Positions 1-64,000 of a DNA stretch of 64,000 bases are shown here, piece by piece. The DNA comes from Caenimonas aquaedulcis (GTDB lineage Bacteria; Pseudomonadota; Gammaproteobacteria; Burkholderiales; Burkholderiaceae_C). The stretch spans positions 2,056,118 through 2,120,117 of the forward strand of contig NZ_JADWYS010000001.1 of the NCBI RefSeq assembly GCF_015831345.1, read 5' to 3'. The notes under the pieces were generated by a model that was given only the letters and a program-made list of their open reading frames with translations, did not search any database and was not told the DNA's origin. How positions within the stretch are numbered: the first letter of the stretch is position 1; the number at the start of each line of letters is the position of its first letter. A program made the position numbers and the translations under genes.

Positions 1-357
1 GGGCTCCCCGTAGTACTCGATCCGCGCGTCGTTCAGCTGCGGGCGCGGCCGCGCGAAACGGTCCTCGCCTTCATGGGCGAAGGGCGCCTGCTTCGGCGCG
101 TTGCGGTGGGTCATCACCATCAAGACGCCGGGCGAGCGCTCGGCCGCCTGCGTGTCGATGGCGCTCACGCGGCCGCGGGAGATCGTCGCCTCCACGAGCC
201 ATCCGTAGGCGGGCTTCGCGCCCTCCTTCACTTCGTACGCATACGGCGCGCGGCCGGTGACTTTGAGGTGGCCGTCGACGCGGTCCATCGCGCGCCCCAT
301 CAGCCCCTGGTGGTTCTGGTCCAGGGGGTTCTGCGGCGCCGGCTGGTTCATTTCCAT
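1..357 (-). CDS. paoC: Aldehyde oxidoreductase molybdopterin-binding subunit, N-terminal part (PaoC-like)
   Basis: Only the first 119 residues are inside the window; the gene continues past base 1. The start ATG at 357 gives MEMNQPAPQNPLDQ, then a GRAMDRVDGHLKVTG stretch and AYEVKEG...AYGWLVEATISRGRV. This matches the N-terminus of the large molybdenum cofactor-binding subunit of xanthine dehydrogenase-family enzymes, in particular periplasmic PaoC, which begins with a GRPHDRIDGPLKTTG-like segment. The family binds molybdopterin cytosine dinucleotide and oxidises aldehydes or N-heterocycles. It follows paoB after 13 bases, so it is the third gene of one operon. The active-site residues lie outside the window, so the substrate cannot be judged here. 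Confidence 0.85.
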   Translation of the reverse strand, partial: MEMNQPAPQNPLDQNHQGLMGRAMDRVDGHLKVTGRAPYAYEVKEGAKPAYGWLVEATISRGRVSAIDTQAAERSPGVLMVMTHRNAPKQAPFAHEGEDRFARPRPQLNDARIEYYGEP

Positions 358-370
358 GATGCTCGTCCTT

Positions 371-1354
371 TCAGCTCGTGGCTTGCGCCAGTACGCCGTC
401 CAGCACCCGGCGGACCAGCGGAATCTTGAAATCGTTGTGGCCCCGGCCCTGCGCGCCGCGCAGCACCGCCTCGCCGGCGGCCTCGAAAGCCGCCCGCCCC
501 GCCTTCTCACCGGCCAGCACGGCCTCGGCCTCGGGCACGCGCCAGGGTTTGTGGGCCAGTCCGCCGAATGCCATGCGCGCGCCGCGGACGTTTCCGCCAC
601 GCGCATCGACGATCGCCGCGACCGACACCAGCGCGAAGGCGTAAGACGCCCGGTCGCGCACCTTGCGATACAGCTGCACGCCCGGCGGCGGAGCAGGCAG
701 CGTCACGGCGGTGATGAATTCGCCGGGCTGCAGGCTGGTCTCGACGTTCGGGGTGTTGCCCGGCAGGCGGTGGAAGTCCGCGATCGGGATCACGCGGCGC
801 CCGCCTTGCGGCAGCACCGTCTCCACCTGCGCGTCCAGCACGCGCATCGCGACCGCCATGTCGGACGGATGCACCGCGATGCACTGGTCGCTCGCGCCCA
901 CGATGGCATGGATGCGGTTGAAGCCGCCGATCGCCGAGCAGCCGGTGCCGGGCTGGCGCTTGTTGCAAGGCTTGCTGGTGTCGTAGAAGTAGTAGCAGCG
1001 CGTGCGCTGCAGCAGGTTGCCTGCGGTGGTGGCCTTGTTGCGCAATTGCCCGGAGGCGCCCGCGAGCAGCGCGCGGGACAGCACCGCATAGCGCCTGCGA
1101 ACGCGCGCATCGGCCGCGAGATCGCTGTTGCGCACCATCGCGCCGATGCGCAGCCCGCCGCCCGCCACGTCCTCGATGCGGTCGAGGCCGGGGATGCGGT
1201 TGACATCCACCAGGTGCGCGGGCGTCTCGATCTGCAGCTTCATCAGGTCCAGCAGGTTGGTGCCGCCTGCGATGTACTTCGCGCCCGGGCGCGCCGCGAC
1301 CGCGCCGGCAGCGGCTTCCGCGGTGGCCGCGCGTTCATAGCTGAAGGACTTCAT
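371..1354 (-). CDS. paoB: Aldehyde oxidoreductase FAD-binding subunit with extra FeS-loop cysteines (PaoB-like)
   Basis: A 327-residue protein starting MKSFSYERA at 1354, overlapping the stop of paoA by 4 bases (ATGA), so the two are translationally coupled. [12 protein letters not shown] near residues 33-44 is the flavin-binding PCMH motif. Residues roughly 115-145 contain a cysteine-rich insertion ([20 protein letters not shown]). In E. coli PaoB and in 4-hydroxybenzoyl-CoA reductase HcrB such an insertion binds an additional [4Fe-4S] cluster. The subunit should carry electrons between the two [2Fe-2S] clusters of PaoA and the acceptor. The presence of the loop argues for PaoABC rather than ordinary cytosolic xanthine dehydrogenase. 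Confidence 0.88.
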
Positions 1355-2016
1355 GCCGCGCCTCCCGCCACGTCCTTGATGGCCGCGACGATGTTGGGGT
1401 AGCAGCTGCAGCGGCAGATGTTGCCGCTCATGCGCTCGCGGATCTCTTCCTCGTTGAACGGCCCCGCCCTTTCCAGGCTGGCCGACACATGGCTGGGCAT
1501 CCCGGCGCGCACCTCGGACAGCATGCCGACCGCCGAGCAGATCTGCCCAGGCGTGCAATAGCCGCACTGGAAGCCGTCGCGCTTGATGAAGGCCGCCTGC
1601 AGCGGGTGCAGTTGCTCGCCGCGCGCGAGGCCCTCGATCGTCGTGACCGACTGGCCGTCGTGCATCACCGCGAGCGACAGGCAGGCGTTGATGCGCCGGC
1701 CGTCGGCCAGTACCGTGCAGGCGCCGCACTGGCCGTGGTCGCAGCCCTTCTTGCTGCCGGTGAGCTGCAGGTTCTCGCGCAGCGCGTCCAGGAGGGTCGT
1801 GCGGGTGTCGACGTCCAGGTCGCGCGGCTGGCCATTGACGGTGAGGCGGATGCGCAGGCGGCTCGGCGGCGCGTCCATGGATGAGGTGGCCGGCGGGGCG
1901 GCCTGCTGGGCGTCTACTTGCATAGGGGCCTGTACGGCGACCAGCGCGGTCGCGCCTTTCAACACCGTGCGGCGGGTCAGGTCACCGCCCGGTGCGTTTT
2001 CTGTGGATTTGCGCAT
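1351..2016 (-). CDS. paoA: Aldehyde oxidoreductase [2Fe-2S] subunit with Tat signal (PaoA-like)
   Basis: A 221-residue protein, first gene of the paoABC operon. The N-terminus has a twin-arginine signal ([16 protein letters not shown], about residues 14-29) followed by AQQAAP, so the complex is probably exported folded to the periplasm. Two iron-sulfur motifs are visible: the plant-ferredoxin-like [15 protein letters not shown] near residue 94, and [12 protein letters not shown] plus [11 protein letters not shown] towards the C-terminus. This is the domain order of XDH-family small subunits. The start ATG at 2016 is preceded by sequence with no strong Shine-Dalgarno site. Only PaoA-type small subunits usually carry the Tat signal; PaoB and PaoC are carried along with it. 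Confidence 0.9.
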
Positions 2017-2119
2017 TGGGTTACTCTAGGCATCCGCGCGGCACCCCATCGCCGGAACAGACCGACAGGCGCGTACTATTTTTCTTACGCCGCACAGCGA
2101 CAGCACAAGGAACACAGCC

Positions 2120-2719
2120 ATGGAAACCCCACACGAGCACGACAACGAACCCGCCAGCACGGCCGAGCCACGCAACGCGTTCCTCGAGGAAAAAGCCTTC
2201 AAGTCGCGCACCGTCCTCGTCTTCGGCGAGATCAACGACCGCGCCGCCGCGGACATCACGCGCCGCCTGATCGCGCTGGACGCCGATTCGCACCAGCCTA
2301 TCGACATGCTGGTGAGCTCGCCGGGCGGCCACCTCGAGTCGGGCGACGCGATCCACGACATGATCAAGTTCATCACCGCGCCCGTGAACATGATCGGCAC
2401 GGGCTGGGTCGGCAGCGCCGCCACCCACCTGTACCTGGCGGTGCCGAAAGAGCGCCGCTTCTGCACGCCCAACACGCGCTTCCTGATCCACCAGCCGAGC
2501 GGCGGCGCCGGCGGCCAGGCCACGGACATCGCGATCCATGCGCAGGAGATCATCAAGGCGCGCGAACGCATCGCCCGCACCATCTCCCGCGAGACCGGCC
2601 AGGACTACGAGAAGGTGCTGCAGGACATCGAGCGCGACCGCTGGCTCGGCCCGGAGGAAGCGATCACCTACGGCCTGGTGGGACGCATCGTCAACAGCAA
2701 GAGCGACCTCAAGAAGTAG
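2120..2719 (+). CDS. ClpP-family serine protease, stand-alone paralog
   Basis: A 199-residue ClpP-fold protein starting [13 protein letters not shown] at 2120 after an AAGGA site. The catalytic serine lies in [13 protein letters not shown], the histidine in [16 protein letters not shown], and the aspartate in [12 protein letters not shown], so all three triad members are present. The sequence around the serine (VGS) differs from the usual AAS of housekeeping ClpP, and there is an extended acidic/His N-terminus in place of a cleaved propeptide. No clpX or tig lies beside it, so this is a second ClpP-type protease rather than the clpP-clpX locus. Which ATPase partner it uses cannot be read from the sequence. 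Confidence 0.85.
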
Positions 2720-2756
2720 GCCGCCCGCAGCCTCCGGCCGTGCCCGCGACGGCATC

Positions 2757-2864
2757 ATGAGCGCCATCGACTTCTCGATGGACATCCAGCGCGAACCCGA
2801 CCCGAAGGGCGACCGGGTCCATGTGGTGCTGTCGGGCAAGTTCCTGCCCTACAAGACGTACTGA
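2757..2864 (+). CDS. Small hypothetical protein (35 aa)
   Basis: A 35-codon frame, [16 protein letters not shown]...[11 protein letters not shown], starts 37 bases after the ClpP-like stop and ends just before the convergent gene at 2881. No strong ribosome site is seen. The composition is protein-like rather than the Arg/Ala-rich look of shadow frames here. I do not recognise the family. It could be a small genuine gene or the remnant of a longer one. Confidence 0.3.
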
Positions 2865-2880
2865 AACGACTTCGGACGCG

Positions 2881-3312
2881 CTAGCGGTGCGAAGCGGCGG
2901 CCGCGACGCGCGCCGCGAACAGCTCCGCGTCGCTGTAGATCTGGATCAGGTTGCCTGTCTGCGACAGGTGCTGCGCGATGGCCACGGTGAGCTCGATCGC
3001 CTTGTTGCCCACCAGCACGCTCACGCGGGTCAGGTGTTCGCGGTTGAGGGCGAAGAACTGCGTCCACTCCTGGGGCACGGAGCCCGTCACCGCGATCGCC
3101 GCCGCGGTGTCGATGAACAGTTCCACCGGCCGGTGCCGCAGCATCTCCATCCGGATTTCATCGAGCGTGGCCGTGCCGAACTGGCCTTCGTCGATGCCGG
3201 AGATCGTGACCAGCAGCGCACCGGGGCGAAGACGCCGGTAGGCGAAGGTCGCCCGGCCACCGGCCAGCCGGAGCGTGCCGTCGGGAAGGGTTTCGCGGGT
3301 GATCTCGGGCAT
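2881..3312 (-). CDS. Hypothetical protein with a STAS-like pattern (143 aa)
   Basis: Starts MPEITRETLPDGTLRL at 3312. An alternating beta-alpha pattern runs ALLVTISGID, VELFIDTAAAIAV, RVSVLVGNKAIEL, NLIQIYSDAE, resembling the STAS or SpoIIAA-like fold in which a small domain binds an anti-sigma or membrane partner. No catalytic motif is visible. It is divergent from the membrane protein at 3352 with only 39 bases between the two starts, so promoters must overlap. Function unknown; the STAS assignment is inference from pattern only. Confidence 0.6.
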   Translation of the reverse strand: MPEITRETLPDGTLRLAGGRATFAYRRLRPGALLVTISGIDEGQFGTATLDEIRMEMLRHRPVELFIDTAAAIAVTGSVPQEWTQFFALNREHLTRVSVLVGNKAIELTVAIAQHLSQTGNLIQIYSDAELFAARVAAAASHR

Positions 3313-3351
3313 GCGCGAATGATAGCGACGGGGCGCGCTAGACTTTCGCGC

Positions 3352-3870
3352 GTGACGTACCGATTCTCCTTCGTCTCGACGCACCGGGACCTCATCGACG
3401 CGTACGACGCCGAGCGCAGCGCGCGCGCCGGGCGCCACCCGCGTTCGCGTGGCCTCATGTGGTTCGTGGGCGTGCTGTGGTTCGGCGGATTCTTTTTCCT
3501 CGGGCCCGGCGCCTTCCGCGACGCGCCCCTCATCTCGTTTGCGTGGCTCGCGCTGGGCGTGTTCGTGACCTGGAAGATGGGCCTGAAGCCGCTCATCGAA
3601 CGGCAGCGCATCACCAAGGCCAGCAAGCCGCAACAGCAGCTCGATATTTCCTTCACCGACGAAGGCATGGCCACGGTGACGCCGGAAGGCGGCTCGTACG
3701 CGCGCGCATGGGCGGAGCTCGAGGCGGTCGAAGCGGCGCGGCTGGGCGTGCTGCTCGGCTTCAGCGACGGCGTGCGCAACTGGGTGCCCAACCGCGCCTT
3801 CGCCGGCGACGAGGAGAAGCAGGCGTTCGTCGCGTATCTTCGCGGCAGGATGGGCGCCGCGAAAGCCTAA
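3352..3870 (+). CDS. YcxB-like membrane protein
   Basis: A 172-residue protein with a GTG start at 3352 (VTYRFSFVSTHRDLIDAYDA). Two membrane helices are evident at about residues 35-52 (MWFVGVLWFGGFFFLG) and 57-75 (PLISFAWLALGVFVTWKMG). They are followed by a soluble C-terminal half with ISFTDEGMATVTPEGGSYARAWAELEAVE, a beta-rich segment typical of YcxB-like proteins. Role unknown; bacterial members sit in the inner membrane. It is transcribed away from the 2881-3312 gene and converges on the dehydratase at 3876 with 5 bases between stops. Confidence 0.6.
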   Translation: MTYRFSFVSTHRDLIDAYDAERSARAGRHPRSRGLMWFVGVLWFGGFFFLGPGAFRDAPLISFAWLALGVFVTWKMGLKPLIERQRITKASKPQQQLDISFTDEGMATVTPEGGSYARAWAELEAVEAARLGVLLGFSDGVRNWVPNRAFAGDEEKQAFVAYLRGRMGAAKA

Positions 3871-3875
3871 CGCCC

Positions 3876-5627
3876 TCAGGCCTTGGGGAGCGCTCCCATC
3901 GCCTGCGTGCCCCGCAGGAAATCGAAGTCCACCCCCTGGTCGGCCTGCGTCACCGTCTCCAGGAACAGCTTGCGGTATCCGCGCTGCGCGGTCGGGACCT
4001 GCACCGGATTTTCCTTGGCGCGTTTCGCCAGTTCTTCGGCAGAAACCAGCAGCTCGAGCTCGCGCCGCTCCACCGACAGGCGGATACGGTCGCCGCTGCG
4101 CACATAGGCGAGCGGCCCGCCCACCGCGGACTCCGGCGTCACGTGCAGCACGATGGTGCCGAAGGCCGTGCCGCTCATGCGCCCGTCGGAGATACGCACG
4201 ATGTCCTTCACGCCGGCCTTCGCCAGCTTGCGCGGGATCGGGATGTAGCCGGCTTCCGGCATCCCCGGCGCGCCCTTCGGCCCGATGTTCTTGAGCACGA
4301 GGATGTCGTCGGCCGTCACGTCGAGCGCGTCGCTGTCGATGCGGTTCGCGAGGTCTTCGAGCCCCTCGAACACCACCGCGCGCCCTTCGTGTTCCATGAG
4401 CTTCGGGTCGGCCGCGGACTGCTTGATGATCGCGCCGCCGGGCGCGAGGTTGCCCTGCAGCACCGCGATGCCGCCCTGCGGATAGATCGGGTTGGCGCGC
4501 GTGCGGATCACGTCCTGCGCGAAACCCGGGCTCGCGCGATCCAGCTCGTCGCCCAGCGTGCGCCCGGTCACCGTCATGGCATCGAGGTGCAGCAGCGGCC
4601 TGAGCTCGCGCAGCAGGGCCGTCATGCCGCCCGCCGCATGGAAGTGCTCCATGTAGTGATGGCCCGAGGGCTTGAGGTCCACCAGCACCGGCGTCTCGCG
4701 GCCCATGCGGTCCAGCGCCTTCAGGTCCACGTCGTAGCCCATGCGGCCCGCGATCGCCGTGAGGTGCACGATGCCGTTGGTGGAGCCGCCGATCGCCAGC
4801 AGCACGCGCATCGCGTTCTCGAACGCCTGCGCCGTGAGAACCCTGTCGATGGTGAGGCCGTCCCTGGCCATCTGCACCGCCGTGCTGCCGGTGAGCTCCG
4901 CGACGCGCATGCGGTCGGAGGTCACCGCCGGAGGCGACGCGCCGCCCGGCACCGTCATGCCCAGCGCTTCGGCGACGCAAGCCATGGTGCTCGCGGTGCC
5001 CATCACCGAGCAGGTGCCCACACTGGGCACGAGCTGGTTGTTCACGTCGGCGATCTCGGTGTCGTCGATCTCCTCCGCGCGGAACTTGCCCCAGTAGCGG
5101 CGGCAGTCGGTGCAGGCGCCCACCACCTCGCCGCGATGCGATCCGGTCAGCATGGAACCGGTGATGAGCTGGATCGCGGGCAGGCCCGCGGAGGCCGCGC
5201 CCATCAGTTGCGCCGGCACGGTCTTGTCGCAGCCGCCGATCAGCACGACGGCATCCATCGGCTGCGCGCGCAGCATCTCCTCGGTGTCCATCGACATGAG
5301 GTTGCGCAGGTACATGCTCGTGGGCGCGGCGAAGCTCTCGCCGATGGAGATGGTCGGGAACTTCACCGGCAGGCCGCCGGCGAGCATGACGCCGCGCTGC
5401 ACCGCCTCGATCAATTGCGGCATGTTGCCGTGGCAGGGGTTGTAGCCGCTGCCCGTGTCGGCGATGCCGATCACCGGGCGGTCCAGCGCGGCGTCGGTAT
5501 AGCCCGCGCCCTTGATGAAGGCCTTGCGCAGGAAGAGCGAGAAGCCGGCGTCGCCGTAGTTCGTGAGCCCCTTGCGCATGCCGCCGGCGGCCGGGGGTGT
5601 CTTGCGATCGTCTTTCGGTGAGGACAT
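3876..5627 (-). CDS. IlvD/Edd-family dehydratase
   Basis: 583 residues starting MSSPKDDRKTPPAAGG at 5627. The iron-sulfur ligand cysteines typical of the family are visible in GYNPCHGNMP, IGGCDKTVPAQ and GACTDCRRYWG, and the C-terminal SDGRMSGTAFGTIVLHV motif is intact. Members dehydrate dihydroxy acids: IlvD in branched-chain synthesis, or sugar acids such as L-arabonate and D-xylonate. No ilv gene is nearby, and the sequence lacks housekeeping context, so a sugar-acid dehydratase is as likely as IlvD. It is divergent from the VOC gene at 5730, with about 100 bases between. Confidence 0.85.
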   Translation of the reverse strand: MSSPKDDRKTPPAAGGMRKGLTNYGDAGFSLFLRKAFIKGAGYTDAALDRPVIGIADTGSGYNPCHGNMPQLIEAVQRGVMLAGGLPVKFPTISIGESFAAPTSMYLRNLMSMDTEEMLRAQPMDAVVLIGGCDKTVPAQLMGAASAGLPAIQLITGSMLTGSHRGEVVGACTDCRRYWGKFRAEEIDDTEIADVNNQLVPSVGTCSVMGTASTMACVAEALGMTVPGGASPPAVTSDRMRVAELTGSTAVQMARDGLTIDRVLTAQAFENAMRVLLAIGGSTNGIVHLTAIAGRMGYDVDLKALDRMGRETPVLVDLKPSGHHYMEHFHAAGGMTALLRELRPLLHLDAMTVTGRTLGDELDRASPGFAQDVIRTRANPIYPQGGIAVLQGNLAPGGAIIKQSAADPKLMEHEGRAVVFEGLEDLANRIDSDALDVTADDILVLKNIGPKGAPGMPEAGYIPIPRKLAKAGVKDIVRISDGRMSGTAFGTIVLHVTPESAVGGPLAYVRSGDRIRLSVERRELELLVSAEELAKRAKENPVQVPTAQRGYRKLFLETVTQADQGVDFDFLRGTQAMGALPKA

Positions 5628-5729
5628 TGTTCGTACAGCGTGGGGCTGCTGGTGATGCGCCGCGTGCGATTGTGCGCTTCATAAGACAATGCCTGCTGTC
5701 ATCCCCCTCATCCAAGAAGAGAAACCCGC

Positions 5730-6152
5730 ATGGCCGTCACTCCCCTGTTCCACCTCGCCTTTCCCGTTCGCGACATCGCCGAAGCGCGCCGCTTCTACGG
5801 CGGCCTGCTCGGCTGCCGCGAAGGCCGCAGCAGCGACGCATGGGTGGATTTCGATTTCTACGGCCACCAGGTGGTGGCCCATCTCGCGCCGCAGGAATGC
5901 AGGAGCGCGTCGACCAGCGCCGTGGACGGCGACGATGTGCCGGTGCGGCACTTCGGCGTGATCCTCACGGTGCCGGTCTGGCAGCTGCTCGCGGACAAGC
6001 TCACGGCGGCCGGGACGAAATTCATCATCGAGCCGCACATCCGCTTCAAGGGCGAGGTGGGCGAGCAGGCCACGATGTTCTTCCTGGACCCCTCGGGCAA
6101 CGCGCTGGAGTTCAAGGCCTTCGCGGACATGAACCAGGTCTTCGCGAAGTAG
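5730..6152 (+). CDS. VOC-superfamily (glyoxalase-like) protein
   Basis: 140 residues from [28 protein letters not shown]. The paired beta-alpha-beta-beta-beta modules of the vicinal oxygen chelate fold are visible. Candidate metal ligands are His8 (FHLAFP), the histidine of RHFGVILTV, and the glutamate in GNALEFKAF near the C-terminus. Members include dioxygenases, lyases and resistance proteins; the substrate cannot be told. A GAGA-type Shine-Dalgarno site lies about 10 bases ahead of the start. Confidence 0.8.
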
Positions 6153-6240
6153 TTTCCGGGCCCGCAAACAAGAAGGCATCCGCTTCTTGCGAAGCGGATG
6201 CCCGAATACTGCTTGGTGCGCTTTTGCTCAGCGCGTGTTC

Positions 6241-6507
6241 TTAGCGGACGCGGCCGCGGCGGAACAGGTTGACGATGGCGAGCAGGATGATGGCGCCGAC
6301 GAGCGACACGACCAGCGAGCCGATGCTGAAACCGTCATTGATGGTGCCCGTGCCGACCATCGGGGAGATCAGCCAGCCGCCGATGAAGGCGCCGACGATA
6401 CCCACGACCACGTTCAGCAGGATGCCCTGCTGGCCGTCGGTCTTCATGACCAGGCTGGCGAGCCAACCAACGATACCACCCACGATAAGCCAGAGAATGA
6501 AACCCAT
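6241..6507 (-). CDS. GlsB/YeaQ/YmgE-family stress membrane protein
   Basis: 88 residues, MGFILWLIVGGIVGWLASLVMK, then NVVVGIVGAFIGGWL and a third hydrophobic helix near the C-terminus ending RRGRVR. This glycine-patterned three-helix form is the transglycosylase-associated (GlsB/YeaQ/YmgE) family, small inner-membrane proteins linked to envelope or osmotic stress. A strong AAAGGAGT ribosome site sits 5 bases before the ATG at 6507, fixing the start against a longer upstream frame. Confidence 0.9.
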   Translation of the reverse strand: MGFILWLIVGGIVGWLASLVMKTDGQQGILLNVVVGIVGAFIGGWLISPMVGTGTINDGFSIGSLVVSLVGAIILLAIVNLFRRGRVR

Positions 6508-6805
6508 TTGAGACTCCTTTAAGCCGCGAACGGCATGTTGTTGAAAGCGGCCGGCCCTACCGGTTCCCGACCACCTGCCGCTGGTGAGCAGCCGGTGAAA
6601 GAAATATCGGCTGGCGCGCAAGGCCGGGGCGTAGTCGGCCACACAGGCTCATCGTGCGTGCTTGGCGCGTGGGCGCGTGGGACGCGCCCTACTCCACGGC
6701 TGAGCCAGGAGGCGTTTGGCGGGGAAGGCACAATGGGGAGCGCCTGCTGCTGAGGCACCCTTCTTGCTTGAACGCCCCATCGTTTTGAACAATGGAGTCC
6801 TGTCG

Positions 6806-7843
6806 ATGAAGAAACGCCTGCTCATGAAGTCCCTGCTCACCCTCGGCGCGCTGGCGCTGGCCGCCGCGCTGCCCGCGTACGCGCAAACCACCCCCATCAA
6901 ATTCCAGCTCGACTGGCGCTTCGAGGGGCCCGCCGCGCTCTTCCTCACACCTGCGGCGAAAGGCTATTTCAAGGAGGCCGGCCTCGACGTCACGATCGAC
7001 GCAGGCAACGGCTCCGGCGGCGCCGTCACGCGCGTCGCGTCGGGCACCTACGACATGGGCTTCGCCGATCTCGCGGCCCTGATGGAATTCCACGCCAACA
7101 ACCCCGACGCGCCCAACAAGCCGGTCGCGGTGATGATGGTCTACAACAACACGCCCGCCTCCGTGATGGCCCTCAAGAAGTCCGGGATCAAGGCCCCGGC
7201 GGACCTGAACGGCAAGAAGCTCGGCGCGCCGGTGTTCGACGCCGGCCGCCGCGCCTTCCCGATCTTCCAGAAGGCCAACGGCATCTCCGGGGTGACCTGG
7301 ACCGCAATGGATCCGCCGCTGCGCGAGACCATGCTCGCCCGCGGCGACGTGGACGCGATCACGGGCTTTACCTTCACTTCGCTCCTCAACCTCGAAGCGC
7401 GCGGCGTGAAGGCGCAGGACGTCGTCGTGCTGCCCTATGCGGACAACGGCGTGAAGCTGTACGGCAACGTGGTCATCGCCACGCCGAAGCTGCTCAAGGA
7501 GAACCCGGCCGCGGTGAAGGCCTTCCTCTCGGCCTTCACCAAGGGCATGAAGGACGTCATCGCGAAGCCGGAGGCCGCCATCGCCGACGTGAAGGCACGC
7601 GACGGCATCATCAATACGGAACTGGAGACGCGCCGGCTCAAGCTCGCGATCGACACGGTCATCAACAGCCCGGACGCGCGGGCCGAGGGCTTCGGCAAGG
7701 TCAATCCGGGCCGCATGTCGCTCATGGCCTCGCAGGTGTCCGATGCCTTCGGCACCAAGACGCGCGTGAACCCGGACGCGGTGTGGAACGGCTCGTTCCT
7801 GCCGCCCGCGGCGGAGCTCAACGCGGTGCTGCCGAAGAAGTGA
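6806..7843 (+). CDS. ABC transporter substrate-binding protein, NMT1/TauA-like
   Basis: 345 residues. The start MKKRLLMKSLLTLGALALAAALPAYAQ is a clear Sec signal peptide, cleaved after AYA. The mature protein has the PIKFQLDWRFEGPAALFL and VASGTYDMGFADLAALMEF segments of the NMT1/THI5-like and TauA/SsuA family, which bind pyrimidines, sulfonates, nitrate or related small molecules. A GGAG site lies 8 bases upstream. It heads an importer operon: ATPase 8 bases later, permease, then ureD. The link to ureD suggests a nitrogen compound as ligand, but that is inference. Confidence 0.88.
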   Translation: MKKRLLMKSLLTLGALALAAALPAYAQTTPIKFQLDWRFEGPAALFLTPAAKGYFKEAGLDVTIDAGNGSGGAVTRVASGTYDMGFADLAALMEFHANNPDAPNKPVAVMMVYNNTPASVMALKKSGIKAPADLNGKKLGAPVFDAGRRAFPIFQKANGISGVTWTAMDPPLRETMLARGDVDAITGFTFTSLLNLEARGVKAQDVVVLPYADNGVKLYGNVVIATPKLLKENPAAVKAFLSAFTKGMKDVIAKPEAAIADVKARDGIINTELETRRLKLAIDTVINSPDARAEGFGKVNPGRMSLMASQVSDAFGTKTRVNPDAVWNGSFLPPAAELNAVLPKK

Positions 7844-7851
7844 GGGGCGGC

Positions 7852-8670
7852 TTGAGCGCAGGGCCCGCTTTCGCGAAGTTCGAAGACGTCTGGCTCGCCT
7901 ACGACGAGGACGCGCTGGCCGCCGGGAACTTCGCGGTGGAGGCGATCGACCTCGACGTGAAGCAGGGCGAATTCATCGCCATCGTCGGGCCCTCGGGCTG
8001 CGGCAAGTCCACGTTCATGAAACTCGCCACGGGGTTGAAGAAGCCTTCGCGCGGGGCGATCCGCGTCGATGGCCAGCCGGTGACGGGCCCGCTGAAGATT
8101 TCCGGCATGGCGTTCCAGGCGCCGTCGCTGCTGCCCTGGCGCACGACGGTGGACAACGTCCTGCTGCCGCTGGAGATCGTCGAGCCCTACCGCGCCAATT
8201 TCAAGGCGAAGCGGTCGGAGTATGCGGAGCGTGCGCGCAAGCTGCTGCAGAAAGTCGGGCTCGCGGGCTACGAGGACAAGTATCCGTGGGAACTCTCGGG
8301 CGGGATGCAGCAGCGCGCGAGCATCTGCCGCGCGCTGATCCACGAGCCCAAGATGCTGCTGCTCGACGAGCCCTTCGGCGCGCTCGATGCCTTCACCCGC
8401 GAGGAGCTCTGGTGCATCCTGCGCGACCTGTGGACGGAGCAGCGCTTCAACGTGATCCTCGTGACGCATGACCTGCGCGAGTCGGTGTTTCTCGCCGACA
8501 CGGTGTATGTGATGAGCAAGCGCCCCGGCCGCTTCGTCGTTCGGCGCGAAATCGGGCTGCCGCGCCCGCGCGAGCTGGAGCTCACCTACACGAAGGAGTT
8601 CACCGACATCGTGCACGAGCTGCGCGGGCACATCGGGGCCATCCGGCAGACGACGCAGGTGCCCGCATGA
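7852..8670 (+). CDS. ABC transporter ATP-binding protein
   Basis: 272 residues, from a TTG start at 7852 (LSAGPAFAKFEDVWLAY) with a GAGGGG site 5 bases before it. An ATG at 7783 inside the upstream gene is possible but less likely. Walker A is GPSGCGKST, the Q-loop is FQAPSLLPW, the signature is LSGGMQQRASICRAL, and Walker B is MLLLDEPFGALD, followed by the H-loop in VTHDLRES. This is the SsuB/TauB/NrtD-type subfamily that powers import with NMT1-like binding proteins. Its stop overlaps the permease start by 4 bases. Confidence 0.9.
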   Translation: MSAGPAFAKFEDVWLAYDEDALAAGNFAVEAIDLDVKQGEFIAIVGPSGCGKSTFMKLATGLKKPSRGAIRVDGQPVTGPLKISGMAFQAPSLLPWRTTVDNVLLPLEIVEPYRANFKAKRSEYAERARKLLQKVGLAGYEDKYPWELSGGMQQRASICRALIHEPKMLLLDEPFGALDAFTREELWCILRDLWTEQRFNVILVTHDLRESVFLADTVYVMSKRPGRFVVRREIGLPRPRELELTYTKEFTDIVHELRGHIGAIRQTTQVPA

Positions 8671-9434
8671 AGCGCCGCCAGCTGGAGACCTGGTCGCCGT
8701 GGGTGCTGCTGGTGGCGGTCGTCCTGCTGTGGCAGGTGATCTGCTCCGCGTTCGACGTGTCCGAATTCATCTTCCCGAGCCCGCTGCGCATCTGGAACCA
8801 GATGGTGGAATTCAAGGGCATCATCGCCGCGCACGCGTGGCGCACCTTCTGGGTCACGATGGCGGGCTTCGGCCTGGCGATCGTGGTGGGCGTGCTGCTC
8901 GGCTTCCTCATCGGCAGTTCACGCATGGCGTACGCGGCGGTCTATCCGCTCATGACCGCGTTCAACGCGCTGCCGAAAGCGGCCTTCGTGCCGATCCTGG
9001 TGGTGTGGTTCGGCATCGGCGCCGGTCCCGCGATCCTCACCGCGTTCCTCATCTCCTTCTTCCCGATCATGGTGAACATCGCGACGGGCTTGGCGACCCT
9101 GGAGCCGGAACTCGAGGACGTGCTGCGCGTGCTCGGCGCGCGGCGCTGGGACGTGCTCGTGAAAGTCGGCCTGCCGCGCTCCCTGCCCTACTTCTACGCC
9201 TCGCTGAAAGTCGCGATCACGCTCGCCTTCGTCGGGACCACCGTGTCCGAGATGACCGCGGCGAACGAGGGCATCGGCTACCTGCTGATCTCCGCCGGGT
9301 CGGCGATGCAGATGGGCCTCGCCTTCGCCGGCCTCGTCGTCATCGGCGCGATGGCGATGGTGATGTACGAGCTTTTCAGCCTGCTGGAGCGGCACACCAC
9401 GGCCTGGGCGCATCGCGGCTCGCAAGGCCACTGA
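8667..9434 (+). CDS. ABC transporter permease
   Basis: 255 residues starting MKRRQLETWSPWVLLVAVVLLWQ. About six membrane helices are present, with the BPD_transp_1 (binding-protein-dependent) coupling loop near EDVLRVLGARRWDVLVKVGLPRSLPYF (the EAA-type loop). It forms the membrane channel with the preceding ATPase (ATGA overlap). The next gene, ureD, starts 15 bases after its stop, so the three importer genes and ureD are probably one transcript. Confidence 0.9.
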   Translation: MKRRQLETWSPWVLLVAVVLLWQVICSAFDVSEFIFPSPLRIWNQMVEFKGIIAAHAWRTFWVTMAGFGLAIVVGVLLGFLIGSSRMAYAAVYPLMTAFNALPKAAFVPILVVWFGIGAGPAILTAFLISFFPIMVNIATGLATLEPELEDVLRVLGARRWDVLVKVGLPRSLPYFYASLKVAITLAFVGTTVSEMTAANEGIGYLLISAGSAMQMGLAFAGLVVIGAMAMVMYELFSLLERHTTAWAHRGSQGH

Positions 9435-9449
9435 GCTGCCGCGCACTCC

Positions 9450-10280
9450 ATGGCCTGGCACGCGCGCCTGTCGCTGGACTACCGGATGGAGGGCCATCGC
9501 TGCGTGTCCCGCTTCGAGCACGACGGGCCGCTGCGCATCCTGCAGTCGCTCTACCCGGAAGGCGATGCGCTCGCGCACAACGTCGTCGTGCACCCGCCGG
9601 GTGGGCTGGTCGGCGGCGACACGCTGGAGATCAGCGTCCGTGCGCGTGCGGGCTCCCACGGCCTCGTCACCACGCCGGGCGCGACGCGCTTCTACCGCAG
9701 CGACGGCGAGGCGGCGCTGCAGCGCACGCGCATCGTGGTGGAAGACGGCGCGCGCATCGAATGGCTGCCGCTGGAAGCCATCTGCCACAACGGCTGCATC
9801 GCGCACAACCTCCTGTCGCTGCAGGTCGCGCCGGGTGGCGAGGCGATGGGCTGGGACGTCGCCGCGCTGGGACTGCCCGCGTCCGGGCAGCCCTTCGTGA
9901 ACGGCAGCCTGCTGCAACACGTGGAGCTCGAAGGCGCGTGGCTGGAGCGCGGGCGCATTGCCGCGAAGGACGCTGCATTGATGGACGGCCCGCTGGGACT
10001 TGCCGGACATCGCTGCACAGGCACGCTCTTCTTCGCGGCGGGCACGGAGATCCCGCGCGCCCGGCGCGACGCGGTCCTCGAAGCGGCGCGCGCCGTGATC
10101 GACGCGCATGAACTCTCCGGCCTCGCCGGTGCCACCGCACCCGGCCCGCGCGTGATCGTCGTGCGCGTGCTGGCTCCGCTGGTCGAGCCCGCGCTGCAAT
10201 TGCTCAAGCTCGTGCGCGACGCCTGGCGGCCGCTGTTGTGGCAATTACCCGCCACGCGGCCGCGCACCTGGGCGCTTTAG
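9450..10280 (+). CDS. ureD: Urease accessory protein UreD
   Basis: 276 residues. MAWHARLSLDYRMEGHRCVSR, HPPGGLVGGDTLEISV, TTPGATRFYRS and EWLPLEAICHNGC are hallmark UreD/UreH segments. UreD binds apo-urease and forms the UreD-UreF-UreG scaffold that delivers nickel and CO2 to the active site. The rest of the urease operon starts 20 kb away at 30226; this split is unusual because ureD commonly sits directly before ureA. It probably shares the transcript of the upstream ABC importer. Confidence 0.93.
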   Translation: MAWHARLSLDYRMEGHRCVSRFEHDGPLRILQSLYPEGDALAHNVVVHPPGGLVGGDTLEISVRARAGSHGLVTTPGATRFYRSDGEAALQRTRIVVEDGARIEWLPLEAICHNGCIAHNLLSLQVAPGGEAMGWDVAALGLPASGQPFVNGSLLQHVELEGAWLERGRIAAKDAALMDGPLGLAGHRCTGTLFFAAGTEIPRARRDAVLEAARAVIDAHELSGLAGATAPGPRVIVVRVLAPLVEPALQLLKLVRDAWRPLLWQLPATRPRTWAL

Positions 10281-10393
10281 TTCTCCTTTCGTAGCTCAGC
10301 CGGCGTGCTCTCCCACGCCTGCCGTCCACGTCCTACGGTGCGACCCGCCCAACGCGACCGGTGTGTCGGCCCTTCCTCCGGCACCGCCGGGCT

Positions 10394-10437
10394 GGATGCG
10401 TTCCTAGACTTCATCCATCGAATCAGGAAACGCATCC
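10394..10437 (+). promoter_or_regulatory. Leader hairpin before the 10452 gene
   Basis: A 9-base perfect inverted repeat (GGATGCGTT at 10394-10402 and AACGCATCC at 10429-10437) ends directly beside the ribosome site AGGAG at 10438. In the leader RNA it could influence access to that site. Seen in sequence; a regulatory role is inference. Confidence 0.35.
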
Positions 10438-10451
10438 AGGAGAAAAGACAA

Positions 10452-10919
10452 ATGAACGCACGCAGCAACCACTCACGCAAGAGCCTCGCCTCGTTCGGCG
10501 TCATCGCCTTCCTGGCCGTGACCGCCGCCACCGCGCAGGTTGCCACCGGCACCACGGGCATCGACGCTTCCGGCGTGTACCAGCAGGAAGTCCAGGCCTG
10601 CATGACGGGCAAGACCCAGCAAGACCAGGAGACCTGCCTGAAGGAAGCGCGCAATGCGCGCGCCGACAAGCAGCGCGGCGTGCTCGACAACGCCGGCGCC
10701 CAGTTCCAGAACAATGCCGCCCAGCGCTGCGACGTGCTCTCTGGCGAAGAGAAAGCGGCCTGCCAGGCCCGCGTCATCGGCTACGGCAGCACCAGCGGCA
10801 GCGTGGCCGGCGGCGGCGTGATCCGCGAGGTGGAAACCGTCGTGATCCCCGCGGGCTCCGGCCCCGTCACGATCGAGCCCAAGACCGCCGACCCGGTCGT
10901 GCTCGTCCCCACGAAATAA
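10452..10919 (+). CDS. Secreted hypothetical protein with conserved cysteines
   Basis: 155 residues. MNARSNHSRKSLASFGVIAFLAVTAATAQ is a signal peptide. The mature region has a four-cysteine spacing (QEVQACMTGK, QETCLKEARNAR, QRCDVLSGEEKAACQAR) suggesting two disulfides in a helical hairpin, then a Gly-rich linker and VETVVIPAGSGPVTIEPK. The pattern occurs in many Burkholderiales periplasmic proteins of unknown role. An AGGAGAAAAGACAA ribosome site precedes the ATG, and a strong terminator follows at 10957. Confidence 0.75.
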   Translation: MNARSNHSRKSLASFGVIAFLAVTAATAQVATGTTGIDASGVYQQEVQACMTGKTQQDQETCLKEARNARADKQRGVLDNAGAQFQNNAAQRCDVLSGEEKAACQARVIGYGSTSGSVAGGGVIREVETVVIPAGSGPVTIEPKTADPVVLVPTK

Positions 10920-10956
10920 GTTCGCTGTCGCTACAAGAAGGTCGTCTTCAGGGAGC

Positions 10957-10983
10957 GCCCCGCGGCATGCGGGGCATTTTTTT
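10957..10983 (+). terminator. Rho-independent terminator
   Basis: A 7-bp GC stem (GCCCCGC, 10957-10963, with GCGGGGC, 10969-10975), 5-base loop GGCAT, then A and seven T. It ends the 10452-10919 transcript. Confidence 0.9.
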
Positions 10984-11124
10984 GCCTGAATTGTTCGAAC
11001 TCATCCGTTCTCGTTACAGGATGCGGCGCAAGCCCCCGTTTTCCCTGCTTTCGCTAACGTTCAGTCACATACCGTCCGGCCGAGTCCGCACCATGGGTGT
11101 CCATTCACAACTGGGGGACCCGGG

Positions 11125-12363
11125 ATGAGATTGAACAGCTGGACATCGGGCGTCATGCGCTGGTCGGGCGCGCTGGCATTGACGGCGGTATTGGCCGCCT
11201 GCGGCGGCGGAGGCGACGACAACGGCGCCGGCACCGGAAATGTGGGCGGCGACGGCACCCTGCGCGTCGCGCTCACGGACGCGCCCGCTTGCGGTTACGA
11301 CCACGTGTGGATCACCATCGAGAAAGTCAGCGTCCACCAGAGCAGCGCCGCGGCCGAAGCGGACGCCGGCTGGAAGGACCTCGTCGTCTCGCCCGCCCGC
11401 AAGGTCGACCTGCTCGCCCTCACCAATGGCGTCCTCGAGGAACTCGGCTCCACGCCGCTGCCGGCCGGCCAGTACTCGCAGATCCGCCTCGTGCTCGCGA
11501 GCAACTCCGGCACGGGCACCACCACGCTGGCCAATTCCATCCAGCCCACGGGCGGCGCGGTCACCGCGCTCAGTACGCCGAGCGCGCAGCAAAGCGGCCT
11601 CAAGCTGCAAGCGCACTTCGACGTGGCGTCCGGCCAGATGGCCGACGTGGTGCTGGACTTCGACGCCTGCAAGTCGATCGTCAAGGCGGGCAATTCCGGC
11701 CAGTACATCCTGAAGCCGGTGATCGCGGTCGTGCCGCGCGTCGCATCCGGTGTCTCCGGCTACGTCGCCACCTCGATGCCCCTCGTCAGCACCACCGTCT
11801 CCGTGCAGCAGGATGGCGCCGTCGTCCGCTCCACGACGCCCGACGCCACCGGCAAGTTCTCGATTCCCTACCTGGGCACCGGCACCTACACGCTCGTCGT
11901 CGCGAGCGAAGGCCACGCCACGGCCGTCGTCACGGGTGTGACGGCGGGCACCACGACCACGTCGATCAACGGCACCGCCACGGCGATCGCGACGCCGGTC
12001 TCCACCATGGCCGACGTCACGGGCACCGTGGTCGTGAGCACGGTGTCGGGCAGCTCGACCGTGTCCACGGCGCTGACCGACGCTTCCGTCTACGCGTCGC
12101 AGGTGTTGACGGGCGGACCCACGATCGCGATGGGCAGCCAGGCGGTCGATGCGACCGCGGCGACCTATCGCTTCCACCTGCCGGTCGCGGCGCCCGTGAA
12201 GGCGGCGTACACGGCGGGAGGCGCGTTGACCTTCGCACCCGACTCCGCGGTCGCCGGTAAATACAACATGCAGGCCAGGGCGCCGGGACGCGCCAACATC
12301 GACAAGCCTGCGGACATCGGCGGCGGCTCATCGGTGACGGTGCCCCTGGCCTATGGCCCCTGA
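11125..12363 (+). CDS. DUF4382 lipoprotein
   Basis: 412 residues. The N-terminus MRLNSWTSG...ALTAVLAACGGGGDDNG has a lipobox with cysteine near residue 29, so it is lipid-anchored. Residues about 45-190 (LRVALTDAPACGYDHVWITIEKVSVH, DLLALTNGVLEELGSTPLPAGQYSQIRLVL) match the DUF4382 domain. The rest is a Thr/Val/Ala-rich beta region (ATAVVTGVTAGTTTTSI) like a carboxypeptidase-regulatory or Ig-like domain that carries a bound partner. Likely outer-membrane or periplasmic surface protein; function unknown. Confidence 0.85.
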   Translation: MRLNSWTSGVMRWSGALALTAVLAACGGGGDDNGAGTGNVGGDGTLRVALTDAPACGYDHVWITIEKVSVHQSSAAAEADAGWKDLVVSPARKVDLLALTNGVLEELGSTPLPAGQYSQIRLVLASNSGTGTTTLANSIQPTGGAVTALSTPSAQQSGLKLQAHFDVASGQMADVVLDFDACKSIVKAGNSGQYILKPVIAVVPRVASGVSGYVATSMPLVSTTVSVQQDGAVVRSTTPDATGKFSIPYLGTGTYTLVVASEGHATAVVTGVTAGTTTTSINGTATAIATPVSTMADVTGTVVVSTVSGSSTVSTALTDASVYASQVLTGGPTIAMGSQAVDATAATYRFHLPVAAPVKAAYTAGGALTFAPDSAVAGKYNMQARAPGRANIDKPADIGGGSSVTVPLAYGP

Positions 12364-12407
12364 CGGGCACACGTCCTACAGACAAGGGCGGCAGGGCCGC
12401 TAGGCTG

Positions 12408-13094
12408 TTGCGGGTGCGCGCACCAGCTTCCAATTCCCTGGGACGGGCCGGCCTGGTGTTCTACACCGCGCTGGCCGTCGTCCTTGTCTGCTTCGGCATC
12501 TTCTTCGACCGGATGTCGTCTGCCGTGCGGACCTCCCCCGAGACCGCGCCCCTGCATGCGCAGCTGGAGCGCGATCGCGCTTCGCCCGAAGTGCTGCGTG
12601 TCGCGAAGTGGGCCGTGGACACGCAGGACCACGGCCGCCTGCCCTTCTTCGTCGTCGACAAGGCGCATGCGCGCATCTTCTCCTTCGACGGCACCGGCAA
12701 GCTCGCGGGCAGCGCGCCCGTGCTGCTGGGTTCGCGGCGCGGCGACGCGGCCGCCGTTCCGTTCACGCCCGCCGGCCGATTCGAGGGCAGCTCCTGGCGA
12801 TCGCTCGCGAGCGACGGCATCGTCTGGGTGAACCACGATGCGGCGCTGACCCTGCACCCGATCTCGTCGCCGGTCTCGCCCGGGCGCGCGAGCCAGCGCC
12901 TGGCGTCCGACGCGGTGGAGGACAAGAGGATTTCCGACGGCTCGCTGCACGTGGCCGACGCGTTCTATGCGAATCACCTGGGCCCGCTGCGCGGGCGCGC
13001 GAGCGTGGTGTACGTGCTTCCCGAAATCCGCGCCCCGCAGGAAACCTTCGTGCAGGCGCCGCCTTCTTTCCCCTCACCCCGGAGCCCCTCATGA
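12408..13094 (+). CDS. L,D-transpeptidase-like protein with catalytic Cys replaced by Ser
   Basis: 228 residues from a TTG start (GTG at 12414 is an alternative). One membrane helix at about residues 13-33 (AGLVFYTALAVVLVCFGIFF) anchors a periplasmic domain. VVDKAHARIFSF, VPFTPAGRFEG, IVWVNHDAALTLHP and the ending ASVVYVLPE follow the order of YkuD/ErfK L,D-transpeptidases. The motif that should read RIS-x-GCINV is RISDGSLHV, so the nucleophilic cysteine is Ser179. The protein is therefore probably not a normal transpeptidase. It overlaps the next gene by 4 bases. Confidence 0.6.
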   Translation: MRVRAPASNSLGRAGLVFYTALAVVLVCFGIFFDRMSSAVRTSPETAPLHAQLERDRASPEVLRVAKWAVDTQDHGRLPFFVVDKAHARIFSFDGTGKLAGSAPVLLGSRRGDAAAVPFTPAGRFEGSSWRSLASDGIVWVNHDAALTLHPISSPVSPGRASQRLASDAVEDKRISDGSLHVADAFYANHLGPLRGRASVVYVLPEIRAPQETFVQAPPSFPSPRSPS

Positions 13095-13312
13095 ACCATC
13101 CGCAGGATCCCAGCAACGCGAACGCGCCCCAGGCCGAGCATGGAGCGAAGTCGGAAGTCACGTGGGACAACGGCCAGGGCCGGCAACCCTATGCCAACCA
13201 GGGCACCGAAGAGATACCGCCTGCGGCCGGCGGCGAAGCGGAAGAAGGTGACCGCGGCGAGCAGTCGGGGCGAACCCTCGAGCAGCTGGCCGCGGCCAGG
13301 GGCAAGCCCTGA
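13091..13312 (+). CDS. Hypothetical disordered protein (73 aa)
   Basis: MNHPQDPSNANAPQAEHG starts at 13091 inside the stop of the preceding gene (ATGA), which implies coupling. The sequence is rich in Gly, Glu, Gln, Asn and Pro and lacks hydrophobic cores, so it is likely disordered and hydrophilic, reminiscent of general-stress proteins. Family not recognised. Confidence 0.55.
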   Translation: MNHPQDPSNANAPQAEHGAKSEVTWDNGQGRQPYANQGTEEIPPAAGGEAEEGDRGEQSGRTLEQLAAARGKP

Positions 13313-13387
13313 TCAGACCACGTGCAGCAGCATCAGCAGCACGACGACGACGAGCGGAACGCCAAGAAGCCAGAGGATGACGGGCAT
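13313..13387 (-). CDS. 24-residue single-helix membrane protein
   Basis: The frame reads MPVILWLLGVPLVVVVLLML then LHVV and stop, almost wholly one membrane helix with a central GVP. A GGGAGAAA ribosome site lies 6 bases upstream of the ATG at 13387. Very similar tiny MPxxLWLLG-type proteins are widespread in proteobacteria. It converges with the 13091 gene and shares no overlap beyond the adjacent stops. Confidence 0.6.
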   Translation of the reverse strand: MPVILWLLGVPLVVVVLLMLLHVV

Positions 13388-13512
13388 TTGATTTCTCCCA
13401 GGTGGTTAAGTTGATGCCTGAAAGATACGTTCGCCCCGGCGCCGCCTCTGAGCGACGCCGCCCCCTGATCCGGTAGGCAGGTGCCTACCCGTGGCGCAGG
13501 ACCGAAGGAGGT

Positions 13513-14205
13513 CTAGATCGCCACCAGCTGCCGCACGCCGTCGGCTTCCATGTTCTTGCCCTGGCCGCGCGCGATGAACTCGCCGCGCTCCATGACGAGG
13601 TAGTCGTCGGCGAGCTCCTTCGCGAAATCGTAGTACTGCTCCACGAGCAGGATCGCCATGTCGCCACGGTCGGCCAGCATGCGGATCACGCGGCCGATGT
13701 CCTTGATGATGCTGGGCTGGATGCCCTCCGTCGGCTCATCCAGGATCAGCACCTTCGGCTTCGCGGCGAGCGCGCGCGCGATCGCGAGCTGCTGCTGCTG
13801 GCCGCCGGACAGGTCGCCGCCGCGCCGTCCCAGCATCTGCTTGAGGACGGGGAACAGTTCGTAGAGCTCGGCGGGTATGGCGGTCCCTGCGGGCTTGTAG
13901 GCGAGGCCCATGCGCAGGTTCTCTTCCACCGTGAGGCGCAGGAAAATCTCGCGGCCCTGCGGCACGAACCCGATGCCCGCGCGCGCGCGCTGGTACGGCG
14001 TGGCATGGGTGATGTCCTGGCCCGACAGCGCGATCGTGCCCGTCTTCACGGGCACGAGGCCCATGAGCGATTTCAGCAAGGTGGTCTTGCCCACGCCGTT
14101 GCGGCCGAGCAGCACCGTGACCTTGCCCAGGTGCGTGTCGAGGCTGACGTCGCGCAGGATGTGCGAGCCGCCGTAGTACTGGTTGATGTTCTTGGCGCTG
14201 AGCAT
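13513..14205 (-). CDS. urtE: Urea ABC transporter ATPase UrtE
   Basis: 230 residues, MLSAKNINQYYGGSHILRDVSL. Walker A GRNGVGKTT, signature LSGGQQQQLAIARAL, Walker B VLILDEPTEGIQPSI, and VEQYYDFAKELADDYLVMERGEF. This is the LivF-like ATPase of the high-affinity urea transporter; the NQYYGGSHIL start is typical of UrtE. Last gene of urtABCDE, 2 bases after urtD. Confidence 0.93.
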   Translation of the reverse strand: MLSAKNINQYYGGSHILRDVSLDTHLGKVTVLLGRNGVGKTTLLKSLMGLVPVKTGTIALSGQDITHATPYQRARAGIGFVPQGREIFLRLTVEENLRMGLAYKPAGTAIPAELYELFPVLKQMLGRRGGDLSGGQQQQLAIARALAAKPKVLILDEPTEGIQPSIIKDIGRVIRMLADRGDMAILLVEQYYDFAKELADDYLVMERGEFIARGQGKNMEADGVRQLVAI

Positions 14206-14207
14206 GG

Positions 14208-15083
14208 CTATCGGCCGAGGTAGACCTCGATCACGCGTTCGTCGTTCTGGACCTGCGACAGGGGACCCTGCGCGAGGACGGACCCTTCGTGCAGCACCGT
14301 GACGATGTCGGATATCGTTTCGATGAAGCTCATGTCGTGCTCCACGACCATCAGCGAATGCTGGCCCTTGAGCTTGAGGAAGAGCTCGGCGGTGCGCACG
14401 GTCTCCTCGTCCGTCATGCCGGCCACGGGCTCGTCGAGCAGCAGCAGCTTCGGGTCCTGCATCAGCAGCATGCCGATCTCCAGCCACTGCTTCTGCCCGT
14501 GGCTGAGGTTGCCGGCCAGGCGGTTCACGCCGTCGGCAAGATGGATCGTGTGCAGCACTTCGGCGAGCCGGTCGCCCTGGCCGGAGTCGAGGCGGAAGAA
14601 CATCGAGGGCCTCACGCCCTTGTCCGTCTTGAGCGCGAGTTCGAGGTTCTCGAACACGGAGAGCTGCTCGAAGACGGTGGGCTTCTGGAACTTGCGCCCG
14701 ATGCCCATCTGCGCGATCTCGGGCTCGGTGTACCGCAGCAGGTCGATGGTGCTGCCGAAGAACACGGTGCCTTCGTCCGGGCGCGTCTTGCCGGTGATGA
14801 TGTCCATCATCGTCGTCTTGCCCGCGCCGTTCGGCCCGATGATGCAGCGCAGCTCGCCCGGCGCGATGTCCAGCGACAGCTTGTTGATCGCCTTGAAGCC
14901 GTCGAAGCTCACGCTCACGTCCTCGAGGTAGAGGATGCGGCCGTGCGTGGTGTCGACCTCGCGGTCCGTGACGACGCGCGAGAAGCCGGCGGCGCGGCCG
15001 CCCGATTCCGTCTTGCCCGCGGGCTCGCGCTCGCGGTAGGCCTTCGCGCGGCGTGCGCCGTCGTCCAGCAGGTCGGGCGTCAT
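14208..15083 (-). CDS. urtD: Urea ABC transporter ATPase UrtD
   Basis: 291 residues from ATG at 15083, overlapping urtC by 4 bases. After a variable 45-residue N-terminal extension come ILYLEDVSVSFDGFKAINKLSL, Walker A GPNGAGKTT, GRKFQKPTVFEQLSVFENLELAL, signature LSHGQKQWLEIGMLL and Walker B LLLLDEPVAGMTDEET. This is the LivG-like ATPase that pairs with UrtE to drive urea import. The same frame runs open far upstream of this start, but homology begins only after 15083. Confidence 0.93.
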   Translation of the reverse strand: MTPDLLDDGARRAKAYREREPAGKTESGGRAAGFSRVVTDREVDTTHGRILYLEDVSVSFDGFKAINKLSLDIAPGELRCIIGPNGAGKTTMMDIITGKTRPDEGTVFFGSTIDLLRYTEPEIAQMGIGRKFQKPTVFEQLSVFENLELALKTDKGVRPSMFFRLDSGQGDRLAEVLHTIHLADGVNRLAGNLSHGQKQWLEIGMLLMQDPKLLLLDEPVAGMTDEETVRTAELFLKLKGQHSLMVVEHDMSFIETISDIVTVLHEGSVLAQGPLSQVQNDERVIEVYLGR

Positions 15084-16210
15084 GCCTTGCTCCCGCGCAG
15101 CTTGCGCACGAGGCCGACCACGCCCTGCGGCAGGAACAGCGTGACGGCGATGAAGAGCGCGCCGAGGAAGTACAGCCAGAACTCCGGCGCCGTCACCGTG
15201 AGCCAGCTCTTGGCGCCATTGACGATGAACGCGCCGAGGATCGGGCCGATCAGCGTGCCGCGCCCGCCGACCGCCGCCCAGATCGCGATCTCGATGGAAT
15301 TGGCGGGGCTCATCTCGCTCGGGTTGATGATGCCCACTTGCGGCACGTAGAGCGCGCCCGCCACGCCGCACATCACCGCGGAGATCGTCCAGATCGTGAG
15401 CTTGTAGCCGATGGGGTTGTAGCCGGAGAACATCACGCGCGATTCCGCGTCGCGGATCGCCTGCAGCACGCGGCCGAACTTGCTCGCGACCAGCCAGCGG
15501 CCGAAAAGGTAGAACGCGAGCAGCGTGACGCCCGTCAACACGAAGAGAACCATGCGCATGGCCGGCGTCTGCATCGGGATGTCCAGGATGCGCTTGAAGT
15601 CGGTGAAGCCGTTGTTGCCGCCGAAGCCCGTCTCGTTGCGGAAGAACAGCAGCATCGCGGCGTACGTCAGCGCCTGCGTGATGATGGAGAAATACACGCC
15701 CTTGATGCGCGAGCGGAAGGCGAAGAAGCCGAACACGAAGGCGACCGCGGCCGGCACCGCGACGACGAGGAAGAGCGTCGCCGCGAAGCTGCCCGAAAAA
15801 GTCCAGTGCCAGGGCAGCGCCTTCCAGTCCAGGAACACCATGAAGTCCGGAAGGTGGGAGTGGTACTGGCCGTCGGTGCCGATCTGGCGCATGAGGTACA
15901 TGCCCATCGCGTAGCCGCCGAGCGCGAAGAACAGGCCGTGCCCGAGCGAGAGGATCCCGGTGTAGCCCCAGATCAGGTCCATTGCGAGCGCGCAGATGGC
16001 GTAGCACATGATCTTGCCGACCAGCGCGACCGCGTAGTCGCTCATGTGTAAGGCATTGCCCTGGGGAACATAGAGGTTGAGCAGCGGCGCGACGGCGCAC
16101 ACGACGATCAGCGCGACGACGAAGGCAGTCCATCCCCTGCCGCTCAGCATGGATGGCCGGGGCGGCAGCACGAGCGGCAGGACGGCCGGCACTGGATCTC
16201 TTTTCATCAT
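15080..16210 (-). CDS. urtC: Urea ABC transporter permease UrtC
   Basis: 376 residues, MMKRDPVPAVLPLVLPPRPS, with about nine or ten membrane helices. DLIWGYTGILSLGHGLFFALGGYAMGMYLMR is the LivM/UrtC signature, and VGGRGTLIGPILGAFIVNGAKSW the second conserved loop. It overlaps urtB (4 bases) at its start and urtD at its end. Forms the inner-membrane channel with UrtB. Confidence 0.93.
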   Translation of the reverse strand: MMKRDPVPAVLPLVLPPRPSMLSGRGWTAFVVALIVVCAVAPLLNLYVPQGNALHMSDYAVALVGKIMCYAICALAMDLIWGYTGILSLGHGLFFALGGYAMGMYLMRQIGTDGQYHSHLPDFMVFLDWKALPWHWTFSGSFAATLFLVVAVPAAVAFVFGFFAFRSRIKGVYFSIITQALTYAAMLLFFRNETGFGGNNGFTDFKRILDIPMQTPAMRMVLFVLTGVTLLAFYLFGRWLVASKFGRVLQAIRDAESRVMFSGYNPIGYKLTIWTISAVMCGVAGALYVPQVGIINPSEMSPANSIEIAIWAAVGGRGTLIGPILGAFIVNGAKSWLTVTAPEFWLYFLGALFIAVTLFLPQGVVGLVRKLRGSKA

Positions 16211-17778
16211 GCTTCCGCGCTTCTGCCCTTGACCGCGAAGATCCCCTGCGGCCGCTTCTGGATGAAGACGATGATCAGCACCAGCACCGCGATCTTCGCG
16301 AGCACCGCGCCGGTCCATCCCTCGAGGAATTTGTTGAGCACGCCCAGCCCGAGCGCCGCGTACACCGTGCCCGCGAGCTGCCCCACGCCGCCGAGCACCA
16401 CGACCATGAACGAGTCCACGATGTAGCCTTGCCCGAGGTCGGGCCCGACGTTGCCGATCTGGCTCAAGGCGCAACCCGCAAGTCCCGCGATGCCCGAGCC
16501 GAGCGCGAAGGCATAGGTGTCGATGCGCGCCGTGTTCACGCCCATGCAGGACGCGATCGGGCGGTTCTGCGTGACGCCGCGCACGAAGAGGCCGAGCCGG
16601 GTGCGGCCGATCAGGAAGCCCATCCCGAGCAGCACGGCGAACGCGAAGCCGATGATGATGATGCGGTTCCAGGGCAGCTGCAGGTTGCCCAGCACCACGA
16701 TGCCGCCGCTCATCCAGCTCGGGTTTTCCACGCCGACGTTCTGCGCGCCGAAGGTCGAGCGCACGAGCTGCTGCAGCATGAGGCTGATGCCCCAGGTGGC
16801 GAGCAGCGTTTCGAGCGGGCGGCCGTACAGGAAGCGGATGACGCTGCGCTCGAGGATCGCGCCCATCAACGCGGACGCGAGGAAAGCGGCCGGCACCGCG
16901 GCCAGCAGGTACCAGTCGAACGCGCCCGGCAGGTATTTCTGGAAGATGCCCTGCACCACGTAGGTCGCGTACGCGCCGATCATCATCAGCTCACCGTGCG
17001 CCATGTTGATGACGCCCATCAGGCCGTAGGTGATGGCGAGGCCCAGCGCGACCAGCAGGAGGATGGAGCCGAGGCTGATGCCCGAGAAGACCGCGCCGAG
17101 CTTGTCGCCCCAGGCGAGCGAGGCTTCGACGGTGCGCAGCGAGGCTTCGAGCGTCGCCTTCACGTCGGGCTCGGTCTCGACTTTCAGGCGTTCGATGAGC
17201 AGCAGCTTGGTGCCGCCGCTGTTGCTCTGCGACAGCAGCTTCGCGGCGTCCATGCGCTTGCCCTTGTCGCTGGAGCCCAGGAGCACCGCCGCGCGCACGA
17301 GGCCCAGCTGCTCCTTGATCTGCGCATTCGATTCGGCGGCATAGGCCTTCTCGATCAGCGGCAGGCGCGCCTCGTCGGTTTCGGTGCGCAGCAGCTTCAC
17401 CGCCGCCGCGCGCTCCTTCTCGTCCTTCGAGAAGAGCTTGAGCGCGGCCATCGCGGTGTCGAGTTCGCCGCGCATCCGGTTGTTGTTGATCACGTCCTCG
17501 GCGTCCGCCGGCAGGGGCGTCTGCGCGCCGGTGACGGGGTCGAAAGCCTTGTCGCCCTTGACGACGAAGACCTTGTCGCCGGCGACCTTCACGCTGTCGT
17601 CGATCAGCGCCTGCAGGAAGGCGGCCGTCTGGTCGTCGGCGGAGGCGACGGCCTTGTTCAGTGCCTCGATGCGCGCATCCGTCTCACCCGTCGCCATGGC
17701 TTTCGCTTCGGCGGGGGTGAAGGCGTGCGCGTGGCCGGCGGCGAAAAAGAGCAGGAAGAGGAAGCAGCGGATGAACAT
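16207..17778 (-). CDS. urtB: Urea ABC transporter permease UrtB
   Basis: 523 residues. I use the ATG at 17778 because MFIRCFLFLLFFAAGHAHA is a proper signal sequence; a TTG at 17820 after GGAGG would add 14 residues. Residues 20-230 form the long helical periplasmic extension typical of UrtB, then about eight helices with INMAHGELMMIGAYATYVVQ and LGGVGQLAGTVYAALGLGVLN. It follows urtA across a stable stem-loop and overlaps urtC by 4 bases. Confidence 0.92.
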   Translation of the reverse strand: MFIRCFLFLLFFAAGHAHAFTPAEAKAMATGETDARIEALNKAVASADDQTAAFLQALIDDSVKVAGDKVFVVKGDKAFDPVTGAQTPLPADAEDVINNNRMRGELDTAMAALKLFSKDEKERAAAVKLLRTETDEARLPLIEKAYAAESNAQIKEQLGLVRAAVLLGSSDKGKRMDAAKLLSQSNSGGTKLLLIERLKVETEPDVKATLEASLRTVEASLAWGDKLGAVFSGISLGSILLLVALGLAITYGLMGVINMAHGELMMIGAYATYVVQGIFQKYLPGAFDWYLLAAVPAAFLASALMGAILERSVIRFLYGRPLETLLATWGISLMLQQLVRSTFGAQNVGVENPSWMSGGIVVLGNLQLPWNRIIIIGFAFAVLLGMGFLIGRTRLGLFVRGVTQNRPIASCMGVNTARIDTYAFALGSGIAGLAGCALSQIGNVGPDLGQGYIVDSFMVVVLGGVGQLAGTVYAALGLGVLNKFLEGWTGAVLAKIAVLVLIIVFIQKRPQGIFAVKGRSAEA

Positions 17779-17822
17779 GAAGGAACCTGTAGGAAGGGAA
17801 GCACGCGACCCTTCCTGCAAGC

Positions 17823-17846
17823 TCCTCCCCCGGCCCGGGGGGAGGA
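17823..17846 (-). promoter_or_regulatory. Intercistronic stem-loop between urtA and urtB
   Basis: A 9-bp stem (TCCTCCCCC pairing with GGGGGAGGA, loop GGCCCG) starts 12 bases after the urtA stop and has no T-run. Such hairpins after binding-protein genes usually stabilise the upstream mRNA or cause partial termination, giving more UrtA than permease. The structure is seen; the role is inferred. Confidence 0.6.
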
Positions 17847-17857
17847 AGCGTCGCGAT

Positions 17858-19117
17858 TTACTTCTTCACCGGCTCGTCGGGCTTCTTGTCGTTGCCTTCG
17901 ATGTACGGGGACCAGGGCTTGGCCTTCACCGGGCCGGGGGTCTTCCACACCACGTTGAACTGGCCGTCCGGCTTGATCTCGCCGATGAACACCGACTTGT
18001 GCAGGTGGTGGTTCTTCTCGTCCATCTTGGAGACGATGCCGCTCGGCGCCTTGAAGGTCTGGCCGGCCATCGCCGCGATCACCTTGTCGGTGTCGGTGGA
18101 CTTGGCCTTCTCGACGGCCTGCTTCCACATGTTGATGCCGATGTAGGTGGCTTCCATCGGGTCGTTGGTGAGCGGCTTGTCGGCGCCGGGCAGGTTCTTG
18201 GACTTGGCGTAGGCAGCCCACTTCTTCTCGAACTCGGTGTTGGTCGGGTTCTTGATCGACTGGAAGTAGTTCCAGGCGGCCAGGTGGCCCACGAGCGGCT
18301 TGGTGTCCACGCCGCGCAGTTCTTCCTCGCCCACGGAGAAGGCGACGACCGGCACGTCCTTGGCCTTCAGGCCGGCGTTGCCCAGCTCCTTGTAGAACGG
18401 CACGTTGGAGTCGCCGTTGATGGTGGAGACCACCGCCGTCTTGCCGCCCGCGGAGAACTTCTTGATGTCCGCGACGATGGTCTGGTAGTCGCTGTGGCCG
18501 AAGGGCGTGTACTTCTCGTCGATGTCCGACTCCTTCACACCCTTGCTCTTGAGGTAGGCGCGCAGGATCTTGTTGGTCGTGCGCGGGTACACGTAGTCGG
18601 TGCCCAGCAGGACCCAGCGCTTGGCGCCGCCGCCTTCCTTGGACATCAGGTAATCGACGGCGGGAATCGCCTGCTGGTTGGGCGCCGCGCCCGTGTAGAA
18701 CACGTTCTTGGAGAGCTCCTCACCCTCGTACTGCACGGGGTAGAACAGCAGGCCGTTCATTTCTTCCACGACCGGCAGCACCGACTTGCGCGAGACGGAG
18801 GTCCAGCAGCCGAAGATCACGGCGACCTTGTCCTGGCCGAGCAGCTGCTTGGTCTTTTCGGCGAAGAGCGGCCAGTTGGAGGCCGGGTCGACGACGACGG
18901 GCTCGAGCTTCTTGCCCAGCACGCCGCCCTTGGCGTTGATTTCGTCGATGGCCATGAGGACCGTGTCCTTCAGGACCGTCTCGGAGATGGCCATGGTGCC
19001 GGACAGGCTGTGCAGCACGCCGACCTTGATGGTGTCGGCGGCATGCGCGGGGATGGCCGAGAGGCCGGCCAGCGCGACGGCGGCCGTGAGCGCCTTGAGT
19101 GTGAAACGACGTTGCAT
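17858..19117 (-). CDS. urtA: Urea-binding protein UrtA
   Basis: 419 residues, with Sec signal MQRRFTLKALTAAVALAGLSAIPAHA. DTIKVGVLHSLSGTMAISETVLKD, GCWTSVSRKSVLPVVEEMNGLLFYPVQYEGEE and NVFYTGAAPNQQAIPAVDYL are diagnostic of UrtA, the periplasmic urea receptor of the LivJ/AmiC class. First gene of urtABCDE. Its promoter should lie in 19118-19242, where an imperfect 12-bp inverted repeat is seen. Urt systems are generally nitrogen-regulated, but no clear NtrC or sigma-54 site was recognised by eye. Confidence 0.95.
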   Translation of the reverse strand: MQRRFTLKALTAAVALAGLSAIPAHAADTIKVGVLHSLSGTMAISETVLKDTVLMAIDEINAKGGVLGKKLEPVVVDPASNWPLFAEKTKQLLGQDKVAVIFGCWTSVSRKSVLPVVEEMNGLLFYPVQYEGEELSKNVFYTGAAPNQQAIPAVDYLMSKEGGGAKRWVLLGTDYVYPRTTNKILRAYLKSKGVKESDIDEKYTPFGHSDYQTIVADIKKFSAGGKTAVVSTINGDSNVPFYKELGNAGLKAKDVPVVAFSVGEEELRGVDTKPLVGHLAAWNYFQSIKNPTNTEFEKKWAAYAKSKNLPGADKPLTNDPMEATYIGINMWKQAVEKAKSTDTDKVIAAMAGQTFKAPSGIVSKMDEKNHHLHKSVFIGEIKPDGQFNVVWKTPGPVKAKPWSPYIEGNDKKPDEPVKK

Positions 19118-19209
19118 GCGAATGCTCCTTGCGAGTAAAACCAGAATCGAAATTGAGGGGTCGGTCCGGGAGAAGTGGACGGATTGATTCTGGGTAGCGC
19201 GGCAGTTCC

Positions 19210-19237
19210 GGCATATACGCCGGGTGGCGTATGCGCC
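19210..19237. promoter_or_regulatory. Imperfect inverted repeat between a LysR gene and urtA
   Basis: GGCATATACGCC and GGCGTATGCGCC are inverted 12-mers with two mismatches around a GGGT loop. They lie between the LysR stop (19243) and the urtA start (19117). It could be an operator for urtA or a weak terminator hairpin for the LysR gene; no T-run follows. Confidence 0.35.
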
Positions 19238-19242
19238 GCCCC

Positions 19243-20169
19243 TCAGGCGGAAGGGGCGAGCAGGCGGATGAATTCCTGGGCGACCGGCGAGAGCTCCCGG
19301 TGCCGGCGCGTGATCAGGTGGATCGACGGCACGCGCAGCGCCAGCGTGATCGGCAGCACTTGCAGCAGCCCCAGGCGCCCGTAATGGGCCGCGAGGGATT
19401 CCGGCATGACGGCGGCCATGTCGCTCGCCTCCAGCAGCGCCGTGGTCGCGACGGTGGACGCGGTTTCCGTAATGTCCAGCCGGCCGTGCAGGCCCGCGCC
19501 GCGCACCGCCGCCTCGAAGCGGCTGCGCTGCGGGGAGCCGGGCGGCTGCAGCACCCAGGGCCAGCGCACGAGGTCGGCCATCGTCAGGGGCTCGGCGGCG
19601 TCGAGCAGGGGATGGCCGCGGCGCACCACGACGACCTGCGGCTCCTCCAGCAGCATGCGGCTGTCGTACTCGTCCTCGTGGCTGCCTTCCAGCAGGCGGC
19701 CGACGACGAGATCGACCTCGCCCCTTTCCAGGTGGGCGATCATCACGTCGCTCGTTTCGACCAGCACGGATACAGCGACGCGCGGATGCTCGCGCTTGTA
19801 TGCGGACAGCGCGGGCGCGAGCAGCTGGGGCAGCGCGCCGGGCACGCTGCCCAGGCGCAGCAGGCCGCGCAGCCCGGTGCGCAGCGCAGTCATCTGCTCG
19901 CGTGCAAAGCCGAATTCCACGGTGAGATGGCGGGCGTAGCGAATCAGCACCTCGCCGCTCGCGGTGGGCGTCATGCCGCGTGCTTCGCGCGTGAACAGGG
20001 TGGTGCCGAGCGTGTCTTCGGCTTGCTGCAGCAGCTTGGTGGCCGCGGGCTGGCTCACCCCCAGCGCCGATGCCGCGCGGCCCAGGTTGCGTTCGTCGCC
20101 GAGCTTCGCGATGAGCAGCAACTGCCGCGTGCGCAGCCGCATGAGGAGCGACGCGTCGCTCAGGCGCAC
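19243..20169 (-). CDS. LysR-family transcriptional regulator
   Basis: 308 residues from a GTG at 20169 (VRLSDASLLMRLRTRQLLLIAKLG), chosen for the GGGGG site before it; ATG at 20142 would remove nine residues. The helix-turn-helix is RNLGRAASALGVSQPAATKLLQQAEDTLGTTLFTRE. The effector domain begins near LRLGSVPGALPQLLAPAL. It is transcribed towards urtA, with 125 bases between, and behind the 111-residue gene at 20192. Its target cannot be read; nearby candidates are urt or the TctC/PdxA pair across the inserted element. Confidence 0.9.
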   Translation of the reverse strand: MRLSDASLLMRLRTRQLLLIAKLGDERNLGRAASALGVSQPAATKLLQQAEDTLGTTLFTREARGMTPTASGEVLIRYARHLTVEFGFAREQMTALRTGLRGLLRLGSVPGALPQLLAPALSAYKREHPRVAVSVLVETSDVMIAHLERGEVDLVVGRLLEGSHEDEYDSRMLLEEPQVVVVRRGHPLLDAAEPLTMADLVRWPWVLQPPGSPQRSRFEAAVRGAGLHGRLDITETASTVATTALLEASDMAAVMPESLAAHYGRLGLLQVLPITLALRVPSIHLITRRHRELSPVAQEFIRLLAPSA

Positions 20170-20191
20170 CGGGAACCCCCGGCGGACGCCT

Positions 20192-20527
20192 TCAACCCAT
20201 GCGCAGCACTTCGAGCGGGGCGGGCGTGGTTTCGAAGTCCGTGTCGCCGCGCGAGGCCGCGATGCCCAGGCGGCGCTCGACGGCGTACTGGGCGATGAAC
20301 ACCGCATCCAGGATGGCGGCCGCGCTGCTCGCCCACTGCATGTCCGTGGCGAACTTCGCGAGGCCGCAGCCGTCCCAGAAGTCGCGCGGGCGGTAGGGAA
20401 AGACCTTCGCATAGGCCATGTACTTGCTGGACGCGAGCCGCGAGGAGTACGCGGCGATGTACATGTTGCCGAACGGCCCCCACACGTTCGCGGGGGCCTC
20501 GCAAGTGACTTCGAGGGTTGCACTCAT
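20192..20527 (-). CDS. Hypothetical protein (111 aa)
   Basis: MSATLEVTCEAPANVWGPFGNMYIAAYSSRLASS starts at 20527. The sequence is soluble, aromatic-rich (SKYMAYAKVFPYRPRDFWDG) and ends APLEVLRMG, 22 bases before the LysR start, so the two are probably co-transcribed. No family recognised. The IS1595-like element lies about 95 bases upstream of its start and may have displaced its promoter. Confidence 0.6.
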   Translation of the reverse strand: MSATLEVTCEAPANVWGPFGNMYIAAYSSRLASSKYMAYAKVFPYRPRDFWDGCGLAKFATDMQWASSAAAILDAVFIAQYAVERRLGIAASRGDTDFETTPAPLEVLRMG

Positions 20528-20614
20528 GATTCGGGCGGTGGAGTGGGCCTACGCCTGAGCTTGCGCCGTGGACGCCAGGACACTTTGTAGGACACCGCCC
20601 AAAGATTGACATAT

Positions 20615-20622
20615 ACATCGAT
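20615..20622 (+). repeat. Left target-site duplication of the IS1595-like element
   Basis: ACATCGAT directly precedes the left inverted repeat and recurs as ACATCGAT at 23635-23642 after the right one. Eight bases is the duplication length expected for IS1595. Confidence 0.92.
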
Positions 20623-20644
20623 GGATAGTATGTACGTGACAAAC
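20623..20644 (+). repeat. Left terminal inverted repeat
   Basis: Twenty-two bases beginning GGATAGTATGTAC; identical to the reverse of 23613-23634 except G for T at position 14. The initial GG is usual for IS1595-family ends. Confidence 0.92.
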
Positions 20645-20724
20645 CACTGTACACGTTAACAGGGGTTGAAGCGTAGCAGGTCGCACACACCTTATGTGCG
20701 TGTCTTACCTGTTACGCTTGAAAC

Positions 20725-20940
20725 ATGCAAAGACGACAAGCCTTGGTGGACGAGTACCATGCCGCTAATCAGGCGGAACTGGTCCTGTGGGAGAAGGTTC
20801 AGGGCAAAGGCCCCGGCCAGCCTGGCTTCGATCTGGCGCTGTTCCAGCAGTGGCTAGAGGCCGTGGGCCGCACCAATGCCGCCTCTAAAGCTCTCAGCGA
20901 AGGCTTCGCCGACACCATCCCGCCCATCACCCGTCGCTAG
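20725..20940 (+). CDS. IS passenger: hypothetical protein (71 aa)
   Basis: MQRRQALVDEYHAANQAELV then LWEKVQGKGPGQPGFDLALF, QQWLEAVGRTNAASKALSEG. Helical, soluble and protein-like, with no recognised domain. It sits just inside the left inverted repeat and is transcribed inward. No clear ribosome site, so a leaderless or weakly translated start is possible. Confidence 0.5.
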   Translation: MQRRQALVDEYHAANQAELVLWEKVQGKGPGQPGFDLALFQQWLEAVGRTNAASKALSEGFADTIPPITRR

Positions 20941-20962
20941 CCCTTCGGCTTCGCTGGAGGCC

Positions 20963-21172
20963 TCAATCCCAGCCGTTCGGGCCGCCAACGTCGTCGCGCA
21001 CTTTCTGATTCAACAGCGGCTGCACCCGCCCGCCCGCCTTCTTTGGAGCGGCAGGCGCGGGCTTTGGTGGCTTCACCTTGGGCGTGGGCGGCGTGTTGAG
21101 CATCCGCCGGAGAACGTCGTCGGGCTTCAGAGCATCAGAGCTCGTCGTTGTCTGGCGCTTGCGTGTGGTCAT
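20963..21172 (-). CDS. IS passenger: Lys/Pro-rich hypothetical protein (69 aa)
   Basis: MTTRKRQTTTSSDALKPDDV, then LRRMLNTPPTPKVKPPKPAP and AAPKKAGGRVQPLLNQ. A basic, proline-rich probable nucleic-acid-associated protein of unknown family. Its start overlaps the end of the 21135-22010 gene by 38 bases in another frame, implying a shared transcript. Confidence 0.45.
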   Translation of the reverse strand: MTTRKRQTTTSSDALKPDDVLRRMLNTPPTPKVKPPKPAPAAPKKAGGRVQPLLNQKVRDDVGGPNGWD

Positions 21173-22010
21173 CGCCCAAGTCTATTTGACGGTGCGCCGC
21201 AGGCGCTTCCGTAGAAACGCTTCGCTTAATCTTGCGCTCCAGAATTGGAAGCCAATCCGCCACGTCCTGCAAGCTGTCCTTGCTAAGTTGCGCTGGCCAT
21301 TGAACGACAACGTCACCCTCCGCCAGCGAAAACACTTCCTGTCGCATACCAACTCCTTTCAGCGGCATCGCCAGCCTAATCGCCGCAGCCGACAAAATCG
21401 GCGCCGGCGCAGCCTGCAAATGCGGTGAGGCGGCGCGCTCCTGCCTTGCTTCGGGCTCTTGCTCGACACCATCCTCTTCAGGGTCGATTTTACTGCCGTC
21501 AGACAGCCCTGCAAAAGCAATTGTTTCATCGTAGACCCGGAGAAAGACTTTGGCCGCGCCCTCCGTGAAGTTGTCTTTGATCACGAGTTGATCAAGGCAA
21601 ATCTCATCCATCGGTCGATCAGCGCCCCAACGCGCCCAGTACGTCTGCATTGCTTTTGGACGAAGCGCGCATGCTTGAGCGATTTGGGCCTTTGTGCTTG
21701 CCTGTTGTGCGCGCATGTAGTTGCGCGCGTCTTCGGTAAGCACCACCTTGCGGTCATTCGTCGGGCCAACGTATTCCACTAGGCCGTAGTACTTGAGGGC
21801 GGATAGGGTTTGCTGCGCTTGGCTACCATCACCTTTGTAGCCCCACGCAATCCCCGCCTTGTCGTAAGGCGCGCCATGCCGCCCCAACTTCGCGTCGAAG
21901 GTTGCGGCCCGCTCAAATGCCACCTTGAGAGAAATGAACGGGTAGGCAGGGCTGCGCTCGCGCTGAGTCTTCACCTGAGGTGCAGCCGGCTTTGCTTCGG
22001 TGGTCGCCAT
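21135..22010 (-). CDS. IS passenger: probable winged-helix protein (291 aa)
   Basis: Starts MATTEAKPAAPQVKTQRERS at 22010 after an AAGGAA site. Residues 22-110 (AYPFISLKVAFERAATFDAK, QQTLSALKYYGLVEYVG, KVVLTEDARNYMRAQ) look like a winged helix-turn-helix followed by a linker; the C-terminal half (MRQEVFSLAEGDVVVQWPAQ, LSKDSLQDVADWLPILERKI) is a second compact domain. This type of passenger could regulate transposition, but I do not recognise a named family. Confidence 0.6.
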   Translation of the reverse strand: MATTEAKPAAPQVKTQRERSPAYPFISLKVAFERAATFDAKLGRHGAPYDKAGIAWGYKGDGSQAQQTLSALKYYGLVEYVGPTNDRKVVLTEDARNYMRAQQASTKAQIAQACALRPKAMQTYWARWGADRPMDEICLDQLVIKDNFTEGAAKVFLRVYDETIAFAGLSDGSKIDPEEDGVEQEPEARQERAASPHLQAAPAPILSAAAIRLAMPLKGVGMRQEVFSLAEGDVVVQWPAQLSKDSLQDVADWLPILERKIKRSVSTEAPAAHRQIDLGDDHTQAPDNDEL

Positions 22011-22162
22011 GTCTATTCCTTTCTTGATTGCTACTGGGCGCTATCATATCGCTATTGACGCGCCTAGGCTAGCAGCTACAATAGCGGCTCTTGAAGGGGG
22101 TTTTATGCGGAGATAAGTCGGCCCCGGTGATCAGCCTGCCGTAGCCGGGGCGGAAAAGAGAA

Positions 22163-22208
22163 GGCCCCTGTAGTGCACGCTCTTGACGGAAAGAGCACTA
22201 CAGGGGCC
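22163..22208. ncRNA. Long perfect hairpin upstream of a small gene in the IS element
   Basis: GGCCCCTGTAGTGC (22163-22176) is exactly inverted at 22195-22208. Inside it CTCTT and AAGAG add a further 5-bp stem after an ACG bulge, closing on loop GACGGA. The whole 46-base structure lies in a 406-base gap (22011-22416) that otherwise has no gene. It could be a structured RNA, a protein-binding site or a cis-acting recombination element. The structure is seen in sequence; RNA status is inference. Confidence 0.4.
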
Positions 22209-22416
22209 GTTGGCAAGCTGAAAGACGACGCAAGCTCTTGGGCTTGCTGAAAGCCACCAGCACCGTTGACGCGGCGCTGGCTTCGATGGTGACGTTCCCG
22301 TGGCCTGCAAAAGCCATCTCGGAGCGCCGTCCACCACTCTGGACGAGTAGGGGGAGTTTACTCCTCGGGCGGCGATCCGACAAGGAAAGGCCACTCCTTG
22401 AATCGAGGAGTTAGCC

Positions 22417-22542
22417 ATGCGCTACGCCAAGTTCAAGAGCGTCTTCGTGCGCGCCTACCGCCGGTTCCGTTTGGGTCAGTGGGAAGACGTGTGCCAACAC
22501 TGGCGCTCCCATCCGGGCCAGCTTGAGCTGTTCCCGGTCTAA
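22417..22542 (+). CDS. IS passenger: small basic protein (41 aa)
   Basis: The frame MRYAKFKSVFVRAYRRFRLG, then QWEDVCQHWRSHPGQLELFPV, begins at 22417 with a textbook GAGGAG site 7 bases upstream and is followed 18 bases later by a strong terminator. This start/stop punctuation makes it credible although short. It is highly basic in its first half. The preceding 400 bases, including the long hairpin, would be its leader. Family unknown. Confidence 0.6.
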   Translation: MRYAKFKSVFVRAYRRFRLGQWEDVCQHWRSHPGQLELFPV

Positions 22543-22559
22543 AAGGTTCTAAGCCTTTA

Positions 22560-22592
22560 ACCCGCCGCTTGCCATGCACGCGGCGGGTTTTT
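22560..22592 (+). terminator. Rho-independent terminator
   Basis: ACCCGCCGC (22560-22568) pairs with GCGGCGGGT (22580-22588), then a T-run. It closes the 41-residue gene and lies just before the convergent transposase stop. Confidence 0.88.
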
Positions 22593-22614
22593 CATTAGGA
22601 GGGAAAGAAGGCTC

Positions 22615-23571
22615 TCAAACGAGGGCTTGCGGCTGGCAATCAGTCCGCCGATAGGTCAGGCGCTTGCCGCCGATCTGCGCCAGCAGCGCGTCAGCGCGCA
22701 TCGTGTCGCTGTAGCCTGCCGTGGTGCGGGTGTTCCAGCGATAGTCGAACTCGGTGCAATAGCGCTGCAGGTGCTTCTCGCTGACGCTGTGGAACGTGCC
22801 GATGAGGCCGCGCTTGAGGATCGCAAACGAGCACTCGACCGTGTTTGTCGTGACGTCGCCGCGAGCGTATTCCTTCTTGCCGTGGTCCACGTACTCATGG
22901 GAGGCGAACTCCTTGCCGACCTTGCGGTAGTACTTCGCAGAGTCCGTCATGAGGCGGGCCTTCTCGGACACTTGCGACTTGAGCACTGCGGCAAGGGATT
23001 GGCCGTTGACGTTCGGGACGTGGATGGAACGCTTGTTGCCGTCACGCTCGACCAGCGAGACGATCATCATCTTGTGGCGGAAGCCGCCGCGCGGCTTGGC
23101 AACCGGCTTGTCGTTTTCGTCGGTCGCATTGCCCCAATAGGTTTCGTCGGCTTCCACGATGCCGGAGGAACCGGGGCCGCCGAGCAGGGAGCCGGATTCG
23201 CTCTTCATGGCTTCGCGGATGCGGTGGGCCATGAACCAGGCAGTCTTGTAGGTCACGCCGAGCATGCGCTCCAGCTGCTTGGCGCTGATGCCCTTCTTGC
23301 TGGCGCACATCAGGTGGACGGCTTGGAGCCACACGTTCAGGGCGATCTTGGAGCGTTCAAACACAGTGCCCACGGTGACGGTGAACTGGTCGGTGCAGGC
23401 GGTGCACTTGTACAGGCCGGGGCGGTAGTTCTTGTTGCCGGTCAGGGCCGTGGCAGAGCCAATCACGCCGCAGTGGGGGCAGACCACGCCATGCGGCCAG
23501 CGCAGGGCTTCAAGGTACTCGCGTGCCTTCTCTGCGTCTTGGAAGTGGGGCTGGTTCAGAATTGCGGCCAT
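22615..23571 (-). CDS. IS1595-family (ISXO2-like) transposase
   Basis: 318 residues, MAAILNQPHFQDAEKAREYLEAL. An N-terminal zinc ribbon (CPHCGVIG...YKCTACTDQF, about residues 33-65) binds the ends. The catalytic domain shows VEADETYWGN (first Asp), LMTDSAKYYRKVGKEF (second Asp) and TTNTVECSFAILKRGLIGTFH (the Glu/Asn-containing third motif). The protein looks complete, so the element may still be mobile. It starts near the right inverted repeat and faces the passenger genes. Confidence 0.94.
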   Translation of the reverse strand: MAAILNQPHFQDAEKAREYLEALRWPHGVVCPHCGVIGSATALTGNKNYRPGLYKCTACTDQFTVTVGTVFERSKIALNVWLQAVHLMCASKKGISAKQLERMLGVTYKTAWFMAHRIREAMKSESGSLLGGPGSSGIVEADETYWGNATDENDKPVAKPRGGFRHKMMIVSLVERDGNKRSIHVPNVNGQSLAAVLKSQVSEKARLMTDSAKYYRKVGKEFASHEYVDHGKKEYARGDVTTNTVECSFAILKRGLIGTFHSVSEKHLQRYCTEFDYRWNTRTTAGYSDTMRADALLAQIGGKRLTYRRTDCQPQALV

Positions 23572-23612
23572 GATTTTCTCTCGGTATGGCCCAATTATAG
23601 TACCTGCTTCTA

Positions 23613-23634
23613 GTTTGTCAAGTACATACTATCC
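23613..23634 (-). repeat. Right terminal inverted repeat
   Basis: Reverse complement begins GGATAGTATGTAC and ends TGACAAAC; pairs with 20623-20644 with one mismatch. Confidence 0.92.
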
Positions 23635-23642
23635 ACATCGAT
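23635..23642 (+). repeat. Right target-site duplication
   Basis: ACATCGAT, identical and in the same orientation as 20615-20622. Confidence 0.92.
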
Positions 23643-23729
23643 ATATGGATTCTTCCACTAATTTCATTGGATGTGAATGGCGCCCTCCCGTACGCTGGGC
23701 CGGCACCTACCTATAAAGCTGGAGACACG

Positions 23730-24704
23730 ATGAACACCACCCGCTGGCTGGGGGCCCTGGCCGCCGCCTTGAGCCTTGCCTTTGCCGCCGCACCCGCCGC
23801 GGCCCAACAGGACAAGTCCATCCGCATCATGGTCGGCGCTTCGCCCGGGGGCGGCACCGACATCCTCGCGCGGCTGCTCGCCGAGAAGTTCGCGGCCGAC
23901 CTCAAGCAGTCGGTGGTGGTGGAGAACCGGCCCGGCGCCTCCAACACCATCGCCGCGGAGTTGACGGCGCGGGCGGCCGCGGACGGCACGACGCTGCTGC
24001 TCGCCACGAACACGGGGCAGGCCATCGCGCCGCACCTGCTCAAGCTGAAGTTCGACCCGCTGAAGGACCTGCAGCCGATCGGCCTCGTCGCGGTGATGCC
24101 CAACGTGCTCGTGGTGTCGGCGACCTCTCCCTACAAGTCGGTGAAGGAACTGGTCGCCGCGATGAACGACAAGCCCGGCAGCTTCAAGTACGCCTCTTCG
24201 GGCGTGGGCAGCACGCAGCACATCGCGGGGGAAGCCTTCGGGCTCGTGACGGGCACCAAGTCCATCCACGTGCCCTACAAGGGCAGCGCGCAGGCGCACA
24301 TCGACATCATCGGCGGCGAGGTGAACATGATGTTCGACTCGACCTCCTCCGCGATGGGACAGATCCGCGCCGGCAAGTTCCGCCCGCTCGCCGTCACCGC
24401 GGAAAAGCGCTCCCCCGAAATGCCGGACGTCGCCACGCTCGCCGAGCAGGGCATCAAGGGCGCCGACGTGCAGACCTGGTACGGCCTCTTCGTCACCGCG
24501 GGAACGCCCAAACCCGTGGTGGATCGCCTCACGGCGGAACTCGCGCGCGTACTCAAGATGCCCGACGTGCAGGCGCGTATCAAGGGCCTGGGCGGCGAGG
24601 TCGGCGCGATCAGCGTCGAGCAGTTCAGCGACATGAACCGCGGCGAATACGAGCGTTTCGGCAAGCTCGTGCGCGACGCGAACATCAAGGCGGACGGCTC
24701 ATGA
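23730..24704 (+). CDS. Tripartite tricarboxylate transporter binding protein (Bug/TctC)
   Basis: 324 residues. The signal peptide MNTTRWLGALAAALSLAFAAAPAAAQ is followed by IRIMVGASPGGGTDILARLLAEK, the carboxylate-binding loop, and VVENRPGASNTIAAELTARAAADGTTLL, both diagnostic. Bug proteins are very abundant in Burkholderiales and bind carboxylates or aromatic acids in the periplasm. No tctA/tctB membrane genes lie nearby. It starts after a GGAGACACG site and overlaps the PdxA-like gene by 4 bases, so substrate and PdxA-like product may be linked. Confidence 0.93.
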   Translation: MNTTRWLGALAAALSLAFAAAPAAAQQDKSIRIMVGASPGGGTDILARLLAEKFAADLKQSVVVENRPGASNTIAAELTARAAADGTTLLLATNTGQAIAPHLLKLKFDPLKDLQPIGLVAVMPNVLVVSATSPYKSVKELVAAMNDKPGSFKYASSGVGSTQHIAGEAFGLVTGTKSIHVPYKGSAQAHIDIIGGEVNMMFDSTSSAMGQIRAGKFRPLAVTAEKRSPEMPDVATLAEQGIKGADVQTWYGLFVTAGTPKPVVDRLTAELARVLKMPDVQARIKGLGGEVGAISVEQFSDMNRGEYERFGKLVRDANIKADGS

Positions 24705-25714
24705 ACGAGGCCGCATCGAACGCGAAGAGGCCCCGCCTGGCGGTGCTGCTGGGCGACCCGGCGGGCGTGGGCCCGGAGATGGGCGTGAAGCTGCTGGCGC
24801 ACGCCGCCAACCTGCGCGCCGCGGACATCCTGCTCATCGCGGACGACGCGTCGCTGGCGGACGGCGAATGGCTCGCCGGTGTGAGCCTGCCCGTGCTGCG
24901 CATCGAGGCCATCGAAGACCTGCGCTTCGAGCCGGACCGCATCAGCTACCTCGTGCAGAAAGGCGAAGGCACCATCGAGCGCGCGCAGTCGACCGCGGCC
25001 GCGGGGCGCGTCGCCCTGCGGGCGCTCTCGGCCGCGACCGACGCCGCCCGCTCGGGGGCCGTGGACGGGATCGTCTTCGCGCCGCTCAACAAGCACGCGC
25101 TGCGCATGGCGGGCATGACGCACGAGGACGAGTTGCGCTTCATGCAGGAACGCTTCGGCGTGCGCGACTTCGTGTGCGAGTTCAACATCACGGGCGACTT
25201 GTGGACGTCGCGCGTGACCTCGCACGTGCCGATCCGCGACGTCGCAGCCTTGATCACCGAAGAGACCATCGGCGAGGCCGTGCGCATCATCGACGGCGCC
25301 CTGAAACGCGCAGGCATCGAGCGTCCGCGCATCGCGGTATCGGGCCTCAACCCGCACGCCGGCGACGGTGGCTCGATCGGCATGGAGGAGATCGAGATCA
25401 TCGCGCCCGCGGTGCGGCGCCTGAAGGAAGAAGGCCTGGAGGCCACGGGCCCCTGGTCGCCCGACACCGTCTTCATCGCCGCGAGGCGGGGAGACTTCGA
25501 CGCGGTGGTCGCGATGTACCACGACCAGGGCCAGATCGCGATGAAGCTCATGGGCTTCGAGCGCGGCGTCACGCTGCACGGCGGCCTGCCTGTGCCGGTG
25601 GCGACGTCGGCCAGCGGCAGCGCTTTCGACATCGCCGGTCGCGGCGTGGCGCGCGTGGAAGGCTTGCAGCACGCGTTCGATCTCTGCGCGCGCATGGCGG
25701 CACGCGCGGGCTAG
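24701..25714 (+). CDS. PdxA-family NAD-dependent dehydrogenase (PdxA2-like)
   Basis: 337 residues. RLAVLLGDPAGVGPEMGVKLL, FAPLNKHALRMAGMTHEDEL, TSHVPIRDVAALI and VVAMYHDQGQIAMKLMGFERG follow the PdxA family with conserved metal-binding histidines. The C-terminal motif that is usually SVDHGTALELAG in PdxA reads TSASGSAFDIAG, with the histidine missing. That and the coupling to a Bug protein suggest a catabolic paralog (such as the 4-phospho-erythronate/threonate PdxA2 group) rather than vitamin B6 synthesis. No DUF1537 kinase is nearby. Confidence 0.82.
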   Translation: MNEAASNAKRPRLAVLLGDPAGVGPEMGVKLLAHAANLRAADILLIADDASLADGEWLAGVSLPVLRIEAIEDLRFEPDRISYLVQKGEGTIERAQSTAAAGRVALRALSAATDAARSGAVDGIVFAPLNKHALRMAGMTHEDELRFMQERFGVRDFVCEFNITGDLWTSRVTSHVPIRDVAALITEETIGEAVRIIDGALKRAGIERPRIAVSGLNPHAGDGGSIGMEEIEIIAPAVRRLKEEGLEATGPWSPDTVFIAARRGDFDAVVAMYHDQGQIAMKLMGFERGVTLHGGLPVPVATSASGSAFDIAGRGVARVEGLQHAFDLCARMAARAG

Positions 25715-26676
25715 CCTTCGAACTGCGGATGCAACTGCCGGATGCGCGTCATCGCCATCCCGGCGGCAGCAGTCCGCGTCTCCACGCCCAGCTTCGCGAA
25801 CACGCGCTCCAGGTGCTTCTTCACCGTGGCGGGGCTCGAACCCACGATGTCGCCGATGTCCCGGTTGATCTTGCCTTTCACCACCCAGTAGAGCACTTCG
25901 GCCTCGCGGGCGGTGAGCTTGAACGACAGGCTCATCGCCTCGATCACCTGCGCATCGGATTCCTCGCGCATCACGATCAGCCAGTCGCCGCCGCCTTCGC
26001 TGTCCCCCGTCTGCTGGTGCAGGCGGAAGGTCAGGCGCCGCGCGCCGAGCTGCGCGGTGAGGCGCGGCGGCTCGATCTGCTGCTCGGCCTCCTTCAGGTG
26101 GCGGCGCAGCCATGCCACCACGGCTTCAGGCGCCGCCGGAGCGGTCGTTCCGTAGTAGGCCATCAACAGCTCGCGTGCGAGCGGCGTCTGCCACATCAGC
26201 TTGCCGTCGCTCGCGCGCACCGTGATGCTGGCGTAGCCGAAGGCGTCGAGCGCGTTGCGCGTCTGGCGTGCCTGCCGCGCGCCCTGCATGTGCACACCCA
26301 TGCGCGCAAGCACTTCCTTGGGCTTGATCGGCTTGGTGACGTAGTCCACCCCGCCCGCCTCCAGCGCGGCGACCAGGTGCTCGGTTTCCGTGAGCCCGGT
26401 CATGAAGATGATCGGGATGTGCGCCGTCAGGGCGGATGCCTTCAGCCGCTTGGCGACTTCGAAGCCGTCGATGCCCGGCATCATCGCGTCGAGCAGCACG
26501 ATGTCCGGCAGCGCCTGCGACGCGCGCTGCAATGCGGCTTCGCCGCCCGTGGCGACGAGCACGGTGTAGCCCGATTCGTCCAGCGCGTCGTGCAGCACGG
26601 ACAGGTTGTCGGGGACGTCGTCGACGATCAGCACCACCTCGCTGGTGGAGCGTTCGAAGTTGAGGACTGCACTCAT
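25711..26676 (-). CDS. LuxR-type response regulator
   Basis: 321 residues. N-terminal receiver (VVLIVDDVPDNLSVL, phospho-Asp in DIVLLDAMMPGIDGFE, KPIKPKEVLARM), a middle region of about 110 residues, and a LuxR helix-turn-helix LTAREAEVLYWVVKGKINRD...SPATVKKHLERVFAKLGV. It overlaps the giant kinase gene upstream by 4 bases, so they form a two-component pair. Its stop shares a CTAG with the convergent pdxA-like stop. Likely targets include the divergent urease operon, by context only. Confidence 0.92.
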   Translation of the reverse strand: MSAVLNFERSTSEVVLIVDDVPDNLSVLHDALDESGYTVLVATGGEAALQRASQALPDIVLLDAMMPGIDGFEVAKRLKASALTAHIPIIFMTGLTETEHLVAALEAGGVDYVTKPIKPKEVLARMGVHMQGARQARQTRNALDAFGYASITVRASDGKLMWQTPLARELLMAYYGTTAPAAPEAVVAWLRRHLKEAEQQIEPPRLTAQLGARRLTFRLHQQTGDSEGGGDWLIVMREESDAQVIEAMSLSFKLTAREAEVLYWVVKGKINRDIGDIVGSSPATVKKHLERVFAKLGVETRTAAAGMAMTRIRQLHPQFEG

Positions 26677-29600
26677 GATTTCTCCTGTGCCAGCGGCGCC
26701 AGTGCCAATGACTGGCTCATCGCCTCGAACTGGAATTGACGCGCGAACTCACGCTGCGCGGCCACGAAGTCCGCGCAATCGGGCCGCGCGGTCTCGATCT
26801 GCGCGAGCCGGTTGAGGATGCCCCGGTAGTAGCCGAGCTGCACGTCCTGGCGCAAGCCGTCGAGCGCGTCGGCGTCCGGCCAGGTCCAGTCGCCAGGCCG
26901 CTTCGCCGCCGGCGCCACGACTGCGGGGACCGGCGCGTCGAGCCAGCGCAGCTGCAGCTGCCGCTCCAGCCAGTCGAGCAGTTCGGGATGTCGCACCGGC
27001 TTGAGGATGAAATCCTCCGCCCGCACGCCCACGTCGTTGTCCAGGCCCTTGTCGAAGGCGTTGGCGGAGACGATCGCCACTTTCGCGTGGACGTGCGGCA
27101 AGAGGCGCGCGCGCCTGATCGTCTCCCAGCCGTCGATGCCCGGCATCGCGAGGTCCATGAGGATCGCGTCGGGCTTGAGGCCGGCGGCAAGGAGGTCGAG
27201 CGCGTCGTGGCCGCTCGCCGCGGTGCGCAGCTCGAAGCCGAGCGGCTCCAGCAGGTGCACGAGCAGTTCGCGGTCCGCCTCTTCGTTGTCCACGACGAGC
27301 AGCTTGCGGCGCGGGCCTTCGTAGCCGCGGCGCGGCCGCTGCGCGAGCGGCGCCGCGAGGGTGGCGTTGCGCAGCTCGGGCAGGAACAGCTTGACGCGGA
27401 ACACCGAGCCCGTGCCGGGCGTGCTCGTCACGGTGAGCTCCCCGCCCATGAGGTCGGTGAGCATCTTCGCGATCGTGAGGCCGAGCCCCGCGCCCGGCGC
27501 CGCGGGGCTGGCGCTGCTGCCGCGCGCGAAGGGCTCGAAGATCTGCGCGAGCTCCTGCGGGCTCAAGCCCGGGCCCGTGTCCTCGACGTCGATCGTCGCC
27601 ATTTCGCGGGCATAACGCACGTGCAGGCGCACCTCGCCCTGCGCCGTGAACTTCACCGCGTTGCCGATCAGGTTGATGAGGATCTGCCGCACGCGCTTCT
27701 CGTCCGCGCGCACGACTTCCGGCAGGCTGCCCTGCACCTCGAAGCGAAAGCGCAAGCCCTTGGCCTGCGCCTGCGGCTCGAACATGCCGGCCATCTCGTG
27801 CATGAAGTCCTCGAAGCCCATGGGCTTCACATTCAGTGTGAGCTTGCCGGACTCGATGCGCGCGATGTCCAGCGTGCCTTCGATCAGCGACAGCAGGTGC
27901 TCGCCGCCGCGCCGGATCACGTGCACCGCCTGCTTGCGGTGCGGCGGCACGCCGGTGTCCTCGCCCATCAGCTGCGCGTAGCCCAGGATGCTGTTGAGCG
28001 GCGTGCGCAGCTCGTGGCTGATCGCGCTGATGTAGCGGCTCTTGGCCTGGTTGGCCTGCTCGGCGGCCAGGCGCGCTTCTTCGGCGAGCACCCGCGCGGT
28101 CTGCAGCGCCTCGTCCGTCTGGCGGTGCGACTCGATCTCCCGCATCAGCAGGTGCGTCTGTCGGTTGGACTCTTCCTGAGCCACCTGCCGGCTCTTATGC
28201 GCGAGCACCAGCCACCACGCGACGATGCCCGCGATCACCAGCAGCGCCATGTAGGCCTTTAGGAAGCCGGAGCGCAGCGTGATGTCGGAAAACTCCGTGT
28301 CCTGCAGCAGCGGCGCGACGGCTTGCACTTCCTGGTGATACAGCAACCCGAAGAGCGAGGCGAGCAACGGCACGATGATTAGCATCAGCAGCAGGAAGTG
28401 CGCGAGGCCGGTGTCGAGGTAGGGCCACACGCGGCGCGGCAGCAAGGCACGCAGCGCGCCGGACCACTGCGCGGAGAGGCTCGCGTGCGGCTTGCACAGG
28501 TCGCCGCAGCGCGCGTCCAGCGTGCAGCACAGCGAGCAGATGGAGCCCTGGTAGGCCGGGCAATGGGCCATGTCCGGGCCTTCGTATTCGCGCTCGCAGA
28601 TCACGCAGCGCTGGAGCGCGGTACCGAGATAGCTCCCCTTTTGCGCGGGTTGGCGCGCGATGTAGTAGCGGCCCTTCGTCGCCCAGGCGATGAGGGGCGC
28701 GGTGACGAACGCGACGCCGAGCGCGATCACCGCGGAGAACGCCTGCGGCCCCGGACCGAAGAAGCCGAGGTGCGCCACGATCGACAGGGTGGACGCGAGC
28801 GCCATCGCGCCCACACCGACGGGGTTGATGTCGTAAAGGTAAGCGCGCTTGAACTCGATGCCCTTGGGCGAGAGGCCCAGCGGCTTGTTGACGACGAGGT
28901 CCGCGACGACCGCCATCATCCAGGCGATCGCGATGTTGGAATACAGGCCGAGCACGTCGCCCAGCGCCTGGAAGACGTTCATCTCCATCAGCATGAAGGC
29001 GATGAGCGTGTTGAACAGCACCCACACGACGCGGCCCGGGTGGCTGTGCGTGACGCGCGAGAAGAAGTTGGACCAGGCGAGCGAGCCGGCGTAGGCATTC
29101 GTCACGTTGATCTTGAGTTGCGAGATCACGACGAAGAGCGCCGTCGCCGCGACGGCCCAGCCGTAGCGCGGGAAGACGTATTCGTAGGCCGCGAGGTACA
29201 TCTGGTTCGGGTCCACCGCGCGGTCCGGCGGCACCATGTGCGTGATCGCGAGGTAGGCCAGCAACGCGCCGCCCAGCATCTTGACGACCCCGAGGACCAC
29301 CCAGCCGGGCCCGCCCCCCAGCACGCCCAGCCACCAGCTGCGGCGGCTCACCGATTCGCGCGCGGGCATGAAGCGCAGGTAGTCGGCCTGCTCGCCCATC
29401 TGCGTGATGAGCGCGATGCCCACGGTGAGCGCGGCACCAAACATGTGCATGTCGAAGGCCGCGGTCTGTCCCTTTTCCCCGGCGTAGTGCGTGATGCCGG
29501 CGAAGGCACCGGGATCGCGCATCAGGACATAAGCGAAAGGAACTACCAGCATGACGAGCCAGAGCGGCTGCGTCCACATCTGCAAGCGGCTGATCGCCGA

Positions 29601-30143
29601 CACCCCGTGCGTAACGAGCGGGATCACCACGAGCGCGCACACGAGGTAGCCCCAGACCGGCGGGATGCCCAGCGCGAGATCGAGCGCGTACGCCATCACC
29701 GCCGCTTCCAGCGCGAAGAAGATGAAGGTGAAGGACGCGTAGATCAGCGAGGTGAGCGTGGAGCCGATGTAACCGAAGCCCGCGCCGCGCGTGAGCAGGT
29801 CCATGTCCACGCCGTAGCGGGCGGCGTAGATGCTGATCGGCAAGCCCGCCACGAAGATGATGAGCCCGGTGGCGAGGATCGCCCAGAAGGCGTTGAGGAA
29901 GCCGTATTGCACCAGCAGCGTGGCGCCCACGGCCTCCAGGATCAGGAAGGACGCGGCGCCGAATGCGGTGTTGGCGACGCGGAAGGTCGACCACTTGCGA
30001 AAGCGCTGCGGGGTGAAGCGCAGGGCATAGTCCTCCATCGTCTCGCTGGCGACCCAGGAGTTGTAGTCGCGCCGTACCTTCACCACGCGCTGGGGCGGAT
30101 CGGCCGTGACGGGAAGGATCGGGATGGTGGGGTGGCTGCTCAC
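26673..30143 (-). CDS. NCS1 permease-histidine kinase-receiver fusion (1,156 aa)
   Basis: GTG start at 30143 ([10 protein letters not shown]); a longer frame would run into ureA. Residues 30-490 are a complete NCS1 (cytosine/purine/allantoin) permease with about 12 helices. Residues 513-550 hold eight cysteines ([10 protein letters not shown]...[15 protein letters not shown]), a zinc-binding module. Two helices follow (580-602, 632-648), a coiled region, HisKA with His710 in [14 protein letters not shown], HATPase motifs [19 protein letters not shown] and GAGLGLTIA, then a receiver with Asp997 in [15 protein letters not shown] and a final helical tail. The arrangement resembles CbrA, whose permease half is of another family. 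It probably senses or imports a urea-, purine- or allantoin-type compound; ligand inferred from ureA lying 82 bases away, divergent. Confidence 0.92.
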
Positions 30144-30225
30144 GGGTAGGAATTGCAGTTTCCGTGCCCGCAATGCGCCTTTCGGCGTATGCCGGGCGCC
30201 AAGGCTTGCACTAAGATGGTTCGCC

Positions 30226-30528
30226 ATGGAGCTGACCCCCCGCGAAAAAGACAAGCTGTTGATCTTCACCGCCGGCCTGCTGGCCGAGCGGCGGCTGGCC
30301 CGCGGCTTGAAGCTCAATTACCCGGAGGCGGTGGCGCTGATCTCCGCGGCGGTGATGGAAGGCGCGCGCGACGGCAAGACCGTCGCGCAGCTCATGAGCG
30401 AAGGCCGCACCCTCCTCACCCGCGCCGACGTGATGGACGGCGTCCCGGAGATGATCCCGGACATCCAAGTCGAAGCCACCTTCCCCGACGGCACCAAGCT
30501 CGTCACCGTGCACCAACCCATCGTCTGA
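30226..30528 (+). CDS. ureA: Urease subunit gamma
   Basis: 100 residues, [37 protein letters not shown], with [15 protein letters not shown] and [24 protein letters not shown], near the standard UreA length. First gene of ureABCEFG, divergent from the NCS1-kinase fusion. UreA is a structural subunit of the (alpha-beta-gamma)3 enzyme. Confidence 0.97.
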
Positions 30529-30531
30529 ACC

Positions 30532-30836
30532 ATGATCCCCGGCGAACTCTTCACCGACGCGGGCGACCACGTCATCAATCCCGGCAGGCGCACCGCGACG
30601 GTCGTGGTGCGCAACACCGCGGACCGGCCGATCCAGGTCGGCTCGCACTACCACTTCGCCGAGACGAACGGCGCGCTCGATTTCGATCGCGAAGCCGCGC
30701 ACGGCATGCGCCTGAACATCGCATCGGGGACGGCCGTGCGCTTCGAGCCCGGCCAGCAGCGCACGGTGGAACTGGTGGATTTCGCCGGCGACCGCAGGGT
30801 CTACGGCTTTCGCGGCCTCGTGCAGGGGTACCTGTA

Positions 30837-30837
<1 letters not shown>
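30532..30837 (+). CDS. ureB: Urease subunit beta
   Basis: 101 residues, [73 protein letters not shown]. Complete UreB, three bases after ureA, sharing one base (TAATG) with ureC. Confidence 0.97.
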
Positions 30838-32555
<1,718 letters not shown>

Positions 32556-32564
32556 CATCGGCGG

Positions 32565-33107
32565 ATGCTCCAGGTTTCCAAACTGCTCGCGGGCGGCCAC
32601 GGCCTCGCGCCCGTCCTGCTCAAACGCGCTTCCACCGTCGAACTCGACTGGGACGTGCGCCAGAAAAGCCGCTTCGACTGCACCGATTCGCAAGGCCGTC
32701 ACCTCGGCGTGTTCCTGCCGCGCGGGACTGTCGCGCGCGGCGGCGACGTGCTCGTGGCCGAGGATGGGTCGCTCATCCAGGTCGTCGCGGCGCCGCAACC
32801 CGTGCTGGTGATCACGCATTGCGGGCAGCACGGCTCGGCCTTCGACCTGACGCGCGCGGCCTACCACCTGGGCAACCGGCACGTGCCGATCGAGCTGAAG
32901 CCCGACCACCTGAAGATCGAGCCCGACCATGTGCTCGCGGACATGCTGCGGGCCATGCACTTGATCGTGAACGAAACCGAAGCCGCGTTCGAACCGGAGA
33001 ACGGCGCGTACGCCACGGGTGGGCACGCGCACGGCCCCTTGCGCGAGAACGCCTACGAAGGCCGCGCCCACGATCACGACCATGACCACGGACACCACGG
33101 CCACTGA
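32565..33107 (+). CDS. ureE: Urease nickel metallochaperone UreE
   Basis: 180 residues. The metal-site histidine lies in [18 protein letters not shown]. The last 25 residues form a histidine-rich tail (HAHGPL...[12 protein letters not shown]) that stores or delivers nickel. It passes Ni to UreG. The end overlaps ureF by 26 bases, longer than other overlaps in this operon. Confidence 0.95.
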
Positions 33108-33761
33108 CGCCGCGCTGCTGCAGCTCATCTGGCTCGCGTCGCCCGCGCTGCCGGTCGGCGGGTTCTCCTATTCGGAAGGCATGGAGTCGGCCGTCGACGC
33201 GGGCCTCGTGCACGACGAAGCGAGCGCATCGGCCTGGCTCGCCGCGCAGTTGCAGATGACGCTCGCACGGTCCGACATCGCGGTCGTCGCGCAGGCGATG
33301 GTCGCTTGGCGAGCCAACGACGAAGCGCGCGTCGCCGCGCTGGACGCGTGGGTGCTGCAGACCCGCGAGACGGCGGAATTGCGCCAGCAGACCGAGCAGA
33401 TGGGACGCTCGATGATCGAGTGGCTGAAATCCATCCGTCCCGACACCGCCGCGCGTTCGGTGTCGCCGCCGACCTACCCTGTCGCCTTCGCGTTGGCCGC
33501 ATCGGAGAGTTCCGCGAGCGCGCGCGACGCCGCCATGGCCTTCGCCTTCGGCTGGGCGGAGAACATGATGCAGGCGGCGATCAAGTCGGTGCCGCTCGGC
33601 CAGAGCGCGGGCCAGCGCATCCTCTCGCGGCTGGCCGCGGACATCCCGGCCGCCGTGGACCATGCACTCTCGCTGGACGACGACACGCGCCAATCCTTCT
33701 CGCCGATGCTGGCGATCCTTTCCGCGCGGCACGAAACGCAATACTCGAGGCTCTTTCGCTC

Positions 33762-33765
<4 letters not shown>
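33082..33765 (+). CDS. ureF: Urease accessory protein UreF
   Basis: 227 residues from ATG at 33082, which lies inside the His-tail coding part of ure[33 protein letters not shown] and [33 protein letters not shown] are typical UreF. Bridges UreD and UreG during nickel insertion. Overlaps ureG by 4 bases. Confidence 0.95.
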
Positions 33766-34405
<640 letters not shown>

Positions 34406-34409
<4 letters not shown>

Positions 34410-36256
34410 AGAAGTTGGTTCATGTCGTGGCCGCCGTCGCGGCCAGTGCGCTGCTGGTGGCGTGTGGCGGGGGTGCGCAGGACGGTCGCCTGGCGGCCTC
34501 CGCCTCGCGCGCGAAACAGGCCGCGCCGGGCGCGCAAGCCACCGCACCCATGCTGGACTACATCGCTGCGCTCGACTGGGCGCCCACCGCCTACCCGCAG
34601 TATTTCAGCGGCGCATCCTCCGATGGTTACGCGGACATCGCCGGCTACGGCACCTTCTACTACCGCTACTGGCCCGCGCAGGGCAATTACGTGGGCATCC
34701 TCGGCGACGACGTGTACGTGTACGGCCCGATGAACGGGAACACGGTGCAGCGCGTCGGGGCGCTCGCCGACTTCGCATGCCGCGTGTACGACTGCGTGGC
34801 ATCGGCACCGCCGCCCGCCTGGGCGAACTTCGGACGCGACGAGCGGCACACCGCGCGCTCGGGCGTGGCGACGCAAAGCCTGGACCGCATCACCTGGTCC
34901 ACGCCGGTCGACCTGCAGCCGCAATACACGAGCACCGGCGCCTTGCTGATCCACTACGGATCCCCGGTGGTGACCGCGCGCAACACCGTGATCGTGCCGG
35001 TGAAGACAGGCGCGACGGACGGCTTTCGCATCGAGGCGCATGCAGGCGGCGACGGCTCGCTCCTGTGGTCGGCCGACAGCGACTACGTGCTGCCCGCGCA
35101 TCACTGGACGCCCAGCTACAACATCGCGCTCACCCCGGGCGGCCTCTTGCTGGCCCCCGGCGCCGGCGGCAAGTTGATGGTGCGCAGCGCGCCGGATGCC
35201 GCGCAGGGCGCGATGCAGAACGTCGTGTTCTACGGGCAGGCCGCGTACGACGCCAATCCGGCCGCGTTCAACCAGACCATCTTCATCAACACGCCGCTCA
35301 CGACGGACACGCGCGGCAACGTGTACTTCGGCTTCATCGCCGCGGGCGCGAATCCCGCGGGGCTCACGAGCGGGCTTGCGCGCATCGGCCCGGACGGTCA
35401 GGGATCGTGGGTGTCGGCCGCGGCCGCCGTGGGCCAGGCAGGCATCGTCAAGGTGGCAACCAACAGCGCGCCCGCGCTCTCGCCGGACGGTTCCACGGTG
35501 TATGTGACGTTCAACGGCGATCCGGTGCCCTTCGTGACGCAGCGCGGCTACCTGGTGGCGCTCGACAGCCTCACCCTGGCCGTCAAGCACAAGGTGCTGC
35601 TCACCGATCCGCAATCGGGCACGCCCGCGCGCGTCTCCGACGACAGCACGGCGTCGCCGACCGTGGGGCCCGACGGCCGGGTGTTCTTCGGCGTGCTGGA
35701 GACGGTGTTCGGCGCGCACAACGCACGCGGCTGGCTGCTGCAGTTCTCGCCGCAGCTCGTGCCGACCCTCTCGCCCGGCGCCTTCGGCTGGGACGACACG
35801 GCCTCCGTCATCCCTGCGGCCATGGTGCCGTCGTACACGGGGCCCTCCTCCTACCTGCTCGCCGTGAAGTACAACAACTACGCGGGCACCGGCACCGGCG
35901 ACGGCGACAACCGCATCGCGGTGATCGACCCCGGCGTGAGCGAGCCCGACCCGATCTCCGGTATTCCAGTCATGAAGGTGGTGCTCGCGATCTCCGGCCC
36001 TACCTTCGAGAGCGGCACCAGCGGCCCGGTGAAGGAGTGGTGCATCAACACCATGGCGGTCGACCCGCTGACGCGCTCGATCCTCGTGAACAGCGAGGAC
36101 GGCGTGCTCTACCGCTGGGACCTCGTGACCAACACCCTGAGCCAGGGCATCCGCCTCACGGAGGGCCTGGGCGAGGCCTACACCCCGACCGCCATCGGCG
36201 CGGACGGCAAGGTGTACGCGGTGAACAACGCGAGGCTGTACTCGGTGGGCCGATAG
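34406..36256 (+). CDS. Lipoprotein with PQQ-like beta-propeller
   Basis: 616 residues. Signal [23 protein letters not shown] has a lipobox. Residues 45-135 form an aromatic-rich domain ([24 protein letters not shown]). From about residue 140, the repeated pattern [33 protein letters not shown] and YVTFNGDP...YLVALDS resembles an eight-bladed PQQ or BamB-like propeller. No PQQ-contact residues could be assigned. It starts within the ureG stop, so is coupled to it although the protein would be periplasmic, not a known urease factor. Function unknown. Confidence 0.8.
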
Positions 36257-36269
36257 AATCGGTGGGTAC

Positions 36270-36359
36270 GGAGAGTTGGCAGAGCGGTTGAATGCACCGG
36301 TCTTGAAAACCGGCGACGTCGCAAGACGTCCGTGAGTTCGAATCTCACACTCTCCGCCA
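36270..36359 (+). tRNA. tRNA-Ser (anticodon UGA)
   Basis: Ninety bases with encoded CCA. Acceptor GGAGAGT pairs with ACTCTCC; the anticodon stem CCGGT/ACCGG closes loop CTTGAAA with anticodon TGA; a long variable arm (GACGTCGCAAGACGTC) marks serine; the T-arm is GTGAGTTCGAATCTCAC. The 3' end is the integration site of the island. Confidence 0.96.
36346..36359 (+). repeat. attL core direct repeat in tRNA-Ser
   Basis: CACACTCTCCGCCA, the last 14 bases of the tRNA gene, recurs at 57350-57363. It marks the left junction of the island; tRNA function is restored by the incoming identical sequence. Confidence 0.88.
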
Positions 36360-36399
36360 CACACCCAGCATTGGCGCGGCTTTTGGCCTACCGCCCCGG

Positions 36400-36414
36400 T
36401 TTACCCCCCTTTTT
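36400..36414 (+). repeat. Candidate integrase arm-type site (left)
   Basis: TTTACCCCCCTTTTT, 41 bases inside attL, is repeated in the same orientation at 57208-57222 over the integrase start. Paired repeats inside the ends fit arm-type recombinase sites; role inferred. Confidence 0.45.
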
Positions 36415-36617
36415 ACCCACTTTTTGGCATGTGCTGCTGTAGCGCGCTGTGGCGCGCCTTGCACAGGTAGCCTGCCTTGGGGCTTGGGCGGCCCAGCACG
36501 GGCGCGCAACCGGCCGCTTAAGCGCCCCTACGCTCCCGGCAGCGGCCCCCTGGCAATGCAAGTAGGGGCAACCGCACGCCCCACCAAACTAGCCCCTATA
36601 GGCGCAAAAAAGCCGGG

Positions 36618-37049
36618 TCAGTGCCCAGCCAATTCCCGCTCCACGGCCAGTTGCTCGACGAGCTCTGAAATCAGACGGACTTGATGTTCAGACAACGTTC
36701 TAAGTCGCGAAACTAGCTTTGCCTCGGGTTCGCTGAGGCGGCCTGCAGCGGTAGCTTGGCTAGACTTTTTTCCCGCCAACTTCCGCACAGGAGCAGGTGG
36801 AGACCCGTTACGGAGCCAGTAGGCGGTAACTCCAAGCATTTGCGCCAGCGTCTCCAGCTTTTCAGGCGAAGGCCTTGCCTTTCCAGTGATCCACTTCTGG
36901 GCTGCTTGGTCCGAGACGGACTCCCCGTCGTGGCGCAAGTTGAATTCGTGTGCGAGCTGGGCGGCGGATTGAATTGCCCCAGGCGCCCGCTTGAGTGCCG
37001 AGCGGAGGCGTTCAGAAAAGGCGGCTTTGTCGTCCCAGGCAGTCGGCAT
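36618..37049 (-). CDS. XRE-family transcriptional regulator
   Basis: 143 residues from ATG at 37049 (MPTAWDDKAAFSERLRSALK). A helix-turn-helix of the CI/Cro type is in SAAQLAHEFNLRHDGESVSDQAAQKWITGKARPS, with an LETLAQMLGVTAYWLRNG continuation. It ends SEHQVRLISELVEQLAV. No peptidase domain follows, so it resembles an island or prophage repressor. A longer frame to 37208 exists but the added part looks random. The region 36360-36617 before it holds only the left end and arm site. Confidence 0.85.
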   Translation of the reverse strand: MPTAWDDKAAFSERLRSALKRAPGAIQSAAQLAHEFNLRHDGESVSDQAAQKWITGKARPSPEKLETLAQMLGVTAYWLRNGSPPAPVRKLAGKKSSQATAAGRLSEPEAKLVSRLRTLSEHQVRLISELVEQLAVERELAGH

Positions 37050-37324
37050 GGGAAAGAGTGTGAAAGCGCGGCTGGTTCGCGTGTGAACCATATGGTTGTG
37101 CGAAACAACCGACTGAGCTATCTTCCAGCTTCCGAGGAGGGTGGTAAGGGGCTCTGTAGCAATGACGTCTCGGCCAACAGTGTTCGCACACGCGAATGCT
37201 GGCATCAAAACCAGGACGACATCCGAGCGAGGCGGTCAATCGGCCACCTCGGTCAATCAAGCGTGCTCCCACCAAAGCACAACCTCTCCTGCAAACCACA
37301 TACACACCCAAAGGTGCATCTACC

Positions 37325-38239
37325 ATGAACATGAAAAAGGTAAGTTCGAAACTCGGCAGTGTCGCAGGCGTAACGCGCCTCGTATTACTCGCAGTGCCGT
37401 GCGCGCTGATACTCTCGACGCTCACGGCTTGCACCAACAAGCCGCCGGGTTGTGCCGACCCGAAGGTAATTGAGTTGGCGAAGCAAATCGTCGAAGAGAG
37501 CATCGTGAAGAAGGCCGACCCCAACGGTTTGAGCCGGATTCAGGTTGCGCTGAGCATCGTTACGGAAGCGGGGTACAACGGCGATGTCGGAAAGTGGTCA
37601 TGTTCTGGGCAGGCAAACTTGCAGACCACGCCTGAAGTTTTGAAGGCGGTCAGCGAAGAGATCAAAATGATCCAAACGGTGACGCATCCAGACGCGGATC
37701 AGGCTGCCGCGATCGCACTATATCGGATGGCAGGAAAGAAATTCCTTACCGACGAGGAGCAAGGCTTGGCCTTCGCACTTGAAGCCCGTGCGTGGAAGCC
37801 GTACGCGCAGGAGGAGTTGAAGGCGGCCATGACCTTCACTTCGCAGTTCGAAGCGGGCGGCTCAAAGAACCTCGCAGTCGAAGTCCGCGGTGGCTCGGTG
37901 GAGTTCAACCAGTTTCCGCAGCTGGCGCGCTTGGCTGTCGAGCGGCAACAACGAGAGGCGAAAGCGGCGCCAGCTACTTCCGCTCAATCGAGTCCTCAAC
38001 CAGCTCCCGCGACCGCCACGGATCAACCTTTGAAGATTCAGGTTGCGAAGGCTGAAATGTGCGGTCCTGAAGCCCTCTGCATAACCGACGCGACTGGAGT
38101 GACATACACGGGAAACGCCTTTGCCATCGCTGACGCGGACCGCGCATCTGTCCTGGAAGCCGCAAAGCGTCAGGGCACGGTGTGCCTGAAGGGAGTGTCT
38201 GTACCAGACAAGACATTCGACTCCGCAGAAAAGTGCTAG
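37325..38239 (+). CDS. Hypothetical lipoprotein (304 aa)
   Basis: MNMKKVSSKLGSVAGVTRLV, then ILSTLTACTNKPPG: the signal ends in a lipobox with Cys near residue 39. The mature N-terminal half (ADPKVIELAKQIVEESIVKK) is helical and may resemble small lipid-anchored stress proteins. Residues 215-240 are a Pro/Ala/Ser linker. The C-terminal part has a CGPEALC...VCLKGVSV...EKC cysteine pattern. Divergent from the XRE gene. Function unknown. Confidence 0.7.
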   Translation: MNMKKVSSKLGSVAGVTRLVLLAVPCALILSTLTACTNKPPGCADPKVIELAKQIVEESIVKKADPNGLSRIQVALSIVTEAGYNGDVGKWSCSGQANLQTTPEVLKAVSEEIKMIQTVTHPDADQAAAIALYRMAGKKFLTDEEQGLAFALEARAWKPYAQEELKAAMTFTSQFEAGGSKNLAVEVRGGSVEFNQFPQLARLAVERQQREAKAAPATSAQSSPQPAPATATDQPLKIQVAKAEMCGPEALCITDATGVTYTGNAFAIADADRASVLEAAKRQGTVCLKGVSVPDKTFDSAEKC

Positions 38240-38338
38240 CTTCACCAAGTTTGGATCTCTCCAAACGGCACTAAGGACGCGTCTTCTTCTCTCTTGTTAA
38301 GATAAGAGCGTGGTCGTAAGAGCCAAAACGTCGGCCGG

Positions 38339-40066
38339 TCAATCGCTTGGAACCGTGCCCGACGAGGGCATGATGATTCGGCGAAAAAGCGGCCTCCAGC
38401 GACGCCGCTGCTCGGTCTCGCTCTGTTCAGCCCACAGTAGCGGGCTGGAGTTCTCTGGGCACTGAAAGTAGTACGCGCTGAGAAATGTGTTGGCCGGATC
38501 GCGAGGTGTCGAGTCGGGTCGCAACTCACGCTCTATCCGAGACACTACCTCTAGGCTTCCTGGCACCAGCGTATCCATGGTGCGGGATGCAGCTTGAGAG
38601 CACGCAACGCTTGGCGATTCGACCTTCAATTCGCAGAATTTCTTCTTTGCAGCACTTGACATTGCATACGCGGCAAACACGTTCGCGCGCGGGGTCAGTT
38701 TGGCCAGTCGCTCGGCGTGATGCTTTTCAAAGTGCTGTCCGTTCGGTCTGGTGTGGTAGAAGAAGACAAGCGTCTTGTCGATGACTCGATCGGGACTCAG
38801 ACGTTCGAGACTTTCAACTTGATCAATGCTTAGGTGCCATTCCCGCATGAATTCGTACACGTAGTGGTAGACCGAATTTTTCTCGTCCCCCGTCGTTACG
38901 AGGACTATGTCGCCCATGTCTCCGCCGACGCGACCCAATTCGACCATCAGTGTTCTTCGGATTTCCCGAATGGCGCTACGTATCGCCGCGATGTTCAAAT
39001 AGCTAGTCTTAAAGAATATCTCGAGTGCGGCTTCGCGCTCTTCCTGCTTGAAGTTGCGGAACCAGTCGCTGGCCGTCTGATAGAACGCCGTGCTCGTCAA
39101 CCCCCACGCTTCTATCTGGTTGACGATTAGTTGTCGTTGCTCGTTTGACCACGTCCAATCGCAGTTCAGGATCGAGTTATCGGGCGATTCAGGTGAAGGC
39201 ACGTTGGGGAGGGCAGGCTCGGTCTGCGTTGCCTTGGGCCGATAGGGAAAGAGAGGGGCCCATGGAAACGCGATGCCGTCCACCTTGTTGTTTTCTGTTT
39301 TGTGATTCGCCCATATTAAGGGCAGCGTATTGTTCGGGCATTGGAACCAGTAGGAAACCAGCAGGCCGGCGTTGCCATATCCAAACGGATGCTTGGAGTA
39401 CACCTGCGACCCGAGTTCCCGCAGGCGGTTCACTTCACGTGCCGTGAATTCATCGAAGATGCTGAGTGTCGCTACCTCCGGCAAGAGCCGAATGCCTTTT
39501 AATTCACGGCTGAATCGTAGCAGCGCTTTCTCCGCGATCGTCACTGCGACGAGGAACACTGCCTTAAAGTTCTCTCTCCGGACCTTAGAAAAGACTTCAC
39601 GTAGAAACTGATTGCCGGTGCCATGCGTGTCGTTGAAGAAGACGAGGACGCATCCCGCGTCCGTCCGGGCGAGATCCTCGACCGTTACCACCTGGTCTTG
39701 TCGCAAACCCCAAGCCTTAATGATGTCATAGGCGTGACGATCTGCACTGTCGCCGCGTTCCGAGGGCAACACGAGTCGCAGATCGCCGAGACTACTGCCG
39801 GTTTGAACGAGATATTGCTGGATTGGCACAAGGAAATTGTCGATTGCGCGCTTGAAGTCCGGCTCGCTGTAATGCTGCAGCTTCAGCATCACCTTCAAGG
39901 CCAGAGGCTGATCGGCGTGCGCAAAGTTCCCAAACCACGCGTCCACTCGGTTGTAGAAATCCTCAACTCCCATGCCCCAGGCTATGCGACGGTTGCGAAG
40001 TTCATCACGTAGGTATGTATCCAATCCCCGGAGATACGGTGTCGTGAATTGCCGTTCATCATTCAT
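38339..40066 (-). CDS. Tandem-duplicated phosphoribosyltransferase-like protein (PRTase-CE type)
   Basis: 575 residues. Two halves align: about residues 30-277 and 321-563. Shared landmarks are WG...DFYNRVDAWFGNF against WG...AFYQTASDWFRNF, VLVFFNDTHGTGNQF (140-154) against LVFFYHTRPNGQHF (433-446), and YWFQCPNNTLPLIWA (239-253) against YYFQCPENSSPLLWA (532-546). The first copy keeps an acidic/GTGN loop like the PRPP-binding loop of phosphoribosyltransferases and the NTLPLIW ending of the PRTase-CE conflict family; the second has lost the acidic residue and glycines. So one copy looks active and one degenerate. It overlaps the TrpF-like gene by 4 bases. Family assignment is from memory of motifs, moderate confidence. 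Confidence 0.6.
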   Translation of the reverse strand: MNDERQFTTPYLRGLDTYLRDELRNRRIAWGMGVEDFYNRVDAWFGNFAHADQPLALKVMLKLQHYSEPDFKRAIDNFLVPIQQYLVQTGSSLGDLRLVLPSERGDSADRHAYDIIKAWGLRQDQVVTVEDLARTDAGCVLVFFNDTHGTGNQFLREVFSKVRRENFKAVFLVAVTIAEKALLRFSRELKGIRLLPEVATLSIFDEFTAREVNRLRELGSQVYSKHPFGYGNAGLLVSYWFQCPNNTLPLIWANHKTENNKVDGIAFPWAPLFPYRPKATQTEPALPNVPSPESPDNSILNCDWTWSNEQRQLIVNQIEAWGLTSTAFYQTASDWFRNFKQEEREAALEIFFKTSYLNIAAIRSAIREIRRTLMVELGRVGGDMGDIVLVTTGDEKNSVYHYVYEFMREWHLSIDQVESLERLSPDRVIDKTLVFFYHTRPNGQHFEKHHAERLAKLTPRANVFAAYAMSSAAKKKFCELKVESPSVACSQAASRTMDTLVPGSLEVVSRIERELRPDSTPRDPANTFLSAYYFQCPENSSPLLWAEQSETEQRRRWRPLFRRIIMPSSGTVPSD

Positions 40067-40788
40067 TGCTCTGGGCTCTCATGGCATGCTTCGAGAAAGG
40101 CACGCAGTCGGACTGGATCCTTGCGATCGCGTCGTTCGGAAGATGTGACGCCCGACATGACGTCCACACCGTAGGGGCGAACCAAGCGACGAGCCTCAGC
40201 AACGTTGTCCGCGCTCAGCCCGCCCGCGAGGATGACGGGCGTTCCGGCAAACCGCTCCACCAGGCTCGCAGATGTTACCCAGTCATGAGCGACGCCGCTG
40301 CCGCCTTGCGGGCTGTCGAGCAGCACGGCGTCGATAGCCCCATGATCGACGTACGCGCGGATTTCGTCTTCGAGCGAGGAGACGGGCGCCCCAGATACAA
40401 CGGATATAGTCTTGATGATGCCCTGATCGGGAAACCGCTCTTTCAGCCGGCAAAGCATCGCTGGACTAAGGGGCTGCCGGATCTGCATGGCGTTCGGTTT
40501 GATTTCCTCAGCCAGCCGGAGCAAGTCATCCAGCTGAACGGCATCGACAAGCAACACCGATTTCAGCCCCACCGGCAGAGCCGCGGCCAAACTCGCCGCC
40601 TCGTCGAGCGCTAACCGATCCGAGCCCAACTTACGGGACACTCCTGGCTTGGTTAAAAGCATCCCGATTGCATCCGCACCCAGGTCTGCACATAGAACAG
40701 CATCGTCGATCGTGCACACACCACAGATCTTGACGAAGCCCCTGGTGGAAGCACCCGACGGCGAAAACATGGTTGAAGTGGTTTTCAA
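40063..40788 (-). CDS. TrpF-like phosphoribosylanthranilate isomerase homolog
   Basis: 241 residues from TTG at 40788, or ATG at 40770 giving MFSPSGAST; neither has a clear ribosome site. FVKICGVCTIDDAV carries the catalytic cysteine, VLLDSPQGGSGVAHDW the catalytic aspartate, VILAGGLSADNV the phosphate loop, and GVDVMSGVTSS the final strand. GVSRKLG keeps the substrate arginine. TrpF performs an Amadori rearrangement of a phosphoribosyl amine. No trp genes are near, and the gene is fused by overlap to the PRTase-like gene, so a specialised role on a phosphoribosylated molecule is likely. Confidence 0.8.
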   Translation of the reverse strand: MKTTSTMFSPSGASTRGFVKICGVCTIDDAVLCADLGADAIGMLLTKPGVSRKLGSDRLALDEAASLAAALPVGLKSVLLVDAVQLDDLLRLAEEIKPNAMQIRQPLSPAMLCRLKERFPDQGIIKTISVVSGAPVSSLEDEIRAYVDHGAIDAVLLDSPQGGSGVAHDWVTSASLVERFAGTPVILAGGLSADNVAEARRLVRPYGVDVMSGVTSSERRDRKDPVRLRAFLEACHESPEQ

Positions 40789-41024
40789 GATGTGTCAGAA
40801 ACTGGTGGCTGAGGGGCGCGTCCGGAATAGGTCCATCGGCGTCTACTACTCAGCTTACGCGAAGAACAGCGGTTGACACAAGCTGCGACTACACGAAATT
40901 CGCGTCACGATTGAGCCCAATAGCTAAGCACAACCAGTTCCAGCACGTCGCTAACGGCCACGACGCGATGCACGCGCACATGTCGGAACTGAGCCAAGAT
41001 GTCGCGCCTGACCATTGAGCCAAA
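40789..41024. other. Intergenic gap between the TrpF-like and GIY-YIG genes
   Basis: About 236 bases with no convincing gene. Short frames on the plus strand here are shadows of the TrpF gene or lack ribosome sites. The TrpF/PRTase promoter should lie in it. No terminator hairpin for the GIY-YIG gene was recognised, so readthrough is possible. Confidence 0.4.
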
Positions 41025-42230
41025 TCAGGTCTCGCGCGTCGCCCCCATCTTCACCAGCTGCACAGCTTTTGGATCGTAGACGTATTGAGTAATTGAACCA
41101 TCCGCAATGCGTTTGACGGCCTCATCAACTATGAACAACGGAACGAGGAACCACTCGCGCGGGACGACGGGGTTGCCGAAACGATCCTTGATCTCGACGT
41201 CCATGCGCGCCGGGCTAAACACGCGATGGATCAAGCTCTCGAGCCTGACTCGGTCAATGTTGTAAAGATCGTAGGTTGCGACAATCTCGACGTCGGCGAG
41301 GAGGAACGTCGGGTCGTACTTGGCGCCCGAGAAGCGCGCGGCGATGTTGCTGCGACCGGTAACACCAATCTTGTGCAGCACCTCGCGGTGCGCCGCGACA
41401 GCAGGCAACTCAGACTTGCTTCGGACCACGTAGATGGTGCCACTTTGCTGGTCGTCGTCGTCTATCTCATTGGAGAATAGCGGGCCATCATCCACCTTAA
41501 CCAGACGGCGTCCAGCCTTGCCATCGCTGTCCTTGTAGAGAGCTCTTTGGAGGGATCGAAGCAGCAAGTCGCTTTCTGTTCCGTTAGAGTAGATGACCCG
41601 GAGCCGCCCATTTGTTTCCGCATTGGGAGTCTTGTACGTGTCGCCCATCTCGGCGACATACGCGATCTGTCCTGCCAGGATAAAAAAGTCCCCAACCTCG
41701 ATGCTGGCGTCCTTGCCAAAGGGTTTGGTCTGCCACCGCTCCTCTTTCAAGCCCGTCTCGACTTCTTGGAACAGCGGCTTGAAATCCTCGAAATCCCTGC
41801 AGGGGGTGTGGGCCGCAATCTCTTCGGCAGCGCGTTTCTCCGCGCTTGTGCGGACATGACGCAATACGTTGATGTCATCTGCGCCCGTTACACCTGCAAG
41901 TTCGGCGGCTAGCTTGTACACATCGATGGCGTCCGACGGCTCTGAGGCGATCACCCCGCCTGCTAGCAAGCCTTGATGATCGAGTGGCACAAGCAGGCTG
42001 CGGCAGTCAGGAAGCGCGCGCAGCCGATCAAGGCGAACGGCGTATACGCGCTCGAAGATGTCCCGATCCTCGCCGTGTTGGGGGGCGCGACCATACTGCG
42101 CGAAGAATCGCTGAATTTCCTCAAAGCCTGCGATGACGCGCTCTTCCCGCGGGGAGCGTCCGCCCTTTTTTTCGGGCGCGGAGAATTCTGAAAGCTCCGA
42201 AGCCAATTCGTCGAGGTCCGGATCATTCAT
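41025..42230 (-). CDS. GIY-YIG (T5orf172/MUG113-like) nuclease-domain protein
   Basis: 401 residues from ATG at 42230, overlapping the helicase by 8 bases. After a 250-residue N-terminal region (RVIAGFEEIQRFFAQYGRAP, RVIYSNGTESDLLLRSLQRA) the nuclease domain shows GTIYVVRS, LHKIGVTGRSNIAARFSGAK with the conserved arginine, and RVRLESLIHRVF with the catalytic glutamate. It ends PREWFLVPLFIVDEAVKRI, usual for this group. Third gene of a methyltransferase-helicase-nuclease operon, it probably cuts DNA in a restriction-like system. Confidence 0.83.
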   Translation of the reverse strand: MNDPDLDELASELSEFSAPEKKGGRSPREERVIAGFEEIQRFFAQYGRAPQHGEDRDIFERVYAVRLDRLRALPDCRSLLVPLDHQGLLAGGVIASEPSDAIDVYKLAAELAGVTGADDINVLRHVRTSAEKRAAEEIAAHTPCRDFEDFKPLFQEVETGLKEERWQTKPFGKDASIEVGDFFILAGQIAYVAEMGDTYKTPNAETNGRLRVIYSNGTESDLLLRSLQRALYKDSDGKAGRRLVKVDDGPLFSNEIDDDDQQSGTIYVVRSKSELPAVAAHREVLHKIGVTGRSNIAARFSGAKYDPTFLLADVEIVATYDLYNIDRVRLESLIHRVFSPARMDVEIKDRFGNPVVPREWFLVPLFIVDEAVKRIADGSITQYVYDPKAVQLVKMGATRET

Positions 42231-44280
42231 AACGCCCCTCCGCCTTGAAGCGCATGAACGCCGACGCGCCTTCAGCCATGCGCCGCTCCCACACGTCCTG
42301 TGAGTCGAGCGCCGGAATCCGACCGCGCTCCCTTTTGAACTGCACCGCGCGGACAGCAAGCTCTTTCGCTTCATCGGGCGTCAGACTCGTGCGTTTGGCA
42401 GAGATGGCCGCCGCAACCTGCCTGAGACTTCCTTCGCTCATCGTCTTTGCAAGAATCGCATAGGCTTCGCCGAAGGGATTGATTCGGTCGATGAGGTCGA
42501 TGTCTAGCTCGCGCACGTCCATCGCAAAGCGGCGCACGCCATCGATGAGCGCCGTGTTGGTCGTTGGTTCAACGGCGTTGCCGCCGGCAACGATCTGCTT
42601 GGCCTGCTGGGTCAGATTGATAGCGGCAATGGCATGCTGACGAACGGCCTCCTGATCTTCCACGTCAAGGTCAGGATACTTGTCCCTGATGATCTTGCCC
42701 ATGCGAATCTGAGTGAGCTCTTCGGGCACAAGGTCTTCGTCGAAAAGTCCGCGCTCAACCGCGGTCTTGTCCTGAATGAACGTGGCGATCACCTCGGTCA
42801 AGTCCTCCTGGCAAATGCGCGCGGCTTCTTTGCTCCTAGGTTCGGCAAGGCCCCTTATCTCGATCTGCACCTGTCCCGTTTCGTGATTGACACCGACGTT
42901 GGACCTGCTCGGATCGTATCCCCCCTCGCCGTAGTCGAAGCCAGGTGTAGGCCCGTTGTTGGGGTTCTTAGGTCGGAACTCAAAGCGCGGAGCGAGCACC
43001 TGTTCCATCAGCAAGCTCGCCGCGATGGCCTTGAGTGTGTCGTTGACGGCTTCCGTCACGGCTTCCTCCGAAGCATCAGGTTCGGCAATCAAGTTGGTGA
43101 ATCGCGTACGGGTCTTCCCTGGCGCGTCGCGAGTGGCGCGCCCGATGATCTGGACTATTTCAGTAAGGCTAGCTCTGTAGCCAACCGTGAGCGCATGCTC
43201 GCACCAGATCCAGTCGAAGCCCTCCTTGGCCATGCCAAGCGCAATAATTATGTCCACATAGTCTCGACTATTTTTCTGTGCTGGATCTCTCAACGCAGCC
43301 GACACGCGGTCGCGCTTCGTGGCGTCGTCGTCGACAAGATCGGCGATCCGCAGCACGCGGCCGTCGGGGAGCTTAACAAGCTGAAAACCGGTCGTGGCGT
43401 CGATGCCCTGCCATTCACCGAGCGTCTCGATTATGTGCTCGACCTCGCGCACCTTGTCCTTCGTGCTCTCGCGCGAATTGACGTTGGGAATATGGATGAT
43501 CGTCTTTTCGGCCGGGTCGAGGACGTCGAGGATGTCATCAACGTAGGGCCCGCTGTAGAAGAAGTAGCCTATATCGAGCTGCTTCAGGTACTCATACCCG
43601 TTGAGCTGCTCGTAGTAGGTGTAGGTAACAGTGTCGAATTTGGTCTCATCTGAGGGCGACAGCACGGACTCTGCATCGCCCCGGAAGTAGGAGCCGGTCA
43701 TCGCGACGATGTGCGTCTTGCCACGGCCGATGAACTGCCCGAGATGCTGGCCGAGCTTGTTGTCGGAATTGGACGAAACGTGGTGGAACTCATCGACGGC
43801 AATGAGCCGGTCGTCGAACGCTTCGATACCGTAGGCATCGACAGCGAAACGGAACGTCGCGTGAGTGCAGACAAGTACCTTGTCGGCGCCGTCAAGGAAG
43901 ACGCCGACGGATTTCACCTTGCCGCCGTTTTCATTGCCGGGTGCATTGCATAGATTCCATTTCGGCTCGACATGCCAGTCCGACCAGAAGCCGAAACTTG
44001 ACAGCGGCTCGTCGCTGAAGCTAGCGCCAATGGACTTTTCGGGCACGACGATGATGGCCTGCTTGATGCCTTGGTTCTTGAGCTTGTCGAGTGCCACGAA
44101 CATGAGCGCGCGGCTCTTGCCCGAAGCGGGCGGCGACTTGATCAGAAGATACTGCTCCCCGCGCTTTTCGTAGGCGCGCTCCTGCATCGGTCGCATCCCC
44201 AAAGCGTTAGCCTTGGTCGATGCGCCGTTGCGCACGTAGGAAACGGAAACCGTGGGGACGGACTTGATCTTCTCGTTCAT
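42223..44280 (-). CDS. DEAD/DEAH-box helicase (superfamily 2)
   Basis: 685 residues. Walker A in LLIKSPPASGKSRALMF (about residues 45-61), motif II as VDEFHHV, motif III TGSYFRGD, and motif VI QIIGRATRDAPGKTRTRF. The C-terminal 250 residues are a helical extension (AVRQHAIAAINLTQQAKQIV). It is coupled by 4 bases to the methyltransferase and overlaps the GIY-YIG gene. Probable ATP-driven DNA translocase or unwinder of a restriction-type complex. Confidence 0.9.
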   Translation of the reverse strand: MNEKIKSVPTVSVSYVRNGASTKANALGMRPMQERAYEKRGEQYLLIKSPPASGKSRALMFVALDKLKNQGIKQAIIVVPEKSIGASFSDEPLSSFGFWSDWHVEPKWNLCNAPGNENGGKVKSVGVFLDGADKVLVCTHATFRFAVDAYGIEAFDDRLIAVDEFHHVSSNSDNKLGQHLGQFIGRGKTHIVAMTGSYFRGDAESVLSPSDETKFDTVTYTYYEQLNGYEYLKQLDIGYFFYSGPYVDDILDVLDPAEKTIIHIPNVNSRESTKDKVREVEHIIETLGEWQGIDATTGFQLVKLPDGRVLRIADLVDDDATKRDRVSAALRDPAQKNSRDYVDIIIALGMAKEGFDWIWCEHALTVGYRASLTEIVQIIGRATRDAPGKTRTRFTNLIAEPDASEEAVTEAVNDTLKAIAASLLMEQVLAPRFEFRPKNPNNGPTPGFDYGEGGYDPSRSNVGVNHETGQVQIEIRGLAEPRSKEAARICQEDLTEVIATFIQDKTAVERGLFDEDLVPEELTQIRMGKIIRDKYPDLDVEDQEAVRQHAIAAINLTQQAKQIVAGGNAVEPTTNTALIDGVRRFAMDVRELDIDLIDRINPFGEAYAILAKTMSEGSLRQVAAAISAKRTSLTPDEAKELAVRAVQFKRERGRIPALDSQDVWERRMAEGASAFMRFKAEGRYE

Positions 44281-47063
44281 GCGTTCGCTCCCGCCTTACG
44301 TTTCTTGGCTTCGGCCGGCAAATCCGCGGCGGTCATCTTGGTATAAAGGTCGAACAGCTTCTCCAGCCGCTCGGTGTCGTTCTTGAAGCGGCGACCAATG
44401 TAAATGCGCTCCAGCACCTCATCGTTGTGCTTATGAGCAGCCCGTAGTTCACTAGGCATGCTGTCGGGATCGTAGAGATCAGCGATGGTAGCGGGGAAGT
44501 GATGCTCGCGTGCGATCAATATGTCCTCGGCACAGCGAGTCAAGTCGGCCTTGTTTTTCTCAGTCAATGGCGGAAGTGGGAATGTGTTGTAGCAGGTCGC
44601 GGAGGTATAGCGAAGATCACTTTTTAGCTTCCCCGCAACAGCTCTTACCCAGCTCATATGTAGTGTCGAAGACATTATTGCCAGGACATACAAGCTCGCA
44701 TTCTGAACAATGCTCGCCGCATTGTTGATGATGTACTCATCAGAGAGATATCCCGCGGTAATGAACTCTCGGCGCTCCGAAAATACCGTGGGGACAATGA
44801 TCTGGCGCCCCTCTCTCTTGTTAATCCAAGCAAACTTATGCGCTCGGTTCGCCGCGGTGCGTGCGCGTGTCCCAGCGTTCCGACGGTAACTGCGAACGGC
44901 CTCAACTCTTTTTGCTATTTCGGGGTGCTCAAGTGCCTTGTTGAGCTCTTCATCGCGAATCCACAGGCACCAACGCTGCGTTCCACGGATAAACTCGGAC
45001 GATCCTAGATAGGGTCTGACGAATCGAGCTGTGTCTTCTGATCCACTCGCGCTGACCTGCTCACAACTGAGTTTGTCCAGAATCAAATTGCCCCCGTCTA
45101 AAGCACCGCTTCCGTCGGTGATCTCCGCGTCAAACCCAATAGGTACCTTCCGCCCTTTGACGAATACGTTGCTTGCGTTCAACAAGTACGCATTGATCTG
45201 AGAAACCTCACGGACTCGGGTTTCGCCATTCTCGTCGGTTTCAAACAACCTTCTCTTGCCAGCAGCGTCGGATGTGATGCCTACCACGATGACAATAACG
45301 CCGGCATTGTGGCTCGCTAGGTTTGACCATTTGAACGATGTATGCGCAAAGGCGATGCTTTGGCCGTGTCCGAATACGATGGGCCAGAGGATGGAGGCCT
45401 GTAAGCCTTGGCAAATGGAATTCGTCGTCACGAAAGCTGTGGCGCACCGGCATCTATCGCCGTACTGCGCTGCCTTGATAACCCAAGCCGCAACATAGTC
45501 GAGAGCTCTCCAGTCCTGTGCCTTGTGAGAGGCGATCGCTCCCAAATCCTCGGTCTGCTCCGTCGTCCTCCAATTGCTTCCCTTGTAAGGGGGATTCCCG
45601 CAAATGTAGGTCTCGCCGCCCTCGTTCTCGAAGTCGATCTCAGCTTGGTCAAGCGGGGTTCCGAATAGGTCATCGGCCTGGATTTTCACGCCCGTTCCGC
45701 TAGGCGGGCAGATGCTCAGCCAGTCGAGTCGAAGCGCATTTCCACAAGTGATCCAGTTTTCACTGCGCAAAGGCAGAAACTCTGCCAACGCCAGCTTCTG
45801 CCCGCGATAGAGCACGTCACATTGGTACTCGGCGATGACCAGGGCGAGGCGAGCGATCTCTGCCGGGAAGTCACGCAGCTCGATTCCTCGCAAATTGGTG
45901 AGCGGGATTTCTGAAGCATGATCTGGCTCTCCGCGCCGCCGGTTGATCTCTGCTTCTATCGCGCGCATTTCCTTGTACGCGATGACAAGAAAATTGCCGG
46001 AGCCGCAGGCCGGGTCGAAGACCCTGATTTTCGACATACGCTTGCGTAAGTTGAGCAAGGTGCGGGGATTGTCACTCGCCTCGTCCAGGCGCGCGCGGAG
46101 ATCGTCGAGGAATAGCGGATTCAGCACCTTGAGGATATTGGGGACGCTTGTGTAGTGCATCCCCAGCTCGCCGCGCTCTTCGTCTTCGGCAACCGCCTGA
46201 ATCATCGACCCGAAGATGTCCGGATTGATCTTGGTCCAATCAAGGCCGCCGACGTGCAGCAGGTAAGAGCGGGCGATCTTGCTGAACGTAGGCACGTCCA
46301 TGCTGCCGGAGAAAAGGCCGCCGTTCACATACGGGAAATCATCGGCCCAGCGGGGAATATTGGCGGCTGTTCTGTCCGCACCCGCCTTGGTATTCATGGC
46401 TAGGAACAGCGTACTCACCACCTGGTGGGTATTCGATGAGTCCTTTGCGCTCATTCGCGCAATCGTCTCAGTGAATTTGCCTCTGCCAACAAAGATGTCT
46501 GTGTCTTCGGCAAAGAAGCAGAAGATTAGCCGTGCCATGAAGTGATTCATGTCGTGGCGGCGCTCTGCCCTGCCCCAGTCCGGGTTGTCTTTCAACAGTT
46601 CGACATAGAGTCGATTTAGACGGCTTGTCGCCCGGATATCGAAGGCGTTCTCGCTAATCTGACGGACGGTGCTGATACCCGCCAGAGGTAGAAAGAAGCC
46701 GAAGTGGTCGGGGAAATCTTTAAAGGCGCAGGCGACGGTCTCGCCGCTAGTCAGGTCTTCGGCCTCGAAGTCCTCTCCGTCGGTGGTGAGAATGAACTTC
46801 GCCTTAGCCTTGGCGGTTGCGGGGCTGGCCTTAAGTGCGGCCAGCGTTTCGGTCACTGTGCCAGGGTCTGCGGCCGCAATGTGGATGTTGTTAGTCTGAA
46901 GAACGCCCCCGAGGTCGGATTTGTTAGAAGTCCCGGCGCGTAGCCTTTTAATCGTCGTTTCCTTGTTGCCGAAGGCCTCAAGGAAAGAGTAGGGGAAGTT
47001 AAGCGCATCAAACGGGCGGTCAGCCAGGTCGGTGATGGCTTGTTCAATCTCAACTGCATTCAA
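44277..47063 (-). CDS. MmeI-type class I DNA methyltransferase
   Basis: 928 residues from TTG at 47063 (LNAVEIEQAITDLADRPFDA), preferred because GGAGGGG precedes it; a GTG at 47126 would add 21 residues. Residues 60-350 are the helical MmeI-like spacer (HFGFFLPLAGISTVRQISEN). AdoMet motif I is FDPACGSGNFLVIAYKEM, and the amino-methylation motif is ICGNPPYKGS (NPPY), so it methylates adenine or cytosine N4. The C-terminal third is a target-recognition region. I see no obvious D-ExK nuclease site at the N-terminus, so cleavage may come from the GIY-YIG partner. Confidence 0.85.
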   Translation of the reverse strand: MNAVEIEQAITDLADRPFDALNFPYSFLEAFGNKETTIKRLRAGTSNKSDLGGVLQTNNIHIAAADPGTVTETLAALKASPATAKAKAKFILTTDGEDFEAEDLTSGETVACAFKDFPDHFGFFLPLAGISTVRQISENAFDIRATSRLNRLYVELLKDNPDWGRAERRHDMNHFMARLIFCFFAEDTDIFVGRGKFTETIARMSAKDSSNTHQVVSTLFLAMNTKAGADRTAANIPRWADDFPYVNGGLFSGSMDVPTFSKIARSYLLHVGGLDWTKINPDIFGSMIQAVAEDEERGELGMHYTSVPNILKVLNPLFLDDLRARLDEASDNPRTLLNLRKRMSKIRVFDPACGSGNFLVIAYKEMRAIEAEINRRRGEPDHASEIPLTNLRGIELRDFPAEIARLALVIAEYQCDVLYRGQKLALAEFLPLRSENWITCGNALRLDWLSICPPSGTGVKIQADDLFGTPLDQAEIDFENEGGETYICGNPPYKGSNWRTTEQTEDLGAIASHKAQDWRALDYVAAWVIKAAQYGDRCRCATAFVTTNSICQGLQASILWPIVFGHGQSIAFAHTSFKWSNLASHNAGVIVIVVGITSDAAGKRRLFETDENGETRVREVSQINAYLLNASNVFVKGRKVPIGFDAEITDGSGALDGGNLILDKLSCEQVSASGSEDTARFVRPYLGSSEFIRGTQRWCLWIRDEELNKALEHPEIAKRVEAVRSYRRNAGTRARTAANRAHKFAWINKREGRQIIVPTVFSERREFITAGYLSDEYIINNAASIVQNASLYVLAIMSSTLHMSWVRAVAGKLKSDLRYTSATCYNTFPLPPLTEKNKADLTRCAEDILIAREHHFPATIADLYDPDSMPSELRAAHKHNDEVLERIYIGRRFKNDTERLEKLFDLYTKMTAADLPAEAKKRKAGANA

Positions 47064-47383
47064 GCTCCGCCCCTCCGGGTATTTTGGTGCGTATTTCGGG
47101 TACCCCCCCGATGCTGAGCCCACCACGACCGAGGTCAGACAACCAAAGGGACGTTTACTCCCCCAACTGAAAGTGTGCCGCGCTTGAATCCTAACCTACT
47201 CGTCTCTCCGTTCAGCTCAACCGTGCTCTTCCCTGTGCCAAGGGCGAGTGCACGCGCTAACTCGACACAACGTGGCTACCCACCCAGAACTGTGAGCGCT
47301 CACTCACTTGATGTCGTTGCGACTGAGCTTGCGGCACTATTGCCCTTCGGATAACATTCACGCAATTCACGTGAGATAACTAA
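47064..47383. promoter_or_regulatory. Divergent promoter region with a perfect 12-bp palindrome
   Basis: This 320-base gap separates the methyltransferase operon (minus) from the STAS-like operon (plus). GTGAGCGCTCAC at 47292-47303 is a perfect palindrome, and CACGTG occurs again near 47369. A candidate -10 (GATAACAT) lies at 47350. No credible gene is seen in it. The palindrome may be an operator, perhaps for the winged-helix domain of the first plus-strand gene; inference. Confidence 0.5.
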
Positions 47384-47971
47384 ATGAATCCTGCCACCGT
47401 CATCGATGTGCAAGTCCTCTACGGCTCGAAGACGCTAGCCGGCACCGGGGCCGGAAAAGCCTTCTTACCAAAGCTGATTGAGCAGTGCGCCAGCGTTCCC
47501 GCCCAAGCACTTGCGGCGGTGGATCTGCGGAAGACAGACCTGGTCACCGCGTCCTTCTTTCGCTCATCGTTTAAGGCGCTACGAGACTACGGTCGAAATC
47601 AGGCCGACTTCTATGTCGTCCATCTGTGCCGCGACAAGGCGACCATCGAGGAGGTCGCAGCCTACGCGGGTGATGTCAGCGACGCATTTCTCTTCGGCGA
47701 TATTGACGGGCACGGAGAAATCGTCCGACCATTCCTAGTTGGTGCGCTCGATGACAAACAGCGACGTGCGCTGGACGCAATCACGGAACTCGGCGAAGCT
47801 GATGCCTCCACGCTTTTTTCGCGTTACCCAGAAAATCCGCCACTCTCCACGTCGGCCGCGTGGAGCAACCGTCTTGCGGCGCTCTCACAAAAGGGGCTTA
47901 TCTGCGAGCGCGTCGATGGGCGTTCCAAGTTCTACCGGCCGATCTTCAAGGAAATCAGGCATGGGGTTTAA
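47384..47971 (+). CDS. STAS-like (DUF4325-type) protein with C-terminal winged helix
   Basis: 195 residues, MNPATVIDVQVLYGSKTLAG. Residues 20-115 have the STAS-like DUF4325 features: VDLRKTDLVTASFFRSSFKA and a DFYVVHLCRDKATIEEV strand. Residues 125-190 form a winged helix (DKQRRALDAITELGEADAST...AAWSNRLAALSQKGLICERV). In other genomes DUF4325 proteins sit with GHKL-type ATPases like SpoIIAA/SpoIIAB; here such an ATPase lies 1.5 kb on. It probably both binds a partner ATPase and regulates DNA. First gene of a plus-strand operon, overlapping the next by 11 bases. Confidence 0.65.
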   Translation: MNPATVIDVQVLYGSKTLAGTGAGKAFLPKLIEQCASVPAQALAAVDLRKTDLVTASFFRSSFKALRDYGRNQADFYVVHLCRDKATIEEVAAYAGDVSDAFLFGDIDGHGEIVRPFLVGALDDKQRRALDAITELGEADASTLFSRYPENPPLSTSAAWSNRLAALSQKGLICERVDGRSKFYRPIFKEIRHGV

Positions 47972-48320
47972 CTACATCAATTCGCAGGCGAAGAGCCATA
48001 CCAAGGCGTGGAGTGACCGGTTCACGCAGTCCGCCGACAACCTCTTCGCGCTGCCTGCAAACCCCATTGAGCGCACGTTTGTGGCGAAATCGGGTGGGGC
48101 GCTGAAAGTGGCTGAAGGTGAAATCGTCCACGTGCGACGCATCGAAACAGGTCTCGTTGTTTTCCAGGGGCTGACGCCGCTGGCGGCCGCAGACAAGCCT
48201 TCGCTGGCCCTGTTTGAGATGGTCGATTCAAAGCATGGCGTGATGCGGGGCGTGGTTACGGAGGTAATTTCCGAGGCCAATGTGATGATCGTCAAGGTCT
48301 CTGAAGGAGCCACCAAGTGA
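47961..48320 (+). CDS. Hypothetical small protein (119 aa)
   Basis: MGFNYINSQAKSHTKAWSDR from ATG at 47961. The second half (LKVAEGEIVHVRRIETGLVV, GVMRGVVTEVISEANVMIVK) is beta-rich and may be a small barrel of the OB or SH3 kind. It overlaps both neighbours (11 bases before, GTGA after), tying it into the operon. No family recognised. Confidence 0.6.
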   Translation: MGFNYINSQAKSHTKAWSDRFTQSADNLFALPANPIERTFVAKSGGALKVAEGEIVHVRRIETGLVVFQGLTPLAAADKPSLALFEMVDSKHGVMRGVVTEVISEANVMIVKVSEGATK

Positions 48321-49489
48321 TCGACAAAGCTGACGCCCAATCTCTCATCCGCACCCTGTGGCACAACCGCGGCGAACCGCCGGCGATGGGATGTCGTGAT
48401 TGTCCCGATCGCCCCGAATGCGGCGGACTCCAGGTGTCGGCGTCGTTGTTCGATTGCATGGATCACTGCACCTGTGTGGATCGTCAGGCGTGTCAGAAGG
48501 TATGTCCCAACAATCGACACTTTGTCGCGCGCATCCACGAGGTGCGCGGCTTTGGGTATGACGACATCGAGCGCCGTCGCGGCATTCCGCTCGTGCAATT
48601 ACCGACGTTCGCCCATCTGCTGTTCACCTACCCAAAAATCTCGAACCTCGTTCAACTCCCTGTAGCTGCGATTCCGCTAAGCGATGCATTCAATCGGTCA
48701 GGAAAAGGTGGTACAGCGCTCACCCGCAGCGAGGTCGACAGCCGCTTTCGGTTGGCGGCCAAGACGCCTCTGATCTTGTCCGGCGTCGGGCTTGACCGGA
48801 AGATCGAAAAGTTTTGGGGTGTGACGCGTGGCCGATCAGAATTGCTTGCCGGTATCCGCGCTTTAGATCCGCTGATGGTGACTACGCCGAACTACAGCGT
48901 CACGCTCGACGCTCCACGCCACGATGCAATGCACAGCTTGAAGCGCATCTTATTGTCTTGGTCGGAACTGCACGACGCCGGCCTCCGCACAGCCCTGCAC
49001 CTCAACGCCGTTACGGATCGCGACTACGGTCGCATGGCGGAGTTTCTGAGCGCTCATTCGGAAATCCGCGCTGTAAGTGTCGAATTTGAAACTGGAGCGG
49101 CTCCCGAGGAGCAGGGCGTCTACCACGCTCAACAGCTCGATGAACTTGTTCAACGGATTGGGCGGCCTCTTCATCTTGTCTTTAGGGGCGACGCACGTTG
49201 GGTTCCCATGCTGCAGAAGAGTTTCCCAAGCATCACTGCTCTAAACGGCTCAGCTTCTATCAGGACCCGAATGAGAAGGCGGGCGGTCTTAGCAGGTGAG
49301 CAGTTGAGTTGGGCAAGCGCGCCGACGCAAGAAGGAGAGGCTTTGGATGAACTGCTCGCACACAACCTGCGCAGCGTGAGCCTGTGGTTCAGCGCGAAGA
49401 CGATTGCTCCGGTGCCGTCCCGGAAGAAAGCGCCGCTAGAAGTACGTCCGAAACGTCACGACGAGGCCCGGCAACCGGGCCTTCTGTGA
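48317..49489 (+). CDS. Cys-rich protein with probable alpha/beta-barrel domain
   Basis: 390 residues from GTG at 48317 after GAAGGAG. Eight cysteines cluster at residues 26, 29, 35, 47, 51, 53, 59 and 63 (GCRDCPDRPECGG, then CMDHCTCVDRQACQKVCPNN), a ferredoxin-like or zinc-binding pattern. Residues 90-330 alternate strands and helices (TPLILSGVGLDRKIEKFWG, NYSVTLDAPRHDAMHSLKRI, LHLNAVTDRDYGRMAEFL, PLHLVFRGDARWVPMLQKSF), suggestive of a barrel like DUF4417 or tRNA-guanine transglycosylase relatives. That likeness is weak. Its end overlaps the convergent GHKL gene by 54 bases. Confidence 0.55.
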   Translation: MIDKADAQSLIRTLWHNRGEPPAMGCRDCPDRPECGGLQVSASLFDCMDHCTCVDRQACQKVCPNNRHFVARIHEVRGFGYDDIERRRGIPLVQLPTFAHLLFTYPKISNLVQLPVAAIPLSDAFNRSGKGGTALTRSEVDSRFRLAAKTPLILSGVGLDRKIEKFWGVTRGRSELLAGIRALDPLMVTTPNYSVTLDAPRHDAMHSLKRILLSWSELHDAGLRTALHLNAVTDRDYGRMAEFLSAHSEIRAVSVEFETGAAPEEQGVYHAQQLDELVQRIGRPLHLVFRGDARWVPMLQKSFPSITALNGSASIRTRMRRRAVLAGEQLSWASAPTQEGEALDELLAHNLRSVSLWFSAKTIAPVPSRKKAPLEVRPKRHDEARQPGLL

Positions 49490-50254
49490 AATCGTAGGCG
49501 CCCTTTCCATAAGAGCCTTGCCGCTGACTTCGAGCGAATAGTCTCCGCTGCGTAAGCGAATTTCCGCGTCCAGTGAATTCAGCCCGCGAAACAAGGTGCT
49601 AAAGCCGTGCCCGCGGCCCTCGCCGTCCGCTGTCGTCGAGAATCGCGATGTCCCGTCCCGAACTGCCAAGGCCAAGGCCATTCCAGCATCAGAAAGATAC
49701 GCATAGGCTGGATTTTGTCTCAGGCTTGCCATAACACCCATCCCTGCATCACTCACGGAAATGTCAAGGTATTCGGGTGTTCCTAGAAATCCCACGATGC
49801 CAGTCCGGGGTGCGCCGGAGTGCTCAAAAACATTGTCAAGCATCTCACCCACCGCCCCGCACACCAGACCCTTGGTTTGCGATCCGTTCCGCTTGAACTT
49901 CATCATGCGGCGCGCCTCAGTATCGAAGGCCAAGAGAGCCGGCCTGAAAGCGTCGGCACTTACTGCATCAAGGCACATGAATCCCGCTGCTTGCTCCGCC
50001 TGGTTGCAGGTGAATGTCTGCAATGGCGATTTGCGGGCGTTTCGTAGGGGAGTGGCTATGTGCCGTGGCAACCGCTCTTTCGCGAATTTTGACCAGCTTG
50101 CGCTGCTCTGTGCGAGCGACGCGACCTCCAAGATTGGACCAAGCGAGTTGATAACCAGGTCGGCCGCTGCCGCCTTTTCAAACTCGACCCCATGATCCGC
50201 CGCGAGAGCGGCTGTATCCAGCCTCCTAAAATTAGCTAATAAATCAGTGGGCAT
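49436..50254 (-). CDS. GHKL (histidine-kinase-like) ATPase
   Basis: 272 residues from ATG at 50254; longer starts exist without ribosome sites. The Bergerat-fold motifs are GAVGEMLDNVFEHSG (N box), LDISVSDAGMGVMASLR (G1) and GRGHGFSTLFRGLN (G2-like lid). No histidine phosphoacceptor or receiver is present, so it resembles SpoIIAB-type or conflict-system ATPases more than a sensor kinase. It likely works with the STAS-like protein at 47384. It is convergent with the Cys-rich gene, their coding ends overlapping by 54 bases. Confidence 0.72.
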   Translation of the reverse strand: MPTDLLANFRRLDTAALAADHGVEFEKAAAADLVINSLGPILEVASLAQSSASWSKFAKERLPRHIATPLRNARKSPLQTFTCNQAEQAAGFMCLDAVSADAFRPALLAFDTEARRMMKFKRNGSQTKGLVCGAVGEMLDNVFEHSGAPRTGIVGFLGTPEYLDISVSDAGMGVMASLRQNPAYAYLSDAGMALALAVRDGTSRFSTTADGEGRGHGFSTLFRGLNSLDAEIRLRSGDYSLEVSGKALMERAPTISQKARLPGLVVTFRTYF

Positions 50255-50426
50255 GGCGAATGTTACTTGTTCGTCATCGGGACGGGGCAGACGGCCTTGA
50301 ATGAGAGAGCGCCCGCGCGATGTAGCCATACACATAGACAATCGATGGCCCGAACACGCCGGGTAACTCGTGACTGATCCTAGGTGTGGCGAGCGTGCGG
50401 CAAACAACTGTGCGAGGATTGGCCTG

Positions 50427-51512
50427 ATGAATCGAGACCTTTCCTTTAATAGGCGCGCCGTCGCAGGCCGTCGCGAGTACGTCCGAAACTTCTCCGTTGC
50501 TCATTCGGGAGATACCGAGTTTCAAGGGTTTTTAAAGTGCAAGTTGGTTCATCACCCAAACTATTCCACCATTGTCCCAGACCTCATTTTTCTTGAGGTA
50601 GCCTCCAAGCTGTTATGGATTCAACCGCTATTCTTTTTGGCATCACATGTCGGCTTTGATGAAGAGACGGGAGCGGGCCTGTTGATAGTGGATGTGGCGC
50701 ATGGTGCTCGCGTACAGGTTAGGTTTTCAAGCGACGCTGTGCGTACACATTTGACGGACGGAAGTCTGCTCTATGCCTGCACAGTTCACGGAGTTCCTTA
50801 CCTGCCGTCGCTCGCTACGGGGGAAGCCAGACTTCTGGGAAACGCCCCCCAAATTCGCCTCTTCCACCACACGTCAGCATCGGCCAAGCGAGATATTCGC
50901 AAATCCGGTTACTTTTGGACGTCGAGCTGGAACATCAAGGGAACGGAGAAGTTAGTCAATATCGCATATCTTTATCTCACGCCGCTCGACGAAATTTCGG
51001 AAGAGGCTGATCTGCTGCAGATCGCAATGGCCAGCAACGAAAAGATTGGATATCAGGTCGATCAGAATCAAGGTCCAGAGCCAGACCTGATTCTCAAGGT
51101 CTACCGCGGGAGCACCCGCAAACGCCGACACGTTCTGGCGGGCTGGGTTTCGTGTGACCAGATCTCACCTGCACCCATCTACCGTCATACGCCTACTGAC
51201 GGCGCTGTGTACTACGAGGTTGTGAGTCCATTTATTTGCCGGATGGGTGCTCACCCAGACAGCAAAATTTCGATAGTCGATCATGTGTTTATCGCTGATG
51301 CACCGAAGCAACTGGATTACGTCGTGGTTGGCGATGCGACATCGGTCGAAGGGCTGGCTGCGCCCTACACGGAGGAAAATACCACCCACATCTGGAAGAT
51401 CGTGCGAACGGCCCCGAACGATGATTTCGTGTCCTACTGGCGTGATCATGCCAACACGCCTGAATTTGCAGGCATTTCCGTGGAGCTGGCGCAAGTGGTG
51501 GCAGCTTCTTAG
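50427..51512 (+). CDS. Hypothetical protein, possible ADP-ribosyltransferase-like fold
   Basis: 361 residues from ATG at 50427 after GAGGA; GTG at 50370 would add 19 residues. Residues about 145-195 (IRLFHHTSASAKRDIRKSGY, FWTSSWNIKGTEKLVNIAYL) have the HxT/S and sG.f..S spacing seen at the start of ADP-ribosyltransferase and RES-like folds. No certain catalytic Glu was assigned. The rest (VHGVPYLPSLATGEARLLGN, VYYEVVSPFICRMGAHPDSK) is unrecognised. It is divergent from the GHKL ATPase with 172 bases between. Family assignment is weak. Confidence 0.5.
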   Translation: MNRDLSFNRRAVAGRREYVRNFSVAHSGDTEFQGFLKCKLVHHPNYSTIVPDLIFLEVASKLLWIQPLFFLASHVGFDEETGAGLLIVDVAHGARVQVRFSSDAVRTHLTDGSLLYACTVHGVPYLPSLATGEARLLGNAPQIRLFHHTSASAKRDIRKSGYFWTSSWNIKGTEKLVNIAYLYLTPLDEISEEADLLQIAMASNEKIGYQVDQNQGPEPDLILKVYRGSTRKRRHVLAGWVSCDQISPAPIYRHTPTDGAVYYEVVSPFICRMGAHPDSKISIVDHVFIADAPKQLDYVVVGDATSVEGLAAPYTEENTTHIWKIVRTAPNDDFVSYWRDHANTPEFAGISVELAQVVAAS

Positions 51513-51542
51513 TTCACCACCGTATTGGGTTAGCGCTTGTCT

Positions 51543-52295
51543 ATGGAACAGTCCATCGAACTGAAGCATAAGGCTCGTTTGCTTGCGATCGTATGCGTGC
51601 CACATGAACATCGCGTTGCTTGCCAGCAACCAGGGTGTGGGCATGGCGTTTACGCCGCAATCCACGTGGTCGAAGACAGCGGCGAATTGATAGTACTAGG
51701 GTCGACCTGCTTCTCCCGTCGCTACGGTGCCGCTGATGCGCTGGGCGCTGCGAAGTTCGGTGCCGGAGGGGGTCGCTTGCTCACAGACGATGAACGGGCG
51801 CTACTAGCCGCAAACACCCGCGACTTGCTTTCCCGATTTGAGGCAGAAGCGCAGACGGCAGCCAATTCGCGATTGGCCGATCAACGTGCACGCGAGTTGG
51901 CCAGACAGGAGCTTACTTGCGAGCGCCGAAACGCCAGTCCGTATTCGCCCGAGCCTACACCGTTGCAGCAACAACCAACCCTCCCCAGCTTTTCTCGTTC
52001 CGGGTCACGACCTTGGCCTTGGCAGCACCCGAGCCGCACGTCTGTCGCCTTGCTCGAAGCGCCTGGCGGGGCAAAGTGGATCCGCGTGGAACACTGCGAC
52101 TCGTCCCAGAAGCTAGTACCTTGGCCAGCATTCGAAGGTTGGGAGACTGCACTCCCCAAGGAACTCGGCGTTCCGGATCTATCCATAGCTGCTATCGCCG
52201 TGCATGACATAGTCGAAGCACTCGCATTGCTCAGACGAATCGGATTCGCTGGCCCGTACGTTGGCACTTGGCCGGCAGTTTTGCGACGAACCTAG
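51543..52295 (+). CDS. Hypothetical protein with N-terminal Cys/His zinc motif (250 aa)
   Basis: MEQSIELKHKARLLAIVCVPHEHRVACQQPGCGHGVYAAI; the pattern C-x9-C-x4-C...GSTCFSRRYG suggests a zinc site within the first 60 residues. A helical AQTAANSRLADQRARELARQ stretch follows, then a proline/Ser linker and a C-terminal VALLEAPGGAKWIRVEHCDS domain. 30 bases after the previous gene, so perhaps one transcript. Not recognised. Confidence 0.55.
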   Translation: MEQSIELKHKARLLAIVCVPHEHRVACQQPGCGHGVYAAIHVVEDSGELIVLGSTCFSRRYGAADALGAAKFGAGGGRLLTDDERALLAANTRDLLSRFEAEAQTAANSRLADQRARELARQELTCERRNASPYSPEPTPLQQQPTLPSFSRSGSRPWPWQHPSRTSVALLEAPGGAKWIRVEHCDSSQKLVPWPAFEGWETALPKELGVPDLSIAAIAVHDIVEALALLRRIGFAGPYVGTWPAVLRRT

Positions 52296-52359
52296 TATGG
52301 CTATGACGTCGGACCAGAGTTCAATTCCCGAACCTGTGAGGCGGCATCGGGAAAGGCTG

Positions 52360-52902
52360 CTAGTTGAAAGTCTCACCCACGCCCCGGTCCGGAAATTCCG
52401 CCAACGTGGCAGCCACAAATGGGACCAGCCGCAAAAAATAGTCTAGGCCAACGTCCTTCGCGTAAATCACCGTACCATCATTCTCGGTGATTGATGTGCA
52501 GCGAATCACCTCGAACCGATCCGAAATTGGAAGCCCATATAAATATCGTGTCATTTGAGTAGCTCCATTCATTTGTTGCGTACCATGATTCGCGCAAAAC
52601 AGAACTTCGAGTCTCTCTGCGTTGTCATTACCGTCTCCGGTTGAAATGCATGCCTGCACGATTAAATTAAGCTCAACGGGCGTGCCGCAGTCGTGCTCTA
52701 GCTGATGAAGAATGTTTGTCTCCCTCAACAATCTTTCAAGCATCGAATTAACTTGAGCAGCGTTCCGCCGAACGGGTTTAGTTTTTCCGGACGAAAGAAA
52801 TGAAAGACCGCTGCTGAATTTATAGGCATCTATTTGCCTCATTGATTTGCACTTCGTTGGACGTGTAGATGTGATACGCTTTTTCCATGCGCCATCTTGC
52901 AT
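52360..52902 (-). CDS. Hypothetical protein (180 aa)
   Basis: MQDGAWKKRITSTRPTKCKS at 52902; an ATG at 52842 (MRQIDAYKFSSGLSFLSSGK) is equally possible. Helix RNAAQVNSMLERLLRETNIL then strands VELNLIVQACISTGDG, LEVLFCANHG, FEVIRCTSIT, GTVIYAKDVGLDYFLRLV. A/T-rich codons mark it as island DNA. No family recognised. Confidence 0.5.
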   Translation of the reverse strand: MQDGAWKKRITSTRPTKCKSMRQIDAYKFSSGLSFLSSGKTKPVRRNAAQVNSMLERLLRETNILHQLEHDCGTPVELNLIVQACISTGDGNDNAERLEVLFCANHGTQQMNGATQMTRYLYGLPISDRFEVIRCTSITENDGTVIYAKDVGLDYFLRLVPFVAATLAEFPDRGVGETFN

Positions 52903-53020
52903 TTCAAGCCATCACAACTCGACTTTCCTGGCCCACCTGACTCGTCTTTCCGAGTCAGCGAGCATGCCAAGCCTGTCTGCTGTAGACGGGAGGGTGGGCC
53001 TGCATTTAGGAGAGGCTCAT

Positions 53021-53380
53021 ATGAAGAAAAGTGCGCAGTCGCAGTCGCAAGGTCAGTCCCTTGCGAGGAAGCGCAATATGTGGCTCGACGATCCCGAGCC
53101 AATCAATCGCCCCACTAGAACGGTGGAATCTGGCCCATCCCAGAAAAAGGGCGCTCTTCGGCCCAAAGGGTTCCCATCAAAGCCCAGAATTGAACCCGCG
53201 AATTTCCAGCCATCGCTCATGAAATATGCCGAAGCGGCGAGAGATCTTTCAATTTCAATCAATCATCTTCGCAACCTCATCAACGACGGTAAGCTCAGAA
53301 GCGTCAGTGTTGGCCTTCGCGGCCGACGAGTTGCGCGAAGTGACATTGAAGAAGTTATTCGTAACGGCATCCGCAAGTAG
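53021..53380 (+). CDS. Excisionase/AlpA-like DNA-binding protein
   Basis: 119 residues, MKKSAQSQSQGQSLARKRNM at 53021 with an AGGAG site 9 bases before. A disordered basic first half leads to LMKYAEAARDLSISINHLRNLINDGKLRSVSVGLRGRRVARSDIEEVI, a MerR-like winged helix of the helix_turn_helix-17/excisionase type (about residues 68-115). It may direct excision by the integrase or control replication. Divergent frames over it are shadows. Confidence 0.7.
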   Translation: MKKSAQSQSQGQSLARKRNMWLDDPEPINRPTRTVESGPSQKKGALRPKGFPSKPRIEPANFQPSLMKYAEAARDLSISINHLRNLINDGKLRSVSVGLRGRRVARSDIEEVIRNGIRK

Positions 53381-53438
53381 GCCGTAATTCCCGGAGGCAG
53401 CATCTGAAGACGAACGGATGCTGCCTCCCCTTCGCTCA

Positions 53439-54494
53439 TTAAACTGGGCCCAATTTCCCCTGTTTCATGTCTTCCCATTTCGCTTCTCGCGAGCGAAAGC
53501 CCCAGCCTTGCTCGAACATTTGAAGTAGGGTTTTCATGCTCTCGTGCTGCTCACTGGGGGTCAAAACCGAGTCGATATCGAAACCCGTGTGCTCACGGAT
53601 GTCGCGCCGATCATCGAGCTTTGCGCGCTCGTATTGGTCAAACGCAGCGGTCTGTCCAAGAAGAAACAGCTCAAGACGGATGCGCGTTCTGTCACCTAAT
53701 TGTTCCATCCCCCTCAAGTCGATCACCTGGCCTTCCTGGGGCAGCACGGCCTTTACACGTTCTGTGAGCAGCTCGCGCGCGTTTTCTGGGGTCCACGTTT
53801 CCGGGCGGTTTAGACCCAGACGTTTCAACTCCTGGCCGCGCAGCGTGAGTTCGAAGCGAATCATGCCCTCGGCCTTCTGCGTGAGGGTTTTCCGAGCGCG
53901 GACTTGCGACCCCATCGGCCGTTTCTTGAGTTCCAGCGCCTTCAAGTAGGCCTTCATCGTCCAGCGCTTCGAATCTTTGCTCCAGTACAGGGTTTGCCTG
54001 CGGTACTGCGTGAAGTTCCATATCTTCGCCACTGTTCGACGATGGAGTGCGCGCATGAAGACCAATGCGTGAGCCTTGCTACCGCACCAGAGGTGATTTG
54101 CGTAGTCCACCCGAGTCAACTCGAAGTCACCCGCCCGATAGCTGCGCACCTCTTCGGACGACAACTCTATCCTGGCACGTGCAAGAACCTTGTCGATCAG
54201 CTCGATCGCGCCTTGGCGAAGTCTTTCCGTACCGACCAGATTTTGGCCAGTGAGGAACTTCGGCACTGACGCTTCAATGAACAGCACTCCCTGACCGCGC
54301 CGACTGCGAAGCCAGGCAAAGGTGCCGAAGCGACTCTTTACGCGGTATCTGCCCTCACGGTAGACAACTCGTTTGGGGTGGAGTTGGTGCAATTGGTAGA
54401 GGTCAACGCCATCGGCACGAAGCTTGACGCCTACGGTGTCGAACGTGGAGGAGAACCAAGGCTTTGACTTGCCAGATTCGGACTCGTTATTCAT
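53439..54494 (-). CDS. Phage/plasmid replication initiator (gene II/X, Phage_CRI type)
   Basis: 351 residues from ATG at 54494 after GGAGGG. Residues 30-130 (VDLYQLHQLHPKRVVYREGR, DFELTRVDYANHLWCGSKAH) and LVFMRALHRRTVAKIWNFTQ...QTLYWSKDSKRWTMKAYLK match rolling-circle initiators of filamentous phages and related plasmids. Such proteins nick the double-strand origin through a tyrosine. Its presence suggests the excised island can replicate. The 54495-55038 gap upstream may hold the origin. Confidence 0.72.
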   Translation of the reverse strand: MNNESESGKSKPWFSSTFDTVGVKLRADGVDLYQLHQLHPKRVVYREGRYRVKSRFGTFAWLRSRRGQGVLFIEASVPKFLTGQNLVGTERLRQGAIELIDKVLARARIELSSEEVRSYRAGDFELTRVDYANHLWCGSKAHALVFMRALHRRTVAKIWNFTQYRRQTLYWSKDSKRWTMKAYLKALELKKRPMGSQVRARKTLTQKAEGMIRFELTLRGQELKRLGLNRPETWTPENARELLTERVKAVLPQEGQVIDLRGMEQLGDRTRIRLELFLLGQTAAFDQYERAKLDDRRDIREHTGFDIDSVLTPSEQHESMKTLLQMFEQGWGFRSREAKWEDMKQGKLGPV

Positions 54495-55038
54495 CACTCT
54501 GCCCTCCCTATGACTCTCCCTAACCCTCCCATTACTCCCTCATGTCTGCCTCCAGGTCCATACGCGTGGGTGCCTGTGTGCGGGGTATTACGAGTGGGCC
54601 GTCTGCGCTTCAGCTTTGCATTCGATGCTCGCGCTGCATCAACGGCACATTGCCGCACGAATGTGTTGGGGCGACGTTCCAACAATGCCACGCGGGGGCG
54701 TGTGGAGTTGGCTTCCTTGCTGAATATCATCTTGTTCCTTGCGTGTGGTTGCGCGCCGAAGTCCGACGCCCAAATATTTACAAGTTCAAGGGAATCCAAG
54801 AGGCACCACGATCGGACGTCGCGACGTGTGGGACGCATTCGCGTAGGTTTTTTCAACCGGCGGGCTTGCCAGGTGACGGCAATTGCGCGTATCCGTGGGC
54901 TTGGTTGCCGAGAGGGGGTACCTTCACTACAGGCTGACGGAAAGGTGTGTTGAGGCCTGTCGGCCACTTGTCGACACTCACGCGACCGAACGCAAGGAGT
55001 CTGAGCACCCAGCAGCACTGCTGGGTGCTGATCGAGGT
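54495..55038. other. Non-coding stretch between Rep and H-NS genes
   Basis: About 544 bases. The only long frames are Arg/Ser-rich and lack ribosome sites, so I call no gene. The right end contains a 26-base perfect palindrome (55004-55029). An origin of replication, promoter of the Rep gene, or decayed sequence are all possible; nothing more is certain. Confidence 0.4.
55004..55029. repeat. 26-base perfect palindrome
   Basis: AGCACCCAGCAG, CA, then CTGCTGGGTGCT: a 12-bp stem with a 2-base loop, 9 bases beyond the H-NS stop. No T-run follows on the minus strand. It could terminate or protect the H-NS mRNA, or be a cruciform replication or nick site. Confidence 0.6.
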
Positions 55039-55407
55039 CTACTTCGCAGGCTTTCGCTTGAGGTCGTTGAGCGTCTGGCCGGCGCCTAGCGCGCCCTTCA
55101 CCCACTCCGGCTGCTCGCCGCGCCCGCTCCACTCGTTCCCTTTGCCATCGGAGAACTTCGCCGGCCTCGGCTTTCGCGCAACCTTTGCAGGCGTTTCTTG
55201 GCCCGCGGCTTCCAAATTCTTCTTCCTACGCGGTTTGCGCAATTGTTTACCTAGGCCCAGGTCTCTTGCGGTCAGTGCATAGACCGTTACGGCTTCCTTG
55301 ATGCGGTTGATGACCGCTACGCGTTCCGTCTTGAGGAGTTCGTCGGCGTCCTTCTGGAGCTTGGCGATTTGGCCTTTCAACGCAGCGTAGGTGGCTTTCT
55401 GTTCCAT
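55039..55407 (-). CDS. H-NS family DNA-binding protein
   Basis: 122 residues, MEQKATYAALKGQIAKLQKD. Residues 1-50 are a coiled-coil dimerisation segment, a basic linker follows (KPRRKKNLEAAGQETPAKVA), and the C-terminus has FSDGKGNEWSGRGEQPEWVKGAL, the H-NS/MvaT-class DNA-binding loop with the R-G-pattern. Island-borne H-NS proteins silence foreign A/T-rich DNA and may repress this island itself. Confidence 0.85.
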   Translation of the reverse strand: MEQKATYAALKGQIAKLQKDADELLKTERVAVINRIKEAVTVYALTARDLGLGKQLRKPRRKKNLEAAGQETPAKVARKPRPAKFSDGKGNEWSGRGEQPEWVKGALGAGQTLNDLKRKPAK

Positions 55408-55444
55408 GGTTGATTTTTCAGGTTTGGGTTGAGATGCTTGGCGT

Positions 55445-55792
55445 CTAATAGTCGCCAGGTGTTAGAAATGTGGTGGTCTCACGATTGGCCTCGGTGACCA
55501 CCCACAGTTGCGGGTTTAGTTGATGGGTTGCTGTCGGAAGTACCTCACTTTCTGTCTTGAGTTTGTAGATCGACATGAGTTCGCCGCCGCTCTGGAGCGC
55601 CAGGCGGTTTGCTATATCCGCTACGGCAGTTACATCGCCCCAATCGGCGGTGACATGCCTCGCGAGTAGCACCTCGACACGGGTGCGATGTGTCGCAATG
55701 AGGCGCGCGGCGTTTGGCGTCACGAGAATTTGCCCAAGTTCGAACAAGGGCTTGACGTTGAGCAGGATGATTCGGAATGCAGGCGTGACCAT
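55445..55792 (-). CDS. Hypothetical island protein (115 aa)
   Basis: From ATG at 55792 after a GAGG site (MVTPAFRIILLNVKPLFELG). LGQILVTPNAARLIA, LLARHVTADWGDVTAVADIA and SIYKLKTESEVL...QLWVVTEANRETTTFLTPGDY form a pattern I have seen in plasmid- and island-borne proteins of unknown function. It ends 37 bases before the H-NS start, same strand, so they may share a promoter. Role unknown. Confidence 0.65.
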   Translation of the reverse strand: MVTPAFRIILLNVKPLFELGQILVTPNAARLIATHRTRVEVLLARHVTADWGDVTAVADIANRLALQSGGELMSIYKLKTESEVLPTATHQLNPQLWVVTEANRETTTFLTPGDY

Positions 55793-55929
55793 GTCTGACC
55801 TCAGGTTGGTCCAGTGGAAATTGCGTGTTGAGTGACCAGCTGACTTGAGACAGGCGCGTGCTAGCGCCACCTGTTGCGCAGGTCAGTTTGATTTGCGGAG
55901 GGCGGAGCGATTCGCTCCAAAGACGAGAG

Positions 55930-57207
55930 CTAGCTCTCGGTTGCCGTTGCTGTCGGTGCGTGCTGCCAGATGTAGTTGGCCCAACTGTCCATCATTTCGC
56001 GGCGCTTTTCCAGCATGTCGCTACGCGCGTAGGCGCGGACTGTTTGATCGGTGACAACGTGCGCTAGAGCGAACTCCATTAGCTCGTGCGCATATTGCGT
56101 TTCTTCGGAGCCCCAAACTCGAAAGCTCGATCGAAACCCGTGCATCGTGAATGGCTCTTTCAGGCGCTTGAGCAGCTGTGTGAACACCATGTCGCTGTAG
56201 GGTTTGCCGGAGGGATTGGCAAACACCAGGTCGCCGTCAGTTGTCGTTCGAAGCTTCTCGGCGAGCTTCATCAACTTCTGTGCACGCTTCGACAGCGGAA
56301 TGCGATGGGGCCGCCCCGACTTCATGCGTTCGCCTGGAATTGTCCAGTCCTTGTAGCTCTTGTCGAACTCCGACCATCGTGCGCCTCGAACCTCACCCGA
56401 TCGCGTGGCGTTGAGGACGGCGAACTCGAACGCGATCTTCACCCGATCCGTCGCCGTGCTTTCCCATACTCTTTGCAAGACGCGACCCACCTGAGAATGC
56501 GGGCAGGACGCGAAGTGTTTGACCTTGCGCGCCCTGACATTGCCACCAAGCGCGATCTTCACCTGGGTCCAGAATTCCGCATCCGGCGCTTGCACGTGGT
56601 CCTTGGCGGCGGCGTAGTTGAAAACAATCCGTATACGCTGAAGCGTACGCGATGCAGTTTCGGCCTTGTCTTTCCAAATTGGCGAAATGGCGCGCAGTAT
56701 GTCAGCCTTGTCGATATCTGACATGCGCTTCGCCCCGAGCTTAGGAAAGACGTAGGTGGTCAACGTGTTGAGCCACTGAGCACCATGCTTGGCGTTCTTC
56801 CAGTCGGCTGAGTATTCTTCGATGTACTCCAGCGCGCATTGCTTAAAGGTCTTGCCTTCGAGTTTTTGTCGCGCAATGCCCGCTGCGCGCTCGTCCTTTG
56901 CCTGTCGCCGCGCAGCAATAGGATCAACACCTTCTGCGACTAGCTTCCGAGCTTCGCGGGCGCGCTCCCGCGCTTCTGCCAGCCCAAAGTCGGAGGCAGA
57001 TCCGAGTCCCATCTCGCGGCGTGAATTGTTTAACGTGTAGCGCAGCACCCAAGAGCGTGTACCAGTTTCGCCAACCTGCAAGTACAAGCCGTGGCCGTCC
57101 AGGTGGTAGCCAGGCGCTTTGCCTTTGCTACGCACGGCGGCGTCGTTAAGCAGGTTGTGGCGGGTCACGGCTGCGGCAGCAGGGATGGTTTGGTAGTTAC
57201 CCCCCAT
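55930..57207 (-). CDS. int: Tyrosine recombinase/integrase, P4 type
   Basis: 425 residues. The N-terminal DUF4102-like arm domain (YHLDGHGLYLQVGETGTRSWVLRYTLNNSRREMGLGS) is typical of P4/CP4-57 integrases at tRNA genes. Catalytic residues: first Arg in LNATRSGEVRGARW, HxxR in MHGFRSSFRVWG, histidine in FALAHVVTDQTVRAYAR with the tyrosine close behind. The C-terminus appears complete. The start lies over a TTTACCCCCCTTTTT repeat shared with the left end, which would let it regulate itself. Confidence 0.93.
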   Translation of the reverse strand: MGGNYQTIPAAAAVTRHNLLNDAAVRSKGKAPGYHLDGHGLYLQVGETGTRSWVLRYTLNNSRREMGLGSASDFGLAEARERAREARKLVAEGVDPIAARRQAKDERAAGIARQKLEGKTFKQCALEYIEEYSADWKNAKHGAQWLNTLTTYVFPKLGAKRMSDIDKADILRAISPIWKDKAETASRTLQRIRIVFNYAAAKDHVQAPDAEFWTQVKIALGGNVRARKVKHFASCPHSQVGRVLQRVWESTATDRVKIAFEFAVLNATRSGEVRGARWSEFDKSYKDWTIPGERMKSGRPHRIPLSKRAQKLMKLAEKLRTTTDGDLVFANPSGKPYSDMVFTQLLKRLKEPFTMHGFRSSFRVWGSEETQYAHELMEFALAHVVTDQTVRAYARSDMLEKRREMMDSWANYIWQHAPTATATES

Positions 57208-57222
57208 TTTACCCCCCTTTTT
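57208..57222 (+). repeat. Candidate integrase arm-type site (right)
   Basis: TTTACCCCCCTTTTT is a second copy of 36400-36414 and covers the integrase ribosome site just before its ATG at 57207. Confidence 0.45.
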
Positions 57223-57349
57223 TCGTTGTTTTTCGTGGTTTTTGGTAGTACGCCTTGCACCGCCACCGGGGCGCTATGCCGCACCACGCCTAGCGCTGTT
57301 GGCTTTTGTTGGTGGCCATTGGTACGCCTTTGAGTTATACTGTAGCAGC

Positions 57350-57363
57350 CACACTCTCCGCCA
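57350..57363 (+). repeat. attR core direct repeat
   Basis: CACACTCTCCGCCA, same orientation as the tRNA-Ser end at 36346-36359. It is followed 8 bases later by the stop of a LysR gene in ordinary chromosomal DNA. Confidence 0.88.
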
Positions 57364-57370
57364 TTTGCGG

Positions 57371-58267
57371 CTACTTTGCGGAACTCCAGAACGCCTCCGC
57401 CGCCGCACCCAAGGCCCTGCGCTCGCGGTACAGCCTGATCTCGATCGGCACGTTCCAACCGTCATCCGAGGCGGGCACGAGTCGTCCAGCGGCCATGTCC
57501 TCCTTCACCAGGATCTCCGGTAGCCACGCCACCCCGCGCCCATCCAGCGCCATCGTGCGCAGCACCGACGCGAGATGTGCGGTGAAAGCCACGCGCACCG
57601 GCAGGGATTCCAGCCGCGGCCCCACCACCGCACGCACGATGCGCCCCAGCCCGGACTCGCCGGCGTACTCCAGCACCGGCACGGCCTTCGCCGTCTTGCC
57701 CCCCAGCACATGCAGCGGCTTGCCCTGCTTGTTCGCCGCCGACACCGGGACCAGCTTGTCGTGCCCGACCACCACGGACACATAAGCCTCGCCATCCAGC
57801 GCCCCCCGCGCCTGCGCATGGGAGTGACTCAGGACGAACTGCACCTTGCTTTGCAGCATCAGCGCCTCGCAGCGCTGCAGCACATCCGACACCAGCTGCA
57901 CCGGGCCGAGCGTGGTGCGCGCTTCGAGGCCGCGAAGCCACAGCGGCAGGAAGGTGAACGACAGCGCATGCGTCGCGGCGATTCGCAACGTGACCGAGCT
58001 CGCCTCCGCCACGATGCGCGCCTCGCCGGGGACGCGGGCTACGCGCGCCAGCAGCTCATCCGCGACGCCGCGAAACCACTCGCCCACTTCGGTGAGCTTC
58101 GCGGGCTGCGTGCTGCGGTCGAAGAGCTCCGCGCCAAGCCATTCCTCCAACGCGCGGATCCTGCGGCTGAACGCGGGCTGCGTCATATGCCGCTCGTCGG
58201 CGGCGCGGGAGAAATTGCCCGTCGCAGCGAGCACACGGAAGTCTTCGAGCCAGAGAAAGTTCAGCAT
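57371..58267 (-). CDS. LysR-family transcriptional regulator
   Basis: 298 residues from ATG at 58267 (MLNFLWLEDFRVLAATGNFS). Helix-turn-helix FSRAADERHMTQPAFSRRIRALEEWLGAELFDRST. The effector half starts VTLRIAATHALSFTFLPLWL. It is divergent from the enolase-superfamily gene at 58366 with 98 bases between, the usual LysR-target layout, so it probably controls that enzyme in response to its substrate. The island's right end lies directly behind its stop without damaging it. Confidence 0.92.
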   Translation of the reverse strand: MLNFLWLEDFRVLAATGNFSRAADERHMTQPAFSRRIRALEEWLGAELFDRSTQPAKLTEVGEWFRGVADELLARVARVPGEARIVAEASSVTLRIAATHALSFTFLPLWLRGLEARTTLGPVQLVSDVLQRCEALMLQSKVQFVLSHSHAQARGALDGEAYVSVVVGHDKLVPVSAANKQGKPLHVLGGKTAKAVPVLEYAGESGLGRIVRAVVGPRLESLPVRVAFTAHLASVLRTMALDGRGVAWLPEILVKEDMAAGRLVPASDDGWNVPIEIRLYRERRALGAAAEAFWSSAK

Positions 58268-58365
58268 CGGTGCCTCCAGGGCATTGAAGCAGAGAAATTG
58301 GGCATTGGCGCAAGCGGCCGGGATCGCGGACGATTCAGTTTTGGCAGGAACCCGAGGACACACCC

Positions 58366-59532
58366 ATGAAGATCGTCGACATTCGCGAAGTCACCCTTCC
58401 CATCAGCTCCCCCATCCGCAACGCCTACATCGACTTTAGCAAGATGACGCTGAGCCTCGTGGCGGTCATCACCGACGTCGTGCAGGGCGGCAAGCCGGTG
58501 GTCGGTTACGGCTTCAACTCCAACGGCCGCTACGGCCAGGGCAAGCTGATGCGCGAACGCTTCATCCCGCGCGTGATGGAAGCCAGCGCGGAATCGCTGA
58601 TGTCCGATGACGGCAAGAACATCGATCCGCACAAGGTGTGGAACACGATGTTCACCAACGAAAAGCCCGGCGGCCACGGCGAGCGATCGGTGGCGATCGG
58701 CACGATCGACATGGCCGTGTGGGATGCCGTCGCGAAGATCGAGGGCAAGCCCCTCTTCCAGTTGCTGGCCGACCGCTACGGCAACGGCAAACCCAATCGC
58801 GATGTGTTCGTGTATGCCGCGGGCGGTTACTACTACCCCGGGCAGGACCACGGCAAGCTGAAGGACGAGATGCGCAGCTACATCGACCGGGGCTATACGG
58901 TCGTCAAGAAGAAGATCGGCGGCGCGTCGCTCGATGAAGACCTGCGCCGCATCGACTCGATCCTCTCCGTGCTGCAGGACGGCCAGAAGCTCGCGGTGGA
59001 CGCGAACGGGCGCTTCGACCTCGACACCGCGATCGCGTATGCAAAGGCCCTGTCGCAGTACGACCTGTTCTGGTACGAGGAAGCGGGCGATCCGCTCGAC
59101 TACGAACTGCAGGCGACGCTGCGCAACTACTACAGGAACCCGATGGCCACGGGCGAGAACCTGTTCTCGATGAAGGATGCGCGCAACCTGATCCGCCATG
59201 GCGGCATGCGCCCCGACCGCGACTGGCTGCAGTTCGATTGCGCCTTGAGCTACGGCCTCGTCGAATACCTGCGCACGCTCGACATGCTCAAGGAACATGG
59301 CTGGTCCGCGAGCCGCTGCATCCCGCACGGCGGCCACCAGATGTCGCTGAACATCGCGGCGGGCCTGGGCCTGGGCGGCAACGAGTCCTACCCGGACCTG
59401 TTCCAGCCCTTCGGCGGCTTCCCCGACGGCGTGAAGGTGAAGAACGGCTATGTGACGCTGCCCGACCTTCCGGGCATCGGCTTCGAAGGCAAGGCGGACC
59501 TGTACCGCGAGATGCAGGCGCTGTCGGCCTGA
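58366..59532 (+). CDS. Enolase-superfamily dehydratase, D-tartrate dehydratase-like
   Basis: 388 residues. The catalytic lysine pair lies in VVKKKIGGASLDED, metal ligands in LAVDANGRFD, FWYEEAGDPLDY and MATGENLFS, and the catalytic His in CIPHGGHQMS. This spacing and length fit D-tartrate dehydratase (TarD of Bradyrhizobium), which dehydrates D-tartrate to oxaloacetate. Other acid-sugar dehydratases share the scaffold. No tartrate transporter is adjacent. Regulated probably by the divergent LysR. Confidence 0.8.
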   Translation: MKIVDIREVTLPISSPIRNAYIDFSKMTLSLVAVITDVVQGGKPVVGYGFNSNGRYGQGKLMRERFIPRVMEASAESLMSDDGKNIDPHKVWNTMFTNEKPGGHGERSVAIGTIDMAVWDAVAKIEGKPLFQLLADRYGNGKPNRDVFVYAAGGYYYPGQDHGKLKDEMRSYIDRGYTVVKKKIGGASLDEDLRRIDSILSVLQDGQKLAVDANGRFDLDTAIAYAKALSQYDLFWYEEAGDPLDYELQATLRNYYRNPMATGENLFSMKDARNLIRHGGMRPDRDWLQFDCALSYGLVEYLRTLDMLKEHGWSASRCIPHGGHQMSLNIAAGLGLGGNESYPDLFQPFGGFPDGVKVKNGYVTLPDLPGIGFEGKADLYREMQALSA

Positions 59533-59581
59533 TCCCGCGGTCCCCGCTTCAGTCCTTCAGTCCCCGCACCGGTCCCGCGCT

Positions 59582-62500
59582 TCAGTCCTGCACGAGGTTG
59601 CGCAGTTCGCGCAGCGCGACGGACAGCATCGCGAGGTCGGGGTTGGGCGTGTCGGCGAGGTCGCCCACGAGGCGCCGCGCGCGCGCGAATGCCATCGGGT
59701 TGCGCGCTTCCCACGCGGAGAGTTTCTCCGCGGCGGTGCCCGCGTCGCCCTTGACGGTGTCGAGGGCGATGGTGTGGCGAAGGCCACCCAGGTCCTCTGC
59801 CAATGCGACTTTCGCCATCGCCTGCCAGTGGTTGTCGGCGGGGAGGAGGTCGATCTGCTGGCGCAGGCGCTCGAGGCCCAGGCGCTCGCCCACGCCGAAG
59901 TGCACGTCGGCCGTGACGTCCAGGCGTCGCTGCGCGGAATCGGAAATCTCCGCGATGTCCAGTGCGCTGAAGAGGCGGTCCGCCGCGTTCACCTGCAGCG
60001 CGAGGTCGCGCGGCACGCCGGCGGCGATCCACTGCGAAACGCGCGGCGACTCCGCGCCTTCCGGCTCCAGCCGCTCGCGCAGCGCCGCCACGGCGGGCTG
60101 CAACTTCTGCGCGACGCGCTCCATCGGCTCCTGCAGGCGCCGCGAGCGCAGGAACCATCCTGTCGCGCGGGCAATCAGGCGGCGCCACTCGATGATGAGT
60201 TCGCCCTGCACGTCGTCGCTGACCTGGTTGTCCAGCGCCTCGATGCGCTGCCACAGCGCGACGCTGGAGAACACTTCGCGCGACAGGAGGTAGGCACGCA
60301 CGACCTGCGCCGGCGCGGCGCCGGTCACCTCGGACACCTGGTGCACGAAGGTCGGGCCGACGCGGTTGATCATGCTGTTGAGCACGTGCGTGGAGATGAT
60401 CTCGCGCCGCAGCGGATGCGCCGCGATCTCCTGCGGGAAGTCGCGCTGCAGCGCCGAAGGGAAGTAACGCGCCAACGCCGTTTCGACCCACGGGTCTTCG
60501 GGCAGGTTGGATTCCAGCAGCTCGTCGTACACCCACATCTTGCAATAGGCGAGCAGCACCGCCTGCTCCGGCGTGGTGAGGCCCAGGCCGCGCGTCTTGC
60601 GCTCGGCGAGCTCGTCGTCCGTGGGCAGGAATTCGATGGCGCGGTTCAGCCGCCCGTTCTTCTCGAGGAAGCGCATGAAGCGAGCCTGTTCATCGAGCAA
60701 CTGCGGCGCGAGCCGCTTGCCGATGGACAGCGCCTGCGTCTGGAAGTAGTTATCGCGCAGCACGAGCGCCGCGACGTCGTCCGTCATGGTCGGCAGGATG
60801 GCGTTGCGCTTGGCTTCATCGATGCGGCCCTTGCCTACAGCGAGCCCCAGCAGGATCTTGATGTTCACCTCGTGGTCGGAGGTGTCCACGCCCGCGGAGT
60901 TGTCGATCGCATCGGTGTACAGGCGCACGCCGGCCAGCGCGGCTTCCACGCGGCCTCTTTGCGTGAAGCCGAGATTGCCGCCCTCGCCCACGACCTTGCA
61001 TCGCAGTTCGTTGCCGTTGATGCGCAGCGCGTCGTTGGCGCGATCGCCCACATCGGCATGGGTTTCGCTCGATGCCTTCACGTACGTGCCGATGCCGCCG
61101 TTGTAGAGCAGGTCGACCGGTGCTTTCAGGATGGCGGACACGAGCTCCGTCGGGGCCAGCTTGTCCGCCGTGATGCCGAGCGCTTCCCTTGCCTGCGGCG
61201 AGATCGGGATGGACTTTTCCGAACGGGCCCAGATGCCTCCACCGGCGGAGATGAGCTTCGATTCGTAGTCCGCCCACGAGGAGCGCGGCAGCGCGAAGAG
61301 GCGCTGGCGTTCCGCGAAGGAGGCCGCCGCATCGGGATTCGGGTCGATGAAGATGTGCCGATGGTCGAAGGCTGCGACGAGGTGGATGTGCGGCGACAGC
61401 AGCATGCCGTTGCCGAAGACGTCTCCCGACATGTCGCCGATCCCCGCGACTGTGAACGCCCGCGACTGCGTGTTCACGCCCATCTCGCGGAAATGCCGCT
61501 TGACGCTCTCCCACGCCCCGCGCGCCGTGATGCCCATGACCTTGTGGTCATAGCCCACGCTGCCGCCCGATGCGAACGCATCGCCCAGCCAGTGGCCGTA
61601 TTCCAGGCTGACCTGGTTCGCGAAGTCGGAGAAGGTGGCCGTTCCTTTGTCCGCTGCCACCACGAGATACGGGTCGTCGCCGTCGATGCGTACCACCTGC
61701 GGCGGCGCCACCGGCTTGCCGCCGACGAGGTTGTCGGTGATGTCCAGCAGGCCTCGCAGGTAGTCCTGGTAGCAGGCGATGCCTTCCTTCATGAACGCAT
61801 CGCGATCGGATTGCGGGGGCGCCTTCTTCAGCACGAAGCCGCCCTTGGAGCCCACCGGCACGATCACGGTGTTCTTCACCATCTGCGCCTTCACCAGGCC
61901 CAGCACCTCGGTGCGGAAGTCGTCCGGCCGGTCGGACCAGCGCAGGCCGCCGCGCGCGACCTTGCCGCCGCGCAGGTGGATGCCCTCGAAGCGCGGCGAG
62001 TACACGAAGATTTCGTACAGCGGGCGCGGCTGCGGCAGGCCCGGGATCTTCGACGAGTCGAACTTGAAGCTGAGGAACGCGCGGCGCGGCCCCGGTGCGC
62101 CGGAGTGGCCCACGCCCGTGCGCCAGTAGTTCGTGCGCAAGGTCGCATCCACCAGGGCGAGCAGCTGGCGCAGCACGCGGTCCTCGTTGAGGTTGCTGAC
62201 TTTCTCCAGCGCCTTCTCGATGCCGTTCACCTGCGCCTGCGCGCCTTCGGCATCGGCGTTCTGCGGGTCGAAGCGCAGCTTGAACAGGCCCACCAGCATG
62301 CGCGCGATGCGCGGATGCGTGGAGAGCGTCGCGGCAATCGTCGCCTGCGACTGCGCGAAGCCGATCTGCTTGAGGTACTTCGCATAGGCGCGCAGCACCG
62401 CGACCTCTTCCGCGGACAGGTTGGCCAGCAGCACGAGGCGGTTGAAATCGTCGCTTTCGACGTCGCCGTTCAGCACGCGGGCGAACGCGTCCTCGAAGAG

Positions 62501-64000
62501 CGGACCTGCCGTCGCGGGGTCGGCCTCGACACCGGCGGGCGCCTGCAGTTCGAAGTCGTGCAGCGAGATCGCGCCATCGCCCACGCGGTAGCTGCTCTCG
62601 CCCATGACGCGCACGCCCATGTGTTCGAGCATCGGCAGGCTGTCGGAGAGGACGAGGGGCGAGCCGCGGCGGTAGACCTTCAGGCCGAGCGTGCCGGCGT
62701 TGCCTGCCGGGCGGTAGAGCGAGAGTTGCAGCGGCGCGGACGCGGTGACAGCAGCGAGCTTGCGCGCGTCGGGCAGGGCGTCGCGTGCCGTCACACGATC
62801 GCGATACGCAGCCGGGAACGCAGCGCTCCATTGCTTGAACAGGGCGAGGCCCGCTGCCTCACCTTCGCTTTCGACGAGCGCGTCGCGCAGGTCGTCGTCC
62901 CAGCGCCGCGCGGCGGCGGCCAGTTGCCGCTCGATGTCCTTTCGGTCGTAGGAGGGAATCTGCCCGGGTGTCGTGCGGACCGTGAAGTGGATGCGCGCGA
63001 GTACCGCATCGCTGAGCAGCACGTCGAATTCCGCGCTCGCGCCGCCCAGCGCGGCCATGAGGATGCGCTGGAACTTCACGCGCAGGTCGGTGGAGTACGC
63101 CTCGCGCGGCACGTAGACCATGCAGGAGACGAAGCGGTCGAAAGGGTCGCGCCACATGAACAGGCGCAGGCGCTGCCGCTCGCCGAGCGACACGATGCCC
63201 AGCGCGGTTTCGAAAAGTTCGTCGTCGGGAATCTGGAAGAGCTCGTCGCGCGGATAGGTTTCCAGCACGTGGTCCAGCGCCTTCGCGAGGTGGCCGCCGG
63301 GCGGCAGGCCCGCCTTGGTCGCGATCGCGCCGACTTTGCCGCGCAGCAGCGGCGTTTCCGCGACGCGCGCGCTGTAGGCGGTGGAGGTGAAGAGGCCGAT
63401 GAAGCGATGCTCGCCCGTCACCCGGCCCTGCGCGTCGTAGCGCTTGACGCCGATGTAGTCGGTGTAGCCCGCGCGGTGCACGGTCGAACGTGTATTGGCC
63501 TTGGTCACCACGAGCACCGGCAAGGGCGCGCGGGCGAGCGCGCGCGCGGTCGCGGGCAGCGCGGCGAAGCTCGCGGACATCTCGCCGGTCTGGGATTCGC
63601 GCAGCAGGCCCAAGCCGCTGCCCTTCACGAGCCGCAGGCCTTCGGCGCCGCCATCTTCCACGAGGTCGTGCTGCCGGTACCCCAGCAACGTCATGTGGCC
63701 GTCGGCGAGCCACTGCAGGAACGCGCGGCTCTCCGCGACGTTCGCCTGCGGCAACGAGGCCGGTGCGCGGCCGAGCTCGGCGATCGCTTCCTGCAGACGC
63801 CCGAGCATGGCCTGCCAGTCGGTCACGGCGGCGCGCACGTCGGCCAGCACACGTTCGATGCCTGCCGCCAGGGTGTCGCGTTGCTCCGCATCGATCAGGC
63901 GGTCTACCTCGATGTGCATCCAGGACTCGCGCGGAACGCCGGGCGACGCGGAGGCGGGCGAGACGGCCTTGAGCACGCCGCTCGCATCGCGCTGCACCGC
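59582..64000 (-). CDS. gdhB: NAD-specific glutamate dehydrogenase, large type (partial)
   Basis: At least 1,472 residues; the N-terminus lies beyond base 64000 (family length about 1,600). ACT-like regulatory parts lead to the catalytic core with [43 protein letters not shown], which contains the glutamate and lysine active-site segment, [26 protein letters not shown], and [18 protein letters not shown] for NAD. It deaminates glutamate to 2-oxoglutarate, feeding carbon from amino acids. The symbol follows the Pseudomonas large enzyme. The 49-base gap before it holds its stop only. Confidence 0.93.
   Translation of the reverse strand, partial: [1472 protein letters not shown]

Follow-up and report, generated by a model that had tools for sequence, protein, structure and literature searches.

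The window analysed here, a stretch of 64,000 nucleotides from Caenimonas aquaedulcis, carries on a mobile island two overlapping genes, one for a tandem phosphoribosyltransferase (PRTase) of the PRTase-CE family and the other for a TrpF-like isomerase, which almost certainly form a real and co-inherited unit. In our judgement the pair is probably defensive. A more detailed reading, to which we give somewhat less than an even chance, is that of a two-gene defence (conflict) module in which the PRTase acts as the effector, its C-terminal half exerts control, the TrpF-like enzyme rearranges the product and phage growth is stopped.

The TrpF-like gene lies upstream and the PRTase gene downstream, and the earlier note was right that they overlap by the four bases ATGA (Table 1). 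The placement it had given for both genes also holds, with one probable correction to the start of the TrpF-like gene. Judging from the aligned proteins, the ATG at 40770 is more likely the start codon than the TTG at 40788, because the residue at this ATG (Met7 of the 241-aa form) is Met in 18 of the 19 members of the TrpF clade described below. A search for promoter-like sites over 38200-41300 gave none, against 1.3 expected. The gap to the three genes upstream is 254 bases when counted from the ATG and 236 when counted from the TTG.

Table 1. Features of the gene pair and its island, in window coordinates (residues of the TrpF-like protein in 241-aa numbering)
Feature	Position	Strand	Basis
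Tandem PRTase-CE protein, 575 aa	38339..40066	-	PF24390, PADLOC PRTase_III-A, AF2 model
TrpF-like isomerase, 235 aa from ATG 40770 (TTG 40788 possible, 241 aa)	40063..40770	-	PF00697, model and Foldseek
ATGA overlap: stop of TrpF-like gene and start of PRTase gene	40063..40066	-	Read in the sequence
N-terminal PRTase half, residues 1-285, predicted catalytic	39212..40066	-	
PRPP loop region FFNDTHGTGNQ, residues 143-153	39608..39640	-	Alignment of 38 rows
C-terminal PRTase half, residues 301-575, degenerate copy	38342..39166	-	
Codon of the presumed catalytic Cys, C22	40723..40725	-	Cys in 19/19 clade members
Codon of the presumed catalytic Asp, D158	40315..40317	-	Asp in 19/19 clade members
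Mobile island at tRNA-Ser carrying the pair	36346..57363		14-base tRNA-end repeat at both ends, integrase, GC

The tandem PRTase-CE protein

The larger protein had been described as PRTase-like, and profile searches bear this out: it matches the Pfam family PRTase-CE (PF24390) with an E-value of 8.8e-34 and 118 bits, against a curated cut-off of 27, and the PADLOC PRTase_III-A models with an E-value of 2.8e-33. Its AF2 model has a pLDDT of 89.0 and a pTM of 0.72, and each half resembles solved type I phosphoribosyltransferases in structure and shows the type I fold. By sequence, the PRTase query matched none of 177635 solved structures at E-values up to 1.

The proposed tandem duplication is likewise clear. 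An hhalign comparison of the two halves gives an E-value of 3.8e-45 and a probability of 100, while five column-shuffled alignments used as a control gave probabilities of 0.1-0.2%. A further finding is that the second half is degenerate. In the N-terminal half the loop residues N145, D146, T147, G149, G151 and Q153 are invariant in all 38 rows of alignment A1, and several retron- and ORC-type relatives have a D-D-x-x-G-S/T-G motif at the aligned place; by analogy with type I PRTases we take it to bind PRPP. The C-terminal half is without this loop, with His438 in place of the Asp in 38/38 rows and Gly443 present in 23/38. Despite this loss it retains an invariant signature of its own.

The TrpF-like isomerase

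The smaller protein matches PF00697 with an E-value of 2.4e-18 and 67 bits (cut-off 22.7). Its model has a pLDDT of 91.9, and the 11 best Foldseek matches are all PRAI/TrpF structures. The earlier note had stressed the catalytic Cys, Asp and Arg, and all three are kept throughout the island clade: Cys22, Arg58 and Asp158 are found in 19/19 members. Asp209 is found in the 18 of 18 members that reach this site, the Rhizobium piece stopping short of it. The Arg58 column aligns poorly in canonical TrpF rows, and only the count for the island clade is used here. The catalytic roles of C22 and D158 are assumed from the TrpF literature.

Several features set these proteins apart from canonical TrpF. 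The motifs that we take to be the QLHG motif and the phosphate loop are both affected. The canonical Q-L-H-G is lost and is mostly replaced by Q-(V/I)-(Q/R), in 17/19 proteins at each of two places, and Met211 lies within the phosphate loop in 18/18. Positions 45 and 58 are 13 residues apart in 19/19 island proteins compared to 6-10 residues in 180/180 canonical rows. Because of the lost QLHG and the longer segment before Arg58, the substrate is perhaps not plain phosphoribosylanthranilate. The same changes near the active site, namely the lost QLHG, the 13-residue spacing and Met211, could also be expected if the TrpF-like protein were a folded but non-catalytic partner, either a subunit or a phage sensor which regulates the PRTase. 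We consider this improbable, since a purely structural role would not need the catalytic Cys, Asp and Arg that all 19 proteins have kept.

A tree of 55 rows separates the 19 island TrpFs from the canonical ones by a single branch with a support of 100/100. Of the 179 canonical proteins listed, 35 were used in this tree together with the native TrpF; the residue counts used all 180. The best score against the NCBIfam TrpF equivalogs listed is 102.3 bits, below the cut-off of 215. In the genome a native trpF (C1:1545313) precedes trpB and the first part of a trpA-like frame (names by eye), so that the canonical step is already covered. We can rule out that the island gene is a recent copy of the native trpF, which is found elsewhere in the tree. 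In agreement with the earlier note, which saw no other trp genes nearby, trpB is missing beside the pair: a tblastn search with the native TrpB, which recovered itself in locus L001, had no match in the window or in the two other loci that carry the pair (L003 and L018, see below).

The mobile island and its gene content

The pair does lie on a mobile island, as had been proposed. Its left edge is the end of a tRNA-Ser gene (36346-36359), a 14-base copy of which is found at 57350-57363, and a tyrosine integrase gene (55930-57207) sits just inside this right-hand repeat. The GC content per 2 kb is 0.54-0.61 in the island compared to 0.62-0.71 outside. At third codon positions it is 0.655 in the PRTase gene and 0.665 in the TrpF-like gene versus 0.94 in ureC and 0.91 in the gene at 58366-59532 outside the island. 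In the five same-genus genomes searched no empty site was found; the flanks match at different places, and on the left side the tRNA end alone matches in 5/5.

The right-hand part of the island (53439-57207, minus strand) codes for a G2P-type replication protein (PF05144, E-value 8.3e-25), an H-NS-like protein and the tyrosine integrase. Because of these three proteins the island may be a replicating integrative element or a phage satellite. Three genes precede the pair on its strand, within 41025-47126, and code for an MmeI-type IIG restriction-modification protein (PADLOC REase_MTase_IIG, E-value 1.4e-278), a DEAD/ResIII helicase and a T5orf172/MUG113 protein. The idea that these genes and the pair form one conserved operon is unsupported, as tblastn searches with all three proteins had no match in L018 or L003. 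Most of the proteins encoded between these two regions, in 47384-51512, are nameless: one has a weak HTH match, another a weak HATPase_c match, a third is Cys-rich (by eye), and one of 380 aa has no Pfam match. This cluster could be another conflict system.

Recurrence and co-divergence of the pair

The pair is not unique to this genome. It was seen directly in three loci, with the same gene order and a close junction in each: the window, an IMG/VR contig (L018) and the chromosome of Rhizobium sp. RCAM05350 (L003). On the IMG/VR contig the TrpF-like gene spans 65-829 and the PRTase gene extends up to 2538, starting at the ATG at 829 within TGATG or at the TTG at 826. Genes for a tail protein and an endolysin adjoin this pair on the opposite strand. 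Because the pair sits at the end of the contig, it could belong to a prophage as cargo or to the host DNA next to one. In the Rhizobium chromosome both genes are broken by frame changes, an observation that speaks against a two-enzyme module.

Five further pairs consist of TrpF and tandem PRTase clusters whose longest contigs are of equal size (6102, 6976, 8698, 11384 and 85500), so that five of the eight pairs are matched through contig size alone. Seen from the TrpF side, 8/19 clusters, the window included, are matched to a tandem PRTase; among the 11 unmatched ones 5 are on contigs below 2.3 kb, too short for both genes, and 6 on longer contigs. From the PRTase side, 7 of the 40 tandem clusters (P0001-P0040) and the Rhizobium piece P0053 are matched among the TrpFs listed. 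The other 33 have no TrpF on an equal-sized contig among the best 120 TrpFs listed per search, and some of these are on long contigs (P0015, 660597; P0032, 1732255). These unmatched clusters suggest that the TrpF-like protein may be dispensable for tandem PRTases. The missing matches weigh little, because the contig listed per cluster is apparently that of the cluster's representative and because they refer to the best 120 TrpFs listed. On the PRTase tree the label for a matched TrpF needs 6 changes, and 123-126 of 500 shuffles are as low. For this tree the fragments P0021 and P0027 and 10 of the 18 entries P0041-P0058 were left out; seven of the latter and P0053 were kept. The unclustered label and the unmatched clusters both tell against an obligate pair, and hence against the two-enzyme module, with the same reservation about the contigs listed.

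The two proteins have diverged together. Over the eight matched pairs, a set that includes three protein pieces (P0021, P0053 and P0182), the identities of the TrpFs and of the PRTases co-vary with an r of 0.979, and 6 of 20000 permutations are as high. The first six pairs alone give an r of 0.92, with 7 of 720 permutations as high.

The tandem form is rare in the genomes searched. A scan of genome contigs (37 stretches) found five relatives, one of them a tandem with TrpF, and a scan of viral contigs (13 stretches) found one relative. Four overlapping whole-genome draws, taken around the window's genome (399, 399, 369 and 398 genomes), had a full-length tandem only in the window's own genome, and plasmid and phage records searched with the PRTase had no match. 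This rarity is the sole point in favour of the view that a stray trpF came to lie beside a PRTase gene by chance. We reject this explanation, which seems hardly conceivable given that the pair recurs in L018 and L003 with the same order and close junction, that its TrpFs belong to a single clade and that the divergence of the two proteins is matched.

PRTase-CE domains in other contexts

Distant PRTase-CE hits came from 16 genomes, and flanks were taken for 13 of them (stretches of 9.0-16.6 kb), the other three being left out. A retron III-A reverse transcriptase adjoins PRTase-CE in 4/13 of these loci (L026, L030, L033 and L035). In the three loci scanned for it (L027, L028 and L034) an ORC-CDC6-like ATPase adjoins PRTase-CE each time, and L031 and L032 have, by eye, a similar arrangement. 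DNA-methyltransferase-like genes are found in the same gene strings as PRTase-CE and the ORC-CDC6-like ATPase, in L027 by scan and in the others by eye.

Fusions also occur. PRTase-CE is fused to an AAA ATPase in L024 and to SAVED in the database protein P0057, possibly a PRTase effector triggered by cyclic oligonucleotides. Two Campylobacterota MAGs encode PRTase-CE together with TPR repeats and NB-ARC, the latter with 30.5 bits in L006 (9543-12506) and, below the cut-off of 23.5, with 20.0 bits in L005 (9914-12715); both look like STAND-type proteins with a PRTase effector. In L029 (2659-9476) two copies of a QueC-like gene (QueC by eye) flank the gene for a 929-aa protein that has PRTase-CE at its end, and in P0041, P0043 and P0049 PRTase-CE is followed by a long C-terminal part with no Pfam match at an E-value of 0.01.

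The TrpF profile has no match in any of the 17 other PRTase-CE loci (the 13 distant ones and L004-L007, of which L004 and L007 are truncated where their contigs stop). A six-frame TrpF search of all loci in our set has matches in the window's genome, in L018 and in L003, and nowhere else. The TrpF-like protein is thus not needed for PRTase-CE action in general, as other PRTase-CE genes do without it. With such varied partners and fusions, PRTase-CE looks like a modular effector, and its TrpF partner is seen only with the tandem branch.

The link between PRTase-CE and conflict systems, which the earlier note had traced to genome mining, is supported by the retron III-A, ORC-CDC6-like, NB-ARC-TPR and SAVED contexts, and also by the available parts of two papers (PMC12548924; PMC9122126). 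This bears on whether the pair might instead be a small metabolic pathway, either for the synthesis of a phosphoribulosyl metabolite or for base salvage on behalf of the mobile element. Both genes do resemble biosynthetic enzymes. The partners found elsewhere, such as the retron III-A reverse transcriptase, SAVED, NB-ARC-TPR and, on our assumption, the ORC-CDC6-like ATPase, are however parts of conflict systems, and the pair itself has a restriction gene as its neighbour on the mobile island and genes for phage tails as neighbours in L018. We therefore regard a metabolic pathway as quite unlikely.

A possible mechanism

The company that PRTase-CE keeps elsewhere, the island setting and the phage genes beside the pair in L018 are our reasons for a defensive reading, and a defence module is supported by the effector positions that PRTase-CE occupies in several other systems. 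In such a module release or activation of the protein would allow the N-terminal half to take PRPP and to phosphoribosylate an acceptor that offers a nitrogen of an amine-like or nucleobase kind. The C-terminal half, which has lost the PRPP loop and kept its own signature, would sense a ligand or hold the enzyme off. The TrpF-like enzyme would act on the N-phosphoribosyl product by an Amadori mechanism, with Cys as the base and Asp as the acid. The product would become a 1-deoxyribulose-5-phosphate adduct, so that the reaction could not run back. Phage growth would then stop, either because the cell loses PRPP or because a compound that is toxic or acts as a signal arises in it.

The PRPP loop is invariant, the Amadori residues are kept, and the two genes overlap and have diverged together; a two-step path is the simplest reading of these facts. 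That the TrpF-like enzyme acts as a second step on the product of the PRTase is, in our judgement, only a little short of an even bet. The most specific version is an Amadori-chemistry defence, in which the PRTase and a dedicated TrpF-derived isomerase would stop infection with a stable phosphoribulosyl product made from PRPP and a nitrogen compound of the cell or the phage. We regard this version as doubtful.

The main rival is that the TrpF-like protein is an antidote. It might remove a harmful phosphoribosyl compound that the PRTase makes at a basal rate, or bind and block the PRTase, until the balance is upset by infection, and the pair would resemble a toxin-antitoxin unit with an enzyme as the antitoxin. 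Many toxin-antitoxin operons have the small gene first and the effector second, with an overlap, and this is also the layout of the pair. The kept catalytic residues and the close co-divergence with the PRTase would fit this role, as would the absence of TrpF from the other PRTase-CE loci, which would have other controls. On the other hand an antidote should be hard to lose, and the tandem clusters without a matched TrpF among those listed argue, weakly, against it. We consider the antidote unlikely, and prefer the module in which the isomerase works on the product of the PRTase.

That a dedicated isomerase has stayed with one branch of PRTase-CE points to the type of product, an N-phosphoribosyl compound that is capable of Amadori rearrangement. 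The effect of PRTase-CE effectors on the cell can thereby be tested directly, through a comparison of metabolites in the presence and absence of the TrpF partner. That the same pair occurs in other bacteria gives a hint of a novel defence chemistry.

Comparison with known systems

PRTase/WH effector genes are described as typical of retron III-A1 in the available part of PMC12548924, and the accessible text of PMC9122126 presents retron PRTases as probable effectors whose mode of action is unknown. The window protein shares with the retron III-A effector the PRTase-CE domain with its PRPP loop and the match to the same PADLOC PRTase_III-A models. It differs in being a tandem with a degenerate second half and in its TrpF partner. 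We reject membership of retron III-A because none of the 18 window proteins scanned has a reverse transcriptase (RVT) match in Pfam; the window scan also had no match to wHTH-PRTase_assc.

A closer parallel in layout is the pair of DprA and PRTase that, in the same part of PMC9122126, protects against T7 and lambda. It too is a two-gene unit with the PRTase as the presumed effector, but its partner is DprA-like and not an isomerase, and the likeness is one of layout and presumed role. NCBIfam NF053875 names another PRTase 'DS32_1_antiphage'. We infer that DS32_1 is probably a system of PMC13092281, the available part of which gives its systems DS numbers and has the abbreviation PRTase in a legend on validated systems, although 'DS-32' is absent from its main text. 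The DS32_1 protein is named as phosphoribosyltransferase-like and anti-phage, and the window PRTase has weak similarity to it over residues 210-274. With 21.3 bits versus a cut-off of 250, the window PRTase falls outside this family. No PRTase is mentioned in the portion of PMC7159879 available to us, and NadV-like enzymes are the only PRTase-related find in that of PMC9503650. Among the open-licence papers listed, none links TrpF or Amadori chemistry to phage defence.

With TrpF itself (PF00697) the island isomerase has the fold and the catalytic residues in common, but it belongs to a separate clade, has an altered QLHG and segment before Arg58 and has no trpB beside it. In amino-acid biosynthesis, TrpD-TrpF and HisG-HisA both follow a phosphoribosyltransferase step with an Amadori isomerase, which is the order of reactions that we propose for the pair. 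TrpD and HisG have folds other than that of type I PRTases, whereas the island PRTase is type I-like by structure and is carried on a mobile island.
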